From IMG/VR virus record IMGVR_UViG_3300008110_000165, positions 1 to 37,555 of that record: a stretch of DNA of 37,555 bases. One strand, written 5' to 3'. The notes beneath the pieces are model-generated. The model saw only the letters and a list, made by a program, of their open reading frames with translations, made no database searches and had not been told where the DNA came from. Every line of letters starts with the position of its first letter. The first letter of the stretch is position 1. This document shows positions 1 through 37,555 of this stretch, piece after piece. Source of the DNA: a virus. The translations under genes and the position numbers were made by a program.

Positions 1-1
1 A

Positions 2-1114
2 GCACCAGCGCAAAGTGCAGAAGAAAGGCAAGCTGAGTTTGAGAGAATGGCAGCGGCGCTTAAAGATAAAGAACAAACAGCAAGTGCCAAGGCATACATT
101 GATAATTTAAGAAAAGAATACGGTAATAAAGATGGTAACTTTATGAGATCAGTTGGTGCGCAAGCTATTGATCCAGAAGGAAACCCAGTCTATTGGAAAA
201 AAGGCAATACTGGGACTGATGGTTCTTGGGAAAAGATGCCTAGCTATCATCCTGCAAGCAGACAAGGCTGGTATAGTCCAGAACTAGTTAATGCATTACA
301 ACGTACTGGAGCTGTGCCAAGCGATGATAAATTTCCTACTGATAAAAGAAGTTGGTATGAGAAACCATTTAAAGATGCAGAAGGCGCAATCAAATTAAAT
401 CTTAAAGATCCAGCCCCTGCGGCAGCGCCAGGTCAAAGCGGAAAAATGGACTCATCCGCTAAGGAAACTCCAGTAACTACAGATCTTAGAAATAAAGCAC
501 TTGCACATACACTCGATACTCCAGGAAAAGACGCCGCAAAAGAATCAGGATATCAGCCAATGAAAACCATCAATGGTGTGAGAACGTTTGATCCTTTAAA
601 TCTTGGTCGTGATGATCCAAAAGAGAATATTGAACTACATGAGATGGCAAGTCAACTTAATTTGCTAGCTGAAGAATTAACTGAGTGGAGTATGAGCGAT
701 AGAATTCACAAAGATGTTCCATATTCATATTCAGACGCAGCCACAGATGCAGGCATTGCAGGATTAGGAGCACTAGCCACATACGCTACCGGCGGATTGG
801 CAGCTCCAATTGCAGGCGCAGCCACAGTGGCACGTGGTGGAAGATTGGCTAATATGGTTTATAAAGGCGTGCAAGGTGCAAAAAATGTAGGTACTAATGT
901 TGTTAAAGGTGCTAAGGAAGTTGCTACCAATCCAGAAGCTAGAGCTATCGCAAATAAAAACTTACCAAGTGTGGCAGCAACTGGTGTAAAGACTGGTACT
1001 GCTAGTGCTGGAGTAACTACAGGATTAAACGCTGCCAGTGATGCGTTAGATGAAACTAACATTGACTCATCGAATGCAGAACTTGAAAGAATAAAGAAAC
1101 TGTCCAAAGGATAA
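2..1114 (+). CDS. unrecognised, probably virion-associated protein (5' partial)
   Basis: The reading frame is open to the left edge of the window, so the gene starts outside it; an internal ATG at 47 is not necessarily the start. The visible part is about 370 aa. The N-terminal half is polar. An Ala/Gly-rich hydrophobic stretch (nt 742-830, with GLGALATYATGGLAAPIAGA) could insert in or cross a membrane. The C-terminus ends in ERIKKLSKG. It shares the short string DSSAKE and a similar low-complexity style with the next gene, five bases downstream, suggesting a related or co-acting pair. Position before the terminase and the hydrophobic segment fit an internal or ejected virion protein, but this is inference; I do not recognise the family. 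Confidence 0.7.
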   Translation, partial: APAQSAEERQAEFERMAAALKDKEQTASAKAYIDNLRKEYGNKDGNFMRSVGAQAIDPEGNPVYWKKGNTGTDGSWEKMPSYHPASRQGWYSPELVNALQRTGAVPSDDKFPTDKRSWYEKPFKDAEGAIKLNLKDPAPAAAPGQSGKMDSSAKETPVTTDLRNKALAHTLDTPGKDAAKESGYQPMKTINGVRTFDPLNLGRDDPKENIELHEMASQLNLLAEELTEWSMSDRIHKDVPYSYSDAATDAGIAGLGALATYATGGLAAPIAGAATVARGGRLANMVYKGVQGAKNVGTNVVKGAKEVATNPEARAIANKNLPSVAATGVKTGTASAGVTTGLNAASDALDETNIDSSNAELERIKKLSKG

Positions 1115-1119
1115 AAATT

Positions 1120-2400
1120 ATGAAAATGCATGACATTACAAATGAAAATAAATTTTTGAGCGGCTGGAATGTTGCAAAAAAACTTGGCGGCAAGGCAGTA
1201 GACGCCGCAGTGGATACTATAAGTTACCCATTTAAGAAAAGAGGATTCACAAATCCAGCAGATGCTACTACTGCTCGAAATATGCAATCCAGTGCTGACA
1301 CTGCTTCTGATATTGCAGCCTTACAAAAATCCAAATTAGATGCCGTGCGATCTGACAAGTTTACGCCAGACCAACTTGATGATATAGATAGAAAAATATC
1401 TAATCTAAAAAATACTCAAACAGATATTGATATCGCTAATTTTGGTAGTAGAACAGGTAAGGGCGGTGTAAAAGTTCCTAATACTCCAGACAAAGTACCA
1501 ACTCCAGATAAATTTACTACTGGTCAACAAATTGTTAGAAAAAGTCCAATACCAGCACTTGCTGTTGGGGGTGTAGAAGGTGGTTACAGATATGCAACTG
1601 GTTCTGAAGAAAAGCCTGGTGGTGACAGTCTAGTAGGGATGGGCGCAAACGCAATTGGTCAAGGTTATCGTGCAATAGTTAAAGCACCAGGTCAAGTGGC
1701 TTCGTCAGCAATGACTGACCCAGATGCAATTGATTCTTCCGCTAAAGAAGCAGAAGTAGATACAGATACTTCTTATTTGAAAAAAGAATCATTATCAGAA
1801 AATTTATCAGATATATTGAAGTTAGCAGGAACAAAATCAATTACTAGCAGAGACAACGTATCAGGACTAACCAAAGTAAAGGAAGTTACTAAATTGAATG
1901 AATCAAAACAAATAGACGAGTGCGGAATGGGCATGCCGTCAAGCGGTTCAACTCCAGCAACTATAAGCATTAATGCTACTGCATCTAGTGGTGAAGAAGT
2001 TGCTAACATGCTAAAGAGCATTATGGATCTAGCAGGAGTTAAGCCAGTAACTGCTGACATGTTAGGCGGTCCAGTGGCTCCAATGCCCATGGTCAAAGCA
2101 ATTGATATTGTTAGTGCTCCAGATCACGACCATGACCACGATCATGACAGCATGGATCCACAAGAGGACGAATTAAACAAAACACCTTTGACTGGCAGCA
2201 TGGAAGAAGAGTACGCAAATACTCCAGCTGATCCAAGAGAGTATGACAATTACGATCCAGAAAAAATGGTATTCCGTCCAAATCAGCCAGGACAAGGCGA
2301 CAGAATGGATGGCACAATGCCAAAAGGTAATCCAGGATTAGGTGAAGGCCTAGCACAATCTTTACTCAAAGAGTACGAAGCTTTCAAGAATGGTCAATAA
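1120..2400 (+). CDS. unrecognised protein with LAG motifs and a His/Asp run
   Basis: 426 aa, starting at the ATG five bases after the previous stop. It contains Ala/Gly-rich segments, two copies of a short motif (DILKLAGT near residue 232 and IMDLAGVKP near 302) and an alternating Asp/His run (DHDHDHDHD, about residues 335-344) that could bind divalent metal. The same LAG motif occurs at the end of the 791-aa protein downstream. The C-terminal third is acidic and Pro-rich. A strong terminator follows at 2422-2446, closing this transcription unit before the terminase. The function is unknown; location suggests a capsid, core or injected protein. Confidence 0.75.
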   Translation: MKMHDITNENKFLSGWNVAKKLGGKAVDAAVDTISYPFKKRGFTNPADATTARNMQSSADTASDIAALQKSKLDAVRSDKFTPDQLDDIDRKISNLKNTQTDIDIANFGSRTGKGGVKVPNTPDKVPTPDKFTTGQQIVRKSPIPALAVGGVEGGYRYATGSEEKPGGDSLVGMGANAIGQGYRAIVKAPGQVASSAMTDPDAIDSSAKEAEVDTDTSYLKKESLSENLSDILKLAGTKSITSRDNVSGLTKVKEVTKLNESKQIDECGMGMPSSGSTPATISINATASSGEEVANMLKSIMDLAGVKPVTADMLGGPVAPMPMVKAIDIVSAPDHDHDHDHDSMDPQEDELNKTPLTGSMEEEYANTPADPREYDNYDPEKMVFRPNQPGQGDRMDGTMPKGNPGLGEGLAQSLLKEYEAFKNGQ

Positions 2401-2421
2401 ATATTCCTAACAGGAACCAAT

Positions 2422-2446
2422 AAAGCCTGCCCAGCGCAGGCTTTTT
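2422..2446 (+). terminator. intrinsic terminator
   Basis: A 9-bp stem (AAAGCCTGC / GCAGGCTTT) with a CCAGC loop ends in a run of five T. It sits between the 426-aa gene and the terminase gene, so the terminase must be read from its own signal or by read-through. Confidence 0.85.
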
Positions 2447-2456
2447 AATCAAACAT

Positions 2457-4028
2457 ATGGCAAAAAGTTTAGACGGTGTATTAATTAAAAAGGCGCATGT
2501 CCGACAAAAGTGGACAGAAGCTGAAATAGAACAAATGCTCAAATGTTCAGACCCTGTTACGGGTCCGGATTATTTTTTAAGAAACTTTTTCTACATACAA
2601 CACCCAGTTAAAGGTCAAATACGATTTGAACCTTTTGAATACCAAGAAAGACTGTTAAACAGTTATCATAATTACAGATTCAATGTAAACATGATGCCGC
2701 GACAAACAGGTAAGACGACTACTGCGGCGGGATATCTATTATGGTATGCCATGTTTAATCCAGATAGTACTATTTTAATTGCCGCACACAAATACACTGG
2801 AGCACAAGAAATTATGCAACGTGTTCGTTATGCTTATGAAATGTGTCCAGACTTTTTACGAGCAGGTGTTACTAGTTATAACAAAGGCAGTGTTGAATTT
2901 GACAATGGCTCACGTATTGTGTCACAGACTACAACAAGTAATACTGGTCGTGGTATGTCTATTACACTACTGTACGCTGACGAGTTTGCATTCGTACCAC
3001 CAAATATAGCCAGCGAGTTCTGGACTTCAATATCTCCTACTTTGTCAACTGGTGGTAAAGCAATTATTACCAGCACACCAAATAGTGACGAAGACCAGTT
3101 TGCGCAAATATGGAAAGAAGCCAACAAACGATTTGACGAATACGGCAACGAACAAGAAGTTGGGTCAAATGGATTCCACCCATTTAAGGCACATTGGAGC
3201 GAACATCCAGATAGAGATGAAAAGTGGGCTAACGAAGAACGCTCACGCATTGGTGAAGAAAGATTTCGTCGTGAACACGAATGTGAATTTATTATCTTTG
3301 ATGAGACATTGATCAGTGCCCTGTTCCTTGCAGAAATGGAAGGTGTAGAACCTATCATGCGAGTAGGACAAGTGCGCTGGTACAGTAAGATACAAAAGAA
3401 TAAAAATTATCTAGTTAGTTTAGATCCTAGTTTGGGCACGGGAGGTGACTATGCAGCCATACAAGTGTTTGAGATACCTGGGATGAAACAAGTTGCAGAA
3501 TGGCAACATAACATGACTCCTATACAAGCACAGGTTAGAATACTTAGGGATATTTGCAAATATATAACTGAAGAAGCAGGTGGCGGAGACAATGCACCTA
3601 AAGTATATTACAGTGTGGAAAATAATACAGTAGGTGAAGCCGCATTGGTATCTATTAACGAGATTGGCGAAGAATATATACCAGGCTTATTCATCAGTGA
3701 ACCCATACGCAAAGGACATGTACGTAAATTCCGTAAAGGATTTAATACTACACACAACAGCAAAATATCAGCATGTGCCAAGTTAAAACAGCTAATAGAA
3801 ACTAAATCAATTGACATTAAGAGTAAGGCTTTAATCAGTCAACTTAAGGCATTTATTGCGTCTGGAACCAGTTTTGGAGCTAAACAAGGGGAACATGATG
3901 ACCTTGTTATGAGCATGTTAGTCTCAGTACGTATGTTAGGGGTACTGAGCGATTGGGATCCACAGGTATATGATCTTCTAAGAAAAGGTGAAGATGTAGT
4001 CATGCCTATGCCTATATTCATGAGCTAG
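2457..4028 (+). CDS. terL: terminase large subunit (gp17-like)
   Basis: 523 aa. This is the packaging motor: an ATPase that pumps DNA into the prohead, fused to a nuclease that cuts the concatemer. The ATPase domain shows Walker A PRQTGKTT (81-88), Walker B LLYADE (171-176) and the coupling motif STPN (206-209). The RNase H-like nuclease domain shows acidic residues in SLDPS (D323), SVENN (E388) and GEHDDL (D481/D482), as in T4 gp17. Length is close to the usual gp17 size, slightly shorter. No small terminase gene is recognisable nearby. The start ATG at 2457 follows the terminator by 10 bases and has no good ribosome binding site. Confidence 0.96.
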   Translation: MAKSLDGVLIKKAHVRQKWTEAEIEQMLKCSDPVTGPDYFLRNFFYIQHPVKGQIRFEPFEYQERLLNSYHNYRFNVNMMPRQTGKTTTAAGYLLWYAMFNPDSTILIAAHKYTGAQEIMQRVRYAYEMCPDFLRAGVTSYNKGSVEFDNGSRIVSQTTTSNTGRGMSITLLYADEFAFVPPNIASEFWTSISPTLSTGGKAIITSTPNSDEDQFAQIWKEANKRFDEYGNEQEVGSNGFHPFKAHWSEHPDRDEKWANEERSRIGEERFRREHECEFIIFDETLISALFLAEMEGVEPIMRVGQVRWYSKIQKNKNYLVSLDPSLGTGGDYAAIQVFEIPGMKQVAEWQHNMTPIQAQVRILRDICKYITEEAGGGDNAPKVYYSVENNTVGEAALVSINEIGEEYIPGLFISEPIRKGHVRKFRKGFNTTHNSKISACAKLKQLIETKSIDIKSKALISQLKAFIASGTSFGAKQGEHDDLVMSMLVSVRMLGVLSDWDPQVYDLLRKGEDVVMPMPIFMS

Positions 4029-4033
4029 GAAAG

Positions 4034-4041
4034 CATAAATA
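4034..4041 (+). promoter_or_regulatory. late-type promoter CATAAATA
   Basis: CATAAATA ends exactly five bases before the ATG of the 791-aa gene. T4 late promoters (TATAAATA) start transcription about six bases after this element, so the RNA would begin at the ATG. Confidence 0.6.
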
Positions 4042-4046
4042 TCATT

Positions 4047-6422
4047 ATGATTAATCAAGACATTATCGCACAGGACTTGTTCTATAAAATCCGTAGCAGA
4101 TTCCCCAAAATGGAGATGGGCGACGGAGATGGGCAACCTACATTTGAAGCTACCAAGGGCAGATTGTTTGATTTTGATGCTGTATTTGAAGGTATCAATT
4201 TAGGCACTGTTAGTATTAGTATCAACGAGCCTGGTAGTTTAAAAATCTATTTCAACAGAAATATTTTAGAAGATGTAGATCCAATTATATCAAAAACATG
4301 GTATAATTTTTTAAAAGAAATGAGAAAATTTGCCATGAAGCGACTAATGAGTTTTGACACACGAGATATTTCTAAAACAAATTTAGACAAAAGAGATTAC
4401 GGTTATTTGGCCAAAAAGGAATCAGTTATGAATGAATCACTTATGAAAGGTACTAGTCGCACTAGTTATAAACCTTTGGAAAAGACACGTTTAATTATTA
4501 GACATAGTAAAACAGTAGATGAGTCAATTCCAGGAGCACGTAGCAGAAACATTGAAGCATTGTTTATTGAAAATGCTATTGGTGAACGATACAAGTATCC
4601 ATTCAATCATAAGGTTGGTGCAGAAGCAATGCAACGACATGTGGCCAATGGCGGACTACCACACGACCCAATAGGCAAGAAAATTATTGAAATGAGTGAA
4701 GACATTGCTAAACTAAAATCATTCAAACATTATGTTCAAAAAGAAGATTTGATGAACACTCAGAATAACCACATAGTGGAACGAGCAACTGCAAAACTAG
4801 AATCCTTGAAAGTAACTATGGCTAAGTTGAGTCGTCAACATCACTACGAAGAATTTAAAAATAGCTTTGGTACAGTTTCTAGTGACGACCAACCATTAAT
4901 GGATCAAATTACATTAGAAGATTATAAAGACAAGTTCACTGTTAAAAGTTTTAAAGAAGACATTGCTGACATTTTCCCATTAATACATCGCATTATGCAG
5001 GAAAACAGTGACATTGATTTAGAAGAAGTTGCACAAGTACAAGACACAACAGAAGAAGTCAGTTTAGAAGACTTAGTAGCAGAGAGTCCAGATCATCAGT
5101 TTGACACATGGACTACTACTTTGATTGAAACAAGATTAACTCCTGAAGAAATTAATTCACTAAAAGACTTATTAAGTGAACACTTCCCCGTTGGTATTAA
5201 TGGTGACAGTGCTAGTGGAGCACTAGAAGAATTAGGCATTAACTTGTCTAACGAAGTAAGACAACAATTTGCACAACTAGCAGAAACAGATGGTCCAGAC
5301 TCAGACGCAAAGGGGTTAGTAATTGAATATCTAAGTCGTTACGAGCCAGAAGTATTTGGCGCATTAGGTTTAGAACAAGCTGTTCAAGAAGGCGCCCAAC
5401 AAGGAATTGAGATCAATGGAAAAGCAGTCGACATTACCAGTTTAGAAGTTGACGGTATTGACACACGTGATTATCCAGATTTTTCTGATGCATATTTTAG
5501 CGCAGGTTCTTTTGAAGACGGTACTGAACTAAGCGATGATGAATTGAGTCAACTTAGAGATGATCATAGTGATCTATTATATGATAAAATTAACGATTAC
5601 ATATACGAATCATCACAAGAAGGTGTTCAAGAAAATACAGGAGATCAAACTCCTGAAGAAAGAAAAGCTGCCGCAGAATACACTGCTCGAGTAGCAATGG
5701 CTATTCGTAAAGGTGAGATTAAACCAGAAGATATTGAAAGCGAATTCTTTAACACACTGCCAATGATGGGAGTGAGTGATGAAAGAACTTATGCCGCTTG
5801 GGATAGAATAACCAATCACAGTGGTGAGCAAAAACCCAAAGCCACAATGAGCGACAAAGACATAGATGCACAATTAAAGGGCATTGACAACGAAGAAGAT
5901 GATGATGCTCAATTCATTACCAATTTAAAAAACCAGGCCAAGAGTGGTGGCATTAAACAAGACAATACGGGCTTTGGTGCAGAGGTTAATGAGAGAGAAG
6001 GTGCCGCATATGAAGACAAAGGCAACAGCTCAAACATGAAAAAGATTGCAGAGTTTATTATGGGATTCTATGATCGTAACACAGGCAATTTCCCATTAGG
6101 CGAAACAGGCGTTGCTATTAAAGTACAAAAAGAATTTGGCGATAAAGCAGGCGAATTAGCAGAAAGATTAATTCAAAAAATGGCAAATCAAAATCAAGTT
6201 AAGCAAACTAGTCAACAAATGTTTGAGGATTTAAAGAAACTAAGTGGACAAATTAAGTCTAGCGGTTTAACTGCCATAAACAAATCCCCAGTACTAACAA
6301 AAAAGATTAACGAAAGCACTGACCATACTGAGTTACAAAAATTAGCAGGAATAGGCTCTAAACCAAAAGCAACTGGTAAATCCAGTGAAATGTTTGATTT
6401 GAAAAAGTTAGCCGGAATCTAA
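4047..6422 (+). CDS. conserved large phage protein next to terminase
   Basis: 791 aa, starting five bases after a late-type promoter. Residues about 133-215 (around TRLIIRHSK, GARSRNIEALFIENA and GERYKYPF) match from memory a block conserved in proteins of marine T4-like phages; no function is known to me. The middle is acidic and helical. The C-terminus carries two LAG motifs, LQKLAGIG near 762 and KKLAGI as the last six residues, like those in the 426-aa protein upstream. The late promoter and position suggest a structural or assembly role. A hairpin terminator follows at 6450-6481. Confidence 0.85.
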   Translation: MINQDIIAQDLFYKIRSRFPKMEMGDGDGQPTFEATKGRLFDFDAVFEGINLGTVSISINEPGSLKIYFNRNILEDVDPIISKTWYNFLKEMRKFAMKRLMSFDTRDISKTNLDKRDYGYLAKKESVMNESLMKGTSRTSYKPLEKTRLIIRHSKTVDESIPGARSRNIEALFIENAIGERYKYPFNHKVGAEAMQRHVANGGLPHDPIGKKIIEMSEDIAKLKSFKHYVQKEDLMNTQNNHIVERATAKLESLKVTMAKLSRQHHYEEFKNSFGTVSSDDQPLMDQITLEDYKDKFTVKSFKEDIADIFPLIHRIMQENSDIDLEEVAQVQDTTEEVSLEDLVAESPDHQFDTWTTTLIETRLTPEEINSLKDLLSEHFPVGINGDSASGALEELGINLSNEVRQQFAQLAETDGPDSDAKGLVIEYLSRYEPEVFGALGLEQAVQEGAQQGIEINGKAVDITSLEVDGIDTRDYPDFSDAYFSAGSFEDGTELSDDELSQLRDDHSDLLYDKINDYIYESSQEGVQENTGDQTPEERKAAAEYTARVAMAIRKGEIKPEDIESEFFNTLPMMGVSDERTYAAWDRITNHSGEQKPKATMSDKDIDAQLKGIDNEEDDDAQFITNLKNQAKSGGIKQDNTGFGAEVNEREGAAYEDKGNSSNMKKIAEFIMGFYDRNTGNFPLGETGVAIKVQKEFGDKAGELAERLIQKMANQNQVKQTSQQMFEDLKKLSGQIKSSGLTAINKSPVLTKKINESTDHTELQKLAGIGSKPKATGKSSEMFDLKKLAGI

Positions 6423-6435
6423 ATATTAATTTCAG

Positions 6436-6464
6436 TTGACTTGCTAAATAAAAGCGTATACAAT
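6436..6464 (+). promoter_or_regulatory. sigma70-type promoter of the gp32 gene
   Basis: TTGACT (6436-6441), 17-bp spacer, TACAAT (6459-6464), 79 bases before the gp32 start. Its -10 box lies inside the terminator hairpin of the preceding gene. Confidence 0.7.
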
Positions 6465-6481
6465 AACATGTATGCGCTTTT
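6450..6481 (+). terminator. terminator hairpin overlapping a promoter
   Basis: A 12-bp stem (AAAAGCGTATAC 6450-6461 with GTATGCGCTTTT 6470-6481, one G-U pair), 8-base loop, and a T-rich tail. Flanking A and T runs make it potentially bidirectional. It ends the 791-aa gene and overlaps the -10 box of the gp32 promoter. Confidence 0.75.
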
Positions 6482-6543
6482 TGTTTTGTGTAGTGGCACA
6501 TTACAAAGTAAGGCAAACTAAAGGCATATTAAAGGAGAACATT

Positions 6544-7545
6544 ATGGCATCTTTAGCAGAAATTAGAGCAAAGCTTCAAGAGCAAAATAGCCGCACTCAA
6601 AGCGGTGGTCAAACAGGTGGCGACAACGCCATTTTCCCTCACTGGAATATTGCAGAAGGACAAGAAGTAACAGTCCGATTCATTCCAGACAGCGATCCAA
6701 ATAACACATTTTTCTGGGCAGAACGTGCCATGATCAAACTACCATTTGCTGGTATTAAAGGTCAAACAGATTCACGTCCAGTTACTGTACAAGTTCCTTG
6801 TATGGAAATGTGGGGCGAAACTTGTCCAGTTCTAACTGAGGTGCGTCCTTGGTTTAAGGACAAGAGTTTGGAAGACATGGGTCGCAAGTATTGGAAAAAG
6901 AAATCTTACGTTTTCCAAGGATTCGTAGTTGATGCTGGCAAGTTCAAAGAAGATAGAACTCCAGAAAATCCAGTCCGTCGTTTCATTATTGGTCCTCAGA
7001 TTTTTAACATTATCAAGGCCGCATTGATGGATAATGAGATTGAAGAAATGCCAACCGACTATGTTCGTGGTCTTGACTTCAAAATTGTCAAAACTACTAA
7101 AGGTGGCTATGCTGACTATAGCACAAGCAAATGGTCACGCAGAGAATCAAGCATTACACAAGAACAACAGGATGCTATCAAAACAAACGGCTTGCACAAT
7201 CTAAGGGACTTCCTTCCAAAGAAACCAACAGATGTTGAATTGAAAGTTATCAAAGAGATGTTTGAAGCATCTGTAGATGGCGAAGCATTTGACATGGATC
7301 GTTGGGGGCAATACTACAAGCCAGCTGGCGCAACAGGTAGTGGTAGTGGTCGTAGTGTTGATGCTGAGGCAGATGTAGGTGCAGTTGATGTTGCCGCACC
7401 TGTAGCAGTTGCACAACCAGCAGTTAGAGCAGAGCCAGTTGCACAAGCAAGTGCTCCTGCACAAGAAGCTGGAAAATCACCAAGTAGTGAAAGAGCGCAA
7501 GATATTCTTGCCGCAATTCGCGCACGTCAAAATAAATCAGAATAA
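6544..7545 (+). CDS. 32: single-stranded DNA-binding protein (gp32-like)
   Basis: 333 aa. It coats single-stranded DNA in replication and recombination, and in T4 it interacts with UvsX, UvsY and the polymerase. The sequence shows the gp32 layout: a short basic N-terminus, an aromatic-rich OB-fold core (FFWAERAMIKLPF, KYWKKKSYVFQGFV), and a long Ala/Val/Pro-rich tail from about residue 260. The usual zinc cluster is incomplete: only CMEMWGETC is seen, without a clear third Cys or His. The ATG at 6544 is chosen because AAAGGAG precedes it at good spacing; the in-frame ATG at 6472 lies in the terminator stem. It has its own sigma70 promoter and precedes uvsX. Confidence 0.88.
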   Translation: MASLAEIRAKLQEQNSRTQSGGQTGGDNAIFPHWNIAEGQEVTVRFIPDSDPNNTFFWAERAMIKLPFAGIKGQTDSRPVTVQVPCMEMWGETCPVLTEVRPWFKDKSLEDMGRKYWKKKSYVFQGFVVDAGKFKEDRTPENPVRRFIIGPQIFNIIKAALMDNEIEEMPTDYVRGLDFKIVKTTKGGYADYSTSKWSRRESSITQEQQDAIKTNGLHNLRDFLPKKPTDVELKVIKEMFEASVDGEAFDMDRWGQYYKPAGATGSGSGRSVDAEADVGAVDVAAPVAVAQPAVRAEPVAQASAPAQEAGKSPSSERAQDILAAIRARQNKSE

Positions 7546-7562
7546 TTTAGGAGGGTTTACGA

Positions 7563-8627
7563 ATGGGAAAGGCATTTGATGTCTCTAAGTTTCGTAAAAC
7601 CCTCACTAAGTCTATTGATGGGCTTGGTGTTGGTTTTAACGATCCTACAGACTGGATTAGTACAGGAAACTTCGCACTCAATTACTTGATCAGTGGCGAC
7701 TTTAACAAGGGTATTCCTTTGGGTAAAGTCACTGTGTTTGCAGGTGAAAGTGGTGCAGGTAAGAGTTATATTTGCTCAGGCAATATTGTAAGACACGCAC
7801 AAGAACAAGGAATTTTCGTTGTCCTAGTAGACAGTGAAAACGCACTTGATGAAAAATGGTTGCATGCCTTAGGTGTTGATACAAGCGAAGACAAACTTCT
7901 TAAATTGAACATGGCTATGATTGATGACGTGGCAAAAACAATCCACGAATTCATGAAAGAGTACAAAACAATGGAAGAAGGCAATCGTCCAAAAGTTCTT
8001 TTTGTGATTGATAGTTTAGGTATGTTGCTGACTCCTACTGACATTAATCAGTTTGAAGCAGGTGATCTAAAAGGTGATATGGGCCGTAAACCTAAAGCAC
8101 TTACAGCACTTGTTCGTAATTGTGTAAACATGTTTGGTAGTTATAATGTTGGATTAGTTTGTACTAATCACACATACGCTAGTCAAGATATGTTTGATCC
8201 TGATGATAAGATCTCAGGAGGACAAGGCTTTATCTATGCGTCTAGTATCGTTGTAGCCATGCGTAAGTTAAAATTAAAAACAGACGCAGATGGTAACAAA
8301 ACTACGACAGTAAACGGTATTCGTGCCGCATGTAAGATTATGAAAACTCGATATTCTAAGCCGTTTGAAAGCGTTCAAGTTGAAATTCCTTACGAAGCTG
8401 GTATGAGTCCTTTTAGTGGTCTAGTTGATCTTGCTGAAGCTAAAGGTCTTCTTAAGAAAGAAGGCAACAGTCTTGTTTATGTTACACCTGATGGTGAAAT
8501 TATTAAACAATTCCGTAAAGCGTGGCAAAACAACGAAAAAGACGGTCTTACTATTATTATGGCTAATTACAATACTTCATTGGCGAAAGTAGAAGCAAGT
8601 GAAGCAATTGTAGAGGAAATTGAATAA
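7563..8627 (+). CDS. uvsX: UvsX RecA-like recombinase
   Basis: 354 aa. It forms filaments on single-stranded DNA and performs strand exchange for recombination-dependent replication and repair. The RecA core shows Walker A GESGAGKS (61-68), catalytic SENALDEKWL after strand 3, and Walker B KVLFVIDSLG with D150. The loop region around GDMGRKPKALTALVRN and the segment KISGGQGF match UvsX proteins. A strong Shine-Dalgarno AGGAGGG precedes the ATG. It follows gp32 by 17 bases, so both probably share the 6436 promoter. Confidence 0.95.
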   Translation: MGKAFDVSKFRKTLTKSIDGLGVGFNDPTDWISTGNFALNYLISGDFNKGIPLGKVTVFAGESGAGKSYICSGNIVRHAQEQGIFVVLVDSENALDEKWLHALGVDTSEDKLLKLNMAMIDDVAKTIHEFMKEYKTMEEGNRPKVLFVIDSLGMLLTPTDINQFEAGDLKGDMGRKPKALTALVRNCVNMFGSYNVGLVCTNHTYASQDMFDPDDKISGGQGFIYASSIVVAMRKLKLKTDADGNKTTTVNGIRAACKIMKTRYSKPFESVQVEIPYEAGMSPFSGLVDLAEAKGLLKKEGNSLVYVTPDGEIIKQFRKAWQNNEKDGLTIIMANYNTSLAKVEASEAIVEEIE

Positions 8628-8629
8628 TT

Positions 8630-8878
8630 ATGGAAGAACATTTAATCATTGAAGTTTGGGATCTATTTAAAGAGTATATCCCAGGCAAGAACATCGATAT
8701 TGCTGCCAACCATTTTGTTGACTTTTTAGTTGACAAAGATGTTGACACAAAGGTTTTAGAGAGTCTGCAAGGATTAGATAGTCATTTAGATGAAGCAATC
8801 AAAGCCCTACTTCGTGAGGAACAAGGCTACGATGATGCAGATGAAGATGAAGAATCTTACGAAGACGAGGACTATTAA
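8630..8878 (+). CDS. small acidic conserved phage protein
   Basis: 82 aa with a helical N-terminal part (IIEVWDLFKEYIPGKN) and a very acidic tail (DDADEDEESYEDEDY). It starts two bases after uvsX and its stop overlaps the next start (TAATG), so it is translationally coupled. I recall similar short acidic proteins beside uvsX in cyanophages, without known function. The acidic tail could mimic DNA or contact a DNA-binding partner; that is inference. Confidence 0.8.
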   Translation: MEEHLIIEVWDLFKEYIPGKNIDIAANHFVDFLVDKDVDTKVLESLQGLDSHLDEAIKALLREEQGYDDADEDEESYEDEDY

Positions 8879-9330
8879 TGTGGTACAACAAGGTAAGTAA
8901 GGACCTCGGCGAGCTTCCTGCTTGCCTTGAGTACTATTATGACCAAATGGTTCTAGCACAGCAAGAGTGTAAGATTTACGGTAGTCTGGAAAAAGCAAGT
9001 TCAATGTTGCCTGGCATTGTTGAGCTTCGCTTTAACCAATTACAGGAAATTGAAGCAATACTAGAATACCTAAATATTGAATTACGGAGATTACGTAGTA
9101 AAACATTTAGAAAATATTTAGAAAACTATCAACGTGCATTGAGCAGTAGAGATGTTGAAAAATATGTAGATGGTGAAGCCGATGTTGTGGATTTTGAAAA
9201 GCTAATAAATGAGTTTGCATTAATTAGAAATAAATGGCTTGGTATCATTAAAGCTCTTGATATCAAACAATGGCAAATGAGTAATATTATCAAGTTAAGA
9301 ACTGCAGGAATGGAGGACGTGACAGTATGA
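8878..9330 (+). CDS. conserved phage protein of the replication block
   Basis: 150 aa, predicted largely helical. It contains the conserved-looking run RFNQLQEIEAILEYLNIELR followed by RKYLENYQRALSSRDVEKYVDGE, which I recall as strongly conserved in T4-like marine phages but functionally unassigned. It overlaps its neighbours on both sides (TAATG and ATGA), so it is co-translated with the uvsX cluster. A recombination-accessory role is inferred only from context; it lacks features I would use to call UvsY. Confidence 0.8.
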   Translation: MWYNKVSKDLGELPACLEYYYDQMVLAQQECKIYGSLEKASSMLPGIVELRFNQLQEIEAILEYLNIELRRLRSKTFRKYLENYQRALSSRDVEKYVDGEADVVDFEKLINEFALIRNKWLGIIKALDIKQWQMSNIIKLRTAGMEDVTV

Positions 9331-9752
9331 CCAGAAAAATCTATATAGGCGATGTTAATGGAAACGCTGATTCCTGTTTGGATAAAATCAAACGTACCAG
9401 TGAAGAAAGTTTGCATTTTCATATTATTAGAAAAAGTGATTTAGTCAAGTATGAATTGACCAAAGATGCTGATCATGATGTTTTTCAATTTTTTGTGCCA
9501 TTTTTTAATCAGTACCAGGGCCTTGCATTATACGTCACAGACCAATTTGTGTCAAAATTTGATGTAGATAAATTCTTTAGTACAGCAGTACACCAAAATT
9601 TAGAATCTATTGTCTATTTTGCAAAACATGATGTTTGGTTATTCAATTGTGATGACCCAGCGATAAGAATGCTGACTCCTGATTATATCAACGGCACTAC
9701 TACTCAGCAAATTAATAACAATATTTCAATAACAGTAATACAAGATATTTGA
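9327..9752 (+). CDS. unrecognised protein
   Basis: 141 aa, starting in a 4-base ATGA overlap with the previous gene. It is rich in Phe and Asp (FQFFVPFFNQYQGLALYVTDQF) with no transmembrane segment or catalytic motif that I can name. The next gene has its own promoter whose -35 box (TTGACT) begins within the last codons and stop of this gene. Confidence 0.7.
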   Translation: MTRKIYIGDVNGNADSCLDKIKRTSEESLHFHIIRKSDLVKYELTKDADHDVFQFFVPFFNQYQGLALYVTDQFVSKFDVDKFFSTAVHQNLESIVYFAKHDVWLFNCDDPAIRMLTPDYINGTTTQQINNNISITVIQDI

Positions 9753-9777
9753 CTTACACATATTTTTCATGTATAAT
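9749..9777 (+). promoter_or_regulatory. sigma70-type promoter placed for a leaderless start
   Basis: TTGACT (9749-9754), 17-bp spacer, TATAAT (9772-9777). Only seven bases separate the -10 box from the ATG at 9785, so the expected transcription start is the ATG itself. Confidence 0.65.
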
Positions 9778-9784
9778 TTAAAAT

Positions 9785-10963
9785 ATGAAGTATATTGAAG
9801 ATTTTGTACAACTATTCGCCATTAGCCAAATACACGTTAGCACATTTGATGAAAAAATTGCTAACAGTCTTGGTTGGCAGTGCGTTGACAATAAAGCATT
9901 TACTCAAAAACAGGCAGAGATCGCATTAAGATTGCTAAAAAAGTATAAAAAGCAATTCCTTGCCCTCGGTCATCAAAATATTGAGCTTTTGATTGAAGCT
10001 CCAGTGTATAAAAATATACTTAGAGTGATTGATAATCAAAGTGCAGTTACACTTGATTACAAAGATCAAAAATTTAGAGTTAAATTTCCATTTAACCAAG
10101 ATCTAGTCACAAAAATTCGTCAATTTTCGTCAAAAACAAATTTGACAAAGCCAAACTGGGATCCTGATACTAAAACTTGGCAGTTTGATCTAAATGAAAA
10201 AAGTTTAGAATTTATTTTTAATGAGCTTATACCTTTAAAATTTGAAGTCAGTGACGAAATAACAGAAATATTGGAAAAATACCAAAAAATTAAGGAAAAT
10301 TTTGAAGACTATGTGCCTATGCTAGTTAAAGCTAACGACACATATTGTTTTAAAAATATAAAATCAAATTTTAGTTCTACTGACTTAACCAGTGCCTTAA
10401 TTGAAAGTGTAAAATTAGCAGTAAGCGTCTACGGTGACGAAATTTACGAAGAAATTGGTGTTGTTGGCTCTGAATATCCAATGTATAACATTTTCAAGCA
10501 ACACGAAAAACAAAATTTTGTTTTACCAAAACAAAAATATTCACGTACACAAATTTTACACTTCATGAAGGATATGGACACAATCAATGTGATATTCCTT
10601 AATGAAAATTCCACCGCAGAAACCCTAAAAAACTGGATTTTTGACCTAGAAATGTGTGGAATCAATTTGAATGATGTTGCCGTGTTGTTTAGGCAAAACA
10701 ATGAAGGTGCAGGCGTTGAATTCAATAGTGTAGTAAAAAGTTATAACCTAAATAAGTCCACACAGGACAATGTAAAGTGGATATTCTTAGGCGGAAAATA
10801 CCCAAAAAGTTTAGTAAAAAATGAAAAAATTGCAAATATTTGTTTGTTTGAAAATCAGTATGTGTACACACACCATACCATACAAAGTATTATGAAAAAC
10901 TCAATTTTCAATTTTGCTCACAACGAACATACAAAACAAGGAGATGGATTTGTCGTCTTGTAA
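9785..10963 (+). CDS. degenerate helicase-like protein (HARP-like segment, no ATPase motifs)
   Basis: 392 aa. Residues about 95-140 (FRVKFPFNQDLVTKIRQF ... NWDPDTKTWQFDL) resemble the HARP-type substrate-recognition segment found before annealing-helicase motors. The remainder has the size of a helicase domain (for example VKWIFLGGKYPKSLVKNEK), but no Walker A or DEAD/DEAH box is visible, so it is probably not an active motor. It lies directly before uvsW and its stop overlaps the uvsW start region. It may be a partner or decayed paralogue of a helicase. The HARP link is from remembered motif shape only. Confidence 0.55.
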   Translation: MKYIEDFVQLFAISQIHVSTFDEKIANSLGWQCVDNKAFTQKQAEIALRLLKKYKKQFLALGHQNIELLIEAPVYKNILRVIDNQSAVTLDYKDQKFRVKFPFNQDLVTKIRQFSSKTNLTKPNWDPDTKTWQFDLNEKSLEFIFNELIPLKFEVSDEITEILEKYQKIKENFEDYVPMLVKANDTYCFKNIKSNFSSTDLTSALIESVKLAVSVYGDEIYEEIGVVGSEYPMYNIFKQHEKQNFVLPKQKYSRTQILHFMKDMDTINVIFLNENSTAETLKNWIFDLEMCGINLNDVAVLFRQNNEGAGVEFNSVVKSYNLNKSTQDNVKWIFLGGKYPKSLVKNEKIANICLFENQYVYTHHTIQSIMKNSIFNFAHNEHTKQGDGFVVL

Positions 10964-12407
10964 AATAGTATTAAAAGATGAAGTTAATGTAAAGATTGAA
11001 GGTTTAGATTTAGATACCAGAAAAAAATTGGTGTCAATGTTTAAGTACGAATTGCCTTATGCAAGACACATGCCCGCTTTCAAATTAGGCAGATGGGATG
11101 GCACTGTTAGCTTTTTTGGCTTGGGAGGAACTACATACCTAAGCATGTTAGATAGGGTATTACCTGAATTAGAAAGCCGTGGATTTGATATTGATTTAGA
11201 AGATTTGCGTAACCCAACTAAACTTGAATTTGAAAAAGTTACTGAAACATATTGGGCAGACAAAGGAAAAGTTTGGCCCAAAGGTCACGTTAAAGAAGGC
11301 GAGCCAATTTTACTACGTGACTATCAACCAGATGCAATTAATAGATTTTTAGAAAATCCACAAAGCATACAAGAGTTAGCAACTGGTGCTGGTAAAACAA
11401 TTATGACTGCAACAATGAGTCATATGTGTGAAAAATATGGACGCACTATTGTTATTGTGCCAAATAAAGGTCTAGTTGAACAAACAGAAGAAGACTATAT
11501 TAACGTTGGATTAGACGTAGGTGTTTACTACGGTGATCGTAAAGACTTAGACAAGACACACACTATTTGTACATGGCAAAGTCTTAATATACTTGAGAAA
11601 AAAGGTAAAGAACTTGATGATGCAATGAAATTGATTGAGTTCATTGATGGTGTTGTGTGCGTGATTGTTGACGAAGTACACATGGCCAAAGCAGACGTAT
11701 TAAAGAATTTATTAACAGGAGCATTTGCTCACTGCCCAATACGTTGGGGACTAACTGGCACAGTGCCCAAAGAAGATTTTGAATTTGAAGGTATTAAATG
11801 TAGTTTAGGTCCAGTGGTTGGTAGTATTTCTGCACACACTTTACAGGAAGCAGGTCACTTGGCCAATTGCCACGTCAACATAATACAAACTCAAGAATGG
11901 AAAGAGTTTGGTGGTTATGCTGAAGAATTAAAATATCTAGTTACTGATAGTGATCGTTTAACCTATGTTGCTAATCTTATCAAAGTAATGTCAGAGACAG
12001 GCAATACACTGGTACTGGTTGATAGGATTGAATGTGGCAAACAATTAAGTGCTCATTTGGAATGTGTGTTTATTAACGGCAACGTTAAGACCACTGACAG
12101 GAAAGAGCACTATGATGAAGTTCGAGAATCAGATGATAAGATTATTGTGGCAACGTATGGTGTAGCCGCTGTGGGACTTAACATTCCGCGAATCTTTAAT
12201 CTAGTTCTAATTGAACCTGGAAAGAGTTTTGTTCGAGTTATTCAAAGTATTGGTCGTGGCATTAGAAAAGCTGAGGACAAAGACTTTGTAAAAATTTGGG
12301 ACATCACTGCAAGTACCAAATACGCAAAAAGACATTTAACGGAGCGTAAAAAGTTTTACAAAGATGCAAAATATCCGTTTACAATAGACAAGGTGAAATA
12401 TCAATAA
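10944..12407 (+). CDS. uvsW: UvsW-type DNA/RNA helicase
   Basis: 487 aa from ATG 10944. UvsW is a superfamily 2 helicase that remodels R-loops and branched DNA and drives the switch to recombination-dependent replication. The N-terminal domain has YELPYARHMPAFKLGRWDGTVSFF, typical of UvsW. The motor shows Walker A ATGAGKT (about 146-152), DEVH box VDEVHMA (about 243), motif III LTGT, and motif VI QSIGRGIRK. The start is uncertain: AAGGAG ends right before ATG 10944, and TTG at 10950 has better spacing. It overlaps the preceding gene and ends in TAATG with the next. Confidence 0.94.
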   Translation: MDLSSCKIVLKDEVNVKIEGLDLDTRKKLVSMFKYELPYARHMPAFKLGRWDGTVSFFGLGGTTYLSMLDRVLPELESRGFDIDLEDLRNPTKLEFEKVTETYWADKGKVWPKGHVKEGEPILLRDYQPDAINRFLENPQSIQELATGAGKTIMTATMSHMCEKYGRTIVIVPNKGLVEQTEEDYINVGLDVGVYYGDRKDLDKTHTICTWQSLNILEKKGKELDDAMKLIEFIDGVVCVIVDEVHMAKADVLKNLLTGAFAHCPIRWGLTGTVPKEDFEFEGIKCSLGPVVGSISAHTLQEAGHLANCHVNIIQTQEWKEFGGYAEELKYLVTDSDRLTYVANLIKVMSETGNTLVLVDRIECGKQLSAHLECVFINGNVKTTDRKEHYDEVRESDDKIIVATYGVAAVGLNIPRIFNLVLIEPGKSFVRVIQSIGRGIRKAEDKDFVKIWDITASTKYAKRHLTERKKFYKDAKYPFTIDKVKYQ

Positions 12408-12913
12408 TGCAAATTTTAACATTGAAAGATGAGACATTCTATTTGAATGACCTCCCAGAAGAAGTAGATGAGGACTGTAGGTTTGCCGTTTTGGACAACA
12501 GTGATCCTAAAGAACCAGATTACTTTTTTCAACCTCTAATATTCTTAGAGTCATTTACTTGCCCTGCGGCAGTACTACAAATTGGTCCATGGCAAGTTCA
12601 AATGCCACTTGACTGGTGCATGATTGTTGGTGATCCAGAAAGTACAGGTGATATGGAAGTATTGCCACTAACCAGTTTAAACGATCGAGGATTTAGTGCT
12701 TATACTTTTAATCCAATTAGTAGTTTTAAACCACAATTTTATCCAGTAGATATTATCAATGTCTATCAAGATGTAAAATGGTATTTTCCTAAAATGAGAT
12801 TAGGACAGTTACTTGCGACTCCTTTGCACGGTGGAGAGGCTCCCACATGTGCTTATTTTGTTAAAGAAGTCAGTCGTCAAAGTGAACTAGTTGATTATTC
12901 AAAATGTTGGTGA
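12407..12913 (+). CDS. conserved phage protein
   Basis: 168 aa, beginning in a TAATG overlap with uvsW. The C-terminal part (YPVDIINVYQDVKWYFPKMR, then GQLLATPL ... CAYFVKEVS) matches what I recall as a conserved, unassigned family in T4-like marine phages near uvsW. It is acidic and has no transmembrane segments. Context suggests replication or recombination support; no enzymatic motif is seen. Confidence 0.75.
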   Translation: MQILTLKDETFYLNDLPEEVDEDCRFAVLDNSDPKEPDYFFQPLIFLESFTCPAAVLQIGPWQVQMPLDWCMIVGDPESTGDMEVLPLTSLNDRGFSAYTFNPISSFKPQFYPVDIINVYQDVKWYFPKMRLGQLLATPLHGGEAPTCAYFVKEVSRQSELVDYSKCW

Positions 12914-12917
12914 TATT

Positions 12918-13211
12918 ATGGGACAACTTAAACCAGGTGCAAAATTAATATACGAACGCAGTGATGGCGTAGTATACTCTAGAGAATTTGGAGCAGACCC
13001 AAATACTAGACAAATACACGGTTGGGATTATCGTCCAGAAGAACCAAATTATGATCCTAGGACTGGTGATGGTAGACCGTTACATGACCATATAATGGAT
13101 GCCAAACTTTGGGGTGAAATTCGAAGAGCGTCACGAACAAATCCTGCATTGCAAAATGCTTTAAATCAGTGTATACTAATATATAATTTGAGTAAAGAAC
13201 ATGGCACTTGA
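12918..13211 (+). CDS. small conserved phage protein
   Basis: 97 aa from the ATG at 12918, four bases after the previous stop. It begins MGQLKPGAKLIYERSDGVVYSRE, a small beta-rich start seen in short cyanophage proteins, then a Pro/Asp-rich stretch and a helical C-terminus. It overlaps the next gene by 11 bases. Function unknown. Confidence 0.75.
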   Translation: MGQLKPGAKLIYERSDGVVYSREFGADPNTRQIHGWDYRPEEPNYDPRTGDGRPLHDHIMDAKLWGEIRRASRTNPALQNALNQCILIYNLSKEHGT

Positions 13212-13656
13212 TATCAAAAAAGAACTACATGGTGTTGACATGCGAGATAAAGACATGTATAACAACCTTAGTGATGAAGAACGTAAATCATTTAGTCCGT
13301 ACATACTAATGCGTTATGTTAGTAATGTACAAGGTGACAATGATGTCCAAGAGTGGTTTGTAGAAATGACTAATGAGCTAGTCAACAAGCATCACTGGAA
13401 ACTTAGCAAAAATCATAAAGGTTTATTGTGGAAATTGTTTGCTGGATGTGGGACTGGTGCAAAAGCATATCATCCATATCTTGCCGCAGGTAAAAAAGAA
13501 AAAGCAGTTAAGATTGAAAAATTAATTGCTGAACTTAATCCAGCAATGAAAATGGATGAAGTAAAATTATTAGCAAGTTTAATGAGCAAGGACGAAATTG
13601 AAAATCTGTTTAACGAGTTGGGGTTCGACAAAAAGCAACGCAAAGAGTATGAGTAA
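13201..13656 (+). CDS. possible clamp-loader small subunit (gp62-like)
   Basis: 151 aa. The order FSPYILMRYVSN, NELVNKHHWKLSKNHKGLLWKLFAGCG, and a Lys-rich C-terminal helix resembles the short gp62-type clamp-loader subunits of marine T4-like phages, which work with gp44 to load the sliding clamp. This is a remembered resemblance, and neither gp44 nor gp45 is in the window, so the call is tentative. It overlaps the gene before (11 bases) and after (8 bases). Confidence 0.45.
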   Translation: MALDIKKELHGVDMRDKDMYNNLSDEERKSFSPYILMRYVSNVQGDNDVQEWFVEMTNELVNKHHWKLSKNHKGLLWKLFAGCGTGAKAYHPYLAAGKKEKAVKIEKLIAELNPAMKMDEVKLLASLMSKDEIENLFNELGFDKKQRKEYE

Positions 13657-14329
13657 CTATACGTGTGTTCACTGTGGTAAGGGATATACCAAAGAAGCAA
13701 CTTTGGTGGCCCATATGTGTGAACAAAAACGTAGGGCATTGCAACGAGATGAAAAAAGAGTGCAAGCTGGATTCATGACTTACAATAGATTCTATAGGTT
13801 AACTCAAAATGCTAAGAAAGATAAAACATATGAAGATTTTTGTAAAAGCCCATACTACAATGCGTTTGTTAAGTTTGGCAGTTTTGTTAACAACGTTAAT
13901 CCTGTTTATCCTGACAAGTTTGTGGATTATGTTATCAAATCCGGAGTTAAGCTCGATCATTGGTGCCGCGATGAACTCTACTATACCTATCTATCCGAAA
14001 TGATTAAGATCGAGCCAGTGGACTCAGCTATACAACGATCCCTTAATACCATGATGGAATGGGGAGAAGAGCAGGATGCAAATTTTGCACACTACTTTAA
14101 TTACGTTAACATTAATCGATCAGTTAGACATATTGCTGACGGATTAATTAGTCCTTGGTTGTTGTTAAATTGCAATAGTGGAAAGGATATGCTGGCTAAA
14201 TTTAATGACGAACAATTAAACATTGTTTCTGATATTATAGATCCTGCATATTGGATGAAGAGATTTAAAACATATCCTAGTGAGATTGCACTTGTAAAAG
14301 AAATTTGTAAAGAAGCTGGAATAGAATAA
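13649..14329 (+). CDS. conserved phage protein with an N-terminal zinc-finger-like motif
   Basis: 226 aa from ATG 13649, which overlaps the previous stop by 8 bases. The N-terminus YTCVHCGKGY ... HMCEQKRR has a CxxC pair followed by HxC, a single small zinc-binding knuckle suited to nucleic acid or protein binding. The rest is helical with FCKSPYYNAFVKFG, a string I recall from T4-like marine phages. Its place among replication genes supports a DNA-related or transcription role, but the function is not known to me. Confidence 0.75.
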   Translation: MSNYTCVHCGKGYTKEATLVAHMCEQKRRALQRDEKRVQAGFMTYNRFYRLTQNAKKDKTYEDFCKSPYYNAFVKFGSFVNNVNPVYPDKFVDYVIKSGVKLDHWCRDELYYTYLSEMIKIEPVDSAIQRSLNTMMEWGEEQDANFAHYFNYVNINRSVRHIADGLISPWLLLNCNSGKDMLAKFNDEQLNIVSDIIDPAYWMKRFKTYPSEIALVKEICKEAGIE

Positions 14330-14916
14330 TGCCTGATATTGATATAGACTTTTTTGATAGAGACTCGGCGCTTAAATTAATAAAGCATGTGCCAGCGAGT
14401 CGTATTGAAAATGGTACAGTTAAAAAGCACAATACTGGTGTATATTGTACTTCTATCCCGTACGATTCTGTAACAGGTCTTGCTAGTATTGATTATGAGG
14501 AAGCTGAAAATCGAGGCTATTTTAAAATAGATTTCTTGAATGTTTCAATTTATAAAGACATTGCTAGCGAACAAGAGATTGATCAATTACTATCCGTTGA
14601 ACCTCTTTGGGATTTATTAGAACAAAAAGAGTTTTGTGATTTGATATTTCACATCAATGGATATCATTCATTAGTTGCTCAGGTAAAACCAAAAAATATA
14701 GAACAACTTGCTATGCTATTGGCTTTGATTCGTCCAGGCAAAAGACACCTTGTTTCAAAGGTAGAGCGTGAAGGTTGGGACAGTATTAAAGATGAGATTT
14801 GGGTTAAAACTGAAGACGAATACAGTTTTAAGAAAAGTCATGCGGTTGCTTATGCGCATGCCATTGTGGTACAAATGAATAATATTTGTAAAGCGATTAG
14901 TTACGGATTTTCCTAA
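14329..14916 (+). CDS. miniature DnaE-like (DNA polymerase III alpha-like) protein
   Basis: 195 aa. It begins MPDIDIDFFDRDSALK, matching the PDIDxDF catalytic motif of bacterial C-family polymerases. It then has GYFKIDFLNVSIYKDI (the GxxKxDFLG-like block) and ends with YSFKKSHAVAYAHAIVVQMN (the FxKSHAxAYA block). Full DnaE exceeds 1000 aa, so only the palm and finger signature blocks survive here. It is probably not an independent polymerase, unless it binds template or primer in another way. Similar compressed proteins occur, as I recall, in cyanophages. It starts in a TAATG overlap and ends convergent with the opposed gene at 14897, overlapping by 20 bases. Confidence 0.7.
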   Translation: MPDIDIDFFDRDSALKLIKHVPASRIENGTVKKHNTGVYCTSIPYDSVTGLASIDYEEAENRGYFKIDFLNVSIYKDIASEQEIDQLLSVEPLWDLLEQKEFCDLIFHINGYHSLVAQVKPKNIEQLAMLLALIRPGKRHLVSKVEREGWDSIKDEIWVKTEDEYSFKKSHAVAYAHAIVVQMNNICKAISYGFS

Positions 14917-15283
14917 CACTGCGAACAAGTTGAATACTTTTTCGTTTAACTCGTTTTTCTGCTATTTCATTTAAGTTAACAATGGGACCAAACACTAGGA
15001 CAATGTCCTTGCTGTTGATAGTTTTAATATATCTTCGGTAGTTTTCAAGCTCACCTTTTAGGAATATATTAATTGGGATCTTTCTATTGCTTTCCCACCA
15101 CCACTGTTCGCCAAGATCTAAGAGACCCTGTTTTTCAATGTCGTTATGAATTGCTCCTAGATCATAGATGCTTAGGACGCTGTCGTTTTGATTAATAACT
15201 ATGCCCACTATTTCCAGTTCGTTGCAACGAACGCAGGTTAAAAATGGGAATGTCTGTTGTAATGTATTTGTTATGTCGTTCAC
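14897..15283 (-). CDS. conserved phage protein, opposed to its neighbours
   Basis: 128 aa. The run LGEQWWWESNRKIPINIFLKGE followed by VLVFGPIVNLNEIAEKRVKRKSIQLVR is one I recall as conserved in T4-like marine phages, without assigned function. The C-terminus is strongly basic. It is the only minus-strand gene within the replication block; it is convergent with the DnaE-like gene and divergent from the gene at 15297, with its start only 14 bases from that one. Confidence 0.75.
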   Translation of the reverse strand: MNDITNTLQQTFPFLTCVRCNELEIVGIVINQNDSVLSIYDLGAIHNDIEKQGLLDLGEQWWWESNRKIPINIFLKGELENYRRYIKTINSKDIVLVFGPIVNLNEIAEKRVKRKSIQLVRSVRKIRN

Positions 15284-15291
15284 TATAAATA
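15284..15291 (+). promoter_or_regulatory. perfect T4-type late promoter TATAAATA
   Basis: An exact match to the T4 late consensus. Five bases separate it from ATG 15297, so the transcript should begin at the start codon. Confidence 0.75.
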
Positions 15292-15296
15292 TGGGT

Positions 15297-16283
15297 ATGT
15301 TGAATTTACCAGTCTATTTATATACACCAGCCATCCGAGTTTTCATAGATTTGGAAAATAATTCCGTTATGGGGGTAGATGATATGTTTCATGGCTATGC
15401 TAATATTGCAAAAGGGATCAAAAACACGATCCGATTTAATTTTTTAAATGGTGAACAACGCACTGTTAATATCAGTGATAAAAGTTTTAGGTTCAATCTT
15501 TATGACCAAAGTACCAACAAGCGTGTACTTTCCAAAGGAATTACAGTACTAGATGATACTGTATCTAAAACTATTGCCACTGCTCAAACCGCTGTGGGAA
15601 CTACTATTACCTTGAATAACGCAACCAACGTGAGTGTTGGTCAAAGCGTATATGGTGTTGGCATACAGAAAAATACAACAGTTCAATCTATTAACGGCGC
15701 ACAAGTGACATTGAGCATGGCAACTACGTCATTGGCTCCTATAGGAAGTGCAATTAAATTTGTTACTTACAATCTAAGAGGTTCTGCTGAATTAAGATTA
15801 GTAGGCAGAGACACTGCTAATTTGAACTCAGGAAAATACAACTATTCAATTTATTTGGAAGATTTAGATACAAATGAATTAAGTCCTGTATTCGTTGATG
15901 GTGCAAGCACTATGACTGGGGTTGCTGAACTAATTGACAGTATAACCCCTAAGTTTGTTGATAGCGAAACATTAAACTTCAATCAACAACCTGACGACAA
16001 ATTTACCACAGGTAAAGTTGCTGCCAACAGAGACGGCAAGGGCAATGCTGACTTACACACGGCTGCGATATATTTTAATAATTTCACTGGTAATTTCAAA
16101 ATTTACGGCTCACTAAACAACAGCATAGACGGTGACAACGGCAATTGGGCATTATTAAGCTCAACTGACCATACTAATAAAAATGTCATCGAATATGCTA
16201 ACCTATATGGTGCTTTCAACTTCTTCAAGTTTGAATATACTAAAACAGCCGGATCCGTTGACAAAGTCCTATATAGAAGCTAA
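15297..16283 (+). CDS. probable virion structural protein
   Basis: 328 aa from ATG 15297; the ATG at 15291 lies inside the promoter and is unlikely. The protein is beta-rich with many Thr, Asn, Val and Gly (TTITLNNATNVSVGQSVYGVG), like tail-fibre or baseplate-associated proteins, with no membrane segment. The late promoter supports a structural role even though it sits between replication genes. Specific function unknown. Confidence 0.7.
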   Translation: MLNLPVYLYTPAIRVFIDLENNSVMGVDDMFHGYANIAKGIKNTIRFNFLNGEQRTVNISDKSFRFNLYDQSTNKRVLSKGITVLDDTVSKTIATAQTAVGTTITLNNATNVSVGQSVYGVGIQKNTTVQSINGAQVTLSMATTSLAPIGSAIKFVTYNLRGSAELRLVGRDTANLNSGKYNYSIYLEDLDTNELSPVFVDGASTMTGVAELIDSITPKFVDSETLNFNQQPDDKFTTGKVAANRDGKGNADLHTAAIYFNNFTGNFKIYGSLNNSIDGDNGNWALLSSTDHTNKNVIEYANLYGAFNFFKFEYTKTAGSVDKVLYRS

Positions 16284-16292
16284 AATAGTAGT

Positions 16293-17270
16293 ATGAGTCT
16301 ATTACAGACAGAACTACTATCATATCTACCTTTTAAAAGAAAACAAACGTCCAGTGGCTGGACTAGTTTTGATGCACCTTGCTGTGTGTACAACGGTGAG
16401 TCAGCTGACACTAGGCAGCGTGGTGGATTTATCAGTCATGGTGGGTTCAGCTATCATTGTTTTAACTGTGGATTTAAAACCAGTTGGCAACCAGGTAGAC
16501 AGATAAGCGGAAAAAATAAAAAATTTTTTAAATGGCTTAATGTACCTACCAGCAAGGTCAATGAATGGAGTTTAGAAGCTCTTAAACTATTAGACAATGG
16601 TTCTAACAACAAAGTTACTTTTAAAGATTTTGAAGAAGTTGCACCTCCATTAGATTCAATGCCACTAGCAGAAGCAATATTAGAACATGAAGATGCAATT
16701 AAATGTTTAGAGTATCTATTAGAGCGTGGGCATACATTAGAAGATTATAATTGGTTATACAGTCCTATGCCAGGATATAAAGATAGACTGGTCATACCAT
16801 TCTATCACAATAAAGTATGTGTAGGATATACTGCTAGAAAAGTTGTACCTGGTAGTCCAAAATATCTGAGTGAGAATCAAACAGGCTATGTGTTCAATGT
16901 AGACAATCAAAAATATACCAGCAAAGTGGTCTTTGTAACTGAAGGCCCATTTGATGCATTAGCCATTGGTGGTGTTGCCATACTCACAAACTTGCCAAAT
17001 GAACAACAGAAAGCTATAATTAATAGTCTAGGCAAAACAGTAGTAGTGGTACCAGACAGAGATCATACTGGCATGGGATTTGTCAAAGAAGCTATGGAAA
17101 TGGGATGGCTTGTGGCAATACCCGAATGGGAAGAAGATATTAAAGATGCTAGTGAAGCGTTCAAGCGATATGGTAGATTGTTTACCATAAAGACAATATT
17201 AGATACAGCTACAGATAACAAAGTAAAATTAGAACTACTAATGAAACGTTATCCAAAGGAAATTAAATGA
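16293..17270 (+). CDS. 61: DNA primase (gp61-like)
   Basis: 325 aa. It makes RNA primers for lagging-strand synthesis with the gp41 helicase. The N-terminal zinc-binding part has APCCVYNG (Cys30/31) and YHCFNCG (Cys56, Cys59). The TOPRIM catalytic fold is seen as VTEGPFDALAI (E217) and VVVPDRDHTG (D255, D257). It is followed in overlap by a 65-aa protein and then the helicase, the expected primosome pairing. The ATG is nine bases after the structural gene. Confidence 0.93.
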   Translation: MSLLQTELLSYLPFKRKQTSSGWTSFDAPCCVYNGESADTRQRGGFISHGGFSYHCFNCGFKTSWQPGRQISGKNKKFFKWLNVPTSKVNEWSLEALKLLDNGSNNKVTFKDFEEVAPPLDSMPLAEAILEHEDAIKCLEYLLERGHTLEDYNWLYSPMPGYKDRLVIPFYHNKVCVGYTARKVVPGSPKYLSENQTGYVFNVDNQKYTSKVVFVTEGPFDALAIGGVAILTNLPNEQQKAIINSLGKTVVVVPDRDHTGMGFVKEAMEMGWLVAIPEWEEDIKDASEAFKRYGRLFTIKTILDTATDNKVKLELLMKRYPKEIK

Positions 17271-17464
17271 CTACTCAAATAAAATCAGGCAGTGTGTGGG
17301 AATCCAATGGCAAAAAATTTATGGTAATACATATAGTAGAACTAGATGGACACACTTGGGTACATTATAGAGAAAATATAATGAACAAAGCAACCAGCGA
17401 CTGTAAAGAGTACAGTTGCTATTTAGAAAGTTTTATTTCAAGATTTAACAAAACACCAGACTAA
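17267..17464 (+). CDS. small unrecognised protein between primase and helicase
   Basis: 65 aa, starting in a 4-base ATGA overlap with the primase stop and ending two bases before the helicase start. It has a compact beta-like pattern (SGSVWESNGKKFMVIHIVELDGHTWVHYRE). The tight coupling suggests co-expression with the primosome; no family is recognised. Confidence 0.7.
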   Translation: MTTQIKSGSVWESNGKKFMVIHIVELDGHTWVHYRENIMNKATSDCKEYSCYLESFISRFNKTPD

Positions 17465-17466
17465 AC

Positions 17467-18918
17467 ATGCAAAAAACAAACTATACTACCGAGATGCAAC
17501 GACTGTACTTAGAAATGTTTCTAAGTGACGCAGAAACTTTTGTACGTTGCCAAAACATTTTTGATGCTGAAAACTTTGATCGCAAACTGAAAGATGCGGC
17601 CGAGTTTATTAACGGATATGTAGACAAATACAAAGTCATGCCTGAGCTGGACATTGTCAATACCAGTTGCAGTACAGACTTTAAAGATGTAACAGGTTTA
17701 CCAATTGAAAACTATGATTGGCTGTTAGATGAGTTTGAACAGTTTAGTAGACACAAGGCTTTAGAACGAGCAATTATTAAAAGCGCCGACATGCTGGAAA
17801 AAGGAGACTTTGGACCAGTAGAAGCCATGATCAAGGCAGCAGTACAGATCAGTCTTAACAAAGACATGGGTACAGATTATTTTGAAGATCCCAAAGGAAG
17901 ACTTATGGGACTTAAAGACAAAAATGGACAAGTGAGCACAGGATGGCCGACATTCGACAAGAAACTTTTTGGAGGTTTCAACAGGGGAGAGCTGAATATA
18001 TTTGCCGGGGGCTCGGGCGCAGGGAAATCGTTATTTTTACAAAATTTAGCCATAAACTTCAGTCAGGGGGGTTTGAACGTACTGTACGTTTCTTTGGAAC
18101 TAAGCGAACAATTGGTAGCTATGCGCTTAGACAGTATGATGACTGGTTTACCTACTAGAGAGATTTTTAGGAACATTGATGATGTTGAACTAAAAGTTAA
18201 GGTAGCTGGTAAGAGTCAAGGTGCTATTCAGGTCAAGTATTTGCCATCAGGTAAAAACGTCAATGACCTTAGAGCATACATAAAAGAATATCAAGTTAAA
18301 AAGGGCTACAAGCCAGATGTTGTGCTAATTGACTATTTGGACTTGATGATGCCAATCAGCGTTAAAATTAGTGCTGAAAACTTGTTTGTCAAAGACAAGT
18401 ATGTGAGTGAAGAAATTCGTAACTTTGCCATGGATTCTAAATGTGTGTGCGTAACAGCTTCACAGTTGAATCGTTCAGCAGTTGAAGAAATTGAATTTGA
18501 TCACAGTCATATTTCAGGTGGCTTGAGTAAGATTCAAACAGCTGACAACGTGATTGGTATCTTTACCAGTAGAGCCATGCGTGAGCGTGGTCGCTATCAA
18601 ATACAGTTTATGAAAACTCGTTCAAGTAGTGCTGTGGGACAGAAGATTGACTTGGACTATAACTTGGACAGTTTGCGTATCACTGATCCAGGAGAGGAAG
18701 GCGATAGTCCACAATCCAGCTTTAATCAGGGTGGCGGGAGACCTGCGCAAAGTGGTGCTTCTAGTATATTAGATGGGTTGAAAAAGACCAGCACAGTGAG
18801 TGCTTCAGATGAGGCACGTGAACCTGATGATGGCATTGCTGTGGGTAAAATACGTGCTAAGACCGATACCAGCAGAATTAGAGACATGCTGGCAAACCTA
18901 AACAGTGAACGTGACTAA
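17467..18918 (+). CDS. 41: replicative DNA helicase (gp41-like, DnaB family)
   Basis: 483 aa. It is a ring helicase that unwinds the fork and recruits the primase. The RecA-like domain shows Walker A GGSGAGKS (181-188), Walker B VVLIDYLDL (D289), and the DnaB-type segment SQLNRSAVEE. Before it lies a helical N-terminal domain of about 140 residues. The C-terminal tail is longer and low-complexity (Gly/Ser/Asp-rich, after about residue 405). It ends 4 bases into the convergent YqgE-like gene. Confidence 0.95.
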   Translation: MQKTNYTTEMQRLYLEMFLSDAETFVRCQNIFDAENFDRKLKDAAEFINGYVDKYKVMPELDIVNTSCSTDFKDVTGLPIENYDWLLDEFEQFSRHKALERAIIKSADMLEKGDFGPVEAMIKAAVQISLNKDMGTDYFEDPKGRLMGLKDKNGQVSTGWPTFDKKLFGGFNRGELNIFAGGSGAGKSLFLQNLAINFSQGGLNVLYVSLELSEQLVAMRLDSMMTGLPTREIFRNIDDVELKVKVAGKSQGAIQVKYLPSGKNVNDLRAYIKEYQVKKGYKPDVVLIDYLDLMMPISVKISAENLFVKDKYVSEEIRNFAMDSKCVCVTASQLNRSAVEEIEFDHSHISGGLSKIQTADNVIGIFTSRAMRERGRYQIQFMKTRSSSAVGQKIDLDYNLDSLRITDPGEEGDSPQSSFNQGGGRPAQSGASSILDGLKKTSTVSASDEAREPDDGIAVGKIRAKTDTSRIRDMLANLNSERD

Positions 18919-19475
18919 CTCATCCAATCGCTGACAGCACTCTTGGCACTGAGCTCTACGCTGGCTCGCCAAAGATCCATGCCAGTTAGACCAAATATCA
19001 CATCATGGTCTGCTGGCGCCACTAGCCAACTGTGTTCCTTATTCCAGGGCTCTTGACCAGATATCTCACCTTCTAGTTGACCCGGTGCCCAACTGCAAGT
19101 GCCCAGTATGAGCCTATACTGTTTGGGTATGTTACCCGCCATGAGTTCGCTTACAAAGCCCATGTCACTGCTCACAGATAATCCTGTACCACTGTGCTGT
19201 GTTTCCATAGTACTAACATCGGGGGTATGTAAAAAGTGCAAGCTGGTACTGTTAATAGGACCCCCGGCATGTACTTCTCCAGGTAGGTCTAGTTCAATGT
19301 TCACTCGCTTGAGTATGTCTGCATTGGTCACGCTCACAATGGGCTTGTTGATCACCATGCCCCAAGCACCTGTACTGGTGTGATTATTGATATAGATCAC
19401 GGTGTTGTTGAATCTGCGATCCAATATCTTGGGTGGGGCTACTAGCAGTTGTCCAGTTAGGTTTTGTATGTTCAT
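18915..19475 (-). CDS. YqgE/AlgH family protein
   Basis: 186 aa, the normal length of this bacterial family (DUF179). It has the family's start LTGQLLVAPPKILDRRFNNTVIYI, then GAWGMVINKP, VHAGGPINST, and RLILGTCSWAPGQLEGEI, all hallmark blocks. In bacteria the function is poorly defined; AlgH was linked to alginate regulation. Its presence in a phage is unusual and suggests capture from a host. A TAAATA late-type promoter on the minus strand ends five bases before its ATG, so it appears integrated into late expression. It is convergent with the helicase gene. Confidence 0.9.
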   Translation of the reverse strand: MNIQNLTGQLLVAPPKILDRRFNNTVIYINNHTSTGAWGMVINKPIVSVTNADILKRVNIELDLPGEVHAGGPINSTSLHFLHTPDVSTMETQHSGTGLSVSSDMGFVSELMAGNIPKQYRLILGTCSWAPGQLEGEISGQEPWNKEHSWLVAPADHDVIFGLTGMDLWRASVELSAKSAVSDWMS

Positions 19476-19480
19476 ATGGA

Positions 19481-19488
19481 TATTTAAC
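19481..19488 (-). promoter_or_regulatory. late-type promoter of the YqgE-like gene
   Basis: On the minus strand GTTAAATA ends five bases before ATG 19475, the same TAAATA-N5-ATG arrangement as in plus-strand late genes. Confidence 0.55.
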
Positions 19489-19489
19489 A

Positions 19490-19497
19490 GGTAAATA
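19490..19497 (+). promoter_or_regulatory. late-type promoter of the nucleotidyltransferase gene
   Basis: GGTAAATA, seven bases before ATG 19505. It is back to back with the minus-strand TAAATA of the YqgE-like gene. Confidence 0.5.
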
Positions 19498-19504
19498 ACA
19501 TACT

Positions 19505-20203
19505 ATGCAAATACTAGAGTTTATCAGTCCCATAATGCTACACACCACCTTGAACCCCCAGTTGTGGAACGGGGATCAAGTCAAAGAGCCTGTGAGGCTC
19601 AAGCTGTTAGCACATGCTCGTGAGTTTATCAAGTCATGGGATCTAGATGCTGTGCCCTTGAGGGACATAGTGCTCACAGGCAGCATGACCAATTTGACCT
19701 ATACCCCAGCCAGTGACCTCGACCTACACATCATAGTGGACATGGACAAGATTTATGGGGGTGGCAGTCTAGTGGAAAACTTCTTGGATGCCAAGCGTCG
19801 TTTGTGGAACAAGACCTATGATGTGGAGCTATTCGGCACTCCAGTAGAAGTCTACGTGGAAGACGATGATGAAACAGTTAGGGGCAACAAGTACAGTTTG
19901 ATGACCAATGAATGGTTGGTACGTGAACCACTCAAGGACACACAGTATGATGACCGTTCAGTTAGGGCCAAGTATGGCTATCTCACACGTCACTTGACCC
20001 GTATCTTAGATCGAGCAGACAGCGTGGATGACTTGGACCGCGTCATGCGCAAGCTCAAGCAGTATCGTCAATCGGGCTTGGATCAGCATGGGGAATTTAG
20101 CACTGAAAACCTAGTGTTCAAGAGCCTTAGAAATAACGGGTGGTTAGAACGCATACAAGAACTTAGGGTAACACTAACGAACAAATCATTGAGCCTGGAT
20201 TAA
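19505..20203 (+). CDS. nucleotidyltransferase
   Basis: 232 aa. The Pol beta-type signature VLTGSMTNL ... SDLDLHIIVD supplies GS (59-60) and the metal-binding Asp71 and Asp73; a third acidic site may lie in EVYVEDDDE. Such enzymes transfer a nucleotide to RNA, protein or a small molecule. The substrate cannot be told from sequence; related genes occur in T4-like marine phages. It is divergent from the YqgE-like gene and has a late-type promoter. Confidence 0.88.
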   Translation: MQILEFISPIMLHTTLNPQLWNGDQVKEPVRLKLLAHAREFIKSWDLDAVPLRDIVLTGSMTNLTYTPASDLDLHIIVDMDKIYGGGSLVENFLDAKRRLWNKTYDVELFGTPVEVYVEDDDETVRGNKYSLMTNEWLVREPLKDTQYDDRSVRAKYGYLTRHLTRILDRADSVDDLDRVMRKLKQYRQSGLDQHGEFSTENLVFKSLRNNGWLERIQELRVTLTNKSLSLD

Positions 20204-20322
20204 AAAGGATCAATTTTTAAACAAAACTAGTCAATAACAGTTAAAAAATTAACGATTATTGAAGTATTTTAAATAGAAACAGAGTCTTTTTAACAACAAG
20301 AACAAAAGGTATAGCATAACAT

Positions 20323-20547
20323 ATGACACGTGAACAATTAATCCAAAAATTTCAAACTCTAACTGAAGAGTGTACAGCACTATTAGAACAGGTGCGCCAA
20401 ACAGAAGTACTAGAAGACAAGCTGGCTTTGACTAGTCAAGCAGATGACATGCGCCGAGCAATCAATCTAGTACAAGCTGACATCATGCGGCTGGATCAAG
20501 AAGAAGTGGCCCGCTTGCACACACAACAGGCCCAGGGCAGATACTAA
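20323..20547 (+). CDS. small coiled-coil protein
   Basis: 74 aa, almost entirely helical, with heptad-like Leu, Ile and Ala spacing through LIQKFQTLTEECTALLEQVR and INLVQADIMRLDQEEVARL. There is no clear enzymatic motif. A 119-base gap precedes it, A/T-rich, with a TTTTAAATAG element about 50 bases upstream that may act as a promoter. Function unknown. Confidence 0.65.
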   Translation: MTREQLIQKFQTLTEECTALLEQVRQTEVLEDKLALTSQADDMRRAINLVQADIMRLDQEEVARLHTQQAQGRY

Positions 20548-20579
20548 TTCAAAAGAATCACCCGTCCCGCCAGCATGAG

Positions 20580-20587
20580 TTTAAATA
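20580..20587 (+). promoter_or_regulatory. late-type promoter TTTAAATA
   Basis: It ends exactly five bases before ATG 20593. The promoter overlaps the in-frame upstream ATG at 20575, which argues that 20593 is the true start. Confidence 0.5.
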
Positions 20588-20592
20588 TAGCC

Positions 20593-20922
20593 ATGCAAGT
20601 AGAACGAATCCCCGGCGATAACTATTTCCTTACCTATACTCCCAGTGCGGTTCAGGCCATACATGCACTAGGCTTGACCAAACCACAAGGATGGTTCCGT
20701 ATTAGGTGTATAGTGCTAGCGGACAGAACTGACATTGAATTTGCCTGGGACGATCAAGCCACAGCAGACGACTTCTTAATTCCCATACCCAATACACACT
20801 TCGAGCTCATAATGGATGCTGTGAGTATCAGTTATATCTTAGATGAATACAAGCTGAACCACGATGGCATTAGATTTATCCTAAGCAAGAATCCAGCGGG
20901 CGCCCTCCGTCATCAGAAGTAG
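20593..20922 (+). CDS. unrecognised late protein
   Basis: 109 aa from ATG 20593 (MQVERIPGDNYFLTYTPSAV), chosen from the TAAATA-N5-ATG spacing; an in-frame ATG six codons upstream is the alternative. It is a soluble mixed alpha/beta sequence with IRCIVLADRTDIEFAWDD in the middle. No family is recognised. A compact folded element follows the stop. Confidence 0.65.
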   Translation: MQVERIPGDNYFLTYTPSAVQAIHALGLTKPQGWFRIRCIVLADRTDIEFAWDDQATADDFLIPIPNTHFELIMDAVSISYILDEYKLNHDGIRFILSKNPAGALRHQK

Positions 20923-20961
20923 CCGTTAAGAGCGCGAAGCGCGATTGCGAAGCAACAGCGG
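20923..20961 (+). other. compact double-hairpin (three-way junction) element
   Basis: Right after the stop codon, GCGC-GAA-GCGC (20932-20942) and TTGC-GAA-GCAA (20945-20955) form two hairpins with the same GAA loop. CCGTT (20923-20927) can pair with AGCGG (20957-20961) to close both. No T-run follows, so it is not a standard terminator; it may protect an mRNA 3' end. Confidence 0.5.
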
Positions 20962-20994
20962 TAAAAGATTTTCACACTCTATTAACTACCCTTA

Positions 20995-21201
20995 TTAAGA
21001 GTCTGTTCTTCCCCATTTTATTCCCGCCCATAAACGATCGTACAAATAGTATGAAGTCATCCATATACAATTAATAATGATAGTGGGGACTAGAGCTTGC
21101 GTTAGACTAGCCCCAGTGACTAGGAGCATGATGTAAGTGCTCACAATGACCCAAATCCTATATATGACTGTTTTGACTAGAGTCCTAGTTCTAGTTTCCA
21201 T
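20995..21201 (-). CDS. DUF2061-like small membrane protein
   Basis: 68 aa. The pattern R(T)LVKTVIYRIWVIVSTYIMLLVTG, a second hydrophobic segment, then YYLYDRLWAGIKWGR matches the DUF2061 family: two transmembrane helices ending in a YxxxxRxW...WGR motif. The function is unknown. Its start overlaps the stop of the upstream gene (TAATG), so the two are coupled. Confidence 0.75.
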   Translation of the reverse strand: METRTRTLVKTVIYRIWVIVSTYIMLLVTGASLTQALVPTIIINCIWMTSYYLYDRLWAGIKWGRTDS

Positions 21202-21401
21202 TACAGTGAATCCTCAGTGGCTTCGACTCTAGGACATACATCCGCCCAGCGTAGTAAGAACTCGGTTAATAGTGGACCCGTAGGTATCCAAAAGCGTGTA
21301 CGGTTTAAGTGTACTTCATGTGGGATGTTATTGTGGGCGATCCACTTGCCCACAGTTATGAAGTGTAAGTCGCGGGTTAGAACGTAAAATTGATTATGCA
21401 T
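21201..21401 (-). CDS. unrecognised small protein
   Basis: 66 aa (MHNQFYVLTRDLHFITVGKW ...), soluble, with several aromatic residues. It is coupled to the DUF2061-like gene. A TATATA-CTAGT-ATG arrangement precedes it, similar to the late TAAATA-N5-ATG pattern, so it may also be a leaderless late gene. Confidence 0.6.
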   Translation of the reverse strand: MHNQFYVLTRDLHFITVGKWIAHNNIPHEVHLNRTRFWIPTGPLLTEFLLRWADVCPRVEATEDSL

Positions 21402-21524
21402 ACTAGTATATAGTCCAGTGAGGAACGAGACAAGCTCGTTCGTACTTCGTACAGAGTTCTATAGCGGATTATAGAACATTATAGTGCTCTATAGTGGTTT
21501 GTCCAGAAAGGGTCTTGTACTAGC

Positions 21525-21548
21525 AAAAAATTGGTGCGCAGTTTTTTT
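21525..21548 (-). terminator. terminator after the minus-strand early block
   Basis: AAAAAATTG and CAGTTTTTT pair (9 bp, one wobble) around GTGCG. The A and T runs on both sides allow termination in either direction. On the minus strand it follows the GIY-YIG gene, the last of the early block. Confidence 0.6.
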
Positions 21549-21636
21549 AAATGTAGAATTATAGGTTGCCCACCAGTTCTTAACCACTGGGTCTTGAATT
21601 TTGGGTTATTTTGACAGAAGAAATGGCATGCGCACT

Positions 21637-21652
21637 GTTGCAAAAAAACAAC
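21637..21652. repeat. 16-bp palindrome GTTG-N8-CAAC
   Basis: GTTGCAAAAAAACAAC. It is one of seven copies of a fixed-length 16-bp palindrome in this window. Confidence 0.5.
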
Positions 21653-21688
21653 AGTTGCATATATAAGCCACCACCCACCTATCTAGCA

Positions 21689-22015
21689 TCATGCCACCTG
21701 GTAGCCACAACCTCTCACGTCAGTGTTCAACTCAGGCTTCAAGAGAGCAATCAACTCTCGCTCACGAGCATGTGCCGCAGCCTTGCCACGCACAATCTCT
21801 AGTGGGCGGATGTCTATCTCATGCTTGCTAGCCAGGGTACGCAAGGCCGCACACAATCCCCATGTGCGCTGTTCTACAGTAGCTCTATAGTAGTGCTTAT
21901 GGGCACGGCGCTGTAATGAATGTAGGACAGTCTTGTCCTTGTAGGTAATGCCAATGTAACGCTGGCCCTCTACTCGGATCTCATATATGATATGGTTGCG
22001 TAACTTAATGCTCAT
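21689..22015 (-). CDS. GIY-YIG domain protein
   Basis: 108 aa. The N-terminus IIYEIRVEGQRYIGITY fits the GIY-YIG nuclease signature (IYEI at 10-13, YIG at 20-22). A later ERELIALLKPELN supplies the conserved Glu and Asn. The protein is little more than the catalytic domain, so it could be a small repair-like or homing-type endonuclease. It has its own early promoter and the leader AGGAGC before the ATG. Confidence 0.8.
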   Translation of the reverse strand: MSIKLRNHIIYEIRVEGQRYIGITYKDKTVLHSLQRRAHKHYYRATVEQRTWGLCAALRTLASKHEIDIRPLEIVRGKAAAHARERELIALLKPELNTDVRGCGYQVA

Positions 22016-22044
22016 TGCTTGCTCCTGCTTAGTGTATGTGTTCT

Positions 22045-22073
22045 ATTGTACACTCGGTACAACCATTTGTCAA
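22045..22073 (-). promoter_or_regulatory. early promoter of the GIY-YIG gene
   Basis: TTGACA, 17-bp spacer containing GGTTGTACC, TACAAT. It is followed by the shared ACACATACACTAA...CAGGAGC leader. Confidence 0.85.
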
Positions 22074-22080
22074 GAGGGGA

Positions 22081-22123
22081 GGGAGAGCTCTTCTACTAGG
22101 GACACTACCCCCCAAGCTCTCCC
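22081..22123 (-). other. stem-loop upstream of an early promoter
   Basis: GGGAGAGCT (22081-22089) pairs with AGCTCTCCC (22115-22123). It lies just after the stop of the 22135 gene and immediately upstream of the next promoter, as in promoter-early stem-loop cassettes. Confidence 0.6.
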
Positions 22124-22134
22124 GGAGCAACCTG

Positions 22135-22458
22135 TTAGTCTAGTCTACTGCCTGCGTAGGCTTTAAGTCCTAGACCTTGTAAGTAACGGGCGTAAGCATA
22201 AGCGCCAGCTTCTTTAATGTCTATGTTCTGTACTGGCAAGCCACCTGGATTCCACATGCTCAAACACTTGGGCTTGTAGTCCTTACGGAAGCCTGCCTTG
22301 ATCAGCTCTTTTGCTTCCTTGCTGTTGGTACGCTCTACGAACACTTCAACCCATGCAAAGCCACAGCAACCTCTGTCCCCGCCCCACTTGGCGTACTCTG
22401 CTTGGCTTGCGGCTTCTGCTAGGATCTTGCCTGCTGTGATGAATTCTGCTGTTACCAT
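22135..22458 (-). CDS. unrecognised early protein
   Basis: 107 aa with a Gly/Cys-rich patch (WGGDRGCCGFAWVEVFVE) and a C-terminal YARYLQGLGLKAYAGSRLD. The Cys pair and several Trp suggest a compact fold. It has its own early promoter and AAGGAGCGAGAT leader. No family is recognised. Confidence 0.75.
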   Translation of the reverse strand: MVTAEFITAGKILAEAASQAEYAKWGGDRGCCGFAWVEVFVERTNSKEAKELIKAGFRKDYKPKCLSMWNPGGLPVQNIDIKEAGAYAYARYLQGLGLKAYAGSRLD

Positions 22459-22489
22459 ATCTCGCTCCTTAGTGTGTTAATGTGCCTAC

Positions 22490-22518
22490 AGTATAGCATC
22501 GGTTTTGCCTACTGTCAA
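22490..22518 (-). promoter_or_regulatory. early promoter of the 22135 gene
   Basis: TTGACA-N17-TATACT with a GGCAAAACC core in the spacer; it overlaps the last codons of the upstream gene. Confidence 0.85.
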
Positions 22519-22892
22519 CCCTCTACGCAGATATATTTCCTGTCCCAGCTACCAATCTGCATGTGTGTATAGAACGCAGTGTGGAAGTAGTCGGTCATGG
22601 CGTCGCTCTCATCAAAGTAAACACGACCGCCTGCACGACCTGGAGCATTGTGCATGATCTCATCAATCTTGAGCAAGGCCGCTTGGTCGTCTGCATCCTG
22701 CCAGTGATCCCGGATCCAGTAGTTGTTGACCTGTGCATATTCCTTGCCTTCAAATGCGCAAGTGCCCTGCATGATGTTGACGTCTACTGACAGGCTACCA
22801 CTGCCCTTACGCACGGAGAACTTCCACTTGGGGAATTGTGCTTTGAGTTCTGCGCGGATTGCTTGAACATCTTCTTTGCTAATGTATGCCAT
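22515..22892 (-). CDS. LPD29-like small protein
   Basis: 125 aa. IRAELKAQFPKWKFSVRKGSGSLSVDV followed by a YxxDHWQDADDQ segment resembles the LPD29 domain, a small domain of unknown function common in phage and mobile-element proteins. It stands alone here. The early promoter lies at 22925-22952 and the stop reaches into the next promoter. Confidence 0.6.
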   Translation of the reverse strand: MAYISKEDVQAIRAELKAQFPKWKFSVRKGSGSLSVDVNIMQGTCAFEGKEYAQVNNYWIRDHWQDADDQAALLKIDEIMHNAPGRAGGRVYFDESDAMTDYFHTAFYTHMQIGSWDRKYICVEG

Positions 22893-22924
22893 CTTCAGCT
22901 CCTGTGTGTTAGTGTATGTGTTAC

Positions 22925-22952
22925 ATTATACACGGTTTTACCGGAATGTCAA
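22925..22952 (-). promoter_or_regulatory. early promoter of the LPD29-like gene
   Basis: TTGACA, 16-bp spacer with GGTAAAACC, TATAAT; the only member with a 16-bp spacer. Confidence 0.8.
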
Positions 22953-22957
22953 GCCTT

Positions 22958-23152
22958 TTAGACAAATATTTCTTTGTTCAGGATGTTGTCTTCCACCAGC
23001 TGATTGCAGGCATTCAGGGTGAACATGAACAGCATCTGTGCATTGGCTTGCTCTTTGCTGGGCAGGGTGCTAATGAACTTCTGCACTTCCTCCAGGGTGG
23101 GAGTGGTAAACAGATTGCTACGGGGAATGGGATTTTCTACTGTGTTATACAT
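22958..23152 (-). CDS. small helical early protein, paralogue of the 26454 gene
   Basis: 64 aa. TLEEVQKFISTLPSKEQANAQ resembles STEQVTMFIRSLPVKDRMQAQ in the protein at 26454-26681, indicating a small paralogous family. The start at 23152 is preceded by GGAGG in the end of the upstream gene, one base apart in TAATATG, so it is coupled. Function unknown. Confidence 0.7.
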   Translation of the reverse strand: MYNTVENPIPRSNLFTTPTLEEVQKFISTLPSKEQANAQMLFMFTLNACNQLVEDNILNKEIFV

Positions 23153-23153
23153 A

Positions 23154-23333
23154 TTAAGCCTCCACGGGTGCAAACATCCGCTCGCCTGCTTCCATGAACA
23201 CGAAGTAGGCCCGCAACTCTTCCAAGCTATAGTTGTGACTGTTGGTCTTCATGTCCATGAGCACTTCCAGGACTCCTGTATCCCTGCCATAGGCCTTGGC
23301 CTGGATGATCTTACATGCTCTTGCTATATCCAT
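23154..23333 (-). CDS. very small early protein
   Basis: 59 aa (MDIARACKIIQAKAYGRDTG ... MFAPVEA), helical. It is the first gene after the promoter at 23366-23394, with AGGAGC before the ATG, and is co-transcribed with the 22958 gene. No family is recognised. Confidence 0.7.
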   Translation of the reverse strand: MDIARACKIIQAKAYGRDTGVLEVLMDMKTNSHNYSLEELRAYFVFMEAGERMFAPVEA

Positions 23334-23365
23334 TTCTTGCTCCTGTTTGTTTAGTGTATGTCATA

Positions 23366-23394
23366 ATTGTACACTCGGTTTTACCTATTGTCAA
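23366..23394 (-). promoter_or_regulatory. early promoter of the 23154-22958 pair
   Basis: TTGACA-N17-TACAAT with GGTAAAACC; followed by the ACATACACTAAACAAACAGG leader type. Confidence 0.85.
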
Positions 23395-23398
23395 CCTA

Positions 23399-23629
23399 TT
23401 AGATGTTGTATTTTTGCAACTCTTGCAGAAAGATTTGATTGTGATTGCCTATGGCGGCATCTTGTGTAGCATACTGCGCTACCACATCACTGCCTGCATC
23501 ATCATAGAACAAGCAGGTCTCATAACGGACTTGCTCGTCACCGGGTAAGCGTGGCAACTCCACAGTGGAGATCTCCACAGGTCCCACACGGTTCAAAGAT
23601 ATCTGTTTGCCTGGAAATATCATCTGCAT
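23399..23629 (-). CDS. unrecognised early protein
   Basis: 76 aa (MQMIFPGKQISLNRVGPVEI ...), mixed alpha/beta, with acidic DDAGSD in the middle. The SD AAGGAGCAGG overlaps the stop of the upstream gene, so it is the second gene of an operon started at 23927-23955. Its last codons contain one copy of the 16-bp palindrome. Confidence 0.7.
   Translation of the reverse strand: MQMIFPGKQISLNRVGPVEISTVELPRLPGDEQVRYETCLFYDDAGSDVVAQYATQDAAIGNHNQIFLQELQKYNI
23405..23420. repeat. 16-bp palindrome GTTG-N8-CAAC
   Basis: GTTGTATTTTTGCAAC, inside the 3' end of the 23399 gene and just upstream of the next promoter. Confidence 0.5.
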
Positions 23630-23639
23630 GGCCTGCTCC

Positions 23640-23894
23640 TTAGCTCAATACCACTACACGGCGTAGGGTTTCATCAACAATTTCTTCGCCCGTCTCTTCG
23701 TCAAAGTCGCTGTCGTCATTCTCAACCATCTTGTCCATGCGGTGGTACTCACTGTAGACCACTGCACCCTCATCCACACTGCCTACCCGAGGAGCCACTT
23801 CAGTCCTCCAATGGTCGCCGTAATTGTATGCAAAATGGACTTCCATGTCCGCATCGTAGCTTTCTAGCAATTCTATTAGATCTCGTACTAGCAT
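23640..23894 (-). CDS. conserved small phage protein
   Basis: 84 aa from ATG 23894, preceded by CAGGAGC. The N-terminus MLVRDLIELLESYDADMEVHFAYNYGDHWRT has a form I recall in many phage proteins of unknown function. The second half is acidic. It is the first gene of an operon with the 23399 gene. Confidence 0.75.
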   Translation of the reverse strand: MLVRDLIELLESYDADMEVHFAYNYGDHWRTEVAPRVGSVDEGAVVYSEYHRMDKMVENDDSDFDEETGEEIVDETLRRVVVLS

Positions 23895-23926
23895 TTTTCG
23901 CTCCTGCTTTGTTAGTGTATGTGTAT

Positions 23927-23955
23927 ATAATAGCACAGGTTTTACCTGTTGTCAA
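23927..23955 (-). promoter_or_regulatory. early promoter of the 23640-23399 pair
   Basis: TTGACA-N17-TATTAT. The spacer holds CAGGTAAAACCTG, the longest dyad version of the repeated core. Confidence 0.85.
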
Positions 23956-24152
23956 CCTTCTAGCCAACAATCCCTGGCTGACTGTACGGTCATTTCCTGT
24001 CCGCCAATGTAGCCACCTTCAAAGCCATTTGGGCCTGCCTCTAGGAACAGCCGGTCCCCATCTATACGGGTAATGCGTCCCGATTGCTCAATGTCACATT
24101 TAAAGGACACCCAGTCCCCCACCTTGACCACTTGCCCATCTACCTTTGCCAT
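23952..24152 (-). CDS. small beta-rich early protein
   Basis: 66 aa (MAKVDGQVVKVGDWVSFKCDIEQSG ...), a small beta-barrel-like pattern reminiscent of KOW or SH3-type folds, which could bind nucleic acid or protein; this is pattern-based inference. It starts one base after the stop of the upstream gene. Confidence 0.7.
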   Translation of the reverse strand: MAKVDGQVVKVGDWVSFKCDIEQSGRITRIDGDRLFLEAGPNGFEGGYIGGQEMTVQSARDCWLEG

Positions 24153-24153
24153 A

Positions 24154-24375
24154 TTACACTCCTTCTGTGTAAGTGTAACCTGCTTCGCCTGCTAGTGCGC
24201 AGTCCATCCATTCGTCAAAGCAGTCTTCTGCGTACTCTTCTTCCCAAATAAGTATCTCGTCGCAACTTGCAATTTCTTTACCGCGTTGCAGTGTAACCTT
24301 AACAGTGCTACCGCTAGCATATTCGCTAGTATAATAACCTGCCGCTTCTATGTTTATTACTTTTACTTTTTTCAT
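24154..24375 (-). CDS. unrecognised acidic early protein
   Basis: 73 aa from ATG 24375 (MKKVKVINIEAAGYYTSEYA ...), with an acidic WEEEYAEDCFDEWMD segment. AGGAGC precedes the start. It is the first gene of a pair with the 23952 gene. Confidence 0.7.
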   Translation of the reverse strand: MKKVKVINIEAAGYYTSEYASGSTVKVTLQRGKEIASCDEILIWEEEYAEDCFDEWMDCALAGEAGYTYTEGV

Positions 24376-24406
24376 CTTTGCTCCTATTGCTTTAGTGTAT
24401 GTGTAC

Positions 24407-24435
24407 ACTATAACACAAAAGGAAAAACCTGTCAA
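24407..24435 (-). promoter_or_regulatory. early promoter of the 24154-23952 pair
   Basis: TTGACA-N17-TATAGT. The spacer has GGTTTTTCC, a variant of the dyad core. Confidence 0.8.
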
Positions 24436-24662
24436 CCGTAGTACTTGTATAACCCTGCTAGCCCTATGGTTATTGCCACAACGTTAACAATGAGCTGTGG
24501 CCTATTGCGCACTCGCAAGGTCCATGCCAAGTAAAATACGCCGCCCAACACACCTGCCAAAATGTTATAGGGATGGAGGTGTGGGAAGAAACTCATTAGC
24601 ACGTACATGGTGAGGAGGCACACTGTGCCCGCCCACTGTAGGAGATTATTAAATGCAAGCAT
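24432..24662 (-). CDS. small membrane protein
   Basis: 76 aa with three hydrophobic segments (WAGTVCLLTMYVLMSF, ILAGVLGGVFYLAWTL, LIVNVVAITIGLAGLY) and few charges apart from RVRNRPQ. It overlaps the upstream gene by 14 bases. It is probably in the host inner membrane; role unknown. Confidence 0.7.
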   Translation of the reverse strand: MLAFNNLLQWAGTVCLLTMYVLMSFFPHLHPYNILAGVLGGVFYLAWTLRVRNRPQLIVNVVAITIGLAGLYKYYG

Positions 24663-24942
24663 ACTTTCTCTCTGGAATTAATGCGTTGTCTTCAATGTAC
24701 TTGAGTACGGCGTAAAAATGTTCACGCGGCAAAGTGTCCTGGTATATAATGCTGGCATGTAGTTGTTCTACATCAAATGTTTCATTAAACTCTTCCAATG
24801 CGGAAATGTTATGCGCAACATCTCCCGCATGCATTTTAAACATACTCAAGTCATCTTCATCTTTACTAAACTGTCCCACAGTAGCAATGAGTGGAAGCAT
24901 GAGGCGGTTAATTGCGACAACGTGTGTTTTTATGTTAGACAT
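24649..24942 (-). CDS. unrecognised early protein
   Basis: 97 aa, largely helical (MSNIKTHVVAINRLMLPLIA ... FYAVLKYIEDNALIPERKYACI). It overlaps the previous stop by one base and the next gene by 14, so it is the third gene of a four-gene operon. Confidence 0.7.
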   Translation of the reverse strand: MSNIKTHVVAINRLMLPLIATVGQFSKDEDDLSMFKMHAGDVAHNISALEEFNETFDVEQLHASIIYQDTLPREHFYAVLKYIEDNALIPERKYACI

Positions 24943-25169
24943 TATAATACCTCCAGGTCAATTTCCATATCAGCCGCCACAAGCTCTAACATGTCTGCTA
25001 GCCGTGTCTTGTCTGCCTTGCTCAGTGTCTCCACTGCGTCATCGTAAAAATACTGCATAAGGTCTGCGTCTAGTTCTACATGCCCGTCCATGTAGTCTAA
25101 TCCTGCATCACCTTTGCTGTATATTTTGTCAAATGCATCTGCAATTCGTTTGTTTAGTTCTTTACTCAT
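24942..25169 (-). CDS. small acidic helical early protein
   Basis: 75 aa (MSKELNKRIADAFDKIYSKG ... EIDLEVL), acidic and helical. It starts 16 bases after the 25186 gene with AAGGA before its ATG. Second gene of the operon; function unknown. Confidence 0.7.
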   Translation of the reverse strand: MSKELNKRIADAFDKIYSKGDAGLDYMDGHVELDADLMQYFYDDAVETLSKADKTRLADMLELVAADMEIDLEVL

Positions 25170-25185
25170 TTTATTTCCTTATTAA

Positions 25186-25440
25186 TTAAAGCACACTTGC
25201 CGCAAAGTTGTCAAAGCCTACTTCTGTGTCTTCAAAAGTATAACGCTCTACGCCGTCTGCATCTTCAAATATTACTTTGCCGTCAACACGTTCGTAGCTA
25301 AACCACTCGTCGTTAATCCAAGCTTCGCCACAAGCATACTCTCCGTCCATTAACAGCTCATTGCCGTTCATAGTGTAAGTAGCTTTGCAGTCGTCAATAA
25401 TAAGCGTCAAACCTTCAACGCTAGTTGCTAGTACTTCCAT
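25186..25440 (-). CDS. unrecognised early protein
   Basis: 84 aa from ATG 25440 (MEVLATSVEGLTLIIDDCKA ...), beta-rich and acidic with several Trp and Tyr (EAWINDEWFSYERVDGKV). AAAAGGAGC precedes it. First gene of the operon running to 24432. Confidence 0.7.
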   Translation of the reverse strand: MEVLATSVEGLTLIIDDCKATYTMNGNELLMDGEYACGEAWINDEWFSYERVDGKVIFEDADGVERYTFEDTEVGFDNFAASVL

Positions 25441-25470
25441 TTTTTTGCTCCTTTTGTTTAGTGTCCTTGT

Positions 25471-25499
25471 AGTGTACAACAGGTTTTTCCTTTTGTCAA
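25471..25499 (-). promoter_or_regulatory. early promoter of the four-gene operon 25440-24432
   Basis: TTGACA-N17-TACACT; the spacer core is GGAAAAACC. Confidence 0.8.
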
Positions 25500-25513
25500 C
25501 CTGCTGTACTAAT

Positions 25514-25534
25514 AACCCTACTGTGTGTAGGGTT
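25514..25534 (-). other. stem-loop between a stop codon and the next promoter
   Basis: AACCCTAC and GTAGGGTT form an 8-bp stem with loop TGTGT. The T-run is on the plus side; on the minus strand only a weak T-rich tail follows. Confidence 0.55.
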
Positions 25535-25539
25535 TTTGT

Positions 25540-25755
25540 TTATGCTACAATTACAAAATTTTCTGCGCTTAGGTCTGCTACTGCTTTAGCAATTAGCTTG
25601 GGGAGGTCTTCCTGCAGACAGTCCCCTGAAACATATACTGCATTTTTACTGTTAGGGCGTTGCATTGAGTTGAACGCAACATAGAAACGACTGCATTTTA
25701 CTGCGTGTTTGTTAGGGGATTTTACTACACGGACTTGCGCTGTGCTTGCTTGCAT
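25540..25755 (-). CDS. unrecognised early protein
   Basis: 71 aa (MQASTAQVRVVKSPNKHAVK ...), basic N-terminal half and a helical C-terminus (LPKLIAKAVADLSAENFVIVA). Single-gene unit with its own promoter and AAAAGGAGC leader. Confidence 0.7.
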   Translation of the reverse strand: MQASTAQVRVVKSPNKHAVKCSRFYVAFNSMQRPNSKNAVYVSGDCLQEDLPKLIAKAVADLSAENFVIVA

Positions 25756-25785
25756 TGTTTAGCTCCTTTTGTTTAGTGTGTAAGT

Positions 25786-25814
25786 ATAATAACATCGGTT
25801 TTGCCGTTTGTCAA
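25786..25814 (-). promoter_or_regulatory. early promoter of the 25540 gene
   Basis: TTGACA-N17-TATTAT with core GGCAAAACC; the sequence just upstream of it is CCGG. Confidence 0.85.
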
Positions 25815-25862
25815 CCGGTGCTGGCAATACCCACACAAAAAGGTCGGCTATTCAATCAAAGT

Positions 25863-25894
25863 GACAGGGAAGACCACTAACAATCTTCCCTGTC
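25863..25894 (-). other. stem-loop downstream of the HTH gene
   Basis: GACAGGGAAGA and TCTTCCCTGTC form a perfect 11-bp stem with a 10-base loop. No strong T-run follows on the minus strand. It lies in the gene-free 25815-25940 stretch between the HTH gene and the next promoter. Confidence 0.6.
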
Positions 25895-25940
25895 GGGTGC
25901 CTACGGGAGCGAATCGCAGGGCTTTTCCTCTAGGTGAGGA

Positions 25941-26234
25941 TTAAAGGGTAATGCCCAAGGCCTGTGCCTTGTAACCTAGTGCGGTCAATTTGCGTGACGC
26001 TTCACCATGGCGGTATTCAGTAACTTCAACATTATTACCTGCAACACGGCTATTGCTGTATACAGCATAACCACGCTGACGAATAACACTGATAGTGGCA
26101 GTAGGATTCTTAATGCCAAAACGCTTGGCGATCTGTGCCTCTGTCAATACTTCTTTGTCCAATACCAATGCCTTGAACAATTTGCCTTGTTTTGTTTCTA
26201 AATCGAAACGCTTTAGTTTACTAGTTGATTTCAT
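25941..26234 (-). CDS. helix-turn-helix DNA-binding protein, candidate regulator
   Basis: 97 aa, basic. Residues about 32-55 (TEAQIAKRFGIKNPTATISVIRQRG) form a helix-turn-helix, followed by YAVYSNSRVAGNNVEVTEYRHG that looks like the wing of a winged helix. In phages such proteins act as repressors or activators. Its promoter is different from those of the surrounding early genes: it lacks the GGTNNNACC core and has a long leader of about 48 bases. This makes it a candidate regulator of the other promoters; that link is inference. Confidence 0.75.
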   Translation of the reverse strand: MKSTSKLKRFDLETKQGKLFKALVLDKEVLTEAQIAKRFGIKNPTATISVIRQRGYAVYSNSRVAGNNVEVTEYRHGEASRKLTALGYKAQALGITL

Positions 26235-26282
26235 TTTTGTTTCCTCTATATAAAGTGGCTGTCTTTCTTACAGCATGTCACT

Positions 26283-26311
26283 ATTATATACTGGACTTAA
26301 TTACAATGCAA
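26283..26311 (-). promoter_or_regulatory. atypical promoter of the HTH gene
   Basis: TTGCAT-N17-TATAAT without the GGTNNNACC core or the shared leader. Its leader contains a short inverted repeat, GCTGTAAGAAAGACAGC. Confidence 0.7.
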
Positions 26312-26328
26312 GAGTCAATTTAACCAAA

Positions 26329-26448
26329 TTAGGCGCCATTGTAGGGACTATACTCTTCAAGGTCATCCTCTTGAGTTTGTTCCTTTTGTGCATTTTGGCG
26401 AATCATTTGATCCATGACTTTTTGCAGTTCGGTAAAATCGTATGCCAT
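26329..26448 (-). CDS. very small acidic early protein
   Basis: 39 aa (MAYDFTELQKVMDQMIRQNA ... EDDLEEYSPYNGA), helical then acidic. AAGGAATAATAG before its ATG overlaps the stop region of the upstream gene. Last gene of the five-gene operon from 27109; supported by tight coupling only. Confidence 0.6.
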   Translation of the reverse strand: MAYDFTELQKVMDQMIRQNAQKEQTQEDDLEEYSPYNGA

Positions 26449-26453
26449 ATCTA

Positions 26454-26681
26454 TTATTCCTTAAAAGAGTTAATCAAATCCACAGTGGAATCTTCCACAC
26501 TATCTACTTCATCAATACATGCCAGTATCATTAGTTCGCACACCACTTGGGCCTGCATCCTATCCTTAACTGGCAATGAACGGATAAACATCGTCACCTG
26601 TTCAGTGCTGTCCAAACTCCACATAATGTCTGCGAACAGACGTTGCTTCTTTGACAGACCTTGTATTACAATATCGGACAT
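26454..26681 (-). CDS. small helical early protein, paralogue of the 22958 gene
   Basis: 75 aa. STEQVTMFIRSLPVKDRMQAQ aligns with TLEEVQKFISTLPSKEQANAQ of the 22958 protein, and both continue with a helical LxACxxxV segment and an acidic end. Starts one base after the upstream stop. Function unknown. Confidence 0.7.
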   Translation of the reverse strand: MSDIVIQGLSKKQRLFADIMWSLDSTEQVTMFIRSLPVKDRMQAQVVCELMILACIDEVDSVEDSTVDLINSFKE

Positions 26682-26682
26682 A

Positions 26683-26859
26683 TTAACTTTCCCAATCAGT
26701 TGGAGTTAGATCTACCACATCTTCAATCTCAGTCCACAAGGCATATACCTTGGCACTTAGCTGTTTCTTCACAGCTGGGTTTAGATATAGCTGTTGGATT
26801 AGTGCATCCACATCGTCCAACAGGTTATCAATTTGGGCCAGTGTATCTTCAGTCTTCAT
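26683..26859 (-). CDS. small helical early protein
   Basis: 58 aa from ATG 26859 (MKTEDTLAQIDNLLDDVDAL ...), strongly helical, acidic, coiled-coil-like. It starts one base after the stop of the 26861 gene. Confidence 0.7.
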   Translation of the reverse strand: MKTEDTLAQIDNLLDDVDALIQQLYLNPAVKKQLSAKVYALWTEIEDVVDLTPTDWES

Positions 26860-26860
26860 A

Positions 26861-27109
26861 TTACCCCCAGTTCTTCTTATCGCCAAACTGTTCGTTATAT
26901 GCATAACCAGCCATATAATCTTCTACCTGCTCTGCTGTCATTACGGGCGGGGTAAGCATGGGAGCATTACCTGTGCCATTTGGATAGTAATGGGGCACCT
27001 GTCCTCGACCGTAGTAGCTGTCTGCACTGCCCCTATCAAATGGGCTACCATGCTTGTGGGTGTAGACCTTGCCATTAAACTCTGTCTTGTATTCTTCGTC
27101 TAACATCAT
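26861..27109 (-). CDS. unrecognised Tyr/Gly-rich early protein
   Basis: 82 aa (MMLDEEYKTEFNGKVYTHKH ...), rich in Tyr, Gly and Pro in the middle (YYGRGQVPHYYPNGTGNAP), possibly disordered. First gene of a five-gene operon; CGGAGC precedes its start. Confidence 0.7.
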   Translation of the reverse strand: MMLDEEYKTEFNGKVYTHKHGSPFDRGSADSYYGRGQVPHYYPNGTGNAPMLTPPVMTAEQVEDYMAGYAYNEQFGDKKNWG

Positions 27110-27138
27110 CTTCAGCTCCGTTTCCTTAGTGTGCCTAC

Positions 27139-27167
27139 AGTATACTACCGGTTTTGCCTTTTGTCAA
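27139..27167 (-). promoter_or_regulatory. early promoter of the five-gene operon 27109-26329
   Basis: TTGACA-N17-TATACT with core GGCAAAACC. Confidence 0.85.
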
Positions 27168-27171
27168 CCGT

Positions 27172-27357
27172 TTAATCGTAATATTCTGCCTGCCGCATGC
27201 CCAAGGTGCCTGCCCACATGACCAATAGACCTACCCCACTGACCACAACCCCAGTTGCCAATGCTAGGTTGTCCATGCTCAACTCTATGCTACCTACACC
27301 ACCTAGTGTCATCAAAAGACCTACGGTGAATACGAACATTGCTTGATTTGCTGTCAT
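27172..27357 (-). CDS. small two-helix membrane protein
   Basis: 61 aa with hydrophobic segments MFVFTVGLLMTLGGVGSI and LATGVVVSGVGLLVMWAG. It starts in a 4-base ATGA overlap with the 27354 gene. Likely host inner membrane; role unknown. Confidence 0.7.
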   Translation of the reverse strand: MTANQAMFVFTVGLLMTLGGVGSIELSMDNLALATGVVVSGVGLLVMWAGTLGMRQAEYYD

Positions 27358-27671
27358 ACTGCCTCCAATTCTTTTGCAGGGTAAGTGATAGAGCCTTCAT
27401 ACTCCAACTGGCTACGCTCAAACTCTGTGAGGTAGTCATCTGCCACCACTTCAAAGTTGATAATGTATTCTTTGAAGTATTCGTTGTCAGACTCAATTTT
27501 ATCACGCAGGGCCATGACCACTTCAGCCACACGGTGGAACTCCTTAAAGTTCTTGACCACATAGTCGTTGCCGCCTTTGAACTTCCAGTAGCTAGGGCAA
27601 GCACCCTTGCCGTCCCAATCGTGGGCGCCATAGTTTTCCTGGATTTGAGTTGTGATTAGCAGTTTAGACAT
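27354..27671 (-). CDS. conserved small phage protein
   Basis: 105 aa. MSKLLITTQIQENYGAHDWDG followed by YWKFKGGNDYVV is a string I recall from other phage proteins of unknown function. It has a His/Asp/Trp-rich N-terminal patch and an acidic C-terminus. First gene of a two-gene unit. Confidence 0.75.
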   Translation of the reverse strand: MSKLLITTQIQENYGAHDWDGKGACPSYWKFKGGNDYVVKNFKEFHRVAEVVMALRDKIESDNEYFKEYIINFEVVADDYLTEFERSQLEYEGSITYPAKELEAV

Positions 27672-27700
27672 TGTTCGCTCCTTTGTTTAACTTAGCCACT

Positions 27701-27729
27701 AGTATAGCACCGGTTGTACCACCTGTCAA
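27701..27729 (-). promoter_or_regulatory. early promoter of the 27354-27172 pair
   Basis: TTGACA-N17-TATACT with GGTACAACC core. The leader is of the second type (GGCTAAGTTAAACAAAGGAG). Confidence 0.85.
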
Positions 27730-27734
27730 CCACT

Positions 27735-27950
27735 TTAATCAAAAGCCACACCCTTGTCCTGGGCTTTACCCTCCCAGTGCGTCTTGGTCACGCACAAGGC
27801 TCTGATCTTGCCCCCAAGTGGGGTCACCTGATCCTGTACCACCTTCAAGCTCTGTTGACAAGTGGCCTTGTCCTTCTGTACAATACCCTGCTTGCTCATG
27901 AAGTCACCAGCAGGACTGAGGAACGCCAGGATCAGGATGTATTCAGTCAT
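27735..27950 (-). CDS. unrecognised early protein, possibly exported
   Basis: 71 aa from ATG 27950. The N-terminus MTEYILILAFLSPAGDF is hydrophobic and could be a membrane anchor or signal; a basic helical region with two Cys follows. It overlaps the upstream gene by 8 bases with GAGG as ribosome site. Confidence 0.65.
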   Translation of the reverse strand: MTEYILILAFLSPAGDFMSKQGIVQKDKATCQQSLKVVQDQVTPLGGKIRALCVTKTHWEGKAQDKGVAFD

Positions 27951-28155
27951 CGTATGCAACCTCGCCCATCTCTGTGACTTCTTCTTCCACAACGTGGAGA
28001 TCGATGATGCGAGCCGTTTGGTCTTCGTTGCTTACACCTTGGAACGCCGTACGGAACGATTGGTGCTCGGCTAGGAAGTCAAACACATCCATGCGGTCCC
28101 AACCTTCAGGCACTTCCAACCATTGATTGATGATTGTGGTAACTTGAACTTTCAT
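27943..28155 (-). CDS. unrecognised acidic early protein
   Basis: 70 aa (MKVQVTTIINQWLEVPEGWD ...), beginning with a beta strand followed by WLEVPEGWDRMDVFDFLAEHQSF, and ending acidic. AAGGAGC precedes its ATG, in the space after the 28165 gene. Second gene of a three-gene operon. Confidence 0.7.
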   Translation of the reverse strand: MKVQVTTIINQWLEVPEGWDRMDVFDFLAEHQSFRTAFQGVSNEDQTARIIDLHVVEEEVTEMGEVAYDD

Positions 28156-28164
28156 ATCAGCTCC

Positions 28165-28422
28165 TTAGGCGTATTCGTAAAACTTGACGGAAGGGTCCAA
28201 CTGTTGCAACTCCTTAGCCACCTGTGTCAGTTCACGGTAGCGAGCCTGTACTTGGCTACGTGGCAGCTCACCATCGCAAGTCAAGTTCTCTGGACTCAAT
28301 GCGCTGTCCACAATCTCGGCAATACGCTGACGGTCTTCAGCAATGGTAAGGTCCAAAGCCTTGATGCCGAACACGCTGTTGAATTGGTTACGCTGTTTAA
28401 CGAACTGTGCTAGTGCTTTCAT
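28165..28422 (-). CDS. unrecognised helical early protein
   Basis: 85 aa (MKALAQFVKQRNQFNSVFGI ...), mostly helical (YRELTQVAKELQQLDPSVKF). First gene of the operon with 27943 and 27735. AAAAGGAGC lies before the start. Confidence 0.7.
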   Translation of the reverse strand: MKALAQFVKQRNQFNSVFGIKALDLTIAEDRQRIAEIVDSALSPENLTCDGELPRSQVQARYRELTQVAKELQQLDPSVKFYEYA

Positions 28423-28452
28423 CTATCGCTCCTTTTGTTTAACTTAACCTAT

Positions 28453-28481
28453 AGTATAGCAGAGTCGGTATTACCTGTCAA
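28453..28481 (-). promoter_or_regulatory. early promoter of the 28165-27735 operon
   Basis: TTGACA-N17-TATACT with GGTAATACC; leader of the GTTAAACAAAAGGAGC type. Confidence 0.85.
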
Positions 28482-28495
28482 GCTCTATCTGCCAT

Positions 28496-28527
28496 TAAAA
28501 AGGACCGTTGTTTTTACACAACGGCCC
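28496..28527 (-). terminator. intrinsic terminator of the 28572 gene
   Basis: On the minus strand GGGCCGTTGT pairs with ACAACGGTCC (one mismatch), then TTTTT. The inner part is a 16-bp GTTG-N8-CAAC palindrome (28507-28522). Confidence 0.8.
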
Positions 28528-28550
28528 GGCACTCAGCGTCTTACGCATAC

Positions 28551-28562
28551 GCTACAGCGGGA
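28551..28562 (+). repeat. isolated copy of GCTACAGCGGGA
   Basis: The same 12-mer found four times at 35579-35849, here between the 28572 stop and its terminator. Confidence 0.6.
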
Positions 28563-28571
28563 AAGTACGGT

Positions 28572-28940
28572 TTAGAAGGGAGCGTCTTCCATGTCAGCCA
28601 AGGATGCAGTTGCTTTAGCTTTGGCTTCTTTCATAACTGTATCTGCTACAGTTGTCTTCTTGGCCTTGGCAGGCTTGGCTGCTTGCAACTCTACCTTGCG
28701 CTTAGTTGCTTCACGTTGAATAGCTTCTGCCTTCTCAACGTTACCATCCGAGAAGTCAATGCTCATGAGGTAGCTGACAACTTCAGCTTTGGTCATGGCA
28801 CGTGGAAGTTCGATAAGGTCGATGTCTTCGTGATTGCCCTTGACAAGTACTTTGACACGTGTCATGTCATTAGCAAAACGAACTTTGGTACCGCCGTTAA
28901 CTTTAGAAGTACCGGCTACAGTGAACAGTTTATCAGTCAT
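28572..28940 (-). CDS. Lys/Ala-rich early protein
   Basis: 122 aa. The N-terminal half is beta-like (KVRFANDMTRVKVLVKGNHEDIDLIELP). The C-terminal half is a helical Lys/Ala-rich stretch (AAKPAKAKKTTVADTVMKEA), as in histone-like or nucleic-acid-binding tails, ending in acidic DMEDAPF. It has a strong isolated promoter, a long leader and its own terminator, suggesting high independent expression. DNA or RNA binding is inference. Confidence 0.75.
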   Translation of the reverse strand: MTDKLFTVAGTSKVNGGTKVRFANDMTRVKVLVKGNHEDIDLIELPRAMTKAEVVSYLMSIDFSDGNVEKAEAIQREATKRKVELQAAKPAKAKKTTVADTVMKEAKAKATASLADMEDAPF

Positions 28941-28992
28941 TTAAAATCTCCGTGTGTGAATGTGTGCGTTAGAACTATCTCTAACAATTAAT

Positions 28993-29021
28993 ATTATACT
29001 GCCTTTTGGGCAGTGTGTCAA
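28993..29021 (-). promoter_or_regulatory. strong promoter of the 28572 gene with a different dyad
   Basis: TTGACA-N17-TATAAT. The spacer holds CTGCCCAAAAGGCAG, a distinct inverted repeat instead of GGTNNNACC. Confidence 0.85.
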
Positions 29022-29024
29022 CCG

Positions 29025-29150
29025 TTATTTGGTTGCTTCTTTTGTAACACTTTGTACCTTGGTCACGGCACTGTCACCAATTTTGGCGATACCACCAAAA
29101 CCTACAGTTGCAATCACGATACCAAATATTACTGCAATGATATATCCCAT
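29025..29150 (-). CDS. very small membrane protein
   Basis: 41 aa from ATG 29150 with AAGGAGATAGAG before it. One transmembrane segment (YIIAVIFGIVIATVGFGGIA) followed by a Lys/Thr-rich tail. It lies directly after the tRNA in the same unit, so it must be read from the 29729 promoter through the tRNA. Confidence 0.65.
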   Translation of the reverse strand: MGYIIAVIFGIVIATVGFGGIAKIGDSAVTKVQSVTKEATK

Positions 29151-29173
29151 CTCTATCTCCTTCTGTGTGTAAG

Positions 29174-29251
29174 TGGTGGGCCCTCCGTGAGTCGAACACG
29201 GCACCAATGGATTATGAGTCCACTGCTCTAACCAACATGAGCTAAGGGCCC
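29174..29251 (-). tRNA. tRNA-Ile2 (anticodon CAT, lysidine type)
   Basis: 78 nt with a 7-bp acceptor stem (GGGCCCT/AGGGCCC) and encoded CCA. The anticodon loop CTCATAA gives CAU. The TTAGCTCA D-arm start and GACTCATAATC anticodon arm match the E. coli and T4 tRNA-Ile2 type rather than tRNA-Met. In such tRNAs C34 is modified to lysidine so that it reads AUA. It lies within an operon between the 29260 gene and the 41-aa gene. Confidence 0.92.
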
Positions 29252-29259
29252 GTTAAAAT

Positions 29260-29697
29260 TTACGCCGCTTCCTTCTCTGTACAAAAATCAAAGAACTCCA
29301 TAACGGTGCCATCAAAGATAGCTTCGTTCTTGTCCGACATAGTGAGCCCAAACATATTGCACCCACGGTCAGTAATACGCACTCGCAAACCTTGTGCGTC
29401 TTGGTACACATGGTACTCGTAGTCTTGTCCGCAGTCCGTAGCTGTTGCTGGGTACAAGTAAAACTGTCCAGGGCCATCGCCTTTGAAGTTGCTGACCAAT
29501 TGTGCAGCCAAACAGCCCATGCCGTTAGCAACCTTACGGGTCTCTCCTACCTGGAGGCCATTGGTGATAGCATCAAAGCCCGCAAGGAACTCTGCTAGCT
29601 CTAGACCGTGACCTGATGGATAGCCATCGTACTGACGGTACATGTTGATGATAATGTCTTGCTCGTCATAGACGAAAGTGAGTGAACGTGTTCCCAT
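29260..29697 (-). CDS. conserved phage protein (MGTRSL family)
   Basis: 145 aa. MGTRSLTFVYDEQDIIINMYRQYDGYPSGHG is a highly characteristic start that I recall from many phage and some bacterial proteins of unknown function. The rest is acidic, with LVSNFKGDGPGQFYLYP. First gene of a unit that also contains the tRNA and the 41-aa protein. Confidence 0.82.
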   Translation of the reverse strand: MGTRSLTFVYDEQDIIINMYRQYDGYPSGHGLELAEFLAGFDAITNGLQVGETRKVANGMGCLAAQLVSNFKGDGPGQFYLYPATATDCGQDYEYHVYQDAQGLRVRITDRGCNMFGLTMSDKNEAIFDGTVMEFFDFCTEKEAA

Positions 29698-29728
29698 TTA
29701 TAGCTCCTTGCTGTGTTAGTGTGTGTTA

Positions 29729-29757
29729 ATTATACTGTCGGTTGTTTCGTTTGTCAA
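29729..29757 (-). promoter_or_regulatory. early promoter of the 29260-tRNA-29025 unit
   Basis: TTGACA-N17-TATAAT; the spacer has GAAACAACC, a weak match to the core. Confidence 0.85.
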
Positions 29758-29762
29758 CCAAA

Positions 29763-29987
29763 TTAGACATAAAAATCTGTTGTAAATTTACAACGATCGT
29801 AGATGACTTCCCGGACTGCTGTGTCCATTAGCTCACCATACTGTTCTGGATTTTGTTCAGCAATGAGCCTCATAACTTGATAGGTCTTGGACCAGTTTAG
29901 GCCAGCAGCCTTGGCCAGCTCTACAATCTTACCTGCGACCACATCGCCTTGGTCGGTGTACATGGCAAAGTCTTGGACGTTGATCAT
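29763..29987 (-). CDS. unrecognised early protein
   Basis: 74 aa (MINVQDFAMYTDQGDVVAGK ...), helical in the middle (WSKTYQVMRLIAEQNPEQYGELM). It starts in a 4-base overlap with the 29984 gene. Its last codons contain a copy of the 16-bp palindrome. Confidence 0.7.
   Translation of the reverse strand: MINVQDFAMYTDQGDVVAGKIVELAKAAGLNWSKTYQVMRLIAEQNPEQYGELMDTAVREVIYDRCKFTTDFYV
29779..29794. repeat. 16-bp palindrome GTTG-N8-CAAC
   Basis: GTTGTAAATTTACAAC, a perfect palindrome at the 3' end of the 29763 gene, just upstream of the next promoter. Confidence 0.5.
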
Positions 29988-30259
29988 GCTTGCTCCTTCT
30001 TAAAGAATACTACCTGGATTCGATTGTTTGCACGATCTTCAACAAACACATACTCTGTGCTTTCTGTGAAGTTTGCGTTGTTGTGTGTAAGCACCTTCTT
30101 GGCAATGATCTTAACACTACGCTCGTTAATGCTGTCTGTCACATCATAGCCGGGGCCATAGTTCTTAGCACCGTCTGCTGTGTAGCTGTACTTGCCATTA
30201 CAACCGCACATGCAACCACGCTTGCCGTTGTATACTTTAACAATGTTACTGATGTCCAT
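29984..30259 (-). CDS. conserved small phage protein with a Cys cluster
   Basis: 91 aa. MDISNIVKVYNGKRGCMCGCNGKYSYT includes CMCGC, a likely metal-binding or turn motif, and matches a string I recall in other phages. The C-terminus is beta-like. CAGGAGC precedes the ATG; it is coupled to the 29763 gene. Confidence 0.75.
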   Translation of the reverse strand: MDISNIVKVYNGKRGCMCGCNGKYSYTADGAKNYGPGYDVTDSINERSVKIIAKKVLTHNNANFTESTEYVFVEDRANNRIQVVFFKKEQA

Positions 30260-30291
30260 TTTGCGCTCCTGCTTTGTTAGTGTATGTGTCT

Positions 30292-30320
30292 ATTGTACAA
30301 CCAATTCTGCTCTTTGTCAA
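30292..30320 (-). promoter_or_regulatory. early promoter of the 29984-29763 pair
   Basis: TTGACA-N17-TACAAT; the spacer has a diverged core. Leader of the ACATACACTAACAAAGCAGG type. Confidence 0.85.
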
Positions 30321-30560
30321 TCAATATTCTGCAGAGACCGTACCCGCAGCCTGGTCATAGGTCAGGAATACCTTGCAGGAGTCTGTCTCACGCTCGTCTG
30401 TCTTGTAGGTCACTAGGTAGCAGAACTGTCCGCCATTGGTGATGCCCAAGAACTTAGCACCTGTAAACTTGTCTTCTTTGTAGCCCGCAAGATTGATTGC
30501 ACGGGTGAGTGCAGGGGCTGAGAATTGTGTGATATATGAAAGCATTTGCGCTGTGATCAT
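30321..30560 (-). CDS. unrecognised early protein
   Basis: 79 aa from ATG 30560 (MITAQMLSYITQFSAPALTR ...), helical start and beta-rich end (GQFCYLVTYKTDERETDSCKVFLTY). Single-gene unit with AAAGGAGC before its start. Confidence 0.7.
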   Translation of the reverse strand: MITAQMLSYITQFSAPALTRAINLAGYKEDKFTGAKFLGITNGGQFCYLVTYKTDERETDSCKVFLTYDQAAGTVSAEY

Positions 30561-30588
30561 ATTTGCTCCTTTGTTTAACTTAGCCACT

Positions 30589-30617
30589 AGTATAGCTTCG
30601 GTTAAACCTTTTGTCAA
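30589..30617 (-). promoter_or_regulatory. early promoter of the 30321 gene
   Basis: TTGACA-N17-TATACT with GGTTTAACC; leader of the GTTAAACAAAGGAGC type. Confidence 0.85.
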
Positions 30618-30627
30618 CCAGAATTTT

Positions 30628-30643
30628 GTTGTATTTTTACAAC
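30628..30643. repeat. 16-bp palindrome GTTG-N8-CAAC
   Basis: GTTGTATTTTTACAAC, one base after the 30645 stop and 11 bases upstream of a promoter -35 box. Confidence 0.55.
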
Positions 30644-30644
30644 A

Positions 30645-30896
30645 TCAATCGTCTATCTGACCATTAGCTCGGAACCAGGTCTTGATGACCTTGACGATAG
30701 CATCCGCCTCATCATCACGCACAGGTTTCTCACTCTCAGGGATGTTGACTCTAGGGAACTCACAACGATCTTCAATGAGGTCAATACAAGCACGGGCAGT
30801 GACCACCATCAACTCCCATAGACGGGGGTCACTGCACTCTGCCTCTGTGAAGCCTGAAACTTTCTTTAAATCGTCTTGCCATTTGAATTGTGTCAT
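30645..30896 (-). CDS. unrecognised early protein
   Basis: 83 aa from ATG 30896 (MTQFKWQDDLKKVSGFTEAE ...), helical and acidic. It starts 7 bases after the YubB-like gene and is the last gene of a four-gene operon. Confidence 0.7.
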   Translation of the reverse strand: MTQFKWQDDLKKVSGFTEAECSDPRLWELMVVTARACIDLIEDRCEFPRVNIPESEKPVRDDEADAIVKVIKTWFRANGQIDD

Positions 30897-30903
30897 ATCA
30901 CTC

Positions 30904-31482
30904 TTACTTAGCGTCTTCTTCTTCTTCGTTCTCTTCTTCCCACTCAGCCATGTATTCACTGATGCAGAACATTTCATCCAACGCTTCAGGTAACTCTTCT
31001 TTGACCTGCTCGCTAGTCATACCGCCCAAGTCATAGTAGTCATCTATGAAGTCTTCCCACACACCTGCGAAGCACATGCCACCTTCATAGTAGTAGGCAC
31101 GAACAGAGAAGCCCATGTCCACCAACTTCTCGTATGCGGCAATAGGAGGAGACCAGGCACTGTCAAACGATGTAGTGATGCGACCGTTCTCAATCTCAGC
31201 AGTCATCCCATCACCACCCACATCCCACTTGGTGCCCCACTCGTTGACACAATAGTCATACCAGTTGCCATAGCCATGGACTTGCAGGTTACGCTCGGTG
31301 TCCTCCATGAGCTTCTTCTGCTCGTCTGGATCACCTACACTGCCTGCTACAATCTTCAACTCTTCAGGCACGGGGATGAATTCATTTAGGAACTCGCCAC
31401 GGTTAAGAGCATCACGAGCACGCTCAAGCATTGCTGGGTCTTCGTGGGCCAGCTCGACCACATTATTACACCAATTTGGCAT
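30904..31482 (-). CDS. YubB/DUF1281-like protein
   Basis: 192 aa from ATG 31482 with AAGGAG at good spacing. The N-terminus MPNWCNNVVEL and the block WSPPIAAYEKLVDMGFSVRAYYYEGGMCFAG are characteristic of the DUF1281/YubB ferredoxin-like family, common in phages and plasmids, function unknown. The tail is Glu-rich. It overlaps the 31466 gene by 17 bases. Confidence 0.85.
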   Translation of the reverse strand: MPNWCNNVVELAHEDPAMLERARDALNRGEFLNEFIPVPEELKIVAGSVGDPDEQKKLMEDTERNLQVHGYGNWYDYCVNEWGTKWDVGGDGMTAEIENGRITTSFDSAWSPPIAAYEKLVDMGFSVRAYYYEGGMCFAGVWEDFIDDYYDLGGMTSEQVKEELPEALDEMFCISEYMAEWEEENEEEEDAK

Positions 31483-31639
31483 TGTCAATCTCCTTCAGTT
31501 GTTCGTCAAGTTCCAGTGTGTCTGCAAGACTGTCAGCAGTGCTAGCCAACACTCGCAGGACCTTAATGCGTTCTTCAACGGTCAAGACTTCTTCAAGTCT
31601 CTTCATGCACCGTTTCATCAATGCTACCCGACCCATCAT
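31466..31639 (-). CDS. very small helical early protein
   Basis: 57 aa (MMGRVALMKRCMKRLEEVLT ... DEQLKEIDNAKLV), basic and helical at the start, acidic at the end. It overlaps both neighbours (4 and 17 bases), which supports real translation. ATG 31636 is the alternative start. Confidence 0.65.
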   Translation of the reverse strand: MMGRVALMKRCMKRLEEVLTVEERIKVLRVLASTADSLADTLELDEQLKEIDNAKLV

Positions 31640-31908
31640 GCGGCACTCAGCATGTTAGCCGGCACACGCCACATACCTGTATTGGTAGCCACTGTGACAT
31701 ACTTACGACCCACCTTGTTCACCGTGCCCTTATAGGTCATACCGTTCTTGCTAGAGGTGAACTGAACATTGGCCCCAGTTCGCATGGTGAAGATGTTCTT
31801 CTGTGTGATACGGCTACGGGCAAACTTGACGGCATCCATGATGCTGTTTAGTTCATCGTTAGTAAAGGCACCTTGCAGGATCTCTGCATTGACAGTTTGA
31901 ATTGACAT
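31636..31908 (-). CDS. small early protein with a KOW-like C-terminus
   Basis: 90 aa (MSIQTVNAEILQGAFTNDEL ...). The helical N-terminus is followed by TGANVQFTSSKNGMTYKGTVNKVGRKYVTVAT, a pattern like short beta-barrel, nucleic-acid-associated domains; inference only. First gene of a four-gene operon. Confidence 0.7.
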   Translation of the reverse strand: MSIQTVNAEILQGAFTNDELNSIMDAVKFARSRITQKNIFTMRTGANVQFTSSKNGMTYKGTVNKVGRKYVTVATNTGMWRVPANMLSAA

Positions 31909-31937
31909 ACTCGCTCCTTTTGTTTAACTTAGCCTAT

Positions 31938-31966
31938 AGTATAGCACTGGTAAAACCGTTTGTCAA
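31938..31966 (-). promoter_or_regulatory. early promoter of the 31908-30645 operon
   Basis: TTGACA-N17-TATACT with the core in the opposite orientation, GGTTTTACC; leader of the GTTAAACAAAAGGAGC type. Confidence 0.85.
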
Positions 31967-31976
31967 GTCTTTTAGT

Positions 31977-31992
31977 GTTGTATTTTTACAAC
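31977..31992. repeat. 16-bp palindrome GTTG-N8-CAAC
   Basis: GTTGTATTTTTACAAC, identical to the 30628 copy. It covers the stop codon of the 31986 gene and is 10 bases upstream of a -35 box. Confidence 0.55.
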
Positions 31993-32279
31993 ACCCCTTC
32001 ATTCTCTAGCTCTTGGACCACCTCATTGAACAAGCTCTCCAACTCTTCAGGAGTCATTCTGTTGCTTTTTTGCACCGGGGAGGCACTCCGGCCCTTGACC
32101 AATGCAGACCCTTTGACATACATCTTAGCATGGTGCTCAGGGCAATAGCTCTTGCCCTTGATGACCTTACAGCCACAGTAGGCAACATGACTGGTCTTGG
32201 GATCTTGTTTAGGGCCAATCCATTGACAGCCCCACTCCTTCTCAATCATGCGTTGGGTCACGCTATCGGACAAGTTCAT
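31986..32279 (-). CDS. GcrA-like Cys/His protein
   Basis: 97 aa. GCQWIGPKQD ... VAYCGCKVIKGKSYCPEHHAKMY resembles the C-terminal Cys/His block of GcrA, a sigma70-associated cell-cycle regulator of Alphaproteobacteria (C.W...CG.....YC..H....Y). The N-terminal helix-turn-helix of GcrA is missing; the C-terminus here is acidic and helical. It may contact host RNA polymerase or be a general zinc module. It starts two bases after the AAA+ gene's stop codon region. Confidence 0.55.
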   Translation of the reverse strand: MNLSDSVTQRMIEKEWGCQWIGPKQDPKTSHVAYCGCKVIKGKSYCPEHHAKMYVKGSALVKGRSASPVQKSNRMTPEELESLFNEVVQELENEGVL

Positions 32280-32280
32280 A

Positions 32281-33132
32281 TTAGGCCCTCTTCATACATG
32301 TAAGAGCAGCCACTGACATCCACTTGTCAGGCATTGCCGCACGAAGGTCTGCTACCTTAATGACCATACGCAAGCTGAGCTCACGCATCTTGTCCTTGTT
32401 CACATCAATGAACTGTACCACTTCTGCTTTCTGCTCGTCAGTCAAGTCGTATACATCCAGCATGCCATCGTTCACAATCTGCTTGATGCGCAAGATCTTC
32501 TCACGGGCTGTGTCAATGGTAAGGTCAAGATAGTGACAGCGTGACTCCAATGCATCCAAGTGATCACGAAGCTTCTTACTGCGCACATGCTCGAACTTGA
32601 TGTTGGTGATAAAGATGGCACTGCCACAGAACTCAAAGCTGTTGGGGATACCTTCAGCTCGTAGCACACGGCTGTCAGTGTTCCAAGAGATGGTGCGCTT
32701 CTTGCTAGAGTCAAGAGCAGCCTTCAAAATATTAAGACTCAGCTCATCAAGCAGGACGCTGTCACAGTCGTCAAATACTAGTACGCTACCCTTCTTGCTG
32801 TACTCATAGAGTTTGCTGTACAGACCAATGGCACTCATAGCACCCTTAAGGATCTCATAGCGTGGCTTACGGTCGCCCATCTTGTCAAACAGGTCATCCT
32901 TGGTCAGTACTGCTTCTACACCAAAGCTCTTACCAACACCTGGAGGGCCACTCACAATCATAGCACGGACGTCACCCTTGCGCACACCCTTAGTCATGTC
33001 TTCAAGGATAGTGAAACGCTCTTTAATACGGGTGATGATCTCCTCATCAGTCTCGCGGGCCACTGCCTTCTCACGAGCCTTAATAGCTTCTTGATCAAAG
33101 TCCAAAAGATTAGTTGCGGGCGCTTTTGCCAT
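32281..33132 (-). CDS. AAA+ ATPase
   Basis: 283 aa. Walker A GPPGVGKS (62-69), Walker B SVLVFDDCDSVL (D121/D122), sensor 1 FITN (about 174-177) and arginine-finger candidate in ALESRCHYLDL (R198) define an AAA+ module. An N-terminal helical part precedes it and a helical lid follows. The substrate is unknown; in phages such proteins may remodel DNA or protein complexes. It is the largest gene of the early block and is followed by the GcrA-like gene in the same unit. Confidence 0.85.
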   Translation of the reverse strand: MAKAPATNLLDFDQEAIKAREKAVARETDEEIITRIKERFTILEDMTKGVRKGDVRAMIVSGPPGVGKSFGVEAVLTKDDLFDKMGDRKPRYEILKGAMSAIGLYSKLYEYSKKGSVLVFDDCDSVLLDELSLNILKAALDSSKKRTISWNTDSRVLRAEGIPNSFEFCGSAIFITNIKFEHVRSKKLRDHLDALESRCHYLDLTIDTAREKILRIKQIVNDGMLDVYDLTDEQKAEVVQFIDVNKDKMRELSLRMVIKVADLRAAMPDKWMSVAALTCMKRA

Positions 33133-33163
33133 TCTATGCTCCTGTGTGTGTTAATAAGTGTCT

Positions 33164-33192
33164 AGTATACTATCTGTTTTTGGTTTTGTCAA
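33164..33192 (-). promoter_or_regulatory. early promoter of the AAA+ gene
   Basis: TTGACA-N17-TATACT; the spacer (AAACC then AAAAAC) has only a weak match to the core. Confidence 0.85.
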
Positions 33193-33902
33193 GCCTGTTG
33201 CATAAAGACCACAAAGCCTGTAGTGTCTTTCTTTGCACGGCCCTTAGCCTTAAGACCAAGTACCACACCCTTGGGATCCAAGAAGCGCAAGTCTGTGTCA
33301 TCAGCATTGAACACTTCTTTGCCCTTGTATGTTGCAGGGATCTTGTCGAACACAACGGTGACATTCATGTTCTTGCTGATAGCCCAGTCAGCGTCCTTGC
33401 CATTGCCGTCTGCTTGGCTAAAGGTCAAGTGGTAGTTCGCAATGCCTTCTACCTTGCGCTTGGGCACTTTGGTGTAGTCATAAAACTGTACATCTGGGAA
33501 GCATTCAAATACATTCAAGCCTGGCAGCATGTCATACTTCTCCCAGCTCAAGTCGCTAGTACCATTCAAGCGGAACACGGGCGTCAAACCCTTGCGCTCT
33601 GCGAACTTGATAGCCCGCTTGATGTCTGTGTACAGGTCCAGCATGAAGTCTTGTCGTTGCTCAAAGAAGTAACGAGCCTTACGGATGCGAGCCTTTTGTA
33701 TAGTGTTGGTGGTCTCACCCTTCTTGAACATACCACCACGTCCGGCAGTGTTCAAGCATGCCGCCTTACAACCAGCTGTGGCCTTGGGGCATGTATTGTA
33801 GCCGCTCACATCTGCTGGAGCAAGGTGAAGGATGAACGAAAGGTAACCTAGTTTAGTACCCTTTTGGATCTTGGGGTTGGCAGTTGAAAGTAACTTGAAC
33901 AT
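33189..33902 (-). CDS. GP88 family protein
   Basis: 237 aa. SGYNTCPKATAGCKAACLNTAGRGG and IQKARIRKARYFFEQRQDFM match the Gene-88 (GP88) family, known from phages; the three Cys in CPKATAGCKAAC may bind metal or an Fe-S cluster, function unknown. Family length is normal. It has its own early promoter and its stop overlaps the AAA+ gene promoter. Confidence 0.85.
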   Translation of the reverse strand: MFKLLSTANPKIQKGTKLGYLSFILHLAPADVSGYNTCPKATAGCKAACLNTAGRGGMFKKGETTNTIQKARIRKARYFFEQRQDFMLDLYTDIKRAIKFAERKGLTPVFRLNGTSDLSWEKYDMLPGLNVFECFPDVQFYDYTKVPKRKVEGIANYHLTFSQADGNGKDADWAISKNMNVTVVFDKIPATYKGKEVFNADDTDLRFLDPKGVVLGLKAKGRAKKDTTGFVVFMQQA

Positions 33903-33932
33903 CTTGCGCTCCTTTTGTTAGTGTATGTCATT

Positions 33933-33961
33933 ATTATACAACCGGTTTTACCAGATGTCAA
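33933..33961 (-). promoter_or_regulatory. early promoter of the GP88 gene
   Basis: TTGACA-N17-TATAAT with CTGGTAAAACCGG. The -35 box overlaps the stop codon of the upstream 49-aa gene. Confidence 0.88.
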
Positions 33962-34107
33962 CCTTTTTCTTTGTTGTTTTTTTGCAACTCTTTCTCCTGC
34001 CTGTAGGCACTCCGGGGATCATCCAAGCAGGCCCAGTAGATCAAGTGAGCCACAAAGAACACTATGGTAAAATGAAACAGGACCTTGACCCACTTGATCT
34101 TAGGCAA
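33958..34107 (-). CDS. very small membrane protein with a TTG start
   Basis: 49 aa. The TTG follows directly and in frame after the TGA of the 34108 gene. One hydrophobic segment (VLFHFTIVFFVAHLIYWAC) is followed by a charged tail ending KNNKEKG. A candidate small inner-membrane protein; support is the coupled position and the clear membrane segment. Confidence 0.5.
   Translation of the reverse strand: MPKIKWVKVLFHFTIVFFVAHLIYWACLDDPRSAYRQEKELQKNNKEKG
33973..33988. repeat. 16-bp palindrome GTTG-N8-CAAC
   Basis: GTTGTTTTTTTGCAAC, 12 bases upstream of the GP88 promoter -35 box and inside the 3' end of the 49-aa gene. Confidence 0.5.
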
Positions 34108-34389
34108 TCACATGCTCCAGTAGAGTTCACTAGATGGATCACAGCTTCGTGGTGTATCGTAGGGAATCTCCACAGTCTTGCCAGTCATCAAGTTCTTGAC
34201 CTTCTTCATAACAGGAAACCATTCAAAACGGAATCCATCTTCGGGCCTGTACATGGGCCACAGTTCAGCAACCTCACGGCGCATACCGTTGTCATCCCTG
34301 CCACAGTAGACAGCAGTGGTGAACAGTCGCTCACCTGTCTTATAACGACGGTCTGTCTTGTAGATGTACATGGTGTAGTCTTGTTTCAT
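34108..34389 (-). CDS. unrecognised early protein
   Basis: 93 aa (MKQDYTMYIYKTDRRYKTGE ...), beta-rich, basic, with many aromatic residues (ELWPMYRPEDGFRFEWFPVM). It begins right after the 34390 stop (TAAATG) with GAGGAG upstream. Middle gene of a three-gene operon. Confidence 0.7.
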   Translation of the reverse strand: MKQDYTMYIYKTDRRYKTGERLFTTAVYCGRDDNGMRREVAELWPMYRPEDGFRFEWFPVMKKVKNLMTGKTVEIPYDTPRSCDPSSELYWSM

Positions 34390-34629
34390 TTAGAACTCCT
34401 CTCCAGCATAGCCGTAGTCTTCATCAGTACCAAACCCAGCGGATGCCAATGCATCGCCATCGTCTTCATAGTCGGGTTCGTAGTCTTCCTCCTGCTCCAT
34501 CATGAGAGCAAAGATCTCCTCCACTGTGGCAACCGGAACATCATAGCGTTCTGCAATCTCCGCAAAGCTCAAGTCGCCCGAGTTCAGCTCGTCCTGGATA
34601 TCAAAAACTACGTCTTTTAGTGCGCCCAT
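34390..34629 (-). CDS. small acidic protein with an HTH-like helix pair
   Basis: 79 aa. LSFAEIAERYDVPVATVEEIFALM has the spacing of a helix-turn-helix, as in sigma region 4 or MerR-like helices. The second half is extremely acidic (EEDYEPDYEDDGD), which is unusual for a DNA binder and could mimic DNA or bind RNA polymerase. First gene of the operon ending at 33958. Confidence 0.65.
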   Translation of the reverse strand: MGALKDVVFDIQDELNSGDLSFAEIAERYDVPVATVEEIFALMMEQEEDYEPDYEDDGDALASAGFGTDEDYGYAGEEF

Positions 34630-34658
34630 TGTGTCAGCTCCTTAGTGTGTAAGCCTTA

Positions 34659-34687
34659 ATTATATGGTAAAACCTACAGTCTGTCAA
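34659..34687 (-). promoter_or_regulatory. early promoter of the 34629-33958 operon
   Basis: TTGACA-N17-TATAAT with the core inverted, AGGTTTTACCA. Confidence 0.85.
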
Positions 34688-34735
34688 CCACTCATTTGAA
34701 AGACCATACACTTTAGTAGGCTTCTCCTGAACCGG

Positions 34736-34764
34736 TTGACAATAGGCAAAACCGGTGCTATACT
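34736..34764 (+). promoter_or_regulatory. plus-strand promoter reading into the DnaA-box array
   Basis: TTGACA-N17-TATACT with GGCAAAACC core. It is the only member of the early promoter family on the plus strand. Transcription would start near 34771, about 120 bases before the first DnaA box. Confidence 0.8.
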
Positions 34765-34796
34765 AGTGGCATAATAAGAAAACGGGTAGACCGACC

Positions 34797-34919
34797 ATGT
34801 GTTCGAACAGTCATACTGGGGGTGGACGTGGAGGCTGCGCGAGCGATTCTGATGGTGGCAAAATAAAAAAGGCCCATCCAAAAGCCCAAAGTTATCCACA
34901 GCTTGTCCACACCCTGTGA
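34797..34919 (+). CDS. possible small Gly-rich protein
   Basis: 40 aa (MCSNSHTGGGRGGCASDSDG ...) directly downstream of the plus-strand promoter. No good ribosome binding site is visible and its last codons run through the first two DnaA boxes, so translation is doubtful. The transcript may matter more than the peptide. Confidence 0.3.
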   Translation: MCSNSHTGGGRGGCASDSDGGKIKKAHPKAQSYPQLVHTL

Positions 34920-34995
34920 ATATCTTTTGGGTTATCCACAGGTTATCCGCCAGTTATCCACAATGCCGGTCCGACTTATCCACAGGTTATCCACA
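34892..34995 (+). repeat. phased DnaA-box array, origin-like
   Basis: Five perfect DnaA boxes TTATCCACA start at 34892, 34932, 34954, 34976 and 34987, all in the same orientation. Two degenerate ones lie at 34903 (TTGTCCACA) and 34943 (TTATCCGCC). Within each group the starts differ by 11 or 22 bases, so the boxes face the same side of the helix. The array sits between the early operons and the divergent plus-strand genes. It fits a host-DnaA-dependent replication origin or a DnaA sink. Confidence 0.85.
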
Positions 34996-34997
34996 GG

Positions 34998-35315
34998 CTA
35001 TTTCTGGACCAAATCTCGGCAAAAGTCCTTACCCGCATCAGGGTTACTACGACAATAGCTAATCATTTCCACCTGTTCCCAATTGGATCTCTGGGCGAAA
35101 CTTCTAGTGTCCACTTCTCGAACCGCTCCCCATTGTGGTTCAGGTCTGGATCTAGAACGACATTCCTCATCACCAGCGCGGTATTTTGCCGTTACTCCCA
35201 CACAATCTCTCCAGTAACTCATACTCATACTATATGTGGTTATCGTCATACTAGGACCTGTAGCGCATCCAGTCATACATATACATGCTGTTACTACTAG
35301 TATAAGAGTTCTCAT
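34998..35315 (-). CDS. small lipoprotein
   Basis: 105 aa from ATG 35315. A hydrophobic signal (MRTLILVVTACICMTGC) ends in a lipobox-like MTGC with Cys17 as the lipidated residue. The mature part has four Cys and many Arg/Ser. It should be anchored in a host membrane facing the periplasm. It is not a clear Rz1 spanin. Its stop is two bases from the last DnaA box; it has its own promoter. Confidence 0.75.
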   Translation of the reverse strand: MRTLILVVTACICMTGCATGPSMTITTYSMSMSYWRDCVGVTAKYRAGDEECRSRSRPEPQWGAVREVDTRSFAQRSNWEQVEMISYCRSNPDAGKDFCRDLVQK

Positions 35316-35347
35316 CACCGTTGGGTCCTTATTCACTATATGAGTAT

Positions 35348-35376
35348 AGTATACAGGATTGATCCGGTTTTGTCAA
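35348..35376 (-). promoter_or_regulatory. early promoter of the lipoprotein gene
   Basis: TTGACA-N17-TATACT. The spacer starts AAACCGG but lacks a full GGTNNNACC. A second overlapping AGTATA copy lies at 35343. Confidence 0.8.
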
Positions 35377-35578
35377 GAGTGTTCTAGAGTGAATATAGAG
35401 TGAAAAACCTCCAGTTTTCAGGGTCAAGGAGCCCTGGACCACCCTGGTTTCCCCCACCTTTTGAGCAGAGTTGACTGAAAATACCTAAGAAATCCTAGTA
35501 AAATTTTTTGGCAGGGTCGTGGTCCAATCGGGTAATAGTCAAATACTTTCGACCATTCTCTCTAAAATATCCTATACT

Positions 35579-35590
35579 GCTACAGCGGGA
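35579..35590 (+). repeat. GCTACAGCGGGA repeat, copy 1
   Basis: First of four direct copies; preceded by TATACT at 35574-35579. Confidence 0.8.
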
Positions 35591-35614
35591 CTTTTTGACC
35601 TTGACCCCCTACAC

Positions 35615-35626
35615 GCTACAGCGGGA
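35615..35626 (+). repeat. GCTACAGCGGGA repeat, copy 2
   Basis: Identical 12-mer, 36 bases after copy 1, extended to CGCTACAGCGGGAAT. Confidence 0.8.
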
Positions 35627-35778
35627 ATGCTAGGTATTGCCTGTACACTGTAACCTTTAGCTAGTATGAGTATATGGTACTTGCCATTGTATGAGTGTGT
35701 GCGTATGCGTACGAGTGTGTATGTATAGTATGAGTTAGAGTCATTACGTGTATGCGTTGTACGTTATATGTGTCTACA

Positions 35779-35790
35779 GCTACAGCGGGA
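35779..35790 (+). repeat. GCTACAGCGGGA repeat, copy 3
   Basis: Identical 12-mer, extended to CTACAGCTACAGCGGGAAT. Confidence 0.8.
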
Positions 35791-35837
35791 ATATAGGGTT
35801 TGTATATGTGTAAGTGATAATATCTAAATGCCCGATA

Positions 35838-35849
35838 GCTACAGCGGGA
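35838..35849 (+). repeat. GCTACAGCGGGA repeat, copy 4
   Basis: Identical 12-mer, extended to AGCTACAGCGGGAATG, about 20 bases before the late-type promoter of the 35881 gene. Confidence 0.8.
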
Positions 35850-35867
35850 ATGTTAGAGTGCTGGCTA

Positions 35868-35875
35868 GTTAAATA
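35868..35875 (+). promoter_or_regulatory. late-type promoter GTTAAATA
   Basis: Ends exactly five bases before ATG 35881. Confidence 0.6.
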
Positions 35876-35880
35876 TTCAC

Positions 35881-36102
35881 ATGCGCACTTGCCCAAAAGA
35901 TTTTACTCGTATACATTGTTATTTTACTTGTGCAGAGGAAGATATACTAGAACTCATGTGGAAGCATATACAGCATAGACAGGGTTGGATTAGTGCTTAT
36001 CCCGGAGGACTCTTAGTATACATACCTGAGAGATATGCCAGTATCATATTATTACTAGATTCATCAGCTAGAAGGATGCGCCAGTATGACTACATTGACT
36101 AG
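35881..36102 (+). CDS. small protein, first of three related late proteins
   Basis: 73 aa. EEDILELMWKHIQHRQGWISAYPGGLLVYIPERYASIILLL has the order also seen in the next two proteins: a helical acidic/Trp segment, a Gly pair, an L-V-F/I strand, a Pro, then a hydrophobic strand. It is the first of a tandem set, read from a leaderless-type late promoter. Function unknown. Confidence 0.7.
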   Translation: MRTCPKDFTRIHCYFTCAEEDILELMWKHIQHRQGWISAYPGGLLVYIPERYASIILLLDSSARRMRQYDYID

Positions 36103-36313
36103 TGGATCATTACTAGTAGCCGAAGTTGCATGGCCTGCCATTCAATTAGATTCGGATCAGTTGGATTGGATAGACCACATGTTTGCCATAGAATCTTGGT
36201 TGGATATGAATGTAGGATCTAATTGGCGCTGGCGGGACGCCCCAGGGGGCGGACTTGCAGTCCAGTTTCAAAGGCCTCAGGATCTTGCTTGGTTCCAGTT
36301 GAGATGGTTGTGA
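36086..36313 (+). CDS. small protein, second of three related late proteins
   Basis: 75 aa. QLDWIDHMFAIESWLDMNVGSNWRW followed by GGGLAVQFQRPQDLAWFQLRWL aligns well with the 36337 protein. Trp-rich. It overlaps the previous gene by 17 bases and so is coupled to it. Confidence 0.7.
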   Translation: MTTLTSGSLLVAEVAWPAIQLDSDQLDWIDHMFAIESWLDMNVGSNWRWRDAPGGGLAVQFQRPQDLAWFQLRWL

Positions 36314-36322
36314 TCGAGTCGA

Positions 36323-36330
36323 CGTAAATA
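36323..36330 (+). promoter_or_regulatory. late-type promoter CGTAAATA
   Basis: Ends six bases before ATG 36337. Confidence 0.5.
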
Positions 36331-36336
36331 TTCAGC

Positions 36337-36591
36337 ATGAAGGACTACTATCTTCCCGAACTGCATTCGTTTCAATATCGTGCTTGGGCACCATGGCCTC
36401 AGTTGCCTCAAGGACAGATGGATTGGGTAGACAGCTTGCACATGGTGGATGATTGGTTAATCCACACCGTAGGTCCACACTATAAGGAATGGGCTTGGGA
36501 TCGTGTGGATCTAGCCTGTCAAGGTCAGTACTTGGGAGTGGCCTTTAGACAGCCCCGTAATCGACTGTTGTTTCTATTGCGCTGGAGCTGA
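36337..36591 (+). CDS. small protein, third of three related late proteins
   Basis: 84 aa. MDWVDSLHMVDDWLIHTVGPH and YLGVAFRQPRNRLLFLLRWS parallel the 36086 protein (WIDHMFAIESWL ... LAVQFQRP ... FQLRW). It has its own TAAATA element although it is part of the same tandem set. Function unknown; the LRW ending is shared. Confidence 0.7.
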   Translation: MKDYYLPELHSFQYRAWAPWPQLPQGQMDWVDSLHMVDDWLIHTVGPHYKEWAWDRVDLACQGQYLGVAFRQPRNRLLFLLRWS

Positions 36592-36601
36592 TTCAGACTC
36601 T

Positions 36602-36630
36602 TGCTCAGGCCGCTGACATCAAGTATAATT
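36602..36630 (+). promoter_or_regulatory. sigma70-type promoter placed for a leaderless start
   Basis: TTGCTC, 17-bp spacer, TATAAT. The -10 box is seven bases before ATG 36637, as at 9785. Confidence 0.55.
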
Positions 36631-36636
36631 ACTAGC

Positions 36637-36990
36637 ATGACTTTAGAACAAATCATTTGGGCCCAAGTGGCCTTTGTAGTGGCAATTGGTATAGTTTATA
36701 CTCACAGCAAATGGGACAAGATCCGTGATTGTTACGGCATGTGGTTCACACGTGAGTACTGGACAGATTACAATATTGTAGAGTTCGCTTCGTGGGCCGC
36801 CAAGGCCTTTATCATTGTGCCCGGACTTATATTTGGCATACAAATATGGTGGCTGTTCTTTCTAACCCTGTTTACTAGTCTTACCTTGATATGGGCCTCC
36901 AACAAGAAGCTGTTGCCTACCTTGGTTGGATTTAATACCATATGGGCTTGGATCAGCTGTATGGTTCTAGCTCAACACTTGATCAAGTAG
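36637..36990 (+). CDS. multi-pass membrane protein
   Basis: 117 aa from ATG 36637. At least three transmembrane segments (IIWAQVAFVVAIGIVY, AFIIVPGLIFGIQIWWLFFL, LVGFNTIWAWISCMVLA) separated by short charged loops. Size and topology could suit a holin, but there is no lysis gene next to it, so this stays open. Its end overlaps the opposed oxygenase gene by 8 bases. Confidence 0.75.
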   Translation: MTLEQIIWAQVAFVVAIGIVYTHSKWDKIRDCYGMWFTREYWTDYNIVEFASWAAKAFIIVPGLIFGIQIWWLFFLTLFTSLTLIWASNKKLLPTLVGFNTIWAWISCMVLAQHLIK

Positions 36991-37516
36991 GATTGAGTTG
37001 GCTTTCCATGAGCCAGTTGATGCCTATGGTCATGCGCCAGTCGCCTGCTTGTGGTGCCAGTGCTTGATGCTCAATGCCGCTATTGAATACCGCCAGTCTA
37101 TGCTTTTGAAACTCCACACGTTCCACCCCTGACTCAGGGTATAGTTCTAAATCTCCCGACTGCCCCTCTAAGAAGTAGACCCCTGTCCAGTACCTAGGGT
37201 CATGGTCAAAGTCAGTATGCCTGCCTGGGGCCATACCCCCTGTTTGCCCATTAATGATCACACGTTCAAAGCCTAGGAACTGGGCACTGGGATCCATGTG
37301 GGGTACCAGCTCTAGTCTTATATAATCACATAGAGCAGTTACAAAGTAGGGAGGGTCCACATTAACCCCAGTACGTCTATTGAATAGACAACGGCCAAAG
37401 AAGGCAGGGTTGCCCTCGCGGGTATAGTGATTGTACTCCATGGGGAAACGATAAAACTGTTGCTCGCCTTGAGCTTCTAACCACTGGGGGAAGATGTTGT
37501 CGTATATTTTTATCAT
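36983..37516 (-). CDS. 2OG-Fe(II) oxygenase
   Basis: 177 aa. The double-stranded beta-helix signature is clear: HTDFDHD gives the iron ligands His100 and Asp102, GIEHQALAP gives His150, and Arg161 in WRMTIGINW should hold 2-oxoglutarate. Such enzymes hydroxylate proteins, nucleic acids or small molecules and are frequent in large marine phages; the substrate here is unknown. It is convergent with the membrane-protein gene. TACAAT lies just upstream of its ATG. Confidence 0.88.
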   Translation of the reverse strand: MIKIYDNIFPQWLEAQGEQQFYRFPMEYNHYTREGNPAFFGRCLFNRRTGVNVDPPYFVTALCDYIRLELVPHMDPSAQFLGFERVIINGQTGGMAPGRHTDFDHDPRYWTGVYFLEGQSGDLELYPESGVERVEFQKHRLAVFNSGIEHQALAPQAGDWRMTIGINWLMESQLNPT

Positions 37517-37555
37517 TTGATTGTACGTTAAACTTTTATAATTATAACTATACTT

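What the first reader, a model, noticed from the sequence alone, without database searches (positions are those of the whole stretch)
34892..34995. DnaA-box array with 11-bp phasing in a T4-like phage
Five perfect TTATCCACA boxes and two degenerate ones lie in about 100 bases, all in one orientation. Starts fall at 34892/34903 and 34932/34943/34954/(34965)/34976/34987, i.e. an 11-bp step. T4-type phages do not normally depend on DnaA, so this could be a host-initiated origin for the first round of replication. Alternatively it could be a sink that titrates DnaA and stops host initiation.
Basis: partly seen in the sequence, partly recalled or inferred. Interest (0 to 1): 0.85.

Follow-up and report, generated by a model that had tools for sequence, protein, structure and literature searches.

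The report
Conserved DnaA-box array in jumbo phage
A lytic giant phage distantly related to T4 carries a short, evolutionarily preserved row of binding sites for its host's replication-starting protein DnaA, placed just behind a strong early promoter and an apparently undescribed structured RNA, which suggests that the phage uses or diverts the host's replication switch early in infection.

Summary
The array is real and selected. Five perfect TTATCCACA boxes, the only ones in the 37.5-kb fragment, lie in 104 bp on one strand; 0 of 1000 Markov simulations gave even two together. In the nearest relative (about 81% DNA identity) 45/45 box bases are kept against 24/41 spacer bases (p = 4e-7) with identical spacing. 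Dense arrays recur in relatives, always 0-3 kb upstream of a GP88-family gene; odd boxes vary mainly where DnaA tolerates it. No DnaA domain IV was found in 12 related records, so host DnaA is the likely reader. The phage is a T4-superfamily jumbo phage, nearest PA5oct by terminase (55%). Origin function is plausible but unproven: no array-specific melting region, no skew signal once gene orientation is accounted for, and the array comes and goes on the tree. A simple titration sink does not explain strict spacing. DnaA boxes in lytic phages have a precedent in T5. The array lies 58 nt downstream of a pseudoknotted RNA core found in 51 of 80 relatives, without Rfam match. Verdict: new variant of a known kind; mechanism open.

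The parts
34892..34900 (+). perfect DnaA box TTATCCACA
   Evidence: identical in L006
34903..34911 (+). degenerate DnaA box TTGTCCACA (TTGTTCACA in L006)
34932..34940 (+). perfect DnaA box
34943..34951 (+). degenerate site TTATCCGCC (2 mismatches), unchanged in L006
34954..34962 (+). perfect DnaA box
34976..34984 (+). perfect DnaA box
34987..34995 (+). perfect DnaA box, 2 bp from the stop codon of the convergent ORF
34736..34764 (+). strong sigma-70-type promoter (TTGACA-17-TATACT, extended -10) that points through the RNA element into the array
   Evidence: 11/12 matches; kept in relatives
34783..34793 (+). 5' hairpin CGG-GTAGA-CCG of the RNA element (CAG..CTG in other relatives; pairs seen by eye, not counted by tool)
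34796..34834 (+). core of a conserved structured RNA: TCGAA, covarying hairpin, nearly invariant GGG(G/A)TGGACG, loop-5' strand pseudoknot
   Evidence: no Rfam match
34659..34687 (-). perfect sigma-70-type promoter (12/12) of the leftward early operon, back to back with the + promoter
34870..34887 (-). intrinsic-terminator-like hairpin for leftward transcripts, directly beyond the array
34998..35336 (-). small lipoprotein-like ORF (ATG at 35315, signal peptide with TGC lipobox); its 3' end abuts the array
   Evidence: 83% DNA identity to L006
35348..35376 (-). sigma-70-type promoter (11/12) upstream of the small ORF
35579..35849 (+). four identical 12-mers GCTACAGCGGGA (35579, 35615, 35779, 35838) in the same intergenic region; a candidate second set of iterons
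   Evidence: 0/100 shuffles reach the count; conserved in L006
33189..33902 (-). GP88-family gene (PF17338) upstream of which the arrays lie in relatives

Best explanation
The array is a functional binding platform for the host's DnaA, on which several DnaA molecules line up on one face of the helix. Shown by sequence: boxes, spacing and orientation are under selection, and the array lies between two convergent early transcription units, 58 nt downstream of a structured RNA core that has its own strong promoter. Inferred: its most likely job is that of an initiation site. Host DnaA would assemble there soon after DNA entry, while host RNA polymerase transcribes from the + promoter into the array, and would help open the DNA and seed the first replication fork before the phage's own T4-type replication and recombination machinery (gp41/gp61-type helicase-primase, UvsX, UvsW) takes over. 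The second set of iterons (GCTACAGCGGGA) in the same 1.2-kb region would then be part of the same composite origin.
For: Box bases 45/45 conserved against 24/41 spacer bases, p = 4e-7, with no change of spacing even where a spacer is almost wholly rewritten. Same-strand spacings across relatives peak at 11, 12 and 22 bp (18, 5 and 5 of 37). Off-consensus boxes in arrays vary mainly at box positions 5 and 3, as DnaA tolerates (position 5: 7/14 inside against 2/29 outside, p = 0.003). No DnaA domain IV in 12 related records including a 357-kb one. Strong + promoter firing into the array. A named phage, Limnohabitans phage DC31, has all five of its TTATCCACA boxes within 118 bp of a gene-free gap with tandem repeats and AT-rich repeats beside them, an origin-like layout, near its GP88 gene. 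Dense clusters lie 0-3 kb upstream of GP88 in 12 of 12 cases found without using the boxes.
Against: The window has no markedly unstable stretch near the array (least stable 50-mer within about 300 bp is only at the 7th percentile), and flanks of array-bearing loci are no less stable than those of array-free ones (p = 0.26). Skew split by coding strand shows no switch at the array. The array needs at least nine gains or losses on the GP88 tree, so many relatives apparently replicate without it. T4-type initiation needs no DnaA, and DnaA would load host DnaB rather than the phage helicase (established knowledge).
Confidence: 0.38

Rival explanations
1. DnaA as a transcription regulator or roadblock. 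The DnaA complex sits where the rightward RNA transcript and the leftward transcript of the small ORF meet, and stops or tunes them, so that the early control region (structured RNA, divergent early promoters) responds to the host's DnaA level.
For: The array lies between the stop codon of the leftward ORF and a leftward terminator, and 58 nt downstream of the RNA core. In all 9 loci with both parts close together the array is on the 3' side of the RNA. Frequent gain and loss suits a regulatory site. DnaA/DnaA-box complexes are known to block RNA polymerase (own knowledge: E. coli asnC transcript) and DnaA acts as activator or repressor (PMC8203912, abstract).
Against: The boxes do not overlap a promoter. 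Array-bearing loci do not lack terminators compared with array-free ones (6/9 against 11/37 with a forward terminator-like site).
Confidence: 0.24
2. A DnaA sink. The array binds DnaA (simple titration, or DnaA-ATP hydrolysis as at E. coli datA) and so keeps the host chromosome from initiating during infection.
For: High-affinity boxes under selection. No need for a melting region, consistent with its absence. Repeated gain and loss.
Against: Five strong sites per genome are few against the cellular DnaA pool until the phage DNA is amplified (established knowledge). Exact spacing and helical phase are not needed for simple titration. No exact IHF consensus in the region, an element of datA.
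Confidence: 0.22
3. A DNA-entry pause site like the T5 injection stop signal, where DnaA bound to the first injected DNA holds up further transfer.
For: The T5 injection-stop region is described as containing repeats and DnaA boxes (PMC13250531). In T5 one perfect and three one-mismatch boxes lie inside the annotated iss 9140-10149. T5-like phages carry boxes near the left end of the genome.
Against: No terminal repeat or genome end was found near the array here, and T4-type headful packaging gives permuted ends (established knowledge). A1/A2-type two-step transfer genes were not looked for. The match to T5 is only the presence of boxes.
Confidence: 0.07
4. A chance or neutral repeat without function.
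For: Absent from many relatives.
Against: 0/1000 simulations, boxes conserved over spacers, repeated occurrence at the same place.
Confidence: 0.03

Closest known systems
Bacterial oriC DnaA-box region
   Same: Cluster of the same 9-mer, helically phased; transcription directed toward it; reader is host DnaA
   Different: No melting element specific to it was found, no replication-linked skew signal, inside a phage with its own T4-type replisome; initiation untested
T5 (Demerecviridae) injection-stop / first-step-transfer region DnaA boxes
   Same: DnaA boxes grouped in a noncoding early region of a lytic phage (PMC13250531)
   Different: Fewer and weaker boxes in T5, tied to a terminal repeat; unrelated phage group; no structured RNA of this kind noted
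E. coli datA (DnaA-titrating and DnaA-ATP-hydrolysing locus)
   Same: Group of strong DnaA boxes near an RNA gene, without an unwinding element
   Different: No exact IHF consensus; boxes tightly phased and all in one orientation; on a phage
DnaA boxes of iteron replicons (P1 oriR, RK2 oriV)
   Same: DnaA boxes plus other short direct repeats in one intergenic region
   Different: No Rep initiator gene recognised beside it; whether the GCTACAGCGGGA repeats bind an initiator is unknown. P1 and RK2 layouts recalled, not tested
T4 replication origins (oriE, oriF)
   Same: Early promoter firing into an intergenic region; iterons are described for oriE (own knowledge)
   Different: T4 has only three scattered TTATCCACA and no cluster
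Limnohabitans phage DC31 intergenic DnaA array
   Same: Five perfect boxes, all that the genome holds, in a gap near a GP88 gene
   Different: Boxes in both orientations, tandem and AT-rich repeats beside them, 76-kb phage, no such RNA found

Membership tests
DnaA-binding array | Several matches to TTATNCACA grouped beyond chance | tested here: met
DnaA-binding array | Boxes and spacing conserved by selection | tested here: met
DnaA-binding array | Bound by DnaA in vitro or in vivo | not testable with these tools
   needs EMSA, footprinting or ChIP
oriC-type replication origin | Phased DnaA boxes | tested here: met
   11-bp steps within two blocks; 11/12/22-bp spacings in relatives
oriC-type replication origin | Adjacent AT-rich unwinding element | tested here: not met
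   7th percentile at best in the window; no difference between array-bearing and array-free loci
oriC-type replication origin | Skew switch not explained by gene orientation | tested here: not met
   GC3 skew by coding strand in the 357-kb relative, 20-kb bins
oriC-type replication origin | Replication starts there | not testable with these tools
   needs read depth during infection
datA-type sink | DnaA boxes with an IHF site | tested here: inconclusive
   no exact WATCARNNNNTTR in 34600-35400; the 1-mismatch hits mostly coincide with the boxes themselves
datA-type sink | Lowers active DnaA in the cell | not testable with these tools
   needs host initiation assays
T5-type injection stop signal | Lies at the inner end of a first-step-transfer terminal repeat | not tested
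   the window is a fragment; the ends of this phage's genome are unknown
T4-type origin | Initiation through T4 factors at a phage promoter R-loop | not testable with these tools
   promoter present, R-loop untested

The most novel reading that the evidence does not exclude
The promoter, the pseudoknotted RNA and the host-DnaA array form one early control unit in which a phage RNA and a host DnaA filament act together on the same DNA, for instance the RNA or its R-loop priming synthesis at a DnaA-opened site. That would be a phage origin type built from a host initiator and a phage RNA.
Probability: 0.13. Interest if true: 0.85.

Novelty: new variant of a known kind. Interest (0 to 1): 0.56.

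Why it matters
T4-type phages are the textbook case of replication independent of the host initiator. A conserved, phased host-DnaA array in the early control region of T4-superfamily jumbo phages, gained or lost repeatedly at the same place next to a GP88 gene and a structured RNA, says that some of them read, use or divert DnaA. It turns 'do large lytic phages couple to the host cell cycle?' into a question that can be tested with one mutant, and the neighbouring RNA looks like an undescribed family.

Tried and rejected
Nucleotide search of 33.5-37.6 kb against annotated phages: no match. Phage-encoded DnaA (PF08299): none in 12 records. Local unwinding element: not specific to arrays. Skew: raw change follows gene orientation. 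Arrays as substitutes for terminators: no. IHF and GATC enrichment: none. Rfam near the array: only chance-level hits. Thermodynamic folding of the RNA strand alone is not remarkable; its support is covariation. Defence-system models for neighbouring genes: none. GP88 structure: confident model (pLDDT 87) but no significant PDB match; the weak top hits include radical-SAM activating enzymes and QueE. The AAA ATPase beside GP88 occurs with and without arrays, so it was not pursued. PA5oct, XacN1, RAS14, Atu_ph07, Phosso, 121Q, Tunturi_5 and T4: no box cluster. The held open-access library gave no paper on DnaA boxes in jumbo phages; subscription journals are mostly not in it.

Full report
OBSERVATION. 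Position 34965 is not a box, and the two blocks of boxes are 40 bp apart, off the 11-bp register. The 37,555-bp window is the whole record held (G000, an IMG/VR fragment) and contains no other perfect box. Simulated sequences with the same order-3 composition have 0.39 boxes on average and never two within 104 bp in 1000 trials.

WHAT THE PHAGE IS. Proteins in the left half match T4-type gp32, UvsX, UvsW-type helicase, gp41 and gp61 families and a large terminase. The terminase is closest to PA5oct/MIJ3-type jumbo phages at 55% identity. The right half is a leftward block of small genes preceded by many copies of strong sigma-70-type promoters (repeat families), that is, an early region (inference). 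The array lies at the upstream end of that block, where transcription changes direction.

ANATOMY. From left to right: GP88-family gene (33189-33902, minus); two small ORFs; a perfect leftward promoter (34687-34659); a strong rightward promoter (34736-34764); a structured RNA element (core 34796-34834); a leftward terminator-like hairpin (34887-34870); the array (34892-34995); a small lipoprotein-like ORF on the minus strand (34998-35336) with its own promoter (35376-35348); then an intergenic stretch with four identical 12-mers GCTACAGCGGGA before the rightward genes. The array therefore lies between convergent transcripts, in the 3' untranslated part of the small ORF and downstream of the RNA.

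SELECTION ON THE BOXES. The nearest relative, L006 (about 81% identical in this stretch), has the same five boxes with the same spacing. Box bases are 45/45 identical, spacers 24/41, degenerate boxes 17/18; Fisher p = 4e-7 for boxes against spacers. One 13-bp spacer is almost wholly rewritten but kept in length. Across array-bearing relatives, same-strand spacings peak at 11 (18 of 37), 12 (5) and 22 bp (5). One-mismatch boxes inside arrays vary at box position 5 in 7 of 14 cases, against 2 of 29 for one-mismatch words elsewhere in the same loci (p = 0.003), as expected of the DnaA consensus TTATNCACA. No DnaA domain IV is encoded in 12 related records, one of 357 kb. I take DnaA binding as well supported but not demonstrated.

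DISTRIBUTION. Of 80 GP88-selected viral loci (67 distinct), nine have a dense cluster (three or more boxes), all 0-3 kb upstream of GP88 although that zone is only 32% of the DNA searched. A second, more divergent GP88 set has three clusters in 78 loci, also all in that zone. Several unrelated contigs found by boxes alone also carry a GP88 gene close by. On a GP88 tree the array needs at least nine gains or losses, and window, L006 and L007 form one array-bearing clade (a gene tree, so transfer between phages is not excluded, and loci with only two boxes were counted as array-bearing there). Among named phages, Limnohabitans phage DC31 has all five of its TTATCCACA in one gap near GP88, and T5-like phages have boxes in the first-injected terminal repeat, which the literature connects with the injection stop signal (PMC13250531). 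PA5oct, T4 and others have no cluster.

MECHANISM TESTS. Origin: no array-specific unstable DNA and no orientation-independent skew switch, although the layout (promoter, array, second iterons) and DC31's repeats are origin-like. Terminator replacement: not supported. IHF: no exact site. None of these excludes an origin, because phage origins can rely on transcription for opening, but they keep the confidence moderate. Simple titration does not explain why spacing is kept. A regulator or roadblock at the convergent junction explains lability and position, and is the main rival.

THE RNA. A short element TCGAA - hairpin - GGG(G/A)TGGACG follows a strong promoter in 51 of 80 relatives, usually within 0.2-2 kb of GP88. 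In 16 distinct sequences of the long form every cell of five proposed pairs is a standard pair, with 15 two-sided changes and a covariation score of 0.51 against 0.18 in shuffles and 0.11 or less in slid controls; this includes a loop-to-5'-strand pair (8 A-U, 8 G-C), i.e. a pseudoknot. The pairs were picked on the same sequences, so the test is not independent. There is no Rfam match in the region. In all nine loci with both parts close together (window included) the array is on the 3' side of the RNA. Whether RNA and array act together is unknown.

VERDICT. A real, conserved array of host-DnaA boxes in a T4-superfamily jumbo phage; a new variant of a known kind (phage DnaA-box clusters exist in T5-like phages). 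Best guess: initiation platform (0.38), then regulator/roadblock (0.24) or sink (0.22).

Noticed in passing
window 34783-34834 (+); L006-L085: Conserved, covarying, pseudoknotted small RNA element with its own strong promoter, in 51 of 80 relatives, no Rfam match; candidate new RNA family.
   Followed up: partly
L008, L013, L014, L020, L033, L048, L052, L055, L068, L074, L083 and others, 3' of the RNA: In array-free relatives the slot after the RNA often holds a covarying hairpin such as GTTAGTTGGCACTAAC or GTAAGTTGGCACTTAC instead of DnaA boxes.
   Followed up: no
window 33189-33902 (-): GP88 (PF17338) is found close to DnaA-box clusters in several unrelated phage groups; it has three invariant cysteines and a confident model with only weak, non-significant radical-SAM/QueE-like matches. 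Function unknown.
   Followed up: partly
window 35579, 35615, 35779, 35838 and 28551 (+): Identical 12-mers GCTACAGCGGGA, four of them in the intergenic region right of the array, conserved in L006.
   Followed up: partly
window 22045-33966: Family of about 14 dispersed near-consensus sigma-70 promoters (minus strand) in front of small early genes.
   Followed up: no
window 32281-33132 (-): AAA ATPase (phrog_1250; AAA_16 just at its cut-off) near GP88 in many relatives, with or without arrays.
   Followed up: no
records of L019/L037 (G021:27117-27210, G022:27347-27440): A seven-box DnaA cluster about 6.7 kb from a second small cluster in two near-identical contigs.
   Followed up: no
L230 3780-4140 (Limnohabitans phage DC31): Tandem repeats and AT-rich repeats next to five DnaA boxes: an origin-like layout in an isolated phage.
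   Followed up: partly
T5 AY543070 6121, 6194 and 9437-9518: T5 has boxes both between divergent promoters of the terminal repeat and inside the annotated injection stop signal.
   Followed up: partly
phages collection: Blast with a synthetic array also hit gokushoviruses, Escherichia phage P483 and Stenotrophomonas phage Salva (in a predicted terminal repeat), so DnaA-box clusters may be common in small and lytic phages.
   Followed up: no
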